This document shows positions 1-41,249 of a stretch of 41,249 nucleotides of DNA, piece after piece. This stretch comes from a virus. The stretch's first letter is position 1. Every line of letters starts with the position of its first letter. Both the position numbers and the translations under genes were made by a program. Below the pieces are notes generated by a model. The model did no database searches. It saw only the letters and a list, made by a program, of their open reading frames with translations, and had not been told where the DNA came from. Location of the stretch: the IMG/VR virus record IMGVR_UViG_3300031673_000161, positions 1 to 41,249 of that record; one strand, written 5' to 3'.

Positions 1-18
1 TTAAGAATAGATATATAA

Positions 19-141
19 TTATCGTGCCAAAATTTTGTGTAAATTATCCGTGTTTTCATTTCTCCTAAAAATATTCCCCCACCACCAACTAATAATAGCT
101 AGCAGTATTATAAATGTTATAAATGGTAATTGTTTAATCAT
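19..141 (-). CDS. Small single-span membrane protein
   Basis: A 40-residue reading frame begins MIKQLPF and has one hydrophobic segment (about residues 7-22, ending in three Trp), followed by a basic, polar tail. That is the shape of a one-span membrane microprotein. Its ATG lies inside the end of the upstream gene, with an 8-nt overlap (ATGATTAA), an arrangement used repeatedly in this operon. Its first 20 or so bases nearly repeat the start of the methyltransferase gene near 870-888. No family recognised. Confidence 0.45.
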   Translation of the reverse strand: MIKQLPFITFIILLAIISWWWGNIFRRNENTDNLHKILAR

Positions 142-313
142 TGATTATTCCATTTGCCTCTAATTCCTTTATTTTTTTCTCATAAAGTTTTATTGATTTA
201 TCACACTCTTTAACACTTTCCTTATGCCATTTAATCTGATTAAGATTATGGTTTTTCTTAGCTGTAGTTTGTTCTATAATTTCTTTATAGGTTAATATTT
301 GTTTATTAGTCAT
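134..313 (-). CDS. Hypothetical protein, 59 aa, Lys/Glu-rich helix
   Basis: The 59-residue frame starts with MTNKQIL and is almost entirely charged and predicted helical, rich in Lys, Glu and Ile, which suggests a short coiled coil. GGAG lies 9 nt before the ATG, and the ATG overlaps the upstream stop as ATGA, so it is probably translated by coupling to the methyltransferase gene. No family recognised. Confidence 0.55.
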   Translation of the reverse strand: MTNKQILTYKEIIEQTTAKKNHNLNQIKWHKESVKECDKSIKLYEKKIKELEANGIIND

Positions 314-888
314 TTAATTAACTCCATTTGCTCATTTGAATCTTTCAATTCTTCATTACCCCAAGAATCCCAACCTTCAACTTTTTGCCTTGCAAATAGT
401 TCTATTTTGTTTCCAGTACAAACACTTTCTATTAATCTATAAAAATAATCAGGCTTCTTACTGTGTCTTTCTCTTTTTTCGTGATAACAATTTCTTGTCA
501 TACTTCTAAAAGCCTTTATTTTTCCCTTAATTCCCACGATTAAATGTTCTGTACAAACCCTAAACCAATAACCCATACAATCATTATTGGTTTTTTCCCA
601 AGTTATCATTGTTTTATATGTAAAGCCCCACTCTTTCATAACCTCAAAAGCCTCTTGTATGTTTGGGGTAGTAGACCATAAAAATAGAACACAATCCTTT
701 TCTGCTATATCTCTTATTGGCAATTTTTTTATATCCTCCAATGACATTGTTTGGTAATAATAATTAACAGAACAAGTCTTGGGTTGCTTTATAATCTTAC
801 AGGGTGGATTTGTATTCCTATATTCCCACGGTGGATCAGCATAAATAATTTGATATTTTTTATTTAGAAATGGTAGTTGTTTAATCAT
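310..888 (-). CDS. MT-A70-type adenine-N6 DNA methyltransferase
   Basis: At 192 residues this is a compact MT-A70-like methyltransferase. The catalytic motif DPPW is at residues 18-21, preceded by a beta strand (QIIYA). The aromatic/Trp-rich core and the stretch around WSTTPN fit the family, whose members transfer a methyl group from SAM to the N6 of adenine; phage copies act on DNA. No restriction enzyme lies nearby, so a protective or regulatory role is inferred. The protein ends MELIK, and the codons for that tail carry the ribosome binding site of the next gene. Start overlaps the upstream stop (TAATG). Confidence 0.93.
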   Translation of the reverse strand: MIKQLPFLNKKYQIIYADPPWEYRNTNPPCKIIKQPKTCSVNYYYQTMSLEDIKKLPIRDIAEKDCVLFLWSTTPNIQEAFEVMKEWGFTYKTMITWEKTNNDCMGYWFRVCTEHLIVGIKGKIKAFRSMTRNCYHEKRERHSKKPDYFYRLIESVCTGNKIELFARQKVEGWDSWGNEELKDSNEQMELIK

Positions 889-1070
889 TATGTATTTTTC
901 TCTACAAATTTATGAAAATCCTTTGCAAAATATCTATTCCAAATATATTTTTCAAGTTTATTAATTTGTCGTAAAGTCAGTACCTTGTATCGAACATGTA
1001 GTAAATACCAACCAAATAATTTAATAATAAGCCAATCAATTATTTTCCCCAACATTGTTTTATTTTTCAT
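888..1070 (-). CDS. Hypothetical basic protein, 60 aa
   Basis: A 60-residue frame with an amphipathic, aromatic N-terminal half (IDWLIIKLFGWYLL) that may lie at the membrane surface, and a basic C-terminal helix. A GAGG-type site precedes the ATG. The start overlaps the previous stop as ATGA and its own stop overlaps the methyltransferase start as TAATG. No family recognised. Confidence 0.6.
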   Translation of the reverse strand: MKNKTMLGKIIDWLIIKLFGWYLLHVRYKVLTLRQINKLEKYIWNRYFAKDFHKFVEKNT

Positions 1071-1240
1071 TTTACATCCTCTAAATATTTAATAAGTTTA
1101 TCCAATTTCCCATTTTCAGTATAAAATTGTATATCAGTTATTATATGTATGGCTTCATCTCTTGATATGGGAAATGCAATAGTCATTTTCTTTATTAAAT
1201 CCAATATTTCCTTAGAACAATTATTATATAAATCACTCAT
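1067..1240 (-). CDS. Hypothetical protein, 57 aa
   Basis: An ATG frame of 57 residues (starts MSDLYNN) fills the space between the 3D-domain gene and the 60-aa gene exactly, overlapping both by ATGA. AAGGG lies 7 nt upstream of the ATG, formed by the last codons of the 3D gene. The sequence is helical and charged, without Cys or a membrane span. No family recognised; fit to the gene chain is the main evidence. Confidence 0.6.
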   Translation of the reverse strand: MSDLYNNCSKEILDLIKKMTIAFPISRDEAIHIITDIQFYTENGKLDKLIKYLEDVK

Positions 1241-1710
1241 TTAATTACCCTTACTTCCCTTTCTTGTACTCCAAAATCAATAGCCTCTTCTTTACTATTA
1301 AATAATATATCTATACGATTACCTCTTATCAAGCCTCCTGTGTCTAAACTTATATAAGCTCCCATATCTTTAATTTCAACTATCGAATATAATGGTATTA
1401 CTTCTGGGTCAGTAGCAACTATTGGCAAATCCTTAACCCTTACCAAATCCAGGTTAAAAGTAGTGGCTACTATATTATTTGTGCCTTGCTGCGGATCGTT
1501 TGCGGAGTAACCAGTACAAGTAAAATCTTCCCATTCAATATTATCCACTTCCACATATTCAGTTACAACTTCCTTTACAATCCTGTCCACATACCTAACC
1601 TCTACTTTGGGGTAGTTATCCAAATAGTAGAATATAATTACCCCCACTATCAGGGTTAGAATTATAAGCAGTGCTATGGTTCTTTGTATTAGAATTAATT
1701 TATGGTTCAT
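1237..1710 (-). CDS. Membrane-anchored 3D-domain protein
   Basis: From the ATG at 1710 the product is 157 residues: a short basic N-terminus, one transmembrane helix (about 8-29, LLIILTLIVGVIIFYYL), an extended linker, then a 3D domain with its Asp signature (LDTGG, then NRIDILF) near the C-terminus. 3D domains form the double-psi barrel of MltA-like lytic transglycosylases and Gram-positive stationary-phase autolysins, so an outward-facing peptidoglycan-active protein is likely. GAGAGGG just ahead of 1710 decides the start over a GTG at 1746. It is odd that such an enzyme lies among early genes, away from the lysis cluster. Confidence 0.85.
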   Translation of the reverse strand: MNHKLILIQRTIALLIILTLIVGVIIFYYLDNYPKVEVRYVDRIVKEVVTEYVEVDNIEWEDFTCTGYSANDPQQGTNNIVATTFNLDLVRVKDLPIVATDPEVIPLYSIVEIKDMGAYISLDTGGLIRGNRIDILFNSKEEAIDFGVQEREVRVIK

Positions 1711-1739
1711 TTTCCCTCTCAAAAATAATGTTATATCTT

Positions 1740-1823
1740 TTACCACCTACAGTATGGATTCTCATATAAAAATCTATGCCAAAAGTTTCTTAATATGTTT
1801 AGTATATGTTTTAGATGTTTCAT
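1740..1823 (-). CDS. Microprotein, 27 aa
   Basis: This short frame (starts MKHLKHIL, ends PYCRW) has GAGGT 5 nt before its ATG, and the ATG overlaps the upstream stop as ATGA. It is basic and aromatic. Signals for translation are good, but the length makes the call tentative. No family recognised. Confidence 0.45.
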   Translation of the reverse strand: MKHLKHILNILRNFWHRFLYENPYCRW

Positions 1824-2050
1824 TTAGACCTCGGTTTATAATATTCACACCAATAATCACCTATTTTAAGTCTCAAATTCTTGCTTACATTGGTTTCTTC
1901 TTCTACTTTTTTACTACAAGATTTTTTAATATCTTCTTTGGTTGCTTTCTTATCTACGTTTGAGGCGTATCCCCAACAATAACCAAAACAATCATTTTCA
2001 AAAGGGTAATCACACCAGCCATATTTATTTTTATATTTTTTATAAGGCAT
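1820..2050 (-). CDS. Cys-containing hypothetical protein, 76 aa
   Basis: The 76-residue product has five Cys (13, 21, 25, 45, 68) and several Tyr/Trp in its first 30 residues, followed by a charged helix. The Cys spacing could bind a metal but matches no ribbon I know. A strong GGAGG site lies about 8 nt before the ATG. It sits in the microprotein chain between methyltransferase genes and the 3D-domain gene. Confidence 0.7.
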   Translation of the reverse strand: MPYKKYKNKYGWCDYPFENDCFGYCWGYASNVDKKATKEDIKKSCSKKVEEETNVSKNLRLKIGDYWCEYYKPRSK

Positions 2051-2109
2051 TACTTCAACCTCCTCCCCGCATAAATAATAATAATTAAAAATGCTATTAA
2101 TTTTACCAT
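2050..2109 (-). CDS. Possible hydrophobic microprotein, 19 aa
   Basis: A 19-codon frame (starts MVKLIAFLIIII) would encode a single membrane-spanning helix with a basic tail. Its stop overlaps the next ATG as TAATG. The ribosome binding site is weak and the length minimal, so it may only be a spacer carrying the next gene's Shine-Dalgarno. Confidence 0.25.
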   Translation of the reverse strand: MVKLIAFLIIIIYAGRRLK

Positions 2110-2113
2110 TTTT

Positions 2114-2347
2114 TCAAAATACTTCTTTTTTAAAATCTGGTTCATATTTGTTTTTTAATTTAATATATTTTCCTGACCAATATTTGCATTGCTTATTTAA
2201 TCTAATAATTTCATCAATTAATGTGGCGAAGTTTTTATTACTTAATATCCTATGAGTAATCTTATCACCATTTTTCAATTCTATTTCTTCAAGTGTGGAA
2301 TTATTTACTACAAAATCAATTACTTTTTTTAATTCATCTTTTATCAT
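2114..2347 (-). CDS. Hypothetical protein with ELKNG module, 77 aa
   Basis: This 77-residue protein has a central segment (LEEIELKNG followed by a strand and a helix) that closely matches the C-terminal part of the 140-aa protein at 3861-4283. The two appear to share a small alpha/beta module duplicated within the operon. The tail is basic. The start overlaps the methyltransferase stop (ATGA). No named family. Confidence 0.7.
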   Translation of the reverse strand: MIKDELKKVIDFVVNNSTLEEIELKNGDKITHRILSNKNFATLIDEIIRLNKQCKYWSGKYIKLKNKYEPDFKKEVF

Positions 2348-2985
2348 TTAATTAACTCCGTCTGATAGTAAGTATTTGCTAATCTTTTATTTGCTATATC
2401 TACATAATCGGGATTTATTTCTATGCCTATAAAATTTCTATCTAATAATTTGCAAGCTACTGCCGTTGTACCCGAACCTATAAAGGGGTCAAAAATTATA
2501 TCGTTTTCGTTACTAAAATCTTCTAAAATTCTTTGAAATAATCCGGTAGGTTTCTGGGTAGGGTGATAAATCTTATCTTTACTATCTCTTATAAATCCCT
2601 GTTGTTTAAATAAGTATTTTTTTATTGGCTTTTTAAAACTTGTCCAGATTAATTCACAATCGGCAAAGGGGTTTTTGAAAGCTATATCGCCTTTTTTATC
2701 CCACACTAACCAGCAATTAGATATGGGTAAATTGAAATAATTGCCGCCGAATATAATCTGGTTTCTACTTATTCTGAATATTTCATTAAACACATCCGCT
2801 ATTGGGATTACGCTGTCCCAATTATCGGCGTATCTTCTATTTTTAGAAGAACCAAACCCACCTGTTCCTTTATCACTTTTCTTTCCATAGGGCGGGTCGG
2901 TTAATATCAAATCAATACTTTTATTATCAATTTCTTTCATTATCTCTAAGCAATCCCCACAATATATTTTATTTAGTTCTAACAT
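2344..2985 (-). CDS. Site-specific DNA methyltransferase, N4-cytosine/N6-adenine type
   Basis: The 213-residue enzyme has motif IV first (TDPPYG, residues 29-34) and the SAM-binding motif I near the C-terminus (DPFIGSGTT, 166-174), the beta-class order shared by N6-adenine and N4-cytosine DNA methyltransferases. HPTQKP precedes motif I, as usual for the family. The target-recognition region between them is short, so specificity cannot be read. No partner endonuclease is present. It ends TELIK-stop, with the same 16-nt junction as the MT-A70 gene. Confidence 0.95.
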   Translation of the reverse strand: MLELNKIYCGDCLEIMKEIDNKSIDLILTDPPYGKKSDKGTGGFGSSKNRRYADNWDSVIPIADVFNEIFRISRNQIIFGGNYFNLPISNCWLVWDKKGDIAFKNPFADCELIWTSFKKPIKKYLFKQQGFIRDSKDKIYHPTQKPTGLFQRILEDFSNENDIIFDPFIGSGTTAVACKLLDRNFIGIEINPDYVDIANKRLANTYYQTELIK

Positions 2986-3008
2986 TTATTCCACTTAAAG
3001 TAAGTTGT

Positions 3009-3146
3009 TTATTTATCTTCATTTCCTTTTAATATTTTAATTACTTTTTCAAGTTCAACTATATAACGCTTTACTATTTCCTTATCTTTTGGATTTCTAA
3101 TATGTCCATCTGTTTTAAGCCTTCGCAAACTCTTTTTACATAACAT
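3009..3146 (-). CDS. Hypothetical basic protein, 45 aa
   Basis: A 45-residue frame (starts MLCKKSLR) fills the gap between two methyltransferase genes and begins one base after the upstream stop. It is Lys/Arg-rich and helical at the C-terminus. The Shine-Dalgarno is weak; translation probably depends on coupling. No family recognised. Confidence 0.45.
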   Translation of the reverse strand: MLCKKSLRRLKTDGHIRNPKDKEIVKRYIVELEKVIKILKGNEDK

Positions 3147-3147
3147 A

Positions 3148-3705
3148 TCAACGATTACTTTCGAAAAATGCTTTTGCAAATCCTGGTGGAGTTATGCTTC
3201 TCAATGCACTTCTGTTTTTTGATGGTGACATATAGTGTATTGGATTTTTGCCAATAGGTTCTATAGGATTCTTCTTTGGTATATTGAAATTACCCCACAG
3301 ACAGGTTTTCTTTGTCCAGGGGTCACCGTAATCACAGGGGTTAAAATACATTTTGGGTTTACCAAGATAATTTACTAATCTTCCTACTGGATTTTCAAGA
3401 CACCAAAATACAGGATTTGAAATTACTACAATTCTCAAGCAGGCATCTACTAAAGCCAAGGCTTCAAGTAATGCTTCTGAACCCTTGTTTACCCACCATC
3501 TAGCACCACTACCAGCAAGATTGGTACAAACTGGTGCAGCTAATATTCCATAAATGTTTTCATTGGATTTTGGTTTATATAATCTTACATCATAGCCAAA
3601 TATAATATCCAGTATCCTTACATCATATCCATTATCAGAATAGTCTTTACTCCAGTTACCTTTTGCACCGCATAAATCTATTATGATTTTATTTGAGTTA
3701 TCCAT
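3148..3705 (-). CDS. Phage C5-cytosine methyltransferase-like protein
   Basis: The 185-residue protein resembles short phage cytosine methyltransferases. A SAM-loop-like motif is at residues 9-16 (IDLCGAKG), a PC-loop analogue with Cys60 at 57-60 (APVC, where the family usually has APPC), and ENP at 104-106 stands for the ENV motif. The GDPWTKKTCLWG and TPPGFAKAFF blocks are also typical of these phage proteins. It would methylate cytosine C5 if active. The Pro-to-Val change next to the catalytic Cys and the lack of a target-recognition domain make activity or specificity uncertain. Confidence 0.8.
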   Translation of the reverse strand: MDNSNKIIIDLCGAKGNWSKDYSDNGYDVRILDIIFGYDVRLYKPKSNENIYGILAAPVCTNLAGSGARWWVNKGSEALLEALALVDACLRIVVISNPVFWCLENPVGRLVNYLGKPKMYFNPCDYGDPWTKKTCLWGNFNIPKKNPIEPIGKNPIHYMSPSKNRSALRSITPPGFAKAFFESNR

Positions 3706-3847
3706 TTATTTCCCCACTGTCAATTTTCTTATGATAATTCCACCATAAATTATCTGCGTGTAAAATTAACTTGCCTGAAATAATATGTAATAAATCAATT
3801 ATTAAATTTATTGGTACTGTATAAATTCTTAATAAAATATATTTCAT
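3698..3847 (-). CDS. Hypothetical protein, 49 aa
   Basis: The 49-residue frame (starts MKYILLRIY) has a strong GAGG site 6 nt before the ATG and overlaps the downstream methyltransferase start by 8 nt (ATGGATAA). Its N-terminal half is hydrophobic and may associate with the membrane; the rest is polar and aromatic. No family recognised. Confidence 0.6.
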   Translation of the reverse strand: MKYILLRIYTVPINLIIDLLHIISGKLILHADNLWWNYHKKIDSGEING

Positions 3848-3860
3848 TTTATTTCCTCAC

Positions 3861-4283
3861 TCATTCCGGTAATAATGAACAAAGTTCATTAATCATAATT
3901 CCAAAACCTGCTTGCCCAATAACCCTATAGGCAACCTTTGCTCCATTTTTAAGTTCCAATTCTTCTATGGCTGATGTTTGCAATATTATTTTCTCAACCT
4001 TCCCCCTATCCAATGTTTGTAATTTTTGTAATACCTCTTCGGCAAATGCTTTATAATCGTGTTCTGGAATATTATAGCCGTGGAATGTTAACAATCTTCT
4101 TAATTCCTCAATTATAATTTGCTTATTTTTTGTATCTCTTTCATTTTTCTCCCCAAAAATTATCCTACTTTGTAAATCAACTTCCTCTAATTGAATTTTC
4201 TTATACAAATAGAGCTTAAAATCTTTTAAATATAATATGAATTCTTTAATTAATATAATTAATAATCTTATAAATCTAATCAT
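3861..4283 (-). CDS. Membrane-associated hypothetical protein with ELKNG module, 140 aa
   Basis: The first 35 residues are hydrophobic and basic (IRLLIILIKEFILYL) and look membrane-bound. A charged helical middle follows, then a C-terminal module (LEELELKNG-like, then a strand and helix) shared with the 77-aa protein at 2114-2347. GGAGGG precedes the ATG at about 10 nt. The start overlaps the upstream stop by 8 nt. Function unknown. Confidence 0.7.
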   Translation of the reverse strand: MIRFIRLLIILIKEFILYLKDFKLYLYKKIQLEEVDLQSRIIFGEKNERDTKNKQIIIEELRRLLTFHGYNIPEHDYKAFAEEVLQKLQTLDRGKVEKIILQTSAIEELELKNGAKVAYRVIGQAGFGIMINELCSLLPE

Positions 4284-4470
4284 TTATTTGTCCCTCCTTA
4301 TATGGACTAAATCTATTTAAAATAAATCTTATTGTTTCGGCATATTGTTCTTGATTAATTTTTGGATAGGTTTTTTTTATTTTTTTCCAACCCCTGTCTA
4401 CCATTTTTTCAAGAATATCAGCATATTCATCTCCTATAATTATTCCCTTGTCTGTTTTCCAAAAACCCAT
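4276..4470 (-). CDS. Hypothetical phage protein, 64 aa
   Basis: A 64-residue product starting MGFWKTDKG, with a glycine-containing N-terminal turn and two helices. A run of five G lies 4 nt before the ATG. It has the look of small conserved phage proteins of unknown function. It ends in TAG, overlapping the next gene by 8 nt. Confidence 0.65.
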   Translation of the reverse strand: MGFWKTDKGIIIGDEYADILEKMVDRGWKKIKKTYPKINQEQYAETIRFILNRFSPYKEGQIND

Positions 4471-4484
4471 TTTTCCCCCTTAAA

Positions 4485-4559
4485 TTAATTGTAATTGTTT
4501 ATTTTCATATCATCTGTAACATTTTCTTTTTCAAGTTCAGCTAATTTATATGTTTTCAT
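4485..4559 (-). CDS. Microprotein, 24 aa
   Basis: A 24-residue frame (starts MKTYKLAEL) with AAAGGA 7 nt ahead and an ATGA overlap with the upstream gene. It is charged and helical. Supported only by its translation signals. Confidence 0.4.
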   Translation of the reverse strand: MKTYKLAELEKENVTDDMKINNYN

Positions 4560-4729
4560 TGGTTGTCCTTTCTGGGTAATTTTCTCATTCGTTGCTTAAA
4601 TCGTTTTTCAAACAATTTATCAATGATAGGTTCATTAATATCAAAATTAAATTGTAGACTAATCCCGTCTTTTGTTTCCTTCGTTATGTAATCTAAATAA
4701 ATATCTGGTATTGTGTTTTTAGTTTTCAT
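4556..4729 (-). CDS. Hypothetical protein, 57 aa
   Basis: A 57-residue frame (starts MKTKNTIPD) with GTGAGG about 5 nt before its ATG. The N-terminal half alternates hydrophobic residues (ISLQFNFDI), suggesting strands; the C-terminus is strongly basic (EKRFKQRMRK) and could bind nucleic acid. It overlaps both neighbours as ATGA. No family recognised. Confidence 0.6.
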   Translation of the reverse strand: MKTKNTIPDIYLDYITKETKDGISLQFNFDINEPIIDKLFEKRFKQRMRKLPRKDNQ

Positions 4730-4818
4730 TTATCCTCACTTTCTTTCAATATTTTAATCGGGCAGCACTTTGGAATTAGCGTTTTTGACCCCTTTAAGTT
4801 TTTCCTATTATATTTAAT
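4726..4818 (-). CDS. Possible AUU-initiated microprotein, 30 aa
   Basis: After an in-frame TGA, the frame is open for 30 codons and ends in TGA overlapping the next ATG (ATGA). There is no ATG or GTG, and its only TTG comes near the end. AAAGGAG lies 9 nt before an ATT codon, which is therefore the proposed start. The peptide contains LIPKCCPIKIL and looks protein-like. The GC-rich CCP codons also form one arm of an inverted repeat. See the non-AUG start finding. Confidence 0.4.
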   Translation of the reverse strand: MKYNRKNLKGSKTLIPKCCPIKILKESEDK

Positions 4819-4864
4819 GTTTTTATGCTCCTTTCAAATAGAAAGTTGATAATTAGTGCTGCCC
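4760..4864. repeat. Spaced inverted repeat, 10-bp GC-rich arms
   Basis: GGGCAGCACT at 4760-4769 and its exact complement AGTGCTGCCC at 4855-4864 are separated by 85 bp in very AT-rich DNA. On the minus strand the first arm starts right after the stop of the RDF-like gene and the second lies in the 30-aa frame. Transcript folding would place the ribosome binding site of that frame in the loop. No U-run follows, so it is not a terminator. Confidence 0.6.
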
Positions 4865-5878
4865 TTATACTTTTAATTTACCTTGTTCACTTTCTGCAAA
4901 ATCATCGGCTATTTTTTCTTGTTCTTTCATTTCTCTTTCATAATCTCCCTCAAAACCAGCTTGCGCTGCTTCTGCTTCCACTTCTTGCTCATCTAACTTT
5001 TCTTTTAGATAGGCCATAACTTTATCAAACTGTTTTCTGGTCAGCTCTTTAGATGATTCTTTTATTTTGTAGTTTTGAATTAAATAAATTTTAAATTCTT
5101 CTTTTGTATAACCTAACTTGGAAACCTTTTTCCACATATCTTTTAGTTCGTCTATTGTTACCTTAATTGATTCAACCAAACTTTTTTTATGCAGGTCTTC
5201 TTCAATGTCTTTTTCTTCCGGTCGCTCAGGTTTTTCAAGTTCAAGTATCTGACCAGTTTTAGCTTCCAAAGCTTTCTTTAGTTGTGGGATATCAGCTTCA
5301 AGGCGCAGTACCCAAACAATTTTTTTCTTACCATCAGGGTTTACTTCCTGTGAAATTACATCTAAGAAAAATGGGAGCATTGAAAGTCTGCCTCCAGTTA
5401 ATTTTTTAGCATACTCAATGCCACCGTTAATATTAAGGATTGAATTATAGCTAGATGTATCTAATTGATAGACTCCAAACCGGTTTACTCCACGAATCAT
5501 AAGATACAAGTTTCCTATTTGCTTGCACTTATTCTTTTTGTAGTACTCGCATTCCCGACCCGGACATTCTATTTCCTCAAATTCTCCCGTATCTGTATTT
5601 ACACAATTGGCTACCTCTCCATCTCCCTTACAGACAAGTCCCGTACTTTTTCCATAACGCTTATAGTACTGTGGAAATACTTCCTCCAAATTGTCGGAGT
5701 GAAAAGCAATGTTAAGTCTTTTAGGTTGATCTCCGTAGACTGCCCTTACCTCAATAGGACAGACAAAATAATCCGTAGCCTTAGGATATTCACTTTTACT
5801 TCCTTTTACTTTTACTCCAAGATGAATTTTACCCAGTCTTGGAATCCGTCCTCTTCCTTGAAAATCTTTTATTGGCAT
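4865..5878 (-). CDS. phiC31 gp3-like (recombination directionality factor family) protein
   Basis: The 337-residue protein has the run of features I associate with phage gp3/RDF-family proteins, often labelled hydrolase or metal-binding protein: IHLGVK near the start, PKATDYFVCP (32-41), FPQYYKRYGKS, a Cys cluster (CKGDGEVANC, then CPGREC and a further Cys), and QLDTSSYNSILNIN followed by GGRLSMLPFFLDV. The last 130 residues are charged and coiled-coil-like. In phiC31, gp3 turns the serine integrase toward excision, but many relatives occur without a known integrase partner. No integrase is in this window. It is preceded by an HNH gene and a RecB-like nuclease, so a DNA-processing role is likely. 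Confidence 0.65.
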   Translation of the reverse strand: MPIKDFQGRGRIPRLGKIHLGVKVKGSKSEYPKATDYFVCPIEVRAVYGDQPKRLNIAFHSDNLEEVFPQYYKRYGKSTGLVCKGDGEVANCVNTDTGEFEEIECPGRECEYYKKNKCKQIGNLYLMIRGVNRFGVYQLDTSSYNSILNINGGIEYAKKLTGGRLSMLPFFLDVISQEVNPDGKKKIVWVLRLEADIPQLKKALEAKTGQILELEKPERPEEKDIEEDLHKKSLVESIKVTIDELKDMWKKVSKLGYTKEEFKIYLIQNYKIKESSKELTRKQFDKVMAYLKEKLDEQEVEAEAAQAGFEGDYEREMKEQEKIADDFAESEQGKLKV

Positions 5879-6510
5879 AATTTATTCTCCTTTATTATTT
5901 CTTTATGATAATTAAGATGTTCTATGTTGTTGGCAAATAACATTAAATTTTCTGGCTTATTATTTGAAACATTACCATCAATATGATGTACTATTTCTTT
6001 TGGTTTGAGATATCTACCTAAAATTTTTTCCATTACCAATCTATGTTCCATTACATAACCTTTATGATCTCCATTGGGATGTCTTCTATTTTTTATTTGA
6101 ATATAACCCATTTGATGTATTGTTTTACCACCCTTCCAATGATTTGCTTTTTCGTGTATTCTCCCCTTCATTATTTTCGCTAAATTAGGTTTTTTAACTC
6201 CACAACAAGCATCGCTTATTTTTTTACATATTTCTTTTGATACTGGCATACCTTTATTTGTTGGAGGCAAACCTATTCTTGCTGTTCTCATCTTTTTTAA
6301 AACTTCTTCGCTATATACTCCTTTTTTACCTTTATTCCACGGGGTTCTACCAGACATTTTCTTTCTGACTTCCTTAGTTCTTTTAGTTCCTTTTTCAGCA
6401 ATTTCAAAACATCTTCGACAACAATATTTTCTTTTATTGCTTATATAATTTTGGAATATTTTTCCACAAACTTGGCAGGTTATTTCAATTTTTCTTTTCC
6501 CATATTTCAT
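5869..6510 (-). CDS. HNH homing-type endonuclease
   Basis: The 213-residue protein has an N-terminal zinc motif (Cys12, 15, 30/31, 34), a repeated NUMOD3-like DNA-binding segment (about 50-105, PWNKGK and NKGMPVS repeats), an NHWKGG block, and a C-terminal HNH nuclease core (VHHIDG with His175-176, then NLMLFANN and a late His). This is typical of free-standing phage homing endonucleases. Its end overlaps the RDF-like gene by 10 nt, so it is well integrated in the operon although probably mobile by origin. Confidence 0.93.
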   Translation of the reverse strand: MKYGKRKIEITCQVCGKIFQNYISNKRKYCCRRCFEIAEKGTKRTKEVRKKMSGRTPWNKGKKGVYSEEVLKKMRTARIGLPPTNKGMPVSKEICKKISDACCGVKKPNLAKIMKGRIHEKANHWKGGKTIHQMGYIQIKNRRHPNGDHKGYVMEHRLVMEKILGRYLKPKEIVHHIDGNVSNNKPENLMLFANNIEHLNYHKEIIKENKLCQ

Positions 6511-6512
6511 TC

Positions 6513-7211
6513 CTAAATTATCCCTCCTGTCTTATTAGCCTTTATTTGTTTTTGTAAATAATAGATATCCACGCACCTTAAAAATAATTGAAATTCGACT
6601 TCTAAATTTTCTGCTGAAATGGATTTAACTTGGAAACTATCATTTTCGCTTTTGGGAATATTTAAGATTATTACTTTTTTAACCTCATATTTCTGTTCGA
6701 TTATTAAATTGAGGTAAGCTGCTAATTGTATAAAGTGTTCATCATATAAATTTGACCCTGTTTTAAAATCCGTTAAAGTAGGTTCGTTATCTACCAATCC
6801 ATATAAATCGGGAGTGCCACCATATTGATATTTTTCAGAAACCAGTGGAGTTTCGACTAAAATTGTTTTTAATTTTCTTGGTCTTGCCCATTCAAAAAAA
6901 CTCAACAGGCTATTATCAGTAAGTTTCCATACTTCAGGGGATATATTGCAATTATCAATTTCATATCCTAAAAAATAAGCCATTATTCTTGCATGGATTA
7001 TGGTCCCAACATTGGCAGCCTTATCCCTGGATTCATAAAGTTCTAAACCATCCCTACCTCGTTTATAAGCCCAGGGTATAAGAGCTGGTTTTGAAAGTAT
7101 ATTAAGTGCAGTGGTAGTACCCACTATTTTCTGCTCTTTAGAATTCTTATAAATAATATGCGGTTCATTAAAATTTATTTTTACTTTTTTGAGTTCTTTT
7201 GTCTTTCCCAT
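6513..7211 (-). CDS. PD-(D/E)XK nuclease, Cas4/RecB-like exonuclease
   Basis: At 232 residues it shows the RecB-nuclease signature in order: GTIIHA (69-74), GGTPD with Asp135, TDFKTG with Asp148 and Lys150, and QLAAY (162-166). These residues bind the metal and catalyse DNA cleavage. Such phage enzymes usually act as exonucleases in recombination or replication, and pairing with the gp3-like protein downstream fits a recombination set. No Cys cluster for an iron-sulfur centre is evident. Confidence 0.9.
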   Translation of the reverse strand: MGKTKELKKVKINFNEPHIIYKNSKEQKIVGTTTALNILSKPALIPWAYKRGRDGLELYESRDKAANVGTIIHARIMAYFLGYEIDNCNISPEVWKLTDNSLLSFFEWARPRKLKTILVETPLVSEKYQYGGTPDLYGLVDNEPTLTDFKTGSNLYDEHFIQLAAYLNLIIEQKYEVKKVIILNIPKSENDSFQVKSISAENLEVEFQLFLRCVDIYYLQKQIKANKTGGII

Positions 7212-7213
7212 TT

Positions 7214-7396
7214 TTATTCAACCTTTCCGCCCGCTCTTTTAACTTCATCAATGTAATCCTGCTTTTCCCTTAACATATCAAATTTAGATAAATCCTCCTC
7301 ACAACCATAAGCATTTACAATTTTACTATTAAGCCTGCATTTCCAATTTCCCCTAAAATCAATATACTGGAATGGACATTCCTTACATTTATTCAT
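7214..7396 (-). CDS. Small Cys-motif protein, 60 aa
   Basis: The 60-residue protein has a CxxC at residues 4-7 and further Cys at 20 and 32, which could bind one zinc or iron-sulfur centre, followed by a charged helix. It is directly upstream of the RecB-like nuclease with a 2-nt gap, so the two are probably co-translated. No named family. Confidence 0.7.
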   Translation of the reverse strand: MNKCKECPFQYIDFRGNWKCRLNSKIVNAYGCEEDLSKFDMLREKQDYIDEVKRAGGKVE

Positions 7397-7409
7397 TATT
7401 TCTCCCTTC

Positions 7410-7562
7410 TCATATTAAGCACCAGCCACGGCATTTACCTGATTTATTATATGGGCAACTCTTTTTCTTTTTGGCACATCTGTTATTAACTTTTTTAATT
7501 CTGTTATTTCCATATTCTTTGAAGAAGTTATCTATTCTTTTTTGTATTTCAGTTAATGCCAT
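7410..7562 (-). CDS. Small Cys-rich protein, 50 aa
   Basis: The ATG frame of 50 residues begins directly after the upstream TAG, with AGGGG about 6 nt ahead. Its C-terminal half has four Cys (29, 36, 44, 48) in a very basic context (CAKKKKSC), suggesting a compact zinc-binding nucleic-acid-contacting protein. Not recognised as a named family. Confidence 0.7.
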   Translation of the reverse strand: MALTEIQKRIDNFFKEYGNNRIKKVNNRCAKKKKSCPYNKSGKCRGWCLI

Positions 7563-8018
7563 CTAATTCCCCTTTCCCTCTGTTAATTGAAACCTACTAT
7601 CTATCATTTTTTCGTATAAAGTTCTGCCATCTTTCATCGTCATATAAGGCAGAAATATCTGTTCCATTTGAACCATCTCTGTTTCTAAAATTGCCATTTG
7701 TGCCTTAACCCAATAAAGAATTATTCTCCAAGAAACTCTTAGGGCTTGATGCTCATTTACAAACCCTGCCGATATTGTTTTTTCCTCATGTTGTTGTTTT
7801 AAAATTTTATAAACTGGTTCTGGATTACAGGGGAGTTGTATTGCCATATCTCCATGTTGTGTACTTACCATAAAAGATAAGGATTTAATTTTTCCTTCAC
7901 CGTCATAATCAGATAGTATGGATTTAGCACCGTGAGAAGTTAATACCTCTTGAATTTCAGCCACGGTTTTTTGCGGTTCTATTTTAGTTGTATATGTAAA
8001 TAATCCTTTTTTACTCAT
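7563..8018 (-). CDS. Conserved phage protein, 151 aa
   Basis: The protein has a YTTKIEPQKTVAEIQEVL start, a strand-rich middle (LSFMV, MAIQLP) and a C-terminal helix with RVSWRIILYWVKAQMA and FLPYM. This is a pattern I have seen in a widespread phage and mobile-element family without known function. GGGGGGT sits 6 nt ahead of the ATG at 8018, and the upstream stop overlaps that ATG by 8 nt, so 8018 is preferred over the ATG at 8024. Confidence 0.8.
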   Translation of the reverse strand: MSKKGLFTYTTKIEPQKTVAEIQEVLTSHGAKSILSDYDGEGKIKSLSFMVSTQHGDMAIQLPCNPEPVYKILKQQHEEKTISAGFVNEHQALRVSWRIILYWVKAQMAILETEMVQMEQIFLPYMTMKDGRTLYEKMIDSRFQLTEGKGN

Positions 8019-8145
8019 TTTCATACCCCCCGCACTCCTCAGTTGGATCTTCCAGGTTGCAATTAGAACAAGCTAGATTTTTACAGTTTTCATCTATGCA
8101 GGTATTGCATAAACATCTATCACATACTTTTAGTATTGTTTTCAT
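8011..8145 (-). CDS. Cys-rich microprotein, 44 aa
   Basis: This 44-residue frame has eight Cys (8, 11, 13, 16, 21, 26, 29, 38), enough for two metal sites. The start overlaps the YopX stop (ATGA) and its stop overlaps the downstream ATG by 8 nt (ATGAGTAA). It is acidic at the C-terminus. Together with the 50- and 60-aa neighbours it makes a group of small Cys proteins around the nuclease gene. Confidence 0.7.
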   Translation of the reverse strand: MKTILKVCDRCLCNTCIDENCKNLACSNCNLEDPTEECGGYENE

Positions 8146-8477
8146 TTTAATAACTCTGGATTTTTATATATATTGCCGATGATTTCTAAAAATTTGAATT
8201 GACCTAGTCTTTTAAATCCATAATCTTTTGTTTCCACCCCAAACATTCCATCTTTAAAAATTACTAAATAATTAAAGTTAGCCATTTCGATAATTTCCCC
8301 AATATCTCCCTCATAAATTTCCTTACAATTTTTATCTTTTAATCCTGTATATTGCATAGGTTTAGACCAATGATTTGCTATATCTTTAAAATCAGAAAAT
8401 CTTATACACTCATCTTCTTTGAAATATCTCATACAATTATTTAATTTATCCCAAGCTCTAAATTTAATTTCTCTCAT
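8142..8477 (-). CDS. YopX family protein
   Basis: The 111-residue sequence carries the YopX hallmarks: IKFRAWDK at the start, MQYTGLKDKNCKEIYEGDI in the middle and FLEIIGNIYKNPELL at the end. YopX proteins are common in Firmicute phages; their biochemical role is unknown. It ends PELLK-stop, where the tail codons supply the GAG-type ribosome binding site of the next gene. Confidence 0.95.
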   Translation of the reverse strand: MREIKFRAWDKLNNCMRYFKEDECIRFSDFKDIANHWSKPMQYTGLKDKNCKEIYEGDIGEIIEMANFNYLVIFKDGMFGVETKDYGFKRLGQFKFLEIIGNIYKNPELLK

Positions 8478-9478
8478 TTTATTAACCTCTTTCCTATTTC
8501 AGTAATTACATTTGTTGTAACAGCATTGCCAAGCATTTTATATCTCTGTGTATCACTTACTCCCCCTGTCCAGTTATCTGGGAATCCCTGTAATCTTTCA
8601 CATTCTATTGGGGTTAAACGCCTTATAGATAATCCCTTAAATCCAATTTCTGGAGTTCTACCACTTCTTAAACAACTTCGATTATCTCTTCCGTCTCTCA
8701 TTATCATTGTCCTCTGTCCGTGGTTAAGCCACCCTTTATAATAATTGCTGTCAATGGCGTGGACGATTTGTCTATTAATTTCTGAATATGTGTTATTTGT
8801 TTCTCCGATAGGAAATACTTCCGGTCTACATTCTCCTCTAAGATGTCCGACAATGAACACCCTTTCCCTATTCTGTGGGACTCCGAAATCCTTGCTGTTA
8901 AGCACCTGCCATTGAACGTCATACCCCAATTCATAAAGGGTATAGATAATGGTTCTAAATGTTGTTCCATTATCATGTGAAAGCAACCCTTTGACATTTT
9001 CAAGTAGAAAATATCCAGGCTTTTTATGATGTAGTATTCTTGCAATGTCAAAAAAGAGAGTACCTCGTGTATCTTCAAATCCTTTCCGTTTGCCAGCAAT
9101 CGAGAAAGCTTGGCAAGGGAATCCACTTGTGAGCAAATCGTGGTCGGGGATTTCATCAACGTCAACTGTTGTGATATCTCTTGTGTCTGGTTTTTCCCTA
9201 AAGTTTTTTTCATAGATTTTTGCTGCGTATTTATCCCATTCATTGGCATAGACACAAGTAAGTGTTCTATTGTTTGGGTTGCTGTTAAATTGTTTGCAAT
9301 ATCGTCTTGTCTTATTTTCAATTCCTTGCCCCTGCGTGGACTCCAATCTTTGCCCCGCCTCTTCATTTTTTTTCGTATTTGTTTGGCCTCTTCCGTCCTG
9401 GTTTCTGTCAACGCTTTCCAATCCATATCTAAATCCCCCAATACCTGCAAATAATTCTATAAATCTAATTTCTCTTAT
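8474..9478 (-). CDS. C5-cytosine DNA methyltransferase (Dcm-type), probable AUA start
   Basis: All C5 methyltransferase motifs are present if the frame is read from 9478: motif I ELFAGIGGF (residues 8-16), PC loop with Cys122 (FPCQAF), ENV (160-162), QNRER (202-206), a target-recognition region, then RRLTPIECERLQGFP and the closing GNAV motif. The first standard start in frame is TTG 9421, which would remove motif I. Between an upstream in-frame TAG and motif I there is no ATG, GTG or TTG, but AGGAG lies 6 nt before an ATA at 9478. Total 334 residues. An unusual, polar insert of about 50 residues separates motif I from CVYANEWDKYA. Base composition is richer in GC than neighbours. Confidence 0.9.
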   Translation of the reverse strand: MREIRFIELFAGIGGFRYGLESVDRNQDGRGQTNTKKNEEAGQRLESTQGQGIENKTRRYCKQFNSNPNNRTLTCVYANEWDKYAAKIYEKNFREKPDTRDITTVDVDEIPDHDLLTSGFPCQAFSIAGKRKGFEDTRGTLFFDIARILHHKKPGYFLLENVKGLLSHDNGTTFRTIIYTLYELGYDVQWQVLNSKDFGVPQNRERVFIVGHLRGECRPEVFPIGETNNTYSEINRQIVHAIDSNYYKGWLNHGQRTMIMRDGRDNRSCLRSGRTPEIGFKGLSIRRLTPIECERLQGFPDNWTGGVSDTQRYKMLGNAVTTNVITEIGKRLIK

Positions 9479-9585
9479 TTCAAACTCCTATAATCTCTTA
9501 TTTCCATTTTATATTGGCAAGGGCAGAATACTCCTAAACCACCCTTGCCTTTTGCCAAGAAAGGAGGTGATTCCTGCTGTGGCAA
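9475..9585 (-). CDS. Possible leader peptide of the dcm gene, 36 aa
   Basis: From a TTG at 9585 a 36-codon frame ends in TAA overlapping the proposed ATA start of the methyltransferase (ATAA). It holds CPCQYK and ends RDYRSLK. There is no good ribosome binding site before the TTG, so this may be only the reading of a structured leader. It is in the same frame as the 30-aa gene upstream. Confidence 0.25.
   Translation of the reverse strand: MPQQESPPFLAKGKGGLGVFCPCQYKMEIRDYRSLK
9485..9571 (-). promoter_or_regulatory. Structured leader of the dcm gene with anti-SD-like sequence
   Basis: The leader RNA contains ATCACCTCCTTTCT (9558-9571), identical over 14 nt to the conserved 16S rRNA 3' tail including the anti-Shine-Dalgarno. 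It also has an 8-bp hairpin (GGCAAGGG/CCCTTGCC, 9516-9549) with AGGAG in its loop, and the AGGAG used by the methyltransferase (9485-9489). Pairing of the CCTCC segment with either AGGAG would hide ribosome binding sites, so translational control is inferred. Confidence 0.45.
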
Positions 9586-9594
9586 ATTAATATT

Positions 9595-9687
9595 TTATTT
9601 ATTTTCATGCCATTCCCTTAAATAAGCACGGTTCATTTCTTTTATCTCTTTTATAATTGCTCTTAATATTTGTTTTAGTTTATTCAT
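9595..9687 (-). CDS. Microprotein, 30 aa
   Basis: A 30-residue basic helical frame (starts MNKLKQIL, ends REWHENK) starts 2 nt after the stop of the XRE regulator gene. It has no clear ribosome binding site of its own and would depend on coupling. No family recognised. Confidence 0.4.
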   Translation of the reverse strand: MNKLKQILRAIIKEIKEMNRAYLREWHENK

Positions 9688-9689
9688 TG

Positions 9690-9914
9690 TTATTTATTAT
9701 TTTTTATAATTTCCAAATCCTTATCTTTATATAAATCAATAACTAAACAATTTAAAATTCTCGCTATTTTTAGCAAGGTATCCATTGAGGGCAAAACTTT
9801 TCCTGTTTCTATATGTGACATTAAACTTCTATTGATTTTCAACTTATTAGCCAGTTCTTGTTGGCTAATTCCTCTTTCGTCTCGTAATGTTTGAATCATT
9901 AATTTTTCTTTCAT
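9690..9914 (-). CDS. XRE-family transcriptional regulator, 74 aa
   Basis: A classic single-domain helix-turn-helix of the Xre/Cro type: IQTLRDERGISQQELANKL with recognition helix around INRSLMSHIE and the closing PSMDTLLKIARIL. Such proteins bind operators as dimers and act as Cro-like or repressor-like switches. Two dyad sequences lie within 85 bp upstream and are candidate operators. AAGGG precedes the ATG. Confidence 0.93.
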   Translation of the reverse strand: MKEKLMIQTLRDERGISQQELANKLKINRSLMSHIETGKVLPSMDTLLKIARILNCLVIDLYKDKDLEIIKNNK

Positions 9915-9935
9915 TTAAGCCCTTATGTTCTTTTT

Positions 9936-9996
9936 AAACATAATTCTATAAATAGTATGTTTACGTTCACCAGAGAACTGTTAACAATATGTTAAC
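9936..9996. promoter_or_regulatory. Two operator-like dyads upstream of the XRE gene
   Basis: GTTAACA-ATA-TGTTAAC (9980-9996) is a perfect 17-bp dyad. AAACATA (9936-9942) and TATGTTT (9956-9962) form a second dyad with an inner CTAT/ATAG. Both lie in the non-coding gap ahead of the 74-aa regulator gene, the expected place for autoregulatory operators. No convincing promoter hexamers were found between them. Confidence 0.5.
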
Positions 9997-10012
9997 TGCG
10001 TCTCCGATTAAA

Positions 10013-10135
10013 TTAGGTCGATACATCAAATCCTTTTCTCTGTATCCTTCTTTGCAATCCATATATTTCTTTTGCTATCTTTTTAAATTTGTAAAACAGT
10101 ATCCTTTTCCTTAACCAGCTTTTAAATTTATACAT
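10013..10135 (-). CDS. Small basic protein, 40 aa
   Basis: A 40-residue, strongly basic frame (starts MYKFKSWLRKR) with an excellent GAGGAG site 6 nt before the ATG. About a third of residues are Lys or Arg, so nucleic-acid binding is possible. It lies between the HNH gene and the XRE regulator. No family recognised. Confidence 0.6.
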   Translation of the reverse strand: MYKFKSWLRKRILFYKFKKIAKEIYGLQRRIQRKGFDVST

Positions 10136-10161
10136 TCTTACTCCTCATTAATAATTACAAT

Positions 10162-10596
10162 CTATATAATTTCTGATAATTGTTTTTCTAACCATTCTTT
10201 TTTCCCGGGAATTCTAAGCCAGTAATAAATAGTACCCTTTGAAACCCCAAATCTATTTGCTATTACTCTTACCGGTATATCGTATTTAAGAACATATTTG
10301 GTAGGCCTACCCTTCACTGATTTACCCCCACTATTACAATGCAATGGATCGTGACAATTTCTACACAAAGCTATTAAATTATCTATAGAATGATTACTCT
10401 TATCTCCATCTATGTGATGAACTAGGTTTGCAGGTTTACCACAAATTTCACACTTGCCTTTTGATTTTTTTAAAACTTCAATTCTTCTTTTCTTTAATAA
10501 GATATGGTTAGGATATTCAGAAACCCCATTATTCCAGCGAGGATTACCTTCTCCTGTCATTATTTTTTTGTGCATTTCTCTTAAATCTTTACGCAT
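10162..10596 (-). CDS. HNH endonuclease with C-terminal helix-turn-helix
   Basis: The 144-residue protein has an N-terminal NPRWNNG block, a zinc-stabilised HNH core (Cys49, Cys52, His60-61, Cys78, Cys81, His82, with IDGDKSN between) and a C-terminal helix-turn-helix (about 108-127, VIANRFGVSKGTIYYWL) for DNA targeting. It looks like a small homing endonuclease inserted between two regulators. Confidence 0.93.
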   Translation of the reverse strand: MRKDLREMHKKIMTGEGNPRWNNGVSEYPNHILLKKRRIEVLKKSKGKCEICGKPANLVHHIDGDKSNHSIDNLIALCRNCHDPLHCNSGGKSVKGRPTKYVLKYDIPVRVIANRFGVSKGTIYYWLRIPGKKEWLEKQLSEII

Positions 10597-10632
10597 TAGT
10601 TTTAATTTATTATATTAATATCTTTATTCTCT

Positions 10633-10830
10633 TTATATTTCGCCTTCGTTAAAAAATAATTTATCAATTGGAATATTTAGATATACTGATATAAGTTTAA
10701 TATATTTTCTACGTGGATAATTTTTACCTTGTGTCCAGTTATTGACACGTTGAGGACTTACATTTAATTGTCTTGCAAGCTCAGCTTTTGTAATGCGTTT
10801 CTGATATAAAATTTCATTTAAATTATTCAT
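10633..10830 (-). CDS. XRE-family regulator, first gene of the left operon
   Basis: From the ATG at 10830 the product is 65 residues with a lambda-repressor-like helix-turn-helix (AELARQLNVSPQRVNNWTQG). It is the promoter-proximal gene of the leftward operon. The -10 box ends only 7 bp before this ATG and no Shine-Dalgarno is present, so the mRNA is probably leaderless, as for some phage repressors. An ATG at 10839 lies inside the -10 region and is unlikely. Confidence 0.9.
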   Translation of the reverse strand: MNNLNEILYQKRITKAELARQLNVSPQRVNNWTQGKNYPRRKYIKLISVYLNIPIDKLFFNEGEI

Positions 10831-10837
10831 ATTTCTC

Positions 10838-10865
10838 ATTATAAAGGTTATTTTTAGATTGTCAA
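10838..10865 (-). promoter_or_regulatory. Consensus sigma-A promoter for the left operon
   Basis: TTGACA (10865-10860) and TATAAT (10843-10838) are both exact consensus hexamers separated by 16 bp on the minus strand. Predicted transcription starts at or next to the ATG at 10830. It lies just downstream of the terminator at 10923-10976, so it opens an independent unit. Confidence 0.85.
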
Positions 10866-10902
10866 TAGAAATTTTATTTAATTAGAAAAACTTTTTGACA
10901 AT
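10858..10902. repeat. Inverted repeat over the promoter
   Basis: ATTGTCAA (10858-10865) covers the -35 box, and its complement TTGACAAT (10895-10902) lies about 30 bp upstream. The second copy reads as a TTGACA on the plus strand, without a matching -10. A binding site for one of the XRE proteins is a reasonable guess. Confidence 0.45.
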
Positions 10903-10922
10903 ATAAACAACAAATTTTAGGG

Positions 10923-10976
10923 CAAAAAAAATAGGGTAGCAATATACCAATAATTAATATTGATATACCACTACCC
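10923..10976 (-). terminator. Strong Rho-independent terminator of the late operon
   Basis: On the minus strand a 19-bp stem, GGGTAG... to ...CTACCC (10976-10934), pairs completely if G-U pairs are allowed, around a 5-nt loop. It is followed by TATTTTTTTT. It closes transcription coming from the lysis genes and the tRNA-like element. Confidence 0.92.
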
Positions 10977-10980
10977 AAAT

Positions 10981-11075
10981 TGGTGGACGTGGTGATGAAT
11001 CGAACATCACGTTGACTAGACTAACCGAACGTGAAACACATTCCAAAATTAACCTGCCCGAACCTGGACACGCCC
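10981..11075 (-). ncRNA. tRNA-like element ending in ACCA
   Basis: The 95-nt element has a 7-bp acceptor-like stem (GGGCGTG with CACGTCC, one G-U), followed at the 3' end by ACCA. It also has a T-arm with TTCGATT loop closed by 6 bp (GTGATG/CATCAC), giving a 13-bp coaxial stack. The rest (58 nt, length like a class II tRNA) does not give a 5-bp/7-nt anticodon arm; I find only a 5-bp stem with a 4-nt loop (TGGAA/TTTCA) and a CGTT/AACG stem. It is 4 nt upstream of the terminator. It may be an aberrant tRNA gene, a decayed tRNA or a tRNA mimic. Confidence 0.5.
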
Positions 11076-11115
11076 CATATACGCAAAAGATTACCACTCT
11101 ATTTTATTAAACTTA

Positions 11116-11349
11116 CTAAGTCTTCTTATAAATATCATATAACCCGCTTGCAACTAATCCTACTGCGACAAAGCCCTTAACAACATCTGGTGCATACAAA
11201 CCAATAGCATAAATTACAGCGCCTACCCCAGCGGATATGAGCAGATACCACTGCCCCAAGCTTTCACCGGTAGCTTTCTTTATTACATTTACTATCGCAA
11301 CAGTTATAATTACAAGTACGGCAATATCTAAAAAATCTATGTTAAACAT
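11116..11349 (-). CDS. Holin-like small membrane protein
   Basis: The 77-residue product has two or three hydrophobic segments (about 8-22, 34-50, 57-70) separated by short charged turns, and a basic C-terminal tail. This fits a phage holin or a related pore protein that releases endolysin through the membrane. It is the last protein gene before the tRNA-like element and terminator. GGGAGGTG lies about 5 nt before the ATG. Confidence 0.7.
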   Translation of the reverse strand: MFNIDFLDIAVLVIITVAIVNVIKKATGESLGQWYLLISAGVGAVIYAIGLYAPDVVKGFVAVGLVASGLYDIYKKT

Positions 11350-11360
11350 TATTCACCTCC

Positions 11361-11636
11361 CTAGCATTTACTAAATCCACATATAATACAATAAGGGCAG
11401 TTACCCCCATTTTGTAATTCTGCCTTACAACGTGGACAAATATTTTCGTCTATCAACTTATTAATTTCTGATGTATCCATTTTACATAAATTATAGTCCC
11501 TCATTCTTTCTGTTAAATCTTCATTCAATTTATTAATTTCTTGTGGGGTTATATTTTTTATTGTCAATTTATTTATCCTTTCTAATTGGTCAAAAACGTT
11601 TACACTTATTAAAATGTGTCTATGATTTAATCCCAT
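11361..11636 (-). CDS. Hypothetical protein with C-terminal zinc ribbon, 91 aa
   Basis: A helical N-terminal half is followed by a ribbon-like C-terminus (CPRC near 68-71, then CPYC, IC and a final Cys) that should bind zinc. It overlaps the upstream 76-aa gene by 10 nt. Role unknown. Confidence 0.72.
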   Translation of the reverse strand: MGLNHRHILISVNVFDQLERINKLTIKNITPQEINKLNEDLTERMRDYNLCKMDTSEINKLIDENICPRCKAELQNGGNCPYCIICGFSKC

Positions 11637-11857
11637 AATTTTAAAGTTTCTTCCTCTAATAGTTCACGTAGCCTATCCCTTACCTTACTGGCAAATTCTT
11701 GTTCTTCTGGAGTATTTTTATATGAGTTATATTTGATTATATTCCTTAGCCAGTTATCCAGGTCTTGCAATAAGTATCTATACTTGTTGCCATTTATGGC
11801 ATTATAATATTCTTCCTGCTCTGTTGCGGTATCAAATTCTAATTTTAATTTTGGCAT
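11627..11857 (-). CDS. Hypothetical phage protein, 76 aa
   Basis: The product is charged and helical, starting with KLKLEFDTATEQEEYYNAI and containing DNWLRNIIKY and RDRLRELLEEE. Similar short proteins are common beside phage lysis genes, but no function is known to me. It is the first gene after the regulatory stretch at 11870-12003. Confidence 0.72.
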   Translation of the reverse strand: MPKLKLEFDTATEQEEYYNAINGNKYRYLLQDLDNWLRNIIKYNSYKNTPEEQEFASKVRDRLRELLEEETLKLWD

Positions 11858-11869
11858 AATTTATTATCC

Positions 11870-12003
11870 TTGTTCACAACTAGTGAACAACTTTAATTAG
11901 TGGACAGATTTATAGTTGTAAACTTGTTTCATTAAATCCCGATATTTCAACGTTTGTTGAAACAGGTATATTTTATGGTTATATAACTATGTTTTATGGT
12001 TAT
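11870..12003. promoter_or_regulatory. Cluster of dyads and direct repeats, possible operator region
   Basis: This gap holds TTGTTCAC-aacta-GTGAACAA (11870-11890), TTTCAAC-gttt-GTTGAAA (11945-11962) and two direct copies of TTTTATGGTTAT (11971-11982, 11992-12003) exactly 21 bp apart, i.e. two helical turns. A possible minus-strand promoter, TTTACA-17-TAATTA, lies between the dyads, ahead of the 76-aa gene. A third TATGGTTAT is at 13004-13012. Confidence 0.4.
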
Positions 12004-12037
12004 TATAACTTTTGATTACACTTGTCATTAAACTTGA

Positions 12038-12142
12038 TTACATAAAACTTTTTGAAAGAGAACGCATTTCAGATTTTAAGCAGTCATAACATTGTTCAAG
12101 AGCAAGTACATCTTTGGTACAGTGTTTTACCAATTCATCAAT
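12038..12142 (-). other. Open frame continuing after the phosphoesterase TAG stop
   Basis: Directly after the TAG of the phosphoesterase gene the same frame stays open for 34 codons to TAA, with a protein-like sequence (LVKHCTKDVLALEQCY). Within it a TTG could start a 31-residue peptide, but there is no ribosome binding site. It may be the remnant of a longer C-terminus cut by a new amber stop. Confidence 0.25.
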
Positions 12143-12967
12143 CTATATGGAAACATGAATATCTTTCTTATATCCATAAAGTCTTATTCTGGGACTTCCC
12201 GTTTTAGCAGGTCTATATTTCTTTTCTAAAGCATAACCACCATAATCTAACCAACTAGATGAACTTGCAAAAGTTTGTACTGTAGTTTTCATTTGGTTAT
12301 TTCTACTATCTACTATGACGGGTTCTAATTTAAAAGTTAGCATATCATGAAAATGAGCTTGAATATATAAATCACAATTTTTAACTATTTCAGATAATCC
12401 CATTAATTTATTTATCTTTCCCGCCAGAGTGGTAGCACCACCAGTACCATGAGCTACATAAAAAGAATATACTGCTGGTTTATCCTGTTTACCATTAATT
12501 CTACCAAACCTAACAACTCCAGTATAATCTCCAAAATGATATTTATCTTCTATTCCTAAAAACTTGCAAATATCAAATACAACTTCGTCTGTAGTTTCAT
12601 TAAAAATATGATTATCGTGATTGCCCGGAATAACCATATCTATTTGTGAAATAATAGGTCTAAGCAATTCTTCTGCTTTTAACTTAGCATCTTTAAGTGA
12701 GTATTCCGCTTCGTGCATATTCCCAGGAGTACCATCAAGAATTGCATCTAATATATCCCCCAATACCCAAGCACGTCTACTATTCTTTTCAGCTATCCAT
12801 TTAACATAACCTTTAAATTTATTTTCATTAAAATATCTTGAACCTATATGCATACAGGAAAGTGGAATAATATCTAACTTTTCCCAATCTTTACTATAAT
12901 CAAGTTCTATATACTTTATTGTTTTTATTTTACCGTGTATCTCAGGGAAGTCTTTTATTATTTTAAT
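12143..12967 (-). CDS. Calcineurin-like metallophosphoesterase, probable AUU start
   Basis: The protein shows the metallophosphoesterase set: IIPLSCMHIGS, VLGDILDA, IPGNHDNH, AHGTGG and QAHFHD, which bind two metals and hydrolyse a phosphoester. The first ATG (12853) lies inside the first motif and would cut off strand 1. The frame stays open upstream to a TAA with no ATG, GTG or TTG, and AAGGAGG lies 5 nt before an ATT at 12967. From there it is 274 residues. The substrate is unknown; its place in the lysis region downstream of an RNA-like segment is unusual. Confidence 0.88.
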   Translation of the reverse strand: MKIIKDFPEIHGKIKTIKYIELDYSKDWEKLDIIPLSCMHIGSRYFNENKFKGYVKWIAEKNSRRAWVLGDILDAILDGTPGNMHEAEYSLKDAKLKAEELLRPIISQIDMVIPGNHDNHIFNETTDEVVFDICKFLGIEDKYHFGDYTGVVRFGRINGKQDKPAVYSFYVAHGTGGATTLAGKINKLMGLSEIVKNCDLYIQAHFHDMLTFKLEPVIVDSRNNQMKTTVQTFASSSSWLDYGGYALEKKYRPAKTGSPRIRLYGYKKDIHVSI

Positions 12968-12994
12968 AATAGCCTCCTTGTTAGATTAATATTT

Positions 12995-13060
12995 ACCATA
13001 TATTATGGTTATTTAACCAATTTGTATGGTAATTTATCGGTAATTTCTCGGTAAGTTGTC
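12995..13060. repeat. Dyad and 11-bp tandem repeats ahead of the phosphoesterase
   Basis: ACCATA-tat-TATGGT (12995-13009) is a perfect dyad. Three 11-bp units follow head to tail: GGTAATTTATC, GGTAATTTCTC and GGTAAGTTGTC (13028-13060). The helical-turn period suggests protein binding on one face of the DNA, or a repeated RNA motif in the phosphoesterase leader. Confidence 0.5.
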
Positions 13061-13061
13061 C

Positions 13062-13303
13062 CCCGCTTTTTGTTCACGCAGAAGCGGGATAAACTGCTAC
13101 ATAGTCGACGGTTTTTGTCGGAGACCGACGGGAATTGAGAATTACAGCCACCGGTTAGTTGCAATTCAGCCGACAACCCTATGGATAATTATCTTTATAT
13201 TCGACAACCATTTCTCATGGTTACGCTTTGCCTGTCAATTCAGAAATATAAAGCCATAGCTACCCGAAGCAGTACGTCTACCGCCAATTGCCCCGTCGGG
13301 CAA
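13062..13303 (-). ncRNA. Multi-helix structured RNA candidate
   Basis: No gene fits this roughly 240-bp stretch, and it is clearly richer in GC than its surroundings. Read on the minus strand it gives an ordered set of helices: hairpin TTGCCC/GGGCAA (13303-13288); hairpin CTGC/GTAG with TTCGG loop (13272-13260); a long helix CTATGG plus CTTTATATT with complements (13259-13179) enclosing AACCAT/ATGGTT; helix TTGTCGG/CCGACAA (13176-13115) enclosing GAATTG/CAATTC; and hairpin CCCGCTT/AAGCGGG (13088-13062). This nesting is strong for a folded RNA. No known riboswitch, intron core or terminator was recognised. Confidence 0.6.
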
Positions 13304-13305
13304 AC

Positions 13306-13437
13306 TTAATAATGAAATTCTGCTATTACCCTATCCTTAACATATTCGTTATATATCTTAGAATGTCTATTATCTAGTTTTAAATATATCTTTAATGATA
13401 TACGCTTTATGAAGTTTAATATTTTTTGTTTTAGCAT
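13306..13437 (-). CDS. Hypothetical basic protein, 43 aa
   Basis: A 43-residue Lys/Ile-rich frame (starts MLKQKILNF) overlaps the upstream stop as TAATG. It ends just before the structured RNA segment. No family recognised. Confidence 0.45.
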   Translation of the reverse strand: MLKQKILNFIKRISLKIYLKLDNRHSKIYNEYVKDRVIAEFHY

Positions 13438-13556
13438 TATTTCGTTTTCTCTAATTTCTCTTTAAATTCTCTGCACTCATCACTCATAACGTTTCCATTT
13501 TGTGCCATTATTATAAGAAGCTCTGTTGCAAGCCTAGAATTGATTTCAATTAACAT
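13437..13556 (-). CDS. Hypothetical protein, 39 aa
   Basis: This 39-residue frame (starts MLIEINSRL) begins inside the last codons of the endolysin gene (11-nt overlap) and ends coupled to the next ATG. It is helical and charged, with no membrane span. Evidence is limited to arrangement and composition. Confidence 0.45.
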   Translation of the reverse strand: MLIEINSRLATELLIIMAQNGNVMSDECREFKEKLEKTK

Positions 13557-14166
13557 TGTCTAATTTCTTCCTTAAATTCTGTACTATAAAAGCTTTATTT
13601 ATACCTGCCACCGGGCTTGTTGCATATTTGACATTAACTCCCTTTTCATTATTTCCATTGTAATATTTGCCTTCTTCAATAAGATATTTATCTACCCACC
13701 ACTTTGTCCAGGTATCTATGCAGTCGGGAAAATCTTTAAACTTACCTGCACTAGCATAAGGAGAGCCATCATAAGCCTTAAAACCATAAAGATTATTTTT
13801 CATACGTGCTATAAATGAAGTACCACTTGCAGATTCCAAAACAGCATGGGCTATATTATGCAGTACATTTATATCATAGAAATTTTGAGCATCTATAAAG
13901 GCCCATGACAGACCGGATAGTTTCCGGGTAAGACAATATTTTTCAAGTTCACAGCAATCTATATTTTCAATATTTCCCAGTATTGGTTCAAACACTTCTG
14001 GACAATAATTATCCTTATCAAATAATTCTATTCTGCCTTTTGTTATCGGACCAATGACACCATCGGCTTTTATTCCAGTATGCCTCTGAAAATCCTGTAC
14101 TATGATTTTATGATAGCTAAAAATATATTTATATCCTAAAGAATTAAAATAATTGGAGTAATCCAT
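13546..14166 (-). CDS. Endolysin: peptidoglycan-binding domain plus glucosaminidase
   Basis: The 206-residue enzyme has an N-terminal peptidoglycan-binding domain (about 18-48: VQDFQRHTGIKADGVIGPITK) and a C-terminal glucosaminidase domain (about 85-195) with the catalytic Glu111 in AHAVLESASGTS. KNNLYGFKAYDGSPY and a late YATSP are typical of the family. It should cut the glycan strand of the cell wall at host lysis. It sits between a second wall hydrolase and the phosphoesterase, with the holin about 2.8 kb further downstream. Confidence 0.9.
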   Translation of the reverse strand: MDYSNYFNSLGYKYIFSYHKIIVQDFQRHTGIKADGVIGPITKGRIELFDKDNYCPEVFEPILGNIENIDCCELEKYCLTRKLSGLSWAFIDAQNFYDINVLHNIAHAVLESASGTSFIARMKNNLYGFKAYDGSPYASAGKFKDFPDCIDTWTKWWVDKYLIEEGKYYNGNNEKGVNVKYATSPVAGINKAFIVQNLRKKLDNVN

Positions 14167-14185
14167 TATAATCCCCTATTCATAA

Positions 14186-14428
14186 TTAATAATTTACATT
14201 AATAGTAAATATCTTTTTCTTGGGTATTTTTGTCCAAAATCCTACACATTGAAAATATTCCCAATTATCATAATCATCACCTTTATTGATTTTCCATTTC
14301 TGTTTTCCTCTTTTATTTTTCTTATCATATTCCGTGCATTGTTCCGTATAGATATCCCATTCTAAAAAGTCTTTACCATATTCTTTTTTACATCTTTTTA
14401 TTTCTTCTAATAGGTCTTTTACTTTCAT
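14186..14428 (-). CDS. Hypothetical protein, 80 aa
   Basis: An acidic-basic mixed protein with an N-terminal helix (KVKDLLEEIKRCKKEYG), then aromatic strands (WEYFQCVGFW) and a C-terminal strand. AAGGGA precedes the ATG by about 10 nt. It lies between the two wall hydrolases. No family recognised. Confidence 0.72.
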   Translation of the reverse strand: MKVKDLLEEIKRCKKEYGKDFLEWDIYTEQCTEYDKKNKRGKQKWKINKGDDYDNWEYFQCVGFWTKIPKKKIFTINVNY

Positions 14429-14484
14429 TTCAATTTATCCCTTAAAGTTGAAATATAATAATAATCTATTTCAAGTTTATTCAT
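14425..14484 (-). CDS. Microprotein, 19 aa
   Basis: A 19-codon frame (starts MNKLEIDYYY) overlaps the upstream stop by 8 nt and its own stop overlaps the next start as ATGA. The last codons carry the AAGGGA site of the following gene, so a coupling peptide is as likely as a functional protein. Confidence 0.35.
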   Translation of the reverse strand: MNKLEIDYYYISTLRDKLK

Positions 14485-15565
14485 AAGACATATAAATTAT
14501 TAAGTTCCTCATCCATTTACGAGGGTCAGAGCTTTCATTAATTAATTTCATCGTGGTATTTTCTCCAACTATCCCATCAACTTTTAATTCTTTTTCTTCC
14601 TGATAATCCCTGATTTGCTTGTCCGTCATTGAGCCTAGCTTGCCATCTATCCCACCAGGATTTGGCACTTTATAATCGTTAAGCAGAATATCCTGTAACC
14701 ACTTAACTTGTTGTCCTTTTCTTGTATTATTTAATCCTAATAGTTTTAATTCCATATCTTCCTCCTCAATTATTGGTTCAACTATATTCGGTATCGGTGC
14801 TTTCTCTTTCATTAATTGCTTATAATTATTCCAGTAAGGACTCCGCACTTTCCCATTATAAATAAAAGAAAGCCATCTATATTTATCCTCATTAGATAGT
14901 CCTATAAAGACTACTGGAAAATGTATACAGCCTATTTTCTCAGCATAACGTAACTGCATTAATAAAGTTTTATATCCACTTTCTTTTGCAACATTACTGT
15001 AATTTGCTTCCGTACAATCAAGTATTTTTTTATGAGATGTAGCCCAATTAAGTGCCAGGTTTGTCCATTTAGAACAATCACTTTCTTTTAGGCAACTTCC
15101 CTGTATATGTATATCAAGTACATCAAAATTAGAATGATTTAAGATATATTCATACATATTGCCTTTAGCCTGGGAAAGCAAGAATTCCTCATTACCTGCT
15201 CCTACTAAAAATCTATTCTTAACCTGGCTATGTGCTATATTAATTAGATGAGCATATTTCTCTTTAGTCAGTCTTTTCATAGGCTCATTTATAAGAGATA
15301 ATCTGCAATTATGCGTATTAGCTCCCAAAGAGATAAGTTTTTGTACTACATTCTCTACCCTGTGTCGCCACTGCTCATCGGTGGGATTATATCCAGACTC
15401 CCAGCAGATATTGAAAATTAGATATATACCGTTATTTAGTGCTTTTTGTGTAATCCCCCAGCAGTCGCTTATCCTATAAGGATATTGTCTTGTTTCTACA
15501 ATGTGGCAATCTAAGGTAAATCTATCCTGGAATATAGCTCCTGAAGCTCCCATTTTTATAGACAT
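14477..15565 (-). CDS. GH-A clan glycosidase-like protein with peptidoglycan-binding domain
   Basis: The first 250 residues look like a TIM-barrel glycosidase of clan GH-A: NEP at 93-95 would hold the acid/base Glu94, and TEAN (Glu186 in LDCTEANYS) the nucleophile. IYLIFNICWESGYNP is a typical strand-loop. A linker (IVEPIIEEED) leads to a C-terminal peptidoglycan-binding domain (about 270-345: QVKWLQDILL to KVDGIVGENT). It may be a second lysin or a virion-associated wall hydrolase. The exact GH family is not certain. Confidence 0.8.
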   Translation of the reverse strand: MSIKMGASGAIFQDRFTLDCHIVETRQYPYRISDCWGITQKALNNGIYLIFNICWESGYNPTDEQWRHRVENVVQKLISLGANTHNCRLSLINEPMKRLTKEKYAHLINIAHSQVKNRFLVGAGNEEFLLSQAKGNMYEYILNHSNFDVLDIHIQGSCLKESDCSKWTNLALNWATSHKKILDCTEANYSNVAKESGYKTLLMQLRYAEKIGCIHFPVVFIGLSNEDKYRWLSFIYNGKVRSPYWNNYKQLMKEKAPIPNIVEPIIEEEDMELKLLGLNNTRKGQQVKWLQDILLNDYKVPNPGGIDGKLGSMTDKQIRDYQEEKELKVDGIVGENTTMKLINESSDPRKWMRNLIIYMSYE

Positions 15566-15566
15566 A

Positions 15567-15806
15567 CTATAAACCTTCTACAAATCTTTGAATAAAAAAT
15601 GCACCTACCCCAAAAATAAGGGCAGCAAAACTAAGACCAATAGCTATAAATACCTTGTTTATTATTGACCTATTTGACTTTGCCAATTCAGTTGTAGAAT
15701 TTAGAGTTCCATTCATTAATTTCAATTCAACCGCTATATCTACGATAATGTCTTTCATATTTTTCTTATGTAAATCTTCCCGTAATTTATCGATATTTAT
15801 TGCCAT
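15567..15806 (-). CDS. XhlA-like hemolysin/holin-associated protein
   Basis: From the ATG at 15806, chosen because GGAGG lies about 6 nt ahead, the product is 79 residues: a charged coiled-coil-like N-terminus and a C-terminal transmembrane helix (FIAIGLSFAALIFGVGAFFI). This is the layout of XhlA proteins, which work with holins in Bacillus prophages. It opens the lysis module. The frame is also open upstream with a hydrophobic stretch but has no start signal there. Confidence 0.78.
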   Translation of the reverse strand: MAINIDKLREDLHKKNMKDIIVDIAVELKLMNGTLNSTTELAKSNRSIINKVFIAIGLSFAALIFGVGAFFIQRFVEGL

Positions 15807-15853
15807 TATTTTTCCTCCGCTTCCCTTATGCCTGCCTTGTCGTTTTTGTTCAT
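15806..15853 (-). CDS. Microprotein, 15 aa
   Basis: A 15-codon ATG frame (starts MNKNDKAG) links the AUU-type frame upstream (ATGA) to the XhlA-like gene (TAATG). Its last codons carry the GGAGG site of the XhlA-like gene. Very short; possibly only a coupling element. Confidence 0.3.
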   Translation of the reverse strand: MNKNDKAGIREAEEK

Positions 15854-15897
15854 TTATAAAATCTCCATATTCCAAAATTAAAATTGTTCCTATAAAT
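15850..15897 (-). CDS. Possible AUU-initiated microORF, 15 aa
   Basis: AGGAGG at 15909-15904 is followed at 6 nt by ATT, opening a 15-codon frame that ends in TGA overlapping the next ATG. No standard start uses this very strong site. It is one of several AUU/AUA candidates in the window. Confidence 0.3.
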   Translation of the reverse strand: MYRNNFNFGIWRFYK

Positions 15898-15958
15898 AAA
15901 AGACCTCCTAAAATTAAGAGGCTAAAAATATATATAAAATTGCATTTATAATTTTATG

Positions 15959-16447
15959 CTATGTTACAAAGCAATAATCTTCATCTTCTTCTATCAATAT
16001 ACTTGCTGATATTAATGATCTAACATAATCTGTACCTAATTGCGGAGCCATTTCCACCCATGCATCAATCCCATTCCATTTAAGTAATTGTCCAGTATCC
16101 GTACATCCATATAATTCATTATTATGTTCTATTATTTGAAATACATACGAAACCGAATCAAATTTAGGAGCAACCTCTATCCACGCATCTACCCCATTCC
16201 ATTCCAGTAGTTTTCCGTTAGGAGAGGTACTTGCATAGAGTTTGTCATTATATTCTTCTAAATATTCAATTGATTCTCCTATTGAGTCAGCAACCTCTAT
16301 CCATGCATTAATATTATTCCATTTATATAACGCTCCATTACTTGCTCCGCCATAAAGAGAACCATTAAATGCCTTCAATCCCCAAATATTGTAAGCACCC
16401 AATGAAGCTACTTCTACCCATGCATCTACCCCATTCCACTCAAGCAA
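15959..16447 (-). CDS. Propeller-like tail fibre protein, C-terminal part after frameshift
   Basis: This 162-residue frame continues the repeat protein of 16488-16859 after a frame change. It has several copies of a unit of about 40 residues: KLLEWNGVDAWIEVA, a spacer, then a strand pair ending FNGSLYG or YNDKLYA. Such WNG/NGKLYG repeats resemble kelch-type beta-propellers, used in receptor-binding fibres. The repeat pattern reads smoothly upstream of 16447 in this frame to about 16496, so TTG 16447 is unlikely to be a real start. Confidence 0.75.
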   Translation of the reverse strand: MLEWNGVDAWVEVASLGAYNIWGLKAFNGSLYGGASNGALYKWNNINAWIEVADSIGESIEYLEEYNDKLYASTSPNGKLLEWNGVDAWIEVAPKFDSVSYVFQIIEHNNELYGCTDTGQLLKWNGIDAWVEMAPQLGTDYVRSLISASILIEEDEDYCFVT

Positions 16448-16487
16448 TACTCCATGAGCGGAATTTTCTCCTGCATAGAGTTTGCCA

Positions 16488-16859
16488 TTATATTCTACTA
16501 AACAATATTACATAAGGCTGCAAAGTATCTGCAACTTTAACCCACGCATTAGACCCATTCCATTCTTGTAATTCTCCTCCAGCATATCCTACACCATAGA
16601 TTTTATTGTTAAAAATTTCCAGATTGTATATTCTTGACAAAATTAATTCATTAGCTCTTGTTATCCATGTATCTACTCCATTCCATTCCAGCAGTTTTCC
16701 GCTAAAGGCAGTGCTTCCATAAATCTTTCCATTAAATAATATCAAGTCAAATATCCAATCCTCACCTATATTACCGGCAACCTCTATCCAAGCATTTATC
16801 CCATTCCATTCATATAGTTTTCCATGAGCTACTGTCCCACCATAAATTTTATATGCCAT
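16488..16859 (-). CDS. Propeller-like tail fibre protein, N-terminal part before frameshift
   Basis: The 123-residue frame starts MAYKIYGGTVAHG and holds three repeat units (EWNGINAWIEVA, EWNGVDTWITRA, EWNGSNAWVKVA). It breaks off after QPYVIL in FSRI-stop. Dropping one T in the TTT near 16491-16495 restores the frame to LVEYNGKLYAG in the downstream part. The full gene is therefore about 300 codons with a one-base disruption: a mutation, a phase-variable site or a sequencing error. The start is coupled to the upstream gene (TAATG). Confidence 0.78.
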   Translation of the reverse strand: MAYKIYGGTVAHGKLYEWNGINAWIEVAGNIGEDWIFDLILFNGKIYGSTAFSGKLLEWNGVDTWITRANELILSRIYNLEIFNNKIYGVGYAGGELQEWNGSNAWVKVADTLQPYVILFSRI

Positions 16860-18280
16860 TATCTACACCTCAGTGCTGCTACTACTCTTTCCGCAACACC
16901 ATCTGTATCAAGAATATCTACATTTAATAAATCACCATAGGCTACAGGAAAATCAACAGCTATTGAAGCCCCTGCTCCAACTTCTCCTTCTCCTGGTGCC
17001 ACATATTCTCCAAATGGAATTGTAACTTCTCCAACATTAATTCCATTTTGATTCATTCTAATAATTACATCACTAATAGTTGGTTTCCACGCACAATAAC
17101 ACCAAATCTCATAAGCCGTACCAGCACTATCAACATGTACTATTGGTCCTTGATAATAACCAATTTTTAATATACCCCCTATATACATTATCCAAGTTCT
17201 AGGCAATCCTGTTGGTATATCTCTAGGAAAAGTTACATCTCTTATATCTAATGCTCTATAATCATTGCTAAAGGTTATATTTTTAATAGCTTGCCGTAAT
17301 TCACTAATCGGCTCTACTATTGATTTAAATTTATCAGCAAGTTCTGTAATCTGATATCTGGGATCTGTTAAATCCTTTGCTATCTTTTTAACCCTTACAT
17401 CTACATTTATATCTAAATCAACATTATAAACCCTTAAAGTGTCGCCTAAATTTATAATCTCATCTGCCCATTTTGGAATTATAGTTGTATTCCAGGTATT
17501 TATCTTATATCGATAAATGGGATTATCATACAAATTTAAATAAGCCTGGCCATAGTTCATTAAAACAGTCTTATCTGCAATATTAGTATACAGAGGATAT
17601 GGTTTAATGTTTTTATAATCTGAAATATGGGGACTATCAAGATAAGGTTTTCCAGTTGGATTTACTGACTCTATTGTAATGTCATCTTTGCCAAATAAAT
17701 ACAGCCTTGTTATAAGTTTTGTAGGATCTCTTTCTCTTTCTATATAATCACTATTTTTATCACATCTAATCTGCAATTTTGTAACAGTGCCAATTTGTTG
17801 TTTTAAATCTACAATCCTTGAAAATGAATCATCTTGTTGTTTGATAGCATGAAAATCTATTTCTCCATTAAATTCTTTTGCTATTAGATTTATTGCTGCT
17901 AATGCTGTTATCATTTTATTACTTTTTACATTTCCAGTTCCTTCTATATCTGATGTTCCTGCGGACCAAGTAGTTCCAGATAAAATACTAGCCAATGCTA
18001 CAATACAAGTTATTCCATTATATTCAAATGGTGCAACAAGAAAATCATTAAGTTCAGTCATAACGTGGTCTAATTTTACCTTAAATATCAGGCCATTTTT
18101 ATCCTCTATTTCATTTATTTTTCTGGCTATAAATAATTCTTTTTCAAATTCAATGTAGCATTCTTCCTGTATATAATCATTCTTTTCAATTTCCAGCTCA
18201 GCATGCCATAAGCCATTTATTTCTTTGGTATATATCAGACTTATTGGTTTGGTAATACTTAATATATTTGGTTCTGCCAT
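16859..18280 (-). CDS. Tail endopeptidase-like (Tal / minor structural) protein
   Basis: The 473-residue protein opens like phage minor structural proteins of the prophage endopeptidase tail family: ISLIYTKEINGLWHAELEIEKND, then a domain with LDHVMTELNDF and TRLYLFGKDD, and strands ending in VKKIAKDL. The C-terminal 100 residues form a separate strand-rich domain (PRTWIMYIGG to VAALRCR), like a carbohydrate- or baseplate-attached module. It lies right after Dit and the tail accessory proteins, as expected for the tail-tip protein. Confidence 0.85.
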   Translation of the reverse strand: MAEPNILSITKPISLIYTKEINGLWHAELEIEKNDYIQEECYIEFEKELFIARKINEIEDKNGLIFKVKLDHVMTELNDFLVAPFEYNGITCIVALASILSGTTWSAGTSDIEGTGNVKSNKMITALAAINLIAKEFNGEIDFHAIKQQDDSFSRIVDLKQQIGTVTKLQIRCDKNSDYIERERDPTKLITRLYLFGKDDITIESVNPTGKPYLDSPHISDYKNIKPYPLYTNIADKTVLMNYGQAYLNLYDNPIYRYKINTWNTTIIPKWADEIINLGDTLRVYNVDLDINVDVRVKKIAKDLTDPRYQITELADKFKSIVEPISELRQAIKNITFSNDYRALDIRDVTFPRDIPTGLPRTWIMYIGGILKIGYYQGPIVHVDSAGTAYEIWCYCAWKPTISDVIIRMNQNGINVGEVTIPFGEYVAPGEGEVGAGASIAVDFPVAYGDLLNVDILDTDGVAERVVAALRCR

Positions 18281-19803
18281 TATTTTTTATCTCTTATTAA
18301 AATTATTACTCGTTTTAAATTAGCAGGATAATGAAAAACTTTATAATAAGCTTCTACTCCACTGCCAGAATCTATAAATATGGGTATCCAGTCTCTTAAA
18401 AATATGTCTATTCCTACCCCACTATCAGCAAATTCCCTTAATTTATTAGCTATCCAGGATTCTGCACCACTGCCAGAATCTTCAAGAAGTAGAACTTTAT
18501 CAACTAATAAATTTTCTAAGCCACTACCGCTATCTGAAAAATCAATAAAAATTACTTGGGGAAGTACCCATTTATCTGTCCCCTCTCCACTATCTATAAT
18601 TGATAGAATTTTATCTGCTAATAATATCTCTGCACCTTCTCCAATATCCTCAAAGAGTTTTTCTTCTGGCCCTGCTATTGTATATATACAGTAAATAGAC
18701 CATCTTGTTGTACTCCAATTATCATGAGTCCAAGAAGCGGGTAGTGTAGATAAGTTATCAATAGAACGATTATCACCAGTTCCTGAGTCATAATATAAAT
18801 TACCATTACCATTACCAACAGCTACTCCATAAATTACACCATTAGATAAGGATTGTGATTGACCTCCTACCGAATACCAATCCATAACATTACTTAGATT
18901 AACTGTAACTTCAGTAGCAAGCCTATTTTTAGGTGTAGTTTCAATATTATAGATAGCCATATCAAAACTTTTGTCCGCTCCTTTACCATATAAAAAAAAA
19001 GTAGTTACAGTATCTCCTGTTGTAGCTGTATGAACAAAATTAGCACCAGCCATACATATACAGTTGCCTAATGCGTATGGAGATGAACCTGCACCTGTAT
19101 ATCCAAAAGTCAAACCTGCTGCATGCTTTATTGGATAAACTGCTTTATCCAAAAAGTCTTGAGGAATAGTTATTGATAAAATTCCTTTATTTATATCAAT
19201 ATTTAATTCCCCCCAAACTTCTGTTCCCATTGAATCAATTATTTTTGGTCTAAAAATATGCCCAACTTTTCCACATTTATATTCCTTACCACCAACATAA
19301 TTTATCTTATTTTTAGAAGCATAAACTGCATAAGAACCAACAATATTATCGGGTCTATTTGCTCCTCCATCTTTTTCTTTCTGAGTAAGCTCTGGTTGAT
19401 AAAAGAAATCTAAACCCTTAGTTTGCAGAGTAAACTCTATTTTATTGGTTGTTGGTTTTTCTTCTAGGATAACTTCAAATTCATAGCCACCTTCACCTTC
19501 GGAGAAATCATAAAAATTAGCCTTAATCTTTCCTTTAGACCATACTATTTTATCTTGGGAAGTTATTATTGTTTCAGTTGCAACTTTATCATCTTTTAAT
19601 CTAAATGATAGATTTACTTCATTATCCCAACGCATTATTTTAATTTGGGGTTGAAACTTTGTAGTATCTTTGCTATCTCCTATTTCGGTCTGGATTAAAT
19701 CTTTAGGATTATCTTTAGGTTTATAGGAAAAAGAGTTAGTTATCCTATCTACACGATATTTATTTGCTATTAATTTTGATATTTTACTTGCTATCTTAGC
19801 CAT
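18280..19803 (-). CDS. Tail adhesin-like protein with DSGSG tandem repeats
   Basis: The 507-residue product starts with a strand-rich domain (to about residue 230), followed by a lectin-like middle domain with the GNGNGNLYYDSGTG region. The C-terminus has six tandem units of 16-21 residues, each with DSGSG, DSGEG, DIGEG or DSGVG followed by a hydrophobic strand. Such repeats suit an extended virion surface structure. It sits between the tail-tip protein and the 158-aa protein; exact role not known. Confidence 0.75.
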   Translation of the reverse strand: MAKIASKISKLIANKYRVDRITNSFSYKPKDNPKDLIQTEIGDSKDTTKFQPQIKIMRWDNEVNLSFRLKDDKVATETIITSQDKIVWSKGKIKANFYDFSEGEGGYEFEVILEEKPTTNKIEFTLQTKGLDFFYQPELTQKEKDGGANRPDNIVGSYAVYASKNKINYVGGKEYKCGKVGHIFRPKIIDSMGTEVWGELNIDINKGILSITIPQDFLDKAVYPIKHAAGLTFGYTGAGSSPYALGNCICMAGANFVHTATTGDTVTTFFLYGKGADKSFDMAIYNIETTPKNRLATEVTVNLSNVMDWYSVGGQSQSLSNGVIYGVAVGNGNGNLYYDSGTGDNRSIDNLSTLPASWTHDNWSTTRWSIYCIYTIAGPEEKLFEDIGEGAEILLADKILSIIDSGEGTDKWVLPQVIFIDFSDSGSGLENLLVDKVLLLEDSGSGAESWIANKLREFADSGVGIDIFLRDWIPIFIDSGSGVEAYYKVFHYPANLKRVIILIRDKK

Positions 19804-19817
19804 TTAATTTAATTCCT

Positions 19818-20294
19818 TTATGATAAAGTTATTTCTAGTTTAGCTGTCCAAACTTCGCCTTCTGTTTTTGTACCCTTATCAGCTACTACTCTGTTCATGA
19901 GAGTAGGAGTCTCATTTCTTGCTCCGCATTCTTGCCAATGAAAATTAGCATCACTTGAACCAAATTCTGCCTGAAAAGTAACTTTCTGATTTGATACCTG
20001 CGGATATGTAGCTTCCATTGCTTTCCAAGTTCCATCAGCAAGTAAATCTGATTGTGTAGCATTAGCAGCAGTATTGTCACTTCCAACTCCAAGCTCTGCA
20101 TTTGAATTATCAAAATGTAATGCACTTTCTCCAATAATAAGATTCCACATTAAAGTCATACCAGCATTTAATAAACAATTTCCTGCATCAAATTCTTCTA
20201 CGGTTCTTTCATAATGCTTTTTCTTCTTATAATCTGCTTCGTTTTTGTATTTAGTTATAGTTAAGACTTCAACTAGTTTGCCTTTTTCTTCCAT
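19818..20294 (-). CDS. Phage tail accessory protein, 158 aa
   Basis: The protein has a basic N-terminus, a conserved-looking core (LLNAGMTLMWNLIIG, then AELGVGSDNTAANATQSDL) and a C-terminal strand region (VWTAKLEITLS). I recognise the general form from tail or baseplate proteins that hold a small beta domain, but no named family. AGGAGG lies about 5 nt before the ATG. Confidence 0.7.
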   Translation of the reverse strand: MEEKGKLVEVLTITKYKNEADYKKKKHYERTVEEFDAGNCLLNAGMTLMWNLIIGESALHFDNSNAELGVGSDNTAANATQSDLLADGTWKAMEATYPQVSNQKVTFQAEFGSSDANFHWQECGARNETPTLMNRVVADKGTKTEGEVWTAKLEITLS

Positions 20295-20303
20295 CTTTCC
20301 TCC

Positions 20304-21104
20304 TTATAAATAAATTTTTCTAAAATTAATATTCACATCGACATCTAAAGTTGCATCATCTGTTCCAACTTCCATTAAGTTATTTCCAATTTTAAGCAAT
20401 ATAAATTCTCCTTTTCCATCTCCACCATCTCCAAATCCTGCTGGCGAATTTACATCATTTAACCTAATTGATAAATTCTTGCTACTAATTACCAGAACAT
20501 CTGTAGCTACAAAAGACTTTGATATATCAAACCTACATCCATCTACAGTTGTATTACGCAGGTAAATATGAGTCTGAACCTGGTTAAATGTAATAGTGCA
20601 AACAGGATAAGCCCAGTACTGACCATTATTTGCGATTGTCCATTGATGACCTTTTGTTGCATTATATTGGGTATCATTGTCTGGTGTAATTGCATAACCA
20701 AAGGGGTCGTTGCAGGTAAAGGGTAAGTCTATTAATGCATAATTATCTTTTTCATCAATTATATCATATTCCAAATATTGGCAATTCCAATATCTATCAT
20801 TTGCATTGGATAAAATTAACTGCTGATCTTCATCAGAGTAAAGAAATACCGATAATTCATCCAACTTCGATTTTAAATCATCATAATCGGTACACTTCAT
20901 AAATCCCTTTAAAGTTAATTGATTTGATACAAACTTCTTGCTTAACTGTATAAGTCCTGGCATTTTAGGAATATCAATTGTAGTTTGAGATTGTTGAGGT
21001 ATTAGAGGCTTTTTTATATCATAGCAATAAAATAATTTATCAGATAGGTCAGTGCCATCAAAACTTGCATCAAATAAAGTTCCCCAGATTGATATGATAC
21101 TCAT
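20304..21104 (-). CDS. Distal tail protein (Dit, siphovirus tail component)
   Basis: The 266-residue protein has the N-terminal Dit domain pattern: DLSDKLFYCYDIKKPLIP, DIPKMPG, then LTLKGFMKC and the DDLKSKLDELSVFLYS helix with DDQQLILSN. A beta-sandwich C-terminal half follows. Dit forms the hub joining tail tube and baseplate in siphophages of Gram-positive hosts. It lies between the tape measure and tail-tip genes, as usual. Confidence 0.9.
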   Translation of the reverse strand: MSIISIWGTLFDASFDGTDLSDKLFYCYDIKKPLIPQQSQTTIDIPKMPGLIQLSKKFVSNQLTLKGFMKCTDYDDLKSKLDELSVFLYSDEDQQLILSNANDRYWNCQYLEYDIIDEKDNYALIDLPFTCNDPFGYAITPDNDTQYNATKGHQWTIANNGQYWAYPVCTITFNQVQTHIYLRNTTVDGCRFDISKSFVATDVLVISSKNLSIRLNDVNSPAGFGDGGDGKGEFILLKIGNNLMEVGTDDATLDVDVNINFRKIYL

Positions 21105-24070
21105 TTTATACCAACTCCTCTCTGCTTTGTTTGACCCTGGGCATAAAGATATTCAGATGTTTTCTCATATATAACCTGACCATCAAGTTCAAGTACATTT
21201 CTTATTAGAATTGGTTGATTTGATATATTGTTATTTGGTCTGGTATTGGCAGCATTAAATATTAGTTCAGCCAGATTTTTTTGTTGACCAGTATTTAAAA
21301 TAACTTCATTTTCGTGAGCCAATACTGGTATTTCTCTACCTGTCTGTGGGGTAACTATCCCATAAGCAGCAGAAAGGATTGGAAGTCTTGCACCGTCATT
21401 GCCAATAATTCCACCAGAAGAATAAGCCTTTACTATACCCCCCATAGAATATGCTCCCATCATACCTATTTGTCTGCCTTTGAATGTAATTGTTACTACT
21501 TTACCATCTAATTTGTTTGCTTTATTGGTTACATCTTTTATTGCTTTATCAACATCTGTAGTATCAGCATCTATATCTAATACTCTTAATCTAGTAGCTG
21601 TATCAACACTAATTCCCAACTCATCAGCTTTATCCATTATCTGCTGTCCACTTAAACCAAATCCTTCCGCCAGTGCAATAAAATTCTCTATTCCCGTATC
21701 AGCAACATTTTTATAGAGTGTATTTATATCAATATTATTTTTTTCAGCATATTCAAGTATATCAGCTGTAGACATTCCAAATTCATTAGCTATCTCCTTA
21801 AATTTTTCTATACTAATATCTCCAGTTGCTACATATTGCAAACCTAATTCTATAGCTTTTTTCCGTGCTTCTTCCTGCTCTTCTGTAGTTGCTTCAATTT
21901 CCTTTGAAAGTTCAAAAGCGGTTTTTATATTCGCTATCATTGCGTCATCTAAATTATTTTGCGCTTTCATGGCTTCTACTGAATCTATACCATGTTCTTT
22001 GATAGCTTCTGCTAAGGCTTTTTCAGCTTCTTCTACTGCCCAACCTGCTTCTTGAAAGTCATTATAAGTAGTAATACCACCAAAAATATCATCTATTAAT
22101 TCATTAAAAGCACCCCTTAAATCATCAACTGATTCTGTCTGGTCATCTATATCACTAGTAGTATCATCTATTTCAATACCTAATGCTTCCATTGCTTCTT
22201 CAGTTAGACCTAATTCTTTAATAAGTTCTTTTTGTCTTTCTGTAAGTTTTGTAGTCAACCCTAATCTTTCTGCTTCTCCACTGTTTAGAGTTTTAGTTAT
22301 TAGTATATATTCTTTTATATTTTTGCTGGTTTCTTCAACTGCATCATCGTATTCGGTTTGATTTATTGCTCCTATTTCTAACTGTCTTCCTAATTTATCT
22401 ATTTCTAAAGCAGCTTCTGGGAAAATATCTCTATATTTTTCAATACAATTTATTGCTTTATCTGTTACTAAAATTTGTTCTTCGGTTACTCCCGCAAGTT
22501 CTAACATTTTTTCTATCTGTTCATCTGTTGCTCCCATAAGTTTCCATATCTTAACGCCAAGCGTATCAACAAATGGAACAAAATTAAGGAATGTTTTTGT
22601 TACACTTGCTGTACCTTCCTCTAAATCTTTTATTGTTCTTACAAGTCCACGAACACTTACTCCAAAGTGAAATAATCCAGCAGCAATTGCGGTAATAAAT
22701 CCACCCATTACCCCAGCCGATACTCCAACTTTTACAGCTAAAGCAGTTATTACAGTATTAAGACCAACTACAATTTTTGTAAGTCCACTTAATGCATAAG
22801 CTACTGGTCCAATGGCAGCAGCAAATATTCCAAGATTTACAACCAGATTTTTCTGGGTATCTGTTAGGCTATCAAACCAGTCTATTGCTTTTTTAATCTG
22901 TTCAACTAAACTCATTAATCTTGGTCTTAATATGTCAAATATGGATATACCTACATTTATGAGTTCGTTTTTAAGTTGTTCTACCTGTGCAGCAAAAGAC
23001 TCCATTTGTTTTTCAGCAACGTTTTCAGTAAATCCTGTAGCACTTCGCAAGTCCTTTTCATAACCCCTAATTGCGTCAGAAGTTCCAAGCAGTGTCATCA
23101 TTGCTGAAATTGACCTATCTTGGAAACCTAACATCATAAGCGTTGCTCTTTTTTCCTTATCGCTCATACCGTCTAAAGCAGTCTCTAAATCCCCTATAAC
23201 ATCAGCAATATTTCTTACATTGCCGGAAGTATCAAATACATTTACGCCAAACTTTTCAAACGCTTCCCCATTTTCAATAGCAGAACGCTGCAAATCCCTA
23301 AGTACAATGTTTAACCAGTTTCCAGCTTCACTACCTTTTACACCCTGATCAGCCCACGCAGCAAGTACTGCCACACCTTCTTCAATATCCTTGTTTAGAA
23401 GTTTTAATGCTGCTCCTGCTTTATTAGTCAAACTTTCTGAGAACTGCTGTACTGTTGCATTTGATAAGGTGTTAGCTTTTACCAGTACATCGGATACACG
23501 GGTCATATTTTTCATATTTTTTACAACGTCATCTCTTATGGTAAGACCTAGAGCTGATTGTGCATCAGTTAGTAAGTCAGTTGCAAGTGCCAAGTCAAAC
23601 TGTCCGGCCTGTGCAAACTTGGCAACTCTTGGTAATGCTTCAATTGATTGTGCTGCGTCAAGTCCTGCTGAAGCCAGATAGAAATATGCATCTGCTCCTT
23701 CCTTAGCACTAAAAGTAGTATATTTTACAACATCTTTAGCGGTCAGTTCCATTTGCCTGCGTATCTGTGGGGTAATATTATTCATAATAGCAAGGGATTT
23801 AGTCATGCCACTATCAAAGTCCATACCTGCCTTAACTGAAGCAGCACCTACTGCCAGAATTGGCAAGGTTACAAATTTTGACATATTCTTGCCAACAGAT
23901 GTAAGACCTGCACCTATTTTATTTAGTTTTGCATTTATGGAGGCAGTCTGGGTCAGAGCCTGACGGTCAAGCGTAGACAATTGCATTTTAGCAGTTGTAA
24001 CTCCTGCTTGAAGTCGTCTTGTTTCTAGTCCAATTTCAGCCCAGATTGTCCCAATATTCCCAAATGCCAT
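21101..24070 (-). CDS. Tail tape measure protein
   Basis: At 989 residues it is the longest gene. The N-terminal half matches the phage minor tail / TP901 tape measure core (LNKIGAGLTSVGKNMSKFV, GMDFDSGMTKSLA, FSAKEGADAYFYLASAGLD, NWLNIVLRDLQ). Hydrophobic segments lie near 410-480, and the rest is largely coiled coil. It sets tail length and helps DNA ejection. It is preceded by the two overlapping chaperone frames and followed by Dit with a 4-nt overlap. Confidence 0.95.
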   Translation of the reverse strand: MAFGNIGTIWAEIGLETRRLQAGVTTAKMQLSTLDRQALTQTASINAKLNKIGAGLTSVGKNMSKFVTLPILAVGAASVKAGMDFDSGMTKSLAIMNNITPQIRRQMELTAKDVVKYTTFSAKEGADAYFYLASAGLDAAQSIEALPRVAKFAQAGQFDLALATDLLTDAQSALGLTIRDDVVKNMKNMTRVSDVLVKANTLSNATVQQFSESLTNKAGAALKLLNKDIEEGVAVLAAWADQGVKGSEAGNWLNIVLRDLQRSAIENGEAFEKFGVNVFDTSGNVRNIADVIGDLETALDGMSDKEKRATLMMLGFQDRSISAMMTLLGTSDAIRGYEKDLRSATGFTENVAEKQMESFAAQVEQLKNELINVGISIFDILRPRLMSLVEQIKKAIDWFDSLTDTQKNLVVNLGIFAAAIGPVAYALSGLTKIVVGLNTVITALAVKVGVSAGVMGGFITAIAAGLFHFGVSVRGLVRTIKDLEEGTASVTKTFLNFVPFVDTLGVKIWKLMGATDEQIEKMLELAGVTEEQILVTDKAINCIEKYRDIFPEAALEIDKLGRQLEIGAINQTEYDDAVEETSKNIKEYILITKTLNSGEAERLGLTTKLTERQKELIKELGLTEEAMEALGIEIDDTTSDIDDQTESVDDLRGAFNELIDDIFGGITTYNDFQEAGWAVEEAEKALAEAIKEHGIDSVEAMKAQNNLDDAMIANIKTAFELSKEIEATTEEQEEARKKAIELGLQYVATGDISIEKFKEIANEFGMSTADILEYAEKNNIDINTLYKNVADTGIENFIALAEGFGLSGQQIMDKADELGISVDTATRLRVLDIDADTTDVDKAIKDVTNKANKLDGKVVTITFKGRQIGMMGAYSMGGIVKAYSSGGIIGNDGARLPILSAAYGIVTPQTGREIPVLAHENEVILNTGQQKNLAELIFNAANTRPNNNISNQPILIRNVLELDGQVIYEKTSEYLYAQGQTKQRGVGIK

Positions 24071-24286
24071 TTAATTCCTTTCAGCTAATTTATCACTTAT
24101 TAAAGTAAATGCTTTATTCTGTTCTACAATCTTTTCTATATAGGTTTTTTCTCCCCTCATGTTATAGAGATAGAGGCAAAGTTCATTTAAGCAAAAGGCT
24201 ATATAACTATCCTTAATTCTAAATAGGTCAGATACCTTCTCGTTATTTTCCTTTGCGACTATCGCTATTCTTTTTAAACTCTTCAA
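24071..24286 (-). CDS. Tail assembly chaperone, downstream overlapping frame
   Basis: This 71-residue frame directly precedes the tape measure gene and overlaps the upstream chaperone by 44 nt in another frame; its only start is TTG 24286. This is the position of the T part of G/GT chaperone pairs made by ribosomal frameshifting. The relation is +1 (or -2), and the overlap contains GAG TTT AAA AAG but no standard -1 slippery heptamer, so the mechanism, or independent start, is open. Confidence 0.65.
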   Translation of the reverse strand: MKSLKRIAIVAKENNEKVSDLFRIKDSYIAFCLNELCLYLYNMRGEKTYIEKIVEQNKAFTLISDKLAERN

Positions 24287-24662
24287 TTTTTTCTCTGAGC
24301 TTACGAAAGGGAAGCAGTCCCAGAACCCCCGTCTGGGTATAGTTAAATATTGCAGTTAGTTGTTCATCATTTAATATTTCTGCCACGTCCTTATAGGCAG
24401 GCTCAACCAGTGAACTTTCTGCAACTGCATGCAGTATTTCACTAAAACTTTTTATATCTCCATGCTTTTCCCCTTCATATATTTTTTGCGCAGTAGCCAG
24501 CAACGTGTTAGGGATTGTGCCATTTTTACATAAGGTCAACAGTGATGGCCTTTTTAACCTGGCTACCAGCGGCGTGCCCTCATCAAATGGGGGGAGTTCC
24601 ACAACTTCACCTTTCTTGAGATTATCTAAATCTCCGATAGAAGTTACTTTCTTGTCTTCCAA
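24243..24662 (-). CDS. Tail assembly chaperone (gpG-like), 139 aa
   Basis: The protein is acidic-helical (ELPPFDEGTPLVARLKRPSLLTLCKNGTIP) and lies between the major tail protein and tape measure genes, where the tail chaperone is expected. It starts at TTG 24662, with GGAG 6 nt ahead. The C-terminus (FKKNSDSRKGK) overlaps the next frame. Confidence 0.72.
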   Translation of the reverse strand: MEDKKVTSIGDLDNLKKGEVVELPPFDEGTPLVARLKRPSLLTLCKNGTIPNTLLATAQKIYEGEKHGDIKSFSEILHAVAESSLVEPAYKDVAEILNDEQLTAIFNYTQTGVLGLLPFRKLREKIEEFKKNSDSRKGK

Positions 24663-24688
24663 TTTTTACTCCTTATTTAATTTTTATG

Positions 24689-25261
24689 TTATTCTATTTC
24701 ACTAACTTTTTTATACTTAATTGCAGGTAGTACCGGACTACCGGATTCATTATTTCTTGCCTCTATACTGTAAGCAGGTTTTCCAAATACCTTATCGGCA
24801 TTTGTATCTGTAGACCTCTTACCCTTACAGAATGGAAGTGTAAACATAATGAAACCATCTTGAACACTACCCCTGTCGCTTTCAGTGTAGTTAGCAACCC
24901 ATATAATCATTGAAAATGGATATGCTTCTTCAGCATCACTTATTGGAGATTCCCACTGTGAGTCTCCGGGTGTTGCCACTCCACCGCAGATTGTCTCATC
25001 TACTTCAGGCATTAATGCTGCAAGTATGATATCAAAATTTACTCCCACAAATTTATCGTCTTCGTTTATCAATGCGCAAATATCATCTCCTCCTCTATGT
25101 ACCTGTTCCTCGCCATCAATATAGATAAAACTATATGCCGCACTCTGGGGATTAGTGATATCATATTCGATTGCCGAAGGATCATCTGCTCCCGTGGCAA
25201 GCAGGTTTATTAATCTTATCTGTCTTACTCCGTATAAGTAACTTTTTGTTGGATCAGCCAT
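24689..25261 (-). CDS. Major tail protein
   Basis: From the ATG at 25261 (AGGAG about 9 nt ahead) it is 190 residues. The beta-rich sequence (AYSFIYIDGEEQVHRGGDD, VGVNFDIILAALMPEV, ESDRGSVQDGFIMFTLPFCKG) fits a tail tube subunit, and the location right before the chaperone and tape measure genes supports that. An own terminator upstream separates it from connector genes. Confidence 0.82.
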   Translation of the reverse strand: MADPTKSYLYGVRQIRLINLLATGADDPSAIEYDITNPQSAAYSFIYIDGEEQVHRGGDDICALINEDDKFVGVNFDIILAALMPEVDETICGGVATPGDSQWESPISDAEEAYPFSMIIWVANYTESDRGSVQDGFIMFTLPFCKGKRSTDTNADKVFGKPAYSIEARNNESGSPVLPAIKYKKVSEIE

Positions 25262-25297
25262 TTCATTTACTCCTTTTCTTGTTTTGTTTTTGTATAT

Positions 25298-25325
25298 AAA
25301 AAAAGACACCTGAAAAGATGTCTTT
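25298..25325 (-). terminator. Rho-independent terminator before the major tail gene
   Basis: Minus-strand stem AAAGACATC/GGTGTCTTT (9 bp with one G-U) with a 6-nt loop, followed by a run of T. It follows the tail terminator-like gene and would reduce or reset transcription into the major tail gene. Confidence 0.85.
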
Positions 25326-25356
25326 AATTTTTGAAATATTTAATTGTTAATTTAGC

Positions 25357-25737
25357 TTATGTTCTTGCTCCCCCGATGTCGAAATCAACACGCTTGGAAA
25401 ATAAGTTTCTTACATCATCGTGATAATCTTCTAATACTTTTATAAATTCCGGTACAAACTTATATCCGGCCGGTACGGTTGTAAGGGTTACACCATTTAG
25501 TTTTTGCTTAACCAGTACAACCAAATCATCTAGGGAGATAAAGCTATCAGGACTATCATATATAAAAATTGAAAATCCCCAAATAGAACCTTGCCTGTTA
25601 TCAACTGCCGAATCTTCCCCCATCATTTTTATAGTACAATAAGGTGTAACTGTACCTTCGGGTGCTGTAAAGGGTTGAAAACAACGATTCCCAAATTCAG
25701 TTATTTCTATAAGTTCTGTATAAATTGCTTTTCTCAT
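25357..25737 (-). CDS. Tail terminator / tail completion-like protein
   Basis: The 126-residue protein (YTELIEITEFGNRCFQPFTAP, TPYCTIKMMGEDSAVDNRQGS, WGFSIFIYD, LVVLVKQKLNG) resembles small tail completion proteins of the DUF3168-like kind that cap the tail tube. Its place between the gp10-like gene and the major tail gene agrees. Assignment is by pattern and context. Confidence 0.72.
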   Translation of the reverse strand: MRKAIYTELIEITEFGNRCFQPFTAPEGTVTPYCTIKMMGEDSAVDNRQGSIWGFSIFIYDSPDSFISLDDLVVLVKQKLNGVTLTTVPAGYKFVPEFIKVLEDYHDDVRNLFSKRVDFDIGGART

Positions 25738-26078
25738 ATCTTACTCTCTATTATTTGCTTTACTCTATTCAAAAATTCTGGGCTAAGTTCATTTAAAGTT
25801 TTTTCAAGGATTGCAAATCGGCCGTCATTTGCAAGTTCCAGCCACACCCCATAATCCACACGATGGCCGAGTTCGATAATTCCCTGCGTTCCCTTCCAAA
25901 CAAATTTACCATATAGGCCCTGCTCTGCATGATGGGTCTGGTTTTTCCACGGATGTTCCGCTTTAGATTTTGCAGCTGCTTGACTTGCAATTATAGTACC
26001 TACTCCTTGCACACCTGCCATCTTTTGCTGATACCATTTATCTAAATTATTGAATACTTGACCCATTCCTTTTAACAT
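25734..26078 (-). CDS. HK97 gp10-like neck protein
   Basis: The 114-residue protein contains the conserved neck-protein features: AEHPWKNQTHHAEQGLYG, then DYGVWLELANDGRFAILEKTLNEL. HK97 gp10-like proteins sit at the head-tail junction. It overlaps both neighbours by a few bases and follows the head-tail joining gene. Confidence 0.85.
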   Translation of the reverse strand: MLKGMGQVFNNLDKWYQQKMAGVQGVGTIIASQAAAKSKAEHPWKNQTHHAEQGLYGKFVWKGTQGIIELGHRVDYGVWLELANDGRFAILEKTLNELSPEFLNRVKQIIESKI

Positions 26079-26455
26079 TATAGTTCCTCTAATTCCAGTT
26101 CTTTAAACACAATCGAACCCTTAGTAGTTACATCCTTTACATCAAATACCCTGTAATTTTTGCTGTTATGTGTAAACTTGTCTTCATTGGTTGAACTTTT
26201 TTTAAGGATATTAGCATCATATTTTGCAATAGCCTGTGTTACTCTTATAGAATGGTATCCCCCATCATCTATAGTTAAAATTCTGGTACGCTTAAAATAA
26301 ATCCTTATATCCTGATTGGTTAATACTTCGGGTGGATTAGTTATCCAACCACCTGCCCCATCGCTAACTTTAGAAGTACGGATAATTCCAATTGAGGCAG
26401 GATTTTGATTTATTAAATTTGTCTGTTGATTGCGGATTGATATTATAAGACTCAA
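26078..26455 (-). CDS. Head-tail joining protein, 125 aa
   Basis: Short strand-rich protein (VSDGAGGWITNPPEVLTNQDIRIYF, THNSKNYRVFDVKDVTTKG) with the look of phage head closure/stopper proteins. Neighbours on both sides are connector proteins. No exact family certain. Confidence 0.68.
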   Translation of the reverse strand: MSLIISIRNQQTNLINQNPASIGIIRTSKVSDGAGGWITNPPEVLTNQDIRIYFKRTRILTIDDGGYHSIRVTQAIAKYDANILKKSSTNEDKFTHNSKNYRVFDVKDVTTKGSIVFKELELEEL

Positions 26456-26947
26456 TTACCCACGCTCCATCTCCGTTGTATCAGACTGCCTTAAATCCCA
26501 GTATTTTTGTATACAGTATTCTTTATTGTATTTATCCTGCGGTATGGTCTCATCTCCAAGCCTTGTATTACCGCTAAAAGTAGCCTGCGCGGCCCTTACC
26601 AACCAGATGTCGCTGGCTGTTTTATACAAATCATAATACTGTGCATTGATATAGACTGCGTCCTGTTCTGCTGTAAAGGTGTAAATCCCGTTTATATCAT
26701 CTGCCGTGTAATCTCCTTCTTCACCGGATATTTCCGTAAAGTCGGTTGTACCGTCATCAAGCACCCTGTTATCGAGGTACTTATATTCACAAATCCACAC
26801 TAAATAATCATCAGTCTCCGCAGTCAGGGGGTAGTCGTCTAAGGTATTTCTGTATTTATTCAAATATACGTTAAGCTGGTCATCAGTAAAATCTTCACTA
26901 TTAGGGTCTTCAATCAACCTTCTAAGTTCAGTTAGTAATTGGCTCAT
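26456..26947 (-). CDS. Head-tail connector (adaptor-like) protein
   Basis: The 163-residue protein begins with a helical QLLTELRRLIEDPNSEDFTDDQLNVYLNK region, followed by acidic strands and a C-terminal helix with YDLYKTASDIWLVRAAQATF. This matches head-completion adaptors that begin with a gp6-like helical bundle. It is the first connector gene after the glycan cassette, and its start overlaps the end of the glycosyltransferase gene by 20 nt. Confidence 0.75.
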   Translation of the reverse strand: MSQLLTELRRLIEDPNSEDFTDDQLNVYLNKYRNTLDDYPLTAETDDYLVWICEYKYLDNRVLDDGTTDFTEISGEEGDYTADDINGIYTFTAEQDAVYINAQYYDLYKTASDIWLVRAAQATFSGNTRLGDETIPQDKYNKEYCIQKYWDLRQSDTTEMERG

Positions 26948-27542
26948 TTATCTTGGCCTCTCTTTTCATTAAAATTTTGTAGTAAGCTTTTTTATCCTTT
27001 TGTCTATTATAATCCCGCTTATGGTTGTTGTGTAAAAATTCAACTTTGGTTTTATCGCTGGTATAACATGTCCCCACCCTGTCAAGGTTTGCAAATAACC
27101 TGCCGTCCCTGTCCAGTAGCATTTTATGAGTCCCCCGGTAGTGCAGGCCTTCCCTAAACCTGAAAAATCTGTTAGAACGTCTATGTCTTTGTCTATCACC
27201 CTGCTCACCTATCTGGATTATACCTATATCACTTTTAAGTTTAGGCAGTCCCGTTATAAGGACTTCGTCAGCGTCAATGTTTAGGCAGATGTCACCATCT
27301 ACGAGCTGGTCTAAATAACTATTACGCTTTCCTATTTCATCAGCATTTATAGATGATATCAAGTCTATATTAAGACTTCCCAGATATTCTAAAGTACCGT
27401 CAGTAGAATCCCATCCCGAACCTGGAAAATCTTTAAATCTACCATCTATTACGACAATCTTATCAACTTTATTCTGTATTGATTCTATGCAATCCCGAAT
27501 TAGGGGCATATCATTATAGGTTATTATCGTAGCTATCAGCAT
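26928..27542 (-). CDS. Glycosyltransferase (GT2-like), 204 aa
   Basis: The N-terminus LIATIITYNDMPLIRDCIESI is a typical GT-A nucleotide-sugar fold start, and NIDADEV (around residue 90) supplies the DXD metal motif. The remainder (RFREGLHYRGTHKML) resembles bacterial family 2 transferases. It is the last gene of the cassette and runs 20 nt into the connector gene. Confidence 0.87.
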   Translation of the reverse strand: MLIATIITYNDMPLIRDCIESIQNKVDKIVVIDGRFKDFPGSGWDSTDGTLEYLGSLNIDLISSINADEIGKRNSYLDQLVDGDICLNIDADEVLITGLPKLKSDIGIIQIGEQGDRQRHRRSNRFFRFREGLHYRGTHKMLLDRDGRLFANLDRVGTCYTSDKTKVEFLHNNHKRDYNRQKDKKAYYKILMKREAKINEPITN

Positions 27543-28390
27543 TTTAATTTCCAGTATTTTCCTAATTCAAAGTCAAATTCTTTAGGGAACTTGGCATGAC
27601 CCGAACCTGGATAATGTGTTATTTCACCAAAATATATATAACCATCTACTAAGTAAAAATCAATACGTACAAAATCAAACCCTTTACTTAACTTTTCGGC
27701 AAACCCTATCATTTTGCTAAGATATTTTGGTTTCTCTATAAATGGCGCAACCTTATGGCCTTCCCTAACAATGTTTAATGAATTCCAATCCCTGTCGTAA
27801 TAATTAAAAGTAGTAAGCCCGTGACTGGTTACATATATCATTCGGCATTTTCCATCAAACATGCAAAATCTATAATCACTTGGCAGACCGCCACCCTTTT
27901 CACGAAGTAGTTTTTCAATTATAATCAGCGGTTTAATCTGGCCATAAGCCCATTCATACCACTCGATACCATGTACTGTCCTAAACCATTCTTTACAAAT
28001 ATTTATTATTTCCGAATTATTTAAATTAAGTGCTTTTTTGTGCGTATAATTAATGTCGTAATTCTTTAATCCATTGATACCTTCTGCAAGTATCCATCTT
28101 CCAGCAGCATTATTGGGTTTTATAATGTATTCCCCGGTCAGTTTATTTGGCGGTATTTTCTCGGGATTATCGGTAACATATAGCAACGGTATTAAATGAT
28201 TATCCGCTTCAAAACCTATCTTATCTCTAATATACTGTCTTGCCCTATATTTATCTGCTGTCAGTGGTATTAACGGGTTACGGTCAAAAATCTTCTTATA
28301 TACTATTTTTTCATTGAAAGATTTAGGATTATCTAAATTTAAAGGATAGCCATGTATCTTTAAAAATAGTTCTTTCTCATCTTCATACAT
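27536..28390 (-). CDS. TupA-like ATP-grasp enzyme
   Basis: The 284-residue protein carries the ATP-grasp/TupA pattern: SFNEKIVYKKIFDRNPLIPLTADK, EYIIKPNNAAG for ATP binding, SDYRFCMFDGK, NYYDRDWNSL, and FDFVRIDFYLVDGYIYFGEITHYPGSG with the metal-binding acidic residues. TupA relatives occur in teichuronopeptide and exopolysaccharide gene sets and probably ligate an amino acid or similar group. It overlaps both neighbours. Confidence 0.92.
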   Translation of the reverse strand: MYEDEKELFLKIHGYPLNLDNPKSFNEKIVYKKIFDRNPLIPLTADKYRARQYIRDKIGFEADNHLIPLLYVTDNPEKIPPNKLTGEYIIKPNNAAGRWILAEGINGLKNYDINYTHKKALNLNNSEIINICKEWFRTVHGIEWYEWAYGQIKPLIIIEKLLREKGGGLPSDYRFCMFDGKCRMIYVTSHGLTTFNYYDRDWNSLNIVREGHKVAPFIEKPKYLSKMIGFAEKLSKGFDFVRIDFYLVDGYIYFGEITHYPGSGHAKFPKEFDFELGKYWKLKC

Positions 28391-28865
28391 TCCGAACCTT
28401 CTGTAAAATCACGTGTAAATTAGTTTCGCTTACAAATTTGTTTTCCAATACTTTAAAATTACACTTAATACCATAACTTTTAGATAGCCAGTTTCCCTTC
28501 CAGCTCATATCAAAATATCTAAAAGACATATCATTCCAATAACTTCTATGTGTGGGATCAGCAAATGCACCCCTGCAAGCTTTACCATCTGGACTTTGTG
28601 TTGGAGGTACATATATTTCAAATAATCCACCCAATATCAATATCCTGTAAACCTCATTAAAAAACCAGATAACCTTGTCCTGTGGAATATGTTCAATAAA
28701 GTGTGCTGCGTAAACTCCCTCTATTGAATTATCTTTAAATGGAAACTCTTTAAATAGGTCAGCCTTTATAAATTGTCCTTTGGGATAAATATTTGAATGA
28801 TCCTCTATATCTACCCCCACATAGCCTTCTTTTATATTCTTTCCACAACCTAAATTAATTTTCAT
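28383..28865 (-). CDS. SAM-dependent methyltransferase, class I
   Basis: The 160-residue enzyme shows motif I NLGCGKNIKEG (4-14), an acidic VDIED after strand 2, AHFIEHIP and a later EIYVPP strand. This fits small methyltransferases of glycan biosynthesis clusters that methylate sugars or lipid-linked intermediates. It lies among glycosyltransferase genes, so DNA is an unlikely substrate. Confidence 0.9.
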   Translation of the reverse strand: MKINLGCGKNIKEGYVGVDIEDHSNIYPKGQFIKADLFKEFPFKDNSIEGVYAAHFIEHIPQDKVIWFFNEVYRILILGGLFEIYVPPTQSPDGKACRGAFADPTHRSYWNDMSFRYFDMSWKGNWLSKSYGIKCNFKVLENKFVSETNLHVILQKVRNV

Positions 28866-28869
28866 ATAT

Positions 28870-30276
28870 CTAATTATAAAATCTATTTTGTTTTATATGT
28901 TTTATCAATCCAAAATTATAATGATCTTCAATATTTACCTGATTGATTGATGGATACAATTTAAATGTACCGGGAATATTATTAACTTTAATCCCCATCT
29001 TCCAAGCTACATAATTAAAACTTAATTGATCCCGCAATGAACCAGAACATATCTCTTTCCACATAGCTTCATTTAGGGCATTTATTTTAGGTGTATGTCT
29101 TCGCAGTATTACCCTGGTTTGATGTAATCCATTATTGACCGGATAATCCTCTGCTCTAAATTTCAACATTTGTTTTTCTATAGTTTTGACATTATCTAAC
29201 TTAAAATCAATACAAACTTTAGCTTCTTCATAAATGCAGTTTCTCCAGTGTTTAAGCAATGCAATATCAGCACTGGCAAGATACATTCTTATAAGTGCGG
29301 TAAGTTCTGACATTATTATTATATTTGAATCTACCCATATGCTATACTGAACATCGGGAAAGAACTTATGTATCAGCCATTTATACATTCTGGCTTCTCT
29401 ACGATTATTATTTAACTTTGTTTTTATATATTTTATATTCCAGAAAGAACTTTTTATATTTTCATCATCGGCAAACATTATGTAGTTAAATCCTGGATTA
29501 TCAAAGTGCTTTTTTATCGGATTATCCACTCCACCAATATTTGCAGTTACAACAACTTCTTCCGGTATGTATTTATCCCATTTTTTTATAAAATAATCCT
29601 TGCTTTGTTGTTCGTGCAATTTTTCATCAGGGTGTAAATTCTTATACTTGATGTCATTTATGGTTGCTTTTGTTCTATCATCGGCAAAATGTGTGGTTTT
29701 ACTATTCATGGCATAAAGACTGAATCCGAGTTTCCGATACTGCATGGACAGGTCCCAGTCATAGAAATAATAATCCAAGTTTTCATCTAACTTTAACCCC
29801 ACATTTCTTATTATCATACAGCAACCATCAAGTACAATAACCTCATCAAACTCACCCTGTATGCGTTTAAATTCAAATTTAGCGTATTTTTCTATTCCCG
29901 TAGCAAGATTGGTAACTTCAATATTTCTTCTAAGTCTTTTAAACCCGGCAATACCGACCATTCCCACCTTTCCGTTACTCTCCATAAATGATATTGCCTT
30001 ATTGATCCAATTGTCTGTACTTACTACAATATCATTGTGCATGAGTACCACATATTTACTTTTTGCAAATAATAAGGCTTTATTAAATGCTTTTGGTATA
30101 CCCTCGTTTTTACTATTTTTTATAATATTAATATCAAATCTGTCAAGATAACCTGGATCATCTGAACCATTATCCACAACTGTTATATTTATATTTTTAT
30201 TATAGAAAAATAAACTTTTTAGTGTCTGGATGGTCTCATTTTTCCTGTTGAGTGTGGGGATTATTACATCAATCAT
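28870..30276 (-). CDS. Bifunctional protein: GT2 domain plus DUF616-like glycosyltransferase domain
   Basis: Residues 1-230 form a family 2 glycosyltransferase (DVIIPTLNRKNETIQTLKSL, MHNDIVV as metal motif, DYYFYDWDLSMQYRKLG). Residues about 235-468 form a second domain with VVVTANIGGVDNP, YIMFADDE, EARMYKW, YSIWVDSNI and a DQLSFNYVAWK end, as in DUF616/TOD1-like proteins, which are GT-A related. The fusion suggests two successive sugar additions by one polypeptide. Confidence 0.87.
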   Translation of the reverse strand: MIDVIIPTLNRKNETIQTLKSLFFYNKNINITVVDNGSDDPGYLDRFDINIIKNSKNEGIPKAFNKALLFAKSKYVVLMHNDIVVSTDNWINKAISFMESNGKVGMVGIAGFKRLRRNIEVTNLATGIEKYAKFEFKRIQGEFDEVIVLDGCCMIIRNVGLKLDENLDYYFYDWDLSMQYRKLGFSLYAMNSKTTHFADDRTKATINDIKYKNLHPDEKLHEQQSKDYFIKKWDKYIPEEVVVTANIGGVDNPIKKHFDNPGFNYIMFADDENIKSSFWNIKYIKTKLNNNRREARMYKWLIHKFFPDVQYSIWVDSNIIIMSELTALIRMYLASADIALLKHWRNCIYEEAKVCIDFKLDNVKTIEKQMLKFRAEDYPVNNGLHQTRVILRRHTPKINALNEAMWKEICSGSLRDQLSFNYVAWKMGIKVNNIPGTFKLYPSINQVNIEDHYNFGLIKHIKQNRFYN

Positions 30277-31025
30277 ATTTCTACTTCATTTTCAATAAAT
30301 AAATTTGGGCTTTTCTTTTTTTTAAGAACCTCTAAATTACTTTTTGTGATTATATGCTTGTCTATTTTCATTTCCTCAAATGTCTTATGTCTGTAATGGT
30401 GAACGAAAGATTGTTTTACCCAATATAATTTAAATCCTGCTTTTCTTGCCCTAAGGTTAAAATCAACTTCTTCTGCTCCGCCTATGGGAAAATTCTTCCA
30501 GTCAAATACTCCAATTTTATCTATGACCTCTTTTTTGATTAAATAACAAAACCCCTGCAAGTCTGTTATTTCTTGATATCCTTCTTCCAGTGTAAAACTT
30601 AATTTTATAATCTCATCAATGGATATATCGTCTTTTGGCTTTTTAAATAAGCTTTGAGTAGCTGGACAGTAAGTTGTTGTAGGGGTTACAATTCCTGCAT
30701 TTGGTTGATTAAATCCCTTCATTAATTTGCTTAACCAGTCAGGCGTAACAACTGTATCTGAATTTAGAAGACAATAATATTTATATTTAGCAATTTTAAC
30801 TCCTTGATTACAGGCATAAGCAAATCCTTTATTTTCCTTATTGGTTATAACCCTTACATTACTTAAACTTTTTATGTAATTTCTCGTTGGACTATACGAG
30901 GCATTATCTACAATTATAAGTTCATAATTGGCGGTATATTTTAATACACTCTCAATACACTCTCTTAAATATTTAAGACAATTATAAACAGGTATTATAA
31001 TGCTGACTGGCTCATTAAGTTTCAT
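30273..31025 (-). CDS. Glycosyltransferase family 2 protein
   Basis: The 250-residue GT-A enzyme begins VSIIIPVYNCLKYLRECIES, has LLNSDTVVTPDW as the metal and acceptor region, and VFDWKNFPIGGAEEVDFNLRARKAG before the conserved VHHYRHKTF end. It is closely similar to the next gene (31031-31777), indicating a duplication inside the cassette. Confidence 0.92.
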   Translation of the reverse strand: MKLNEPVSIIIPVYNCLKYLRECIESVLKYTANYELIIVDNASYSPTRNYIKSLSNVRVITNKENKGFAYACNQGVKIAKYKYYCLLNSDTVVTPDWLSKLMKGFNQPNAGIVTPTTTYCPATQSLFKKPKDDISIDEIIKLSFTLEEGYQEITDLQGFCYLIKKEVIDKIGVFDWKNFPIGGAEEVDFNLRARKAGFKLYWVKQSFVHHYRHKTFEEMKIDKHIITKSNLEVLKKKKSPNLFIENEVEI

Positions 31026-31030
31026 AAATT

Positions 31031-31777
31031 TTATCCCTCTAATTCAACATCATTTTCAATAAATAAATTCTTATCCTTTTTCCGTTCTTCAAATATTTTC
31101 TTATTATTTTTAAGTGTATCTATTCCAATTACATCAAATGTCTTGTGCCCGTAATGATGAACATAGGCATCCCTAATCCAGTAACTTCTATAACCCAGTT
31201 TTTCAAGTCTCCATTGCAAATCAATTTCATCATAATTACCAAACCCGTAACGTTTCCAGTCAAATACCCCTACCTTATCCAAAACTTCTCTTTTGGTAAG
31301 CATACAAAAACCATAAATTTCAGTTTGGATATATTCTTCTTTTAGCCTGCTAGAATAATCCAATATCTCTGCTTCTGATATCTTGAACCTTTTATCTATC
31401 AGGGTTTTATCACACTGCTTACCTCTTGAATAACAGGTTGTCGGAGAGGCTATTCCACAGTCAGGATTAACCTCAAAACATTTCTGTAATTTATCTAACC
31501 AGTTGGGAGTAATGAAAGTATCGGAATTTAGAAAGCAGATATATTTATTTCTTGCAATTTTTATCCCCTGATTGCAAGCATAGGGGAAACCTCTATTTTC
31601 ACTATTTGTTATAATTATTGCATCTAAATCTTTTAAATATTCTTTAGTTTCTTTGTTGGAATCATTATCTATTATTATAAGTTCATAACCAGCAGTATAT
31701 TTTCTAATGCTATCTATACACTTTTTAAAATACTTCAGAGCGTTTTTTACGGGGATTATTATACTGGTTTTTTCCAT
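31031..31777 (-). CDS. Glycosyltransferase family 2 protein, paralogue
   Basis: A 248-residue paralogue of the downstream gene, with TSIIIPVKNALKYFKKCIDSI, FLNSDTFITPNWLDKLQ, GVFDWKRYGFGNYDEID and VHHYGHKTF. Both end NLFIEN plus an acidic tail. It is the first gene of the cassette and overlaps the 89-aa head-region gene by 19 nt, so the cassette is fused smoothly into the late operon. Confidence 0.92.
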   Translation of the reverse strand: MEKTSIIIPVKNALKYFKKCIDSIRKYTAGYELIIIDNDSNKETKEYLKDLDAIIITNSENRGFPYACNQGIKIARNKYICFLNSDTFITPNWLDKLQKCFEVNPDCGIASPTTCYSRGKQCDKTLIDKRFKISEAEILDYSSRLKEEYIQTEIYGFCMLTKREVLDKVGVFDWKRYGFGNYDEIDLQWRLEKLGYRSYWIRDAYVHHYGHKTFDVIGIDTLKNNKKIFEERKKDKNLFIENDVELEG

Positions 31778-32028
31778 TTGCTTTTTTTTCTTTTGTACTT
31801 GGGTTTTTTTATAACTTCTATAAGTTCTCCAATTTCCCCTACTTCTACTTCTTCTAAAGGTAATTTTATACCTTCGGCTGTTTTTAATTCTGCTGTAAAT
31901 TCTTCATATTTATGTGCAATACCTCGATTTATCCAACGTTGATATACCTTTAAGGGCACATCTTTTATATCACCCGGCTTTAGACTTTCACCTTCAAAAT
32001 TTGTAATAACATTTAAAACTACTTTCAT
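31759..32028 (-). CDS. Small head-region protein, 89 aa
   Basis: The N-terminal 45 residues (LNVITNFEGESLKPGDIKDVPLKVYQRWINRGIAHK) resemble the short domain seen in phage head or FluMu-like proteins encoded just after the capsid gene. The C-terminus is an acidic stretch followed by a very basic tail. AGGAG precedes the ATG. Role unknown. Confidence 0.7.
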   Translation of the reverse strand: MKVVLNVITNFEGESLKPGDIKDVPLKVYQRWINRGIAHKYEEFTAELKTAEGIKLPLEEVEVGEIGELIEVIKKPKYKRKKSKWKKPV

Positions 32029-32046
32029 AATACTCCTAATTTTATT

Positions 32047-32068
32047 GGGGGGTATATTTCAACCCCCC
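32047..32068 (-). terminator. GC-rich hairpin after the capsid gene, possible attenuator
   Basis: GGGGGGT and ACCCCCC form a 7-bp stem with an 8-nt loop just after the capsid stop. The following sequence is AATAAAATT without a U-run, so full termination is doubtful. It may protect or limit transcript 3' ends, giving high capsid output. Confidence 0.5.
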
Positions 32069-32074
32069 GTTATT

Positions 32075-32965
32075 TTATAGTCCTGTAACTTTTGCGATTG
32101 CGTTTACGTCTCTAATTGCAAATCCACGTCTTATTTTAGCTCTAACTGCTACCTTATCTTCGGTAAGCAGATTATCGTCTCCAACTATTCCAGTATCAAA
32201 CTTTTTCAAGTTCATTGAGTTTCTAACACCTTCAAATAGATAGCTCCAATCTGCCATTATCAGTTCATAGGCAGCAGGTGATCCTGTTTGCTGAAAGTTC
32301 CTTGAAAACCTTATTGGATAACCAAAGAGTGTTCCAGGCTCTTTTGCATTTCCAGGTTCAAATATAGGCCTATTATTATCATCTCTCATATCTCTCATTC
32401 TGGCTTTTACTGTCGGATGGGTTGCAAATCCAATATTATACTGGAATCCATTTACTTCAAGTCTATTTAAAGCCTGTGAACAATCAGCAACGAAATCAGC
32501 ATAAGTACCAAATGCCACTGTATTTGCAACAGGACAACTTCCCGAAATTGTCTGTGCAAATGGAGTTCCTGCAAAATAACCTAAATAGGACTGTTCTAAT
32601 GCTGCCAAAAGTTGAGTTTCAATTTCTTTTCTTATCAAAGCATCGTATGCAATATTAGCATCTTCAAGCAGTATTTCGGTTATCTTTACAATTATTGCGA
32701 TCTCATAAGCGGTCAAGGTAATCTGTCTATGTGACTCATTGCTGGTTGTCTTTGCTCCACCTTCACCGTCTACCCATGTCCATACAACGTCATCATCGAG
32801 AGCGTTCATACGCAACGTTGCACTTGTCATGGGCAGTTGTGTCAAATACGGGATTATAGCCGAAGCATTGGCTATATTTTCAAACATAGAAGTTGCCAAT
32901 GGGGTAGGTACTGTATACCCACCTGCAGCACTGGTCAAACTACTTTTTATATCTGGTCTACTCAT
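32075..32965 (-). CDS. Major capsid protein, HK97 fold
   Basis: The 296-residue protein shows the usual order of HK97-type capsid proteins: a short N-terminus, VPTPLATSMFENIANASAIIPYLTQLPM, a glycine-rich strand-loop (DGEGGAKTTSNES), EIAIIVKITEILLEDA, the helical spine, ATHPTVKARMRD, a GYPIRFS strand and a final VAVRAKIRRGFAIRD. No prohead protease gene was seen, so it is likely assembled on the separate scaffold protein encoded just upstream. Confidence 0.95.
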   Translation of the reverse strand: MSRPDIKSSLTSAAGGYTVPTPLATSMFENIANASAIIPYLTQLPMTSATLRMNALDDDVVWTWVDGEGGAKTTSNESHRQITLTAYEIAIIVKITEILLEDANIAYDALIRKEIETQLLAALEQSYLGYFAGTPFAQTISGSCPVANTVAFGTYADFVADCSQALNRLEVNGFQYNIGFATHPTVKARMRDMRDDNNRPIFEPGNAKEPGTLFGYPIRFSRNFQQTGSPAAYELIMADWSYLFEGVRNSMNLKKFDTGIVGDDNLLTEDKVAVRAKIRRGFAIRDVNAIAKVTGL

Positions 32966-32982
32966 TTTATTCTCTCCTTAAC

Positions 32983-33594
32983 TTATTCTCCGTGCAAAAA
33001 ATCACTCATCATCTCATCAGGGGTTTTTCCACCTTCCAAATCTTTTCTTGGAAAGTTTCCACCTCCAGGTTTGCCTGGTTCAATTCCCTTGATAAGATAT
33101 GGTTTCTCTTTTGCTATTTTGTCTATTACTTTCTCTACAGCCTTTTGGTCTGGTTCTTCTTCATCATCTAGTTCCTTTTTAGCTAAAAGTCTTACAACTT
33201 CCATATCTGCAAAGTTCTTGCCGGACGCTACGGTTAGAATCAGGTTATCTATTTCCTTCTCTTTATATTCGGTCTGGATATCTACCAGGCTTTTTTCAAG
33301 TTCGATAATCTTTTTCTTGTCCTTTTCGGTTACGCTTAGCTTCTCGTCTTCAATTTTTTTAAGTTCTGCCTGAACCTTTGCAAATTCAGTTTTTAACTTT
33401 GACTTATCGGTTCTATACTTTTTAGCTTCTTCTCTAAGTTCCCTTACATAGCTGTAGTCAAATTTTTTGTCCTTTTCTTCTAACTGGTCAATACTTGTCT
33501 GTATTGCCTTTACCTCATCTGAGTCTTCTCCGTGCTCACTTACAGCACTTGCTAGTTCTGTGTTTAGTTCTTCTAAACTTTTTTCTTCTGCCAT
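32983..33594 (-). CDS. Capsid scaffolding protein
   Basis: The 203-residue protein is acidic and nearly all coiled coil (residues 1-130), followed by a Gly/Pro linker (EPGKPGGGNFPRKD) and a short C-terminal helix, as in Gram-positive phage scaffolds of the DUF4355/GPO-like kind. The C-terminal helix would bind the capsid shell. The gene directly precedes the capsid gene. Confidence 0.86.
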   Translation of the reverse strand: MAEEKSLEELNTELASAVSEHGEDSDEVKAIQTSIDQLEEKDKKFDYSYVRELREEAKKYRTDKSKLKTEFAKVQAELKKIEDEKLSVTEKDKKKIIELEKSLVDIQTEYKEKEIDNLILTVASGKNFADMEVVRLLAKKELDDEEEPDQKAVEKVIDKIAKEKPYLIKGIEPGKPGGGNFPRKDLEGGKTPDEMMSDFLHGE

Positions 33595-33622
33595 CTCGGC
33601 ACTTCCTTTCTTTTCTTTGCAT

Positions 33623-33647
33623 AAAAAAACACTCCAAATCTGGAGTG
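33623..33647 (-). terminator. Rho-independent terminator before the scaffold gene
   Basis: Minus-strand CACTCCA-gatt-TGGAGTG followed by seven T. It follows the small Gly-rich gene and precedes the scaffold, dividing early head genes from scaffold and capsid. Confidence 0.88.
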
Positions 33648-33690
33648 CTTTATATGCGGTTGTTATATATATTAAAACTATTTTAAATAG

Positions 33691-33822
33691 TTATTTTCTA
33701 TTTGTACCCTTACCTGTCCCTTTTCCACCCTTACCACAGGGAGTAGGGTTTTGATTACGTCTTCCACCGCCGGGCATACCTACACCCTTGCCGTGTCCGT
33801 CTTTACTTCCATAATTAACCAT
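33691..33822 (-). CDS. Small Gly-rich phage protein, 43 aa
   Basis: The 43-residue product (starts MVNYGSKDGHGKG, then MPGGGRRNQN) is made almost only of Gly, Lys, Asn and Thr. Similar tiny GSKDG...GGGRRN proteins occur near head genes in many Firmicute phages; function unknown. It starts 2 nt after the stop of the minor head gene. Confidence 0.7.
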   Translation of the reverse strand: MVNYGSKDGHGKGVGMPGGGRRNQNPTPCGKGGKGTGKGTNRK

Positions 33823-33824
33823 TA

Positions 33825-34742
33825 TTAAGCTACCTTCCTATAAACTTCCTTATACCAACTTGCCAATTCTGGTTGACTTGTCGGATCCTTCATAAACCCT
33901 ATCCAGTTATTAACAAACTGCTGGCTTGATATTGCCTTGTCAGTCGTATAACATTGGCATTGGCTATGCGGAGTGGTCGGTAAATCTTCCGGTTTATACA
34001 CACCTACCAAATCCTCACAAATAGGACACGCATCACCTGACGTATGCCACTCAATGCCGATTAGTCCAGGATTATTCATACTTGCCATTCTATCGGCTTC
34101 ACGAAAAGCGGTTGTACGTTCAGTCCTTAGTAATCTTGCTGCGTCAAACTGTACCGTCCGGCCATGTAGTTTAGTTGTAATTGCACGCCTATCGGGATTA
34201 AGCAGTTTATTTAATCTCGCTTCCAGTACCTTACTTGACGCTGGCCTTCCACTTACAATCTCTTCAAGTATTATCCGTTCCATTTCCCGTTTTGTCCTGC
34301 GATTTAAAATCCATATCCTATCAGATAGTTTTAGTCCGTCAGTCCATATCCTATCGTAGACTAACTTTACTGTGTCATTTGTAACTCCGGTAAGCACCCT
34401 TTTTAAGTCTACATCAAAACCTGCACCGGAAAGACGCTGGCTGTACTTTTCCAGCATTATCCCGTTTACTTCCTGTCCCAAATTAGCACTGTCAATTAAT
34501 GCCTTATCAAGTATGCTTTCAAATCCATTAGTTAGCCTATCGGCTTCCTTTAAAAGTACGCTTATTTCCTTTTTCTTCTGTGTATAACTCCATGATGTTT
34601 TACTTATTATCCTATCTGCGTCCTTCTTTATACTTTCAGCAAATCGGATATAAAGCCTACCAAGTTCCTTTTCCTGTTTAGCGGATAGTGCTACAAAGTC
34701 TTTACGGTTTTTAAGAATGTATTTTTGGAATTCATCTGACAT
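33825..34742 (-). CDS. Minor head protein, SPP1 gp7 / Mu gpF family
   Basis: The 305-residue protein is helical at first, then carries the Mu-F domain: RTERTTAFREADRMA, IEWHTSGDACPIC (Cys239, 242), GVYKPEDLPTTPHSQCQC (Cys262, 264), which forms a zinc-like site. SPP1 gp7 binds the portal and affects DNA ejection. The 206-aa moron-like gene separates it from the portal gene. Confidence 0.92.
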   Translation of the reverse strand: MSDEFQKYILKNRKDFVALSAKQEKELGRLYIRFAESIKKDADRIISKTSWSYTQKKKEISVLLKEADRLTNGFESILDKALIDSANLGQEVNGIMLEKYSQRLSGAGFDVDLKRVLTGVTNDTVKLVYDRIWTDGLKLSDRIWILNRRTKREMERIILEEIVSGRPASSKVLEARLNKLLNPDRRAITTKLHGRTVQFDAARLLRTERTTAFREADRMASMNNPGLIGIEWHTSGDACPICEDLVGVYKPEDLPTTPHSQCQCYTTDKAISSQQFVNNWIGFMKDPTSQPELASWYKEVYRKVA

Positions 34743-34755
34743 TGATTTTGCCCAT

Positions 34756-34784
34756 AAAAAAAGAGCCTCTAAAAAGAAGCTCTT
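34756..34784 (-). terminator. Rho-independent terminator of the moron-like gene
   Basis: Minus-strand AAGAGCTTC/GAGGCTCTT (9 bp with one G-U) around a 6-nt loop, followed by seven T. It lies directly after the 206-aa gene. Confidence 0.88.
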
Positions 34785-34812
34785 GATTTAAAATTGTATT
34801 TAGATTTACATA

Positions 34813-35433
34813 TTAAAATATGAATTGTTTATCAGAAATATTGTTTACTGATTCAAAAATTTTATATTCAAATTTTTCATAATTACAATTAAGATACTTA
34901 CCAATTTTGTTTTTATTAAAACAATCTTTAATTTTACTACGTAATTTATCAAAACTAAATTCATATTTATATCCACATCTTTTATAGATATAATCTGTTC
35001 CTTGTATCTCATCGTCTATCTCTATTCTATCCCAAATCTCACCTTTCCCATTATCTGAAAAACATAAATCAATGGGTTCTATTTTAATAAATTCAACATC
35101 CGATTGTGTTGTTTCTGTAGTTTCCATACTTCTTGATATTTCCAATTCTCTCGCTAGTATAGCTTTCTGTAAATATTTGGGAGTAAAATATATTATAATA
35201 TCTTTACCATATTGAGTATTACTATTTTGATAATTCCAGAACCAATCAGAATCCGAATAGGATAAGCAAATTAAAAGTTCAGTATAGAATTTTAATAATC
35301 CCCATATAAATAATACAAAATGATACCATTTATAAGGTTTGAATCTTTTACTTTCATTGATGGAATCTTTATATTTTATATCATAATTATCTTTAGATAT
35401 AATTTTTATTGTATAATCATTAATCTCTATCAT
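34813..35433 (-). CDS. Moron-like hypothetical protein, 206 aa
   Basis: The product has a basic N-terminal region, a central hydrophobic and aromatic stretch (YHFVLFIWGLLKFYTELLICL, about 37-57) that may span or touch the membrane, and a charged C-terminal half with four Cys. It is AT-richer than its neighbours and resembles no structural protein. With its own -10 box and terminator, between portal and minor head genes, it fits a moron: a cargo gene expressed independently, for example in a lysogen. No Shine-Dalgarno precedes the ATG. Confidence 0.75.
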   Translation of the reverse strand: MIEINDYTIKIISKDNYDIKYKDSINESKRFKPYKWYHFVLFIWGLLKFYTELLICLSYSDSDWFWNYQNSNTQYGKDIIIYFTPKYLQKAILARELEISRSMETTETTQSDVEFIKIEPIDLCFSDNGKGEIWDRIEIDDEIQGTDYIYKRCGYKYEFSFDKLRSKIKDCFNKNKIGKYLNCNYEKFEYKIFESVNNISDKQFIF

Positions 35434-35439
35434 ATATTA

Positions 35440-35468
35440 ATTATATCACTTTTCACCATAAATATCAC
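35440..35468 (-). promoter_or_regulatory. Promoter of the moron-like gene, leaderless
   Basis: TATAAT (35445-35440), preceded by TGA as an extended -10, lies exactly between the portal stop and the next ATG, with only 6 bp to that ATG. GTGATA (35468-35463) is a weak -35 at 17 bp. Transcription should start at the ATG. Confidence 0.6.
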
Positions 35469-36900
35469 CCATATTCTTTTCCTGCTCGTTTTGTTCTTCC
35501 AGTATTTCAGCCATTAACTTTTCAGGGTCTTCCACGCCCATATTATCCATTTCACGTTTAACAGAAGACAGTCCAGCCGATAGTCTAAGTAATGCAACCT
35601 CTACTTCTTCCTTCTCATTTAACGGTACTGGCATATGTGTGATAATTTCAATATCTGCTTCTTCAGGATAAGAATAAGACTCGTAAACTGCCCTCATTTT
35701 TAGACTATCTTTATACATCTGTTCCAGTTTAGGCTTCCAGATAGTATTCTTTGTATTGGTTTTAGAAATCATAGAGGCAAACATAAGTTTTAATGCCACT
35801 CCGCTAAGATTACCAAGTTTTGTAACTATTTCGGGATTTATCTGTATAATACTGGAGAGTTCAAACATTATGTTTTTCAGATTATCTATATGATTTTTTA
35901 AGGTATCAGTATAGGCAAATTTAGATTCCAGTTTAAATATATCAGGCTTCACGTCACCTGTTCCGGCACTTATCAAGTCCCAAACCGCTCCTGGTTTTGT
36001 CTTGGGTTTACTCTTATTACCTTTAGCATCAGTAAATTGCTTAATATTAAGCATTATAGTTATAGCAAACATCTCAAAACGCAGCGCGTCTGAACTATCA
36101 GAATACTTTTTATTAAGCTCATCAATTATTGGTATCAGGTCTACAAGCTCGCTATATCCCCATACCATGCCAAGTGCAGGATTGTTAGGAATAATATAAA
36201 CTGGTATAAAATCTATAAACTTTTTGCCATTACCAAGATAGGTGGGTGCTTGTATAACTTCCTCTACTTTCAGATTTAACTTTACATTGTAGGTTGCTTC
36301 ACTAAACAAACACTTGCCATCTATCATTTCAAACGTCTGTTTCCAGATAATATCATCACTCTTGAAAGCTACGAAATGAACTTTAGTTAGCTTCTCGTAA
36401 TCATCAAATTTAAAAATCGGAAAACATTCTATTCTTGGACGTGGTAGAAAACGTATACCGATATCCTTATCGTAAATCATCTTAAAAACTACACCACCGG
36501 AAGTATTGGCTTCTTTTGCTGCCTGTTGGAGCTTCAAGTCCATATTGTTTACTTTATGGATATCATATAAATCTTTTTCTACTGCTTCGGCTTTCTTTTC
36601 ATTAGATTTTTTTTCGGTATTTACCGCAATATCAATAGGCTTTTCAAACTGCCAGTTAGCTAATTTATCTACAATATAACGGGAATAGTTTATAGGTATC
36701 TGTGCTGGCTTTCTATCGGTAGTCTGTCTAAATTCAGGATATTTGGCTTCGATATGCTTAAAGACATCATTCTCGTAATAGTCGTAATATTTTATAAGTG
36801 TATTTAGCTGTGCTAATTGTGCTTCTGTAAATACTGAATATGTCTTATCTTTGGTTTCTTCAGGATAAGCTAATTCTATTAATTTTCTTAAATCTACCAT
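35446..36900 (-). CDS. Portal protein, SPP1 gp6-like
   Basis: The 484-residue protein has the typical portal core: INYSRYIVDKLANWQFEKPI, LQQAAKEANTSGGVVFKMIYD, IPVYIIPNN, SELVDLIPIIDELNKKYSDSSDALRFE, and ALKLMFASMISK. Twelve subunits form the DNA channel at the head vertex. The acidic C-terminus ends in the ATATCACCC region used by the downstream promoter. It follows the terminase genes directly. Confidence 0.95.
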   Translation of the reverse strand: MVDLRKLIELAYPEETKDKTYSVFTEAQLAQLNTLIKYYDYYENDVFKHIEAKYPEFRQTTDRKPAQIPINYSRYIVDKLANWQFEKPIDIAVNTEKKSNEKKAEAVEKDLYDIHKVNNMDLKLQQAAKEANTSGGVVFKMIYDKDIGIRFLPRPRIECFPIFKFDDYEKLTKVHFVAFKSDDIIWKQTFEMIDGKCLFSEATYNVKLNLKVEEVIQAPTYLGNGKKFIDFIPVYIIPNNPALGMVWGYSELVDLIPIIDELNKKYSDSSDALRFEMFAITIMLNIKQFTDAKGNKSKPKTKPGAVWDLISAGTGDVKPDIFKLESKFAYTDTLKNHIDNLKNIMFELSSIIQINPEIVTKLGNLSGVALKLMFASMISKTNTKNTIWKPKLEQMYKDSLKMRAVYESYSYPEEADIEIITHMPVPLNEKEEVEVALLRLSAGLSSVKREMDNMGVEDPEKLMAEILEEQNEQEKNMGDIYGEK

Positions 36901-36909
36901 AATATTCCT

Positions 36910-38127
36910 TTATCTAAAACTTAAATCTGAAACTCTTGAATAACTTGACATTACTTTCATCTTGCACCAATTTGCTAGGGCAAGACTTATAACACAATCA
37001 TCATAATATCCCTGCGGACAATTGTATCTCACTCTACCACTTGGCAACATTTCATATTCAAATGCTTCAAGTTCATCAATTAAACATTCTATTTTTGGAA
37101 ACGTTATCTCTTCTTTTTCAAATGCAACCTGAAGGGCTACTATTAGATTTTGCTTACTTTCATTTGTAAACTTATATCCATAGATTTCAGAATATTCACC
37201 TTTTAACTCTTCATAAATCGGATCTCCCACTCCAGTTGAATCTATGAATGCCTGTGCCTTATAATCATTTAAAATCTTAAGTATTCTCTGTTTTTGTATT
37301 CCCCAATCAAGACGATTAAATCTATCAAAAAAACAGAGGTGTTTATCATCATCAATTATTATTATTACAGTAAAATCCTGATACTTTGCTAAGTCAATTC
37401 CTGCATAATAGTTTTTTCCAGGGTTATAGTCTTCAAATTTTCCACTTATTTTGTCTCTTAATTTTCTGAATACTGCTGCAACATCATCTAAAAACTCGGC
37501 CTCATATTCTTGACTGAACCAATCAACAGGGTAATTATTTTTTGTCTCTATCCATTCATCTTCTGGAAAGTAGGGATTTGTATTTGCTGGAAAATGCCAA
37601 CTTTCATATCCAGTCTTTTTTTGCTTACCTAAGAGATACAAATGATAAAACCAATTTTTGCCTTTAGGGGTGGATATAAAAATACCCTTTCCTTGTTTAT
37701 CCGATAGTGCTGGTCTTAGTGCATTCCAAGAATCTTCTTTAATTCTTGCAGCTTCATCAAGTATTGCAAAATCAAGTCCTGCTCCTCTCATTGCTGATTC
37801 ATTATCGGCACTTCTAAAATCAATCTCACTTTTATTTATAAATATAAACTTACGTTCTGCTTTAAGCTCACCTATTATCAATTTCTGCGGAGTTATTTCT
37901 TTTAATGTCCGCCAATCTTCCTGCGATAATGGATAGGTGGGAGCTACTATCCAACCTCTTTGTTTTGGCTTTTTTAAGGATAATCTTATCCCTTCTGCAA
38001 TAGCACATTGGGTTTTTCCCCATCTTCTTCCGCAATCAAGGATACGCCAACGAGCTTCCGAGTTGTGAAATAATTTTTGTTTATCGTGTGGCTTGTAGTT
38101 AAGTTCAATAACATTTTCATTTGTCAT
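36910..38127 (-). CDS. terL: Terminase large subunit
   Basis: The 405-residue packaging motor has Walker A GRRWGKT (33-39), Walker B with catalytic Glu (AILDEAA, 121-127), the coupling motif ISTPKG, and a RuvC-like nuclease domain beginning YYAGIDLAKYQDF with further Asp in AFIDSTGVGDP and the final DDCVISLALA. It overlaps the small subunit gene by 11 nt. Confidence 0.97.
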   Translation of the reverse strand: MTNENVIELNYKPHDKQKLFHNSEARWRILDCGRRWGKTQCAIAEGIRLSLKKPKQRGWIVAPTYPLSQEDWRTLKEITPQKLIIGELKAERKFIFINKSEIDFRSADNESAMRGAGLDFAILDEAARIKEDSWNALRPALSDKQGKGIFISTPKGKNWFYHLYLLGKQKKTGYESWHFPANTNPYFPEDEWIETKNNYPVDWFSQEYEAEFLDDVAAVFRKLRDKISGKFEDYNPGKNYYAGIDLAKYQDFTVIIIIDDDKHLCFFDRFNRLDWGIQKQRILKILNDYKAQAFIDSTGVGDPIYEELKGEYSEIYGYKFTNESKQNLIVALQVAFEKEEITFPKIECLIDELEAFEYEMLPSGRVRYNCPQGYYDDCVISLALANWCKMKVMSSYSRVSDLSFR

Positions 38128-38440
38128 TATCTTTGAATTTTACGATTATGGGCTGATCTTTATCTCCAGATAATTCCTGTTTATCTTTTTGTCCAAGATA
38201 TTGTTTACCAAGCCATATAGCCATCGTAACATTTCCCCTATCCGCCAACTTCCATTGTAAACGTCTTAGGGATATTTTGCCTTCTTCTATACCCTTTTTA
38301 TAGATAGTGCAAAACTCATCATCTCTTTTTAGGGTAGAGACATTTACCCCCAGGAAAGTCGCAATCTCAATTTGGGTACATTGGATACTGGAAAGTTTAC
38401 CTATAAGTTCATAATCTAATTTTATTTTTGGTCTAGCCAT
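38117..38440 (-). CDS. terS: Terminase small subunit-like protein
   Basis: The 107-residue protein has an N-terminal helix-turn-helix (CTQIEIATFLGVNVSTLKRDDEF) and the block LRRLQWKLADRGNVTMAIWLGKQYLGQKDK found in small terminase-like phage proteins. It should recognise the packaging site and recruit the large subunit encoded right after it. Confidence 0.88.
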   Translation of the reverse strand: MARPKIKLDYELIGKLSSIQCTQIEIATFLGVNVSTLKRDDEFCTIYKKGIEEGKISLRRLQWKLADRGNVTMAIWLGKQYLGQKDKQELSGDKDQPIIVKFKDNDK

Positions 38441-38619
38441 TTATCATCACACTCAATTGTTACCCTAAAACTCGTTCCAGCAAGTCCTTGTAATTTTAAT
38501 ATTGCCTCAACATCGCTTCTGGGTATATCTAATTTAATTCTTGCTCCATCTCCCTGTCCATCAAGATTTATCGCTGATTGTATTGGCGGGAGTGAAGCTA
38601 TAAATGTTATTTTTTCCAT
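38422..38619 (-). CDS. Small conserved phage protein, 65 aa
   Basis: The product (ITFIASLPPIQSAINL, then ARIKLDIPRSDVEAILKL and FRVTIECDD) is a short alpha/beta protein that I recall from many Firmicute phages near the terminase genes, with unknown function. AAGGAG lies about 12 nt before the ATG. It overlaps the small terminase start by 19 nt. Confidence 0.78.
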   Translation of the reverse strand: MEKITFIASLPPIQSAINLDGQGDGARIKLDIPRSDVEAILKLQGLAGTSFRVTIECDDKWLDQK

Positions 38620-38677
38620 ATTAATTTAGCTCTCCTTCCGAACACCTTAAGCTTATCCACCCACCCGACCAACTGGT

Positions 38678-38941
38678 TTAAATTTTATTTCTTAACCAGT
38701 TTAAAAATTCTTTACCATAGATATTTTTAAGAGTAAATATTTTAGAATGATATTTATCGCTACATTCCCTACAACAGAATTTTTGATTTCGTTGTTTTCG
38801 TATAAATTCTTTACCACATCTTTTACAACTGATAGGGAATTGTAAATCATTAAATTCTTCTTCTGCTATAACCATATCAAAACTATTCCCTATTTTTTTA
38901 GGATAATGTAATTCTATGTTAGTATTTTTCCAATGTTTCAC
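38678..38941 (-). CDS. Zinc-binding hypothetical protein, 87 aa
   Basis: The protein starts at GTG 38941 (GGGAG about 7 nt ahead). A CKRCG and CCRECS pair (around residues 39-42 and 56-60) should bind zinc; the motif resembles the N-terminal zinc finger of the HNH protein at 5869-6510. The C-terminus (YGKEFLNWLRNKI) is helical. Role unknown. Confidence 0.72.
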   Translation of the reverse strand: MKHWKNTNIELHYPKKIGNSFDMVIAEEEFNDLQFPISCKRCGKEFIRKQRNQKFCCRECSDKYHSKIFTLKNIYGKEFLNWLRNKI

Positions 38942-38985
38942 ATTACTTCTCCCTCTACTCTATAAACAACATTTACCTCTCGACA

Positions 38986-39291
38986 TTAGGACATGCTTTT
39001 AAAAAATATTTTAAGCCAATTTGTATAACGTCTTATAGTTCTTTCAGAAACTCCCAAATTTAATGCTATTTCCCAATCACAATATCCCATTGCTTTATAA
39101 ATCAGTATTGCTCTTTTACTTACATTTTTTATTTTTTTAGCAATAACAACCGCATCAACATAATCACATATCACATCTTCAAATTCTGCTCCTTCTTCAT
39201 TGGATACTGTATTTGGATTTATAATTTTACTTCTGGGGTGGGTGAAGTGAAACTTCTTTGAAAATGCTTTTACAATTTCATATAGTTCTAT
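38986..39291 (-). CDS. Helix-turn-helix protein, possible late-gene regulator, probable AUA start
   Basis: The C-terminal part (SKRAILIYKAMGYCDWEIALNLGVSERTIRRYTNWL) is a sigma-4/LuxR-like helix-turn-helix, as in ArpU/RinA-type phage regulators that sit just upstream of terminase genes. A GTG at 39174 gives 62 residues, but the frame is open and protein-like to an upstream TAA, with no other ATG, GTG or TTG. AGGAGG lies 5 nt before an ATA at 39291, giving 101 residues. Late-operon activation is inferred from position. Confidence 0.7.
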   Translation of the reverse strand: MELYEIVKAFSKKFHFTHPRSKIINPNTVSNEEGAEFEDVICDYVDAVVIAKKIKNVSKRAILIYKAMGYCDWEIALNLGVSERTIRRYTNWLKIFFKSMS

Positions 39292-39310
39292 ATTTGCCTC
39301 CTTTTATAAT

Positions 39311-39354
39311 AAAAAAGAGGAATCTTAAGAGTCCTTAAACTCCCAAAATTCCTC
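39311..39354 (-). terminator. Rho-independent terminator at the early/late boundary
   Basis: Outer stem GAGGAAT/ATTCCTC encloses an inner GAGT/ACTC hairpin and is followed by six T. It lies just before the AGGAGG of the putative late regulator. Confidence 0.88.
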
Positions 39355-39383
39355 CAAGTTCTTTGGTCAGAATTATATTCTAT

Positions 39384-39530
39384 TTATTTTTTAGGCTTCC
39401 AAGATATTTCTAATTTCCTGTTTACTACCTCACTATCTCGAACACTAATAAAAATCTTTATGAACGGTTGTTTATTTATCTCGTCTTCTTTTTCCTTTAT
39501 AGCTTCTATTATCTTTTCAGTTATTGTCAT
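39384..39530 (-). CDS. Hypothetical protein, 48 aa
   Basis: A 48-residue frame (starts MTITEKIIEAIKEKED) with a charged helix followed by strands (FIKIFISVRD, LEISWKP) and a basic end. The ribosome binding site is weak. It sits between the 71-aa gene and the terminator, and composition is protein-like. Confidence 0.55.
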   Translation of the reverse strand: MTITEKIIEAIKEKEDEINKQPFIKIFISVRDSEVVNRKLEISWKPKK

Positions 39531-39562
39531 ATTCTTTACTTTTATTATGTATTGTTTGGTTT

Positions 39563-39778
39563 TTATTTTTTAAGTCTCCCTCTTTTAAGTCTAAAAAACC
39601 AAATATAACCGTCGTTTGTTTTCTGTTCTACTAACTCTATTCTTCTAAAATCTATCTTTTTTTGTTTACTGAAATAATCTTTCCATCTACTTGCTAAATA
39701 TGCCTTGCCAAAATCATCAAGTATTTTTGCCCGATTTTCTGATATTTCCTTAATTAATTCATCTATTATTAATCGCAT
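39563..39778 (-). CDS. Hypothetical protein, 71 aa
   Basis: An alpha/beta protein: N-terminal helix (IDELIKEISENRAKILDDFGKAYLASRW), then strands (FRRIELVEQ, YIWFFRLKRG). An excellent GAGGAGG lies 7 nt before the ATG. It has no close family known to me. Confidence 0.72.
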   Translation of the reverse strand: MRLIIDELIKEISENRAKILDDFGKAYLASRWKDYFSKQKKIDFRRIELVEQKTNDGYIWFFRLKRGRLKK

Positions 39779-39832
39779 TTTTAACCTCCTCTAAATCCTT
39801 CCCAATATCACAAAAGTCTTTAAGTCCCACGT

Positions 39833-39858
39833 CCTATATGGTATATATACCTTATAGG
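39833..39858. promoter_or_regulatory. 26-bp dyad at the end of the NinG-like gene
   Basis: CCTATA-T-GGTATATATACC-T-TATAGG is symmetric over 26 bp except for the two T positions. It overlaps the stop of the NinG-like gene. No U-run follows, so a protein-binding site is more likely than a terminator. Confidence 0.45.
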
Positions 39859-40223
39859 ATTGCTATCTTATTTAAATATTCCAATACCTTATCATAATCC
39901 TTATCCCATATTCCATTTTTCTTCTTAAGTAGATATTCATAATCATCTGGACGAGCCCTTAAAAACCAATCCATAAACCAGATAGAATCATTATGGGCTG
40001 AAAACTTGCCTGCGGTATGATGATTGGCACACAATAGGCAACCATTTCTTATATCCCACCTTAATTCAAAATTTCTTCTACCGATTACATGGTGAGGATG
40101 ATTAGCCTTAAATGTTCCACAGACTTCGCATTTACCTTTAGAACGTATTATTTTACTCCATAACTTGTCACATTTATTCTTTAATGTTTTTCTACTTGGT
40201 TTTCTTTTAGTCTTTACTTTCAT
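39852..40223 (-). CDS. NinG-like HNH protein
   Basis: The 123-residue protein has a basic N-terminus (KVKTKRKPSRKTLKNKCDKLW), a zinc and HNH-type core (CEVCG, then HPHHVIGRRNFELRWDIRNGCLLCANHH) and the ARPDDYEYL block common in phage NinG/recombination-junction proteins. It likely acts on DNA structures in replication or recombination. Overlaps the upstream gene by ATGA. Confidence 0.85.
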   Translation of the reverse strand: MKVKTKRKPSRKTLKNKCDKLWSKIIRSKGKCEVCGTFKANHPHHVIGRRNFELRWDIRNGCLLCANHHTAGKFSAHNDSIWFMDWFLRARPDDYEYLLKKKNGIWDKDYDKVLEYLNKIAIL

Positions 40224-40549
40224 TTGTTATCTTCTATAAATATTAATTTGCTTTTTTTGCCTTTTAGAATAATAAGACCTTCACGAATAAATTCATTTTC
40301 AAACTCTATTGCAATAGATTTTCTAAAACCTCTAATTAACATTTTATTATCCATAAAATCAACTTCCCCTTCCGCTATAACAACTCCTTCCTGTAATTTG
40401 GATAAGAGATTAGTGGCAAATTTATCTATTATTTTATCCCATTTCTTATCATATTCTCCATTAACCAAATCATCGTCTTCAAAAAGTTCGCCTAGTTTTT
40501 CAGTTAATTTATCGGTTTCCTCAATTGTAATTTGCTTATTTGTTTTCAT
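40220..40549 (-). CDS. Hypothetical protein, 109 aa
   Basis: An acidic helical N-terminal half (DKLTEKLGELFEDDDLV, DKIIDKFATNLLSKLQ) precedes a strand-rich C-terminal half (DNKMLIRGFRKSIAIEF, LIILKGKKSKLIFIED). AGGAGG lies 6 nt before the ATG. It is part of the replication module; no family recognised. Confidence 0.7.
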   Translation of the reverse strand: MKTNKQITIEETDKLTEKLGELFEDDDLVNGEYDKKWDKIIDKFATNLLSKLQEGVVIAEGEVDFMDNKMLIRGFRKSIAIEFENEFIREGLIILKGKKSKLIFIEDNK

Positions 40550-40905
40550 TTATCCTCCTTTAATTTATTTAATTTATCCCTATCGGTTATATTTAACACC
40601 TTATGTATTTTTGCTTTCACATCAGGTGGAATTGTTGAATATTCATAATCGTCTTCCTTAAATGTGTCTATTTCTGACCAGTCCTTTTCTTCTTTATAAT
40701 ATCCTTTCAAATCTAATATATCTGCCAGGGTGGGAATCTTTCTGCAAAATCTTATGCAGCTCTCAATTTTTCCTTTCCATTGGCTATCAGTTAAATCTTT
40801 AGAATATTTGTACCAGATATCCGCTCTCCTTTTTGTCATCTCAAAATTTTTAAAAGCTATCTCTATTTCTTCAAGTCCTTCTTCAAACATTTTTCTTAAT
40901 AGCAT
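40546..40905 (-). CDS. Helicase loader/inhibitor-like (G39P-type) protein
   Basis: From the ATG at 40905, which overlaps the upstream stop as TAATG and is preferred over TTG 40920, the product is 119 residues. The segment WYKYSKDLTDSQWKGKIESCIRF followed by IPTLADILD matches the helical N-terminal pattern of SPP1 G39P-like replication proteins. The C-terminal half is charged and flexible. Placement after the replisome organizer supports the call. Confidence 0.6.
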   Translation of the reverse strand: MLLRKMFEEGLEEIEIAFKNFEMTKRRADIWYKYSKDLTDSQWKGKIESCIRFCRKIPTLADILDLKGYYKEEKDWSEIDTFKEDDYEYSTIPPDVKAKIHKVLNITDRDKLNKLKEDK

Positions 40906-41249
40906 TATGTTGTTCTCCAATCCTCTTTTTGTTTTTTATCCATTCTTATCCAATTTAAAATTGTCTTATAATGGTTTTTATATTTTGCTCCTTTAGAACC
41001 AATGTATAAATCCAATCTTTCTATCATATCTTCAGTTTTATCTTTACCTAATTTTTCAATTAGTTTTTGATGTTCTTCTTCTGTTAAGAGAACAGAATCT
41101 AAATACCGTATCTTATTATTGATTATTGATTTATGATTATTGATTATTGATTTATGATTATTAAGGGTATCTAAATTTGTCGATACCCTATCTATACCCT
41201 CATCAATGGGGTATTTAAAATTAAGAACTTTCTTAGGTATAATTGAAAA
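40905..41249 (-). CDS. Replisome organizer-like protein, C-terminal part (cut by window edge)
   Basis: Only the last 114 residues are inside the window; the N-terminal DNA-binding domain lies beyond 41249. The segment LLTEEEHQKLIEKLGKDKTEDMIERLDLYIGSKG, then YKNHYKTILNWIRMD, is the typical C-terminal end of phage replication initiators. A short repeat-coded stretch (NNHKSI twice) in the middle corresponds to an AT-rich tandem repeat in the DNA, a possible origin. Confidence 0.85.
   Translation of the reverse strand, partial: FSIIPKKVLNFKYPIDEGIDRVSTNLDTLNNHKSIINNHKSIINNKIRYLDSVLLTEEEHQKLIEKLGKDKTEDMIERLDLYIGSKGAKYKNHYKTILNWIRMDKKQKEDWRTT
41115..41162. repeat. AT-rich 21-bp tandem repeat inside the replication gene
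   Basis: Forty-eight bases with a perfect 21-bp period (2.3 copies, unit like TTATTGATTATTGATTTATGA), in frame within the replication initiator gene. AT-rich repeats inside the initiator gene serve as replication origins in several phages, so an origin role is a reasonable inference. Confidence 0.6.

Follow-up and report, generated by a model that had tools for sequence, protein, structure and literature searches.

A phage glycan gene island with a variable interior and a fixed terminal glycosyltransferase: a probable locus for virion-protein glycosylation

Only a small number of phages, most of them mycobacteriophages, are known to have glycosylated virions. In the mycobacteriophage Corndog (cluster O), the genes gp35-gp38, which lie inside the structural genes, are described as encoding an O-methyltransferase, two glycosyltransferases (GTs) and a putative GlcNAc-transferase, and the authors propose that the capsid undergoes complex modification by methyl groups and glycans (PMC4351075). 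Later work, as far as it is cited in passages of PMC12363180 and PMC12619734, reports glycans on capsid and tail tube. The GT Che8 gp110 is reported to be necessary for capsid glycosylation, and structural clustering puts it with Corndog gp38. GmaR, the O-GlcNAc transferase of Listeria flagellin, acts in the cytosol on a structural protein that self-assembles (PMC9638930).

Here we compare these systems with a locus of an uncultured phage. The window, i.e. the whole stretch of DNA that was analysed, is a virus record of 41,249 bases, which harbours siphovirus genes on the minus strand in the order terminase, portal, head morphogenesis, scaffold, major capsid protein (MCP), an 89-aa protein, a six-gene cassette, a 163-aa protein, neck, tail-completion, tail-tube and tape-measure. 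As in phages of the Corndog/Che8 type, GT and methyltransferase genes are found inside the structural gene run.

Layout and enzymes of the cassette

The cassette consists of six minus-strand ORFs spanning positions 26928-31777. With its neighbors, the locus contains the following genes:

32075-32965, minus strand: MCP, the upstream landmark (PF05065, E 2e-34; phrog_10 major head protein, E 1e-38)
31759-32028, minus strand: head89, small protein after the MCP with a DUF7210-like domain (common to small proteins and GTs of relatives) and a Lys/Arg-rich tail
31031-31777, minus strand: GT248, GT2 glycosyltransferase of 248 aa, extender-like (PF00535, E 3e-28)
30273-31025, minus strand: GT250, GT2 glycosyltransferase of 250 aa (PF00535, E 4e-35)
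28870-30276, minus strand: GT468, fusion of an N-terminal GT2 and a C-terminal TOD1/MUCI70 domain, 468 aa (PF00535, E 1e-19; PF04765, E 2e-20)
28383-28865, minus strand: MT160, SAM-dependent methyltransferase of 160 aa (PF08241 Methyltransf_11, E 2e-6; phrog_6636 methyltransferase, E 1e-12)
27536-28390, minus strand: TupA284, TupA-like ATP-grasp ligase of 284 aa (PF14305 ATPgrasp_TupA, E 6e-31)
26928-27542, minus strand: GT204, conserved terminal glycosyltransferase of 204 aa, proposed initiating protein GT (position in relatives; PDB profile and fold matches)
26456-26947, minus strand: conn163, connector-position gene, 163 aa (position ahead of head-tail and neck genes)

The preliminary description of this DNA had given the same span, with overlaps of 19-20 nt at the outer ends, and the ORFs reproduce it exactly. 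The junctions are, in order, a 19-nt overlap between head89 and GT248, then +5, -4, +4, -8 and -7, and a 20-nt overlap between GT204 and conn163, and the intergenic gaps in the cassette are never above 5 nt. Scaffold and MCP genes are located upstream and neck, tail-tube and tape-measure genes downstream. The Pfam and PHROG matches of these flanks confirm the proposed location inside the structural gene run, between the capsid gene and a gene whose connector role is one of position only. The latter, conn163, gave no match to Pfam or PHROG families and is 70-75% identical in three relatives. The six genes are packed between head and neck genes with overlapping ends, and this arrangement suggests that they are probably co-translated with the genes for capsid and tail. 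The region has 83 promoter-like matches vs. 67 in shuffles (sd 8.6), which is not a clear excess. Directly before the start of GT248, at positions 31782-31789, there is an A-run in the right register for a -1 frameshift. Fusion of head89 to GT248 by programmed -1 frameshifting was dropped as a general mechanism, the frame relation being +1 in 8 of 10 compared loci.

Three GT2-type enzymes, a GT2-DUF616 fusion, a TupA-like ATP-grasp protein and a methyltransferase had been proposed for the cassette. Pfam bears this out, with GT204 assigned via its family profile and predicted fold, and the idea of a multi-step glycan with modification enzymes instead of a simple sugar holds. GT248 and GT250 are paralogues (50% identical). 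The nearest PDB sequences are GalT1 and chondroitin synthase for GT248 and chondroitin synthase for GT250, and both proteins match chain-extending GTs in the PDB (GalT1, chondroitin synthase, TarF, SpsA). GT250 also matches polypeptide GalNAc-transferase weakly, and thus the contrast between GT204 as a protein GT and GT248/GT250 as extenders is not absolute. In GT468, PF00535 covers residues 4-158 and PF04765 (the former DUF616) residues 272-432, the latter with 73.8 bits, which passes the curated cut-off of 21.4. TupA284 likewise passes the cut-off of PF14305 (108.3 vs. 25 bits) over profile positions 2-240 of 241. No homologue of TupA284 was detected by blast among the proteins of the other compared islands, and GT468 as a lone protein probe had no match in viral_contigs.

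GT204, a divergent GT2, does not reach the Pfam cut-off for GT2 (E 0.025), and its predicted nature as a GT2-type enzyme is confirmed by family profile and predicted fold. When GT204 profiles (of 4 and of 13 sequences) were compared with all PDB sequences, GmaR, ThuS and SunS were the only matches above noise, the best being the N-terminal GT domain of GmaR (E 6e-6); the next matches, ribosomal S18/S13 with E 0.075 and worse, are noise. In a Foldseek search with the AlphaFold2 model (pLDDT 92.8), the best six matches were SunS/ThuS, nearly full length (TMq 0.64-0.67; best match E 3e-9, TMq 0.67), while the seventh had an approximately 800-fold worse E-value and most others cover the GT-A core alone. 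The modelled SunS-like GT-A fold is accompanied by an acidic D-x-D motif, with D90, D92 and E93 invariant in 13 sequences. Identity to SunS/ThuS in the fold match is about 16%, and at 15.8 bits, where NCBIfam SunS (TIGR04195) requires 350, GT204 is outside the curated family. A BFVD fold search returned many viral GT2 proteins with uninformative annotation, and profile comparison of the GT204 family with Che8 gp110 indicated that the two are unrelated (probability 0.1%, E 0.53). Judged from profiles and model, GT204 resembles protein GTs, distantly. The GT2 subgroup of GT204 also takes in lipooligosaccharide-core enzymes; to our knowledge these are without solved structures, and so they could not appear as rivals to SunS, ThuS and GmaR in the PDB comparison.

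Islands at the same site in related phages

The check for the same cassette site in related phages was run with relatives gathered by separate searches with the MCP, the connector-position gene, the portal and GT204. An island of glycan genes, with differing interior genes, was found at the same site in 19 distinct related phages. Twelve of them (near-identical contigs counted once) were found without selecting for a GT (L002, L003, L004, L006, L007, L013, L015, L017, L018, L024, L053 and L054). The GT204 searches gave seven more (L010, L019, L032, L033, L034, L035-37 and L038), including a lineage of 50-55% GC whose portals and MCPs are distant from those of the window. All related contigs extending more than about 300 bases beyond the MCP encode a small protein and then glycan genes, and all contigs covering the start of the connector-position gene have a GT204 homologue just upstream. 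The recurrence of the site in 19 related phages, together with purifying selection on the island genes (pN/pS 0.15-0.44 in homologous gene pairs), argues that the island is not due to chance. In the cultured Bifidobacterium phage Bbif-1 (MCP 29% identical), the corresponding stretch has no annotated GT, and tblastn with GT204 and the connector-position gene gave no match in cultured phage records. On the host side, a 3.1-kb contig from a Clostridiales MAG encodes a relative of the portal (48%). GT204 had no match in 249 genomes of Clostridiales in a search run without a positive control.

Turnover of the interior was compared across the nine phages with a complete island. Their 37 interior genes fall into 25 families, only 9% of the interior genes on average are in common per ordered pair, and 54 of 72 pairs share none, while GT204 is present in all nine. 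The interiors of relatives add GT4 enzymes, FkbM and other methyltransferases, radical-SAM/SPASM and B12-radical-SAM enzymes. L032 further contributes a sugar epimerase and a transketolase split across two genes; in some relatives HNH-type and DNA-methylase-like genes are also inserted. The MCP was exchanged between backgrounds: L007 is 86% identical to the window in portal and in tail tube and 45% in MCP, and the MCPs of L007 and L015 are 94% alike.

The DUF7210-like domain of head89 comprises residues about 1-41 (~40 aa; AlphaFold2 pLDDT 92-94 over residues 1-40). The best score against DUF7210 (PF23843), 19 bits with a cut-off of 27, came from the relative L002 (1-38 of 38, E 1e-3), and a further PF23843 search gave nothing above the curated cut-off. 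A fold search with the domain had no significant match, the best being the ribosomal L9 N-domain (E 0.16), then GINS, with YqbF at 0.37. The domain is located in front of or within island GTs, namely GT4 enzymes of L003, L024 and L004, multidomain GT2s of L002, L007, L010 and L015, and GTs of L032-L034, L053 and L054. From these fusions we would guess that it is a tether through which GTs reach one common partner, which may be the assembling head.

Proposed role of the island and alternative explanations

We consider it probable, at roughly 0.6, that the cassette is a locus for glycosylation of virion proteins in the cytosol, in which the initiating enzyme is constant and the extension genes are exchangeable. 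This reading of gene content and models is suggested by the packing among structural genes, the protein-GT-like first enzyme, the soluble extenders, the lack of a membrane component and the shared domain. In the cytosol, GT204 would begin by attaching a sugar to a Ser, Thr or Cys side chain of an abundant virion protein, and GT248, GT250 and both GT domains of GT468 would lengthen this sugar into an oligosaccharide, which MT160 may methylate and to which the TupA-like ATP-grasp ligase may attach an amino acid or acid group through an amide bond. The DUF7210-like domain of head89, GT-fused in relatives, may recruit the enzymes to the head during assembly. Whereas the initiating GT and the flanks are retained, the genes of the interior appear to be exchanged among phages, and each phage would thus make a different surface glycan, the likely benefit being an altered or shielded particle surface. 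Since relatives have a different block at the same place, always ending in the same protein-GT-like gene, these phages probably cover their virions with sugars that change rapidly. Against virion glycosylation stand the distance of the likeness of GT204 to protein GTs, the lipooligosaccharide-core enzymes in its GT2 subgroup, the lack of co-divergence with the MCP and the missing link to Che8 gp110.

It is also conceivable, and we put this forward tentatively, that the SunS/GmaR-like initiating GT and the DUF7210-like docking domain mark a phage "serotype locus". Its swapped sets of GTs, methyltransferases, radical-SAM and B12 enzymes, ATP-grasp, epimerase and split transketolase might alter the sugar coat of the virion, making it a viral counterpart of bacterial capsule loci, which would be cytosolic and without a lipid carrier.

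As to the acceptor, GT204 divergence correlates with that of the head-morphogenesis protein (rho 0.93) and the connector-position protein (0.81), in contrast to the MCP (0.07); without the L017/L018 pair, rho is 0.74, 0.46 and 0.36, respectively. Linkage and lineage alone could suffice for the co-divergence with the first two proteins. Since GT204 divergence does not track that of the MCP, the latter is not specifically supported as partner or acceptor.

The preliminary description had left virion proteins and the host surface side by side as targets. The former is favored by the protein-GT-like GT204, by the lack of membrane proteins among 56 island proteins and by the presence of the head89 domain on GTs, and the host surface is less favored. 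Remodelling of the host cell surface late in infection could serve superinfection exclusion or reduce the sticking of progeny to debris. GTs in structural regions have been interpreted in this way in pelagimyophages, in passages of PMC7029224, and in Gratiaviridae (PMC8008677); moreover, GT248 and GT250 weakly match GtrB-like PHROGs, and the island gene sets look like small polysaccharide loci. However, none of the 56 island proteins contains a membrane-helix-like segment (maximum 19-residue hydropathy 1.56), which differs from Gtr-type O-antigen conversion with its membrane-spanning GT and flippase, and which implies that a flippase, a polymerase and a lipid-linked initiating enzyme are not phage-coded. 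In addition, the conserved enzyme GT204 is protein-GT-like, and a surface change during capsid assembly would come late. Host surface remodelling thus appears unlikely to us.

Alternatively, the site could be a tolerant insertion spot where passenger genes pile up without a common virion role. Although the fast interior turnover (25 families among 37 genes) and the HNH-type and DNA-methylase-like genes in some relatives fit this, the cargo is consistently glycan chemistry, every island retains the terminal GT and the small protein that follows the MCP, pN/pS is 0.15-0.44 and reading frames overlap, and we consider such an accumulation very improbable. Least probable in our view is glycosylation of phage DNA (hypermodified bases). 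Glycosylation of DNA by virus-coded GTs has precedent (Pyle et al. 2024, as cited in PMC12619734) and a C5-cytosine methylase is encoded in the window, but a PF00303 search with positive controls detected no thymidylate-synthase-type hydroxymethylase there, and a search for TET/JBP, run without a working positive control, was without a match. Further, the cassette sits amid head and neck genes and not replication genes, and an ATP-grasp enzyme and a methyltransferase would be unexpected for DNA modification.

If virion glycosylation is the true function, the locus would show that certain phages vary the surface of their particles in much the way in which bacteria vary their capsules. GT204 is a single named enzyme whose acceptor is directly testable, and the small DUF7210-like domain may steer glycosyltransferases to a chosen substrate.

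Comparison with known systems

Corndog carries its genes between portal and protease, while the cassette of the window is between MCP and connector, and the available Corndog passages mention no ATP-grasp, radical-SAM or DUF7210-GT fusion proteins, which are present in the islands described here. Che8 gp110 differs in being unrelated to GT204. The closest solved folds to GT204 over almost its whole length are the peptide S-glycosyltransferases SunS and ThuS; these have 420-430 aa and modify bacteriocin peptides, whereas GT204 has 204 aa, is about 16% identical and scores far under the curated SunS cut-off. Among PDB sequences, the GT204 profile matches the N-terminal GT domain of GmaR best, but GT204 has no counterpart of the TPR, linker and antirepressor domains of GmaR. 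In the Cellulophaga phage phi12:1, gp39-gp40 also combine a DUF616-type GT with an adjoining methyltransferase-like gene among head genes, but it is a single GT, located between minor capsid and protease genes, and GT468 matches it by the C-terminal half alone (28.7%). The host-recognition islands of pelagimyophages and cyanomyophages are similarly variable, contain GTs and have a fixed place in the structural region; according to the passages of PMC7029224, however, the phages are large myophages, their islands include tail-fibre genes and are read as serving host LPS modification, and a fixed terminal GT like GT204 is not described in those passages.

Phage-coded virion glycosylation is thus already known. 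New here are the swapping of genes at one fixed site throughout the lineage, a conserved SunS/GmaR-like GT without relation to Che8 gp110, the domain common to head89 and island GTs, and a richer chemistry.

Exchange of capsid alleles and changes around the glycan island

Alleles of the major capsid protein (MCP) are exchanged among otherwise similar phages, namely the window and the related contigs L007 and L015. Between L007 and the window, the portal and the tail tube match at 86% each, whereas the MCP matches at only 45%; the MCPs of L007 and L015 agree at 94%. In some relatives (L003, L033, L034 and L038), HNH-type and DNA-methylase-like genes, assigned by eye, interrupt many junctions between structural or island genes. 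The conserved last glycosyltransferase of the island, GT204, has two homologues in tandem in the related contig L018, which are mutually 40% identical:

L018:8384-9648, tandem GT204 homologues, upstream of the connector-position gene

Junctions flanking head89

Two sequence features lie at the borders of head89, the 89-aa protein encoded after the MCP:

window 32046-32069, hairpin of high G+C content, located in the short intergenic gap between MCP and head89
window 31782-31789, eight consecutive A (aga aaa aaa agc; minus strand) within the reading frame of head89, shortly upstream of the start of GT248, the first cassette gene

The hairpin, which lacks a minus-strand T-run, might create a step in expression from the capsid gene to the cassette. 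At the A-run, a -1 slip would join head89 to GT248. Fused DUF7210-GT proteins are present in relatives, and the register of the A-run at this junction is not kept in most relatives.

Early region and host

window 310-9421, early region with several DNA methylases (MT-A70, N6/N4, C5-cytosine)

This region also encodes a Gp3-like recombination directionality factor; the integrase models PF00589 and PF00239 had no match. The sole portal relative from a genome collection (48%) is encoded on L028 (DMWH01000294.1), a contig of 3.1 kb that belongs to the Clostridiales MAG UBA8386; this match is a weak hint at the host.

Follow-up and report, generated by a model that had tools for sequence, protein, structure and literature searches.

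Organisation of the portal/gp7 junction

The window, which is the whole 41,249-nucleotide stretch of viral DNA that was analysed, carries genes on its minus strand in the order terminase, portal, 206-aa ORF, gp7-like, scaffold, and capsid. An earlier note on this DNA had placed an AT-rich gene between portal and SPP1 gp7-like genes, and this was confirmed by the ORF call, by the family matches of the two neighbours (Table 1), and by a GC content of 23% in the ORF versus 34% in the portal gene; GC3 of the ORF is 15%. Both neighbours are left intact by the insertion. The longest open frame in 2000 Markov resamplings with the composition of the 206-codon ORF was only 111 codons, and the frame is therefore not a product of chance.

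Table 1. Positions of the junction features and of other genes and signals in the window
Feature	Position	Strand	Remarks
206-aa orphan ORF	34813..35433	minus	ATG start, predicted leaderless (ATG = predicted +1)
SPP1 gp6-type portal gene, upstream flank	35446..36900	minus	SPP1_portal PF05133, E 8e-32
SPP1 gp7-like head morphogenesis gene, downstream flank	33825..34742	minus	phrog_1657, E 2e-42
Possible 7-codon minicistron MGKINVR*	34732..34755	minus	Overlaps gp7-like start; also in L002
Intrinsic terminator (predicted)	34754..34784	minus	10-bp stem, 4-nt loop, T tract
Extended -10 TGATATAAT	35440..35448	minus	Its TGA is the portal stop codon; geometry repeated in relatives
-35-like hexamer GTGATA	35463..35468	minus	Weak; 17 nt from -10
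Terminator before scaffold gene	33626-33651	minus	No cargo
Terminator before major-tail-like gene	25302-25325	minus	No cargo
Gp3-like RDF-like protein	4865-5878	minus	PF18897, E 8e-49
Cro/CI-type HTH gene	10633-10830	minus	PF01381
DNA-methyltransferase-like genes	310-888, 2344-2985, 3148-3705, 8474-9421	minus	
TupA-like ATP-grasp and glycosyltransferase gene	27536-28390 and 28870-30276	minus	Late region downstream of capsid
Endonuclease genes	5869-6510, 10162-10596, 39852-40223		

The 12 bases between the portal stop codon (TGA, 35448-35446) and the ATG of the 206-aa ORF begin with TATAAT (35445-35440), and the TG preceding this hexamer is supplied by the portal stop itself, giving a perfect match to an extended -10 element. 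The hexamer ends exactly 6 nt before the ATG, as is required for a transcript whose +1 is the A of the ATG. Leaderless bacterial genes carry a -10 box directly before the start codon, which lies at the predicted end of the transcript (PMC3160421, PMC12340547), and the 206-aa ORF, with its -10 box at the characteristic distance from the start codon, some 10-12 bp upstream, and with no Shine-Dalgarno (SD) sequence, would by its sequence belong among them. No SD was found before the ORF, whereas roughly half of the genes in the window have one. The extended -10 behind the portal stop and the lack of an SD, both described in the earlier note, thus hold in the sequence.

Morons, in the original sense, are complete transcription units added between phage genes, and a predicted intrinsic terminator would close such a unit here, its hairpin lying 28 nt past the stop of the 206-aa ORF and abutting the gp7-like gene. 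The RNA of this element (34784-34754) folds at -15.8 kcal/mol with a z score of -4.0, and none of 200 shuffles folded as well; an Rfam search gave no match. The strong terminator that had been reported is therefore present, but it is less diagnostic than the earlier note held, since coding-strand terminators also precede the scaffold and major-tail-like genes, where there is no cargo, both in the window and in relatives. Late gene clusters of SPP1 are likewise delimited by stem-loop terminators (PMC6316719). A terminator by itself was rejected as a mark of a moron, since in this phage family other late genes, with cargo or without, are preceded by terminators as well.

Turnover at the junction in related phages

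Portal-based and gp7-based scans of viral contigs yielded about thirty related junctions; one of these comes from a Clostridiales MAG, where it lies on a short contig. The junction is closed in 15 loci (L003, L012, L016, L013, L109, L110, L111, L113, L114, L116, L117, L118, L124, L233, and L234), where the start of the gp7-like gene overlaps or touches the portal stop, and occupied in another 15 (the window, L002, L004, L005, L006, L007, L010, L015, L017, L106, L107, L108, L115, L119, and L236), where 121-1320 bp hold mostly unrelated small cargo; since L107 and L108 are near-identical, slightly fewer than 15 of the occupied junctions are independent. The portal tree requires at least six gains or losses of occupancy and at least 13 changes of cargo, indicating that the portal/gp7 junction is a site of turnover.

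The cargo is a DNA-methyltransferase-like gene in L005 and L236 (assigned by eye) and an HNH protein in L115, with small orphans elsewhere, and L119 repeats the layout of the window around another gene, of 78 aa. Proteins that look related, 227, 82, and 243 aa long, are encoded at the junctions of L006, L010, and L106, respectively, the 82-aa form resembling an internally deleted copy in which both ends are kept. The L106 protein matches phrog_8198, a phage family of unknown function. A promoter and a terminator of the cargo's own are both present in only three of the 15 occupied junctions, those of the window, L002, and L119.

The 206-aa gene is inserted between genes that are adjacent in 15 relatives, and it has its own predicted promoter and terminator and a base composition distinct from that of the portal gene. 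The promoter and the empty sites, combined with the terminator, appear to be diagnostic of a moron, whereas the terminator alone is weak evidence.

Recurrence of the leaderless geometry

Across 31 records, which make up 461 kb of family DNA, the strict motif TGnTATAAT-N6-ATG has nine occurrences, and each of them opens an ORF of at least 50 aa; the mean in Markov-2 simulations was 0.9, with no simulated occurrence heading an ORF of that size. The nine matches include three copies of one homologous 124-aa gene, leaving seven independent cases, for which a comparison of spacing 6 with other spacings gives a Poisson P of about 7e-4. When the definition is broadened to strong promoters with an ORF of at least 50 aa behind them, 12 cases have spacing 6, and any other spacing has 0-2.

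The genes behind the strict motif encode proteins of 206, 59, 216 (endonuclease-type), 124, 114, 65, and 78 aa with no evident shared sequence, and the geometry thus fronts six unrelated genes besides the 206-aa gene, at the portal/gp7 junction and at other late-gene junctions. The sites lie at portal/gp7 in the window, L005, and L119, before the scaffold gene for the 124-aa gene, before a head-tail connector-like gene in G015 and G018, and upstream of the terminase region in G009. A terminator stands 21-35 nt past the stop codon and immediately ahead of the following late gene in the window, L119, G015, G018, and the 124-aa cases; the 59-aa gene of L005 has the promoter motif and no terminator directly behind it.

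The exact 18-mer TGATATAATTAWTATATG has 88 matches in all viral contigs, 57 of which start ORFs of 50 aa or more. These matches (L018-L105) fall mostly in unrelated phages, at gene starts, and several of the genes are homing-endonuclease-like. Six Firmicutes genomes contain only 4-10 sites of the leaderless geometry in 2.3-6.1 Mb each, which disfavours the geometry as a general style of the host, although the phage host may not be among the six.

An alternative is that the 206-aa gene is a late gene of the head operon, encoding an accessory head protein of the virion, and that its promoter motif arose by chance. The gene does share its strand with the late operon in which it lies, between portal and gp7; proteins of 227-243 aa occupy the same junction in L006 and L106, that of L106 falling in a phage family; and SPP1 gp12 is a non-essential virion accessory protein among late-gene morons (PMC6316719). 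This alternative is nevertheless quite unlikely, given that the exact extended -10 spacing is repeated at unrelated genes, that the gene lacks the SD found before about half of the window's genes, that a terminator parts it from gp7, and that its GC content is so low.

The signals could also be real and the gene itself decaying or selfish, functionless cargo moved with HNH endonucleases, which are frequent in these genomes. Endonuclease genes occupy this junction in L115, follow the leaderless promoter in L010/G009, and occur three times in the window, and no relatives of the 206-aa protein were found; however, 206 codons have remained intact although a frame under no constraint should soon close in DNA so rich in AT, and functionless cargo is improbable. 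A moron cassette remains the preferred reading, and the window's cassette appears to be one of a family-wide set in which a promoter, a small cargo gene, and a terminator recur at several late-gene junctions.

A second promoter module and movement of cargo

The longer relatives G001, G026, and G027 contain a second, SD-led module composed of TTGACA, a 17-nt spacer, TATGAT, and an AT-rich leader with GGAGTC. It is near-constant across 11 copies in the three records, each preceding different small genes, which include YopX-like and ribbon-helix-helix-like genes, and many of these have a terminator at their end, before the gene that follows. In one G026 copy the leader has been lost, and a cytosine-methyltransferase-like gene (N-terminus, judged by eye) follows at the 6-nt leaderless spacing. 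The module occurs five times per record in G026 (L207, L208) and G027 (L209, L210), before unrelated small genes.

A 41-aa ribbon-helix-helix-like gene at the portal/gp7 junction of L002 is approximately 90% identical to one at the connector junction of G026 and G027. The portal of L002 is 88% identical to that of the window, and those of G026 and G027 are 47-48% identical to it. Because the small gene is so similar despite the distance between these portals, cargo appears to have moved between junctions, and the modules of G026 and G027 look to be a library of swappable cargo.

The 206-aa protein and phage lifestyle

No homology of the 206-aa protein beyond chance was detected in Pfam, PHROGs, PADLOC, NCBIfam, PDB sequences, or viral contigs, in phage and plasmid collections and the related records, or in 391 bacterial genomes from the class of the one MAG with a related portal. 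Such matches as appeared were at the level of chance, with tblastn E values of 0.002-0.01 and stops in several of them. AlphaFold on the single sequence gave a pLDDT of 36, too low to yield a fold. The membrane-like character and membrane action suggested in the earlier note find one hydrophobic segment in their favour, residues 39-57 (FVLFIWGLLKFYTELLICL), with a Kyte-Doolittle value of 1.91 over 19 residues. The segment is borderline only, as it contains a K and an E and its summed insertion energy, on an approximate scale, is unfavourable.

No match to serine (PF00239) or tyrosine (PF00589) integrases was found in the window or in six long relatives, seven records that are all possibly incomplete. 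The window encodes an RDF-like Gp3 protein, in a record without a detectable integrase, and a Cro/CI-type HTH gene. A perfect promoter, TTGACA-16-TATAAT, sits 7 nt from the ATG of the HTH gene, and the listed 68-aa start at 10839 overlaps its -10. Because no integrase was found while RDF-like and HTH genes are present, a prophage is not to be assumed, and the expression from a prophage proposed in the earlier note is not supported. Four DNA-methyltransferase-like genes, several HNH endonuclease genes, and a TupA-like ATP-grasp and a glycosyltransferase gene are also present in the window.

A prophage-expressed membrane protein acting in superinfection exclusion or another anti-phage function would be consistent with the autonomous promoter, with the hydrophobic stretch, and with the frequent effect of moron loci on phage immunity (PMC7067206). 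The integrase searches without a match in the window and six long relatives, the charged residues within the segment, and the searches for defence families, in which PADLOC gave 0 families, PHROGs and NCBIfam gave no match, and Pfam gave none above chance, speak against it and make it a doubtful explanation; defence or superinfection exclusion is left without support, nor is it contradicted.

Discussion

The 206-aa unit is probably a moron cassette, an autonomous transcription unit set between the portal and gp7-like genes. A moron with a leaderless promoter and a terminator of its own had been proposed from the window's sequence, and this proposal is supported and gains strength from the relatives, through the empty sites, the turnover of cargo, and the recurring promoter geometry. 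Against it count the poor -35 hexamer, the missing terminator of L005, the full pair of signals in just three of the 15 occupied junctions, and the terminators of cargo-free late genes, given which that of the cassette could serve regulation of the late operon.

As a cassette, the unit would be transcribed by a host-type RNA polymerase starting at the extended -10, giving an mRNA without a leader, beginning at the A of the ATG; this mRNA would carry the 206-aa protein alone and end at the terminator before gp7. Transcription would be independent of the late programme and therefore take place early in infection, or constitutively given a dormant state. The late operon would have to read through this terminator and the others for its head genes to be expressed, and late transcription presumably does so. 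The 206-aa protein would be accessory rather than structural, and it is tentatively suggested, because of its position and expression logic alone, that it acts early in infection, or on the host or competing phages, perhaps at the membrane.

The cassette resembles known morons in its clean insertion among late genes, its own predicted promoter and terminator, its differing base composition, and its absence from close relatives, but differs in being predicted to be leaderless with a fixed 6-nt spacing from -10 to ATG. In the lytic phage SPP1, the morons of the late operon are ORFs 8-10, 12, and 14, of which ORFs 8-10 come after gp7 and are bracketed by transcriptional signals (PMC6316719). The portal/gp7 gene order and the stem-loop-delimited late clusters are common to both phages, whereas SPP1 has no listed gp6-gp7 insertion and no leaderless cassette is described for it (PMC6316719).

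The PeSLs of T4-like phages (Arbiol 2010, Comeau 2014, cited in PMC4503421) are summarised there as promoter and stem-loop modules that flank small shuffling genes. The likeness to them is one of logic only, comprising repeated promoter and stem-loop modules and small shuffling genes, as promoter modules in common and cargo recurring at more than one junction were seen here; PeSLs are composite promoter-terminator motifs of T4-like myoviruses, whereas the signals of the present phages flank single cargo genes inside the late operon of phages whose head genes are SPP1-type. It is possible that exchangeable cassettes of a PeSL-like kind populate this late operon, with the two promoter modules and the hairpin terminators serving as common ends for the swapping of unrelated small genes from one junction to another; such cassettes would be tolerated because late transcription reads through the terminators. 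In bacteria, leaderless genes are a genome-wide gene style, at a few percent of genes for Firmicutes (PMC3160421, PMC12340547), whereas here the arrangement is repeated on accessory cassettes within a single phage group, and no relevant description of leaderless morons was found in the literature searched.

The moron cassette is ordinary in principle and more interesting as an example of a family-wide set. A late operon studded with terminators raises the question of how transcription gets through. If the family-wide pattern is true, the combination of an extended -10, six bases, ATG, a small ORF, and a terminator ahead of a late gene would find accessory genes without homology in phages that otherwise lack annotation, and would provide a ready list of candidates for tests of host takeover, anti-phage activity, and counter-defence.
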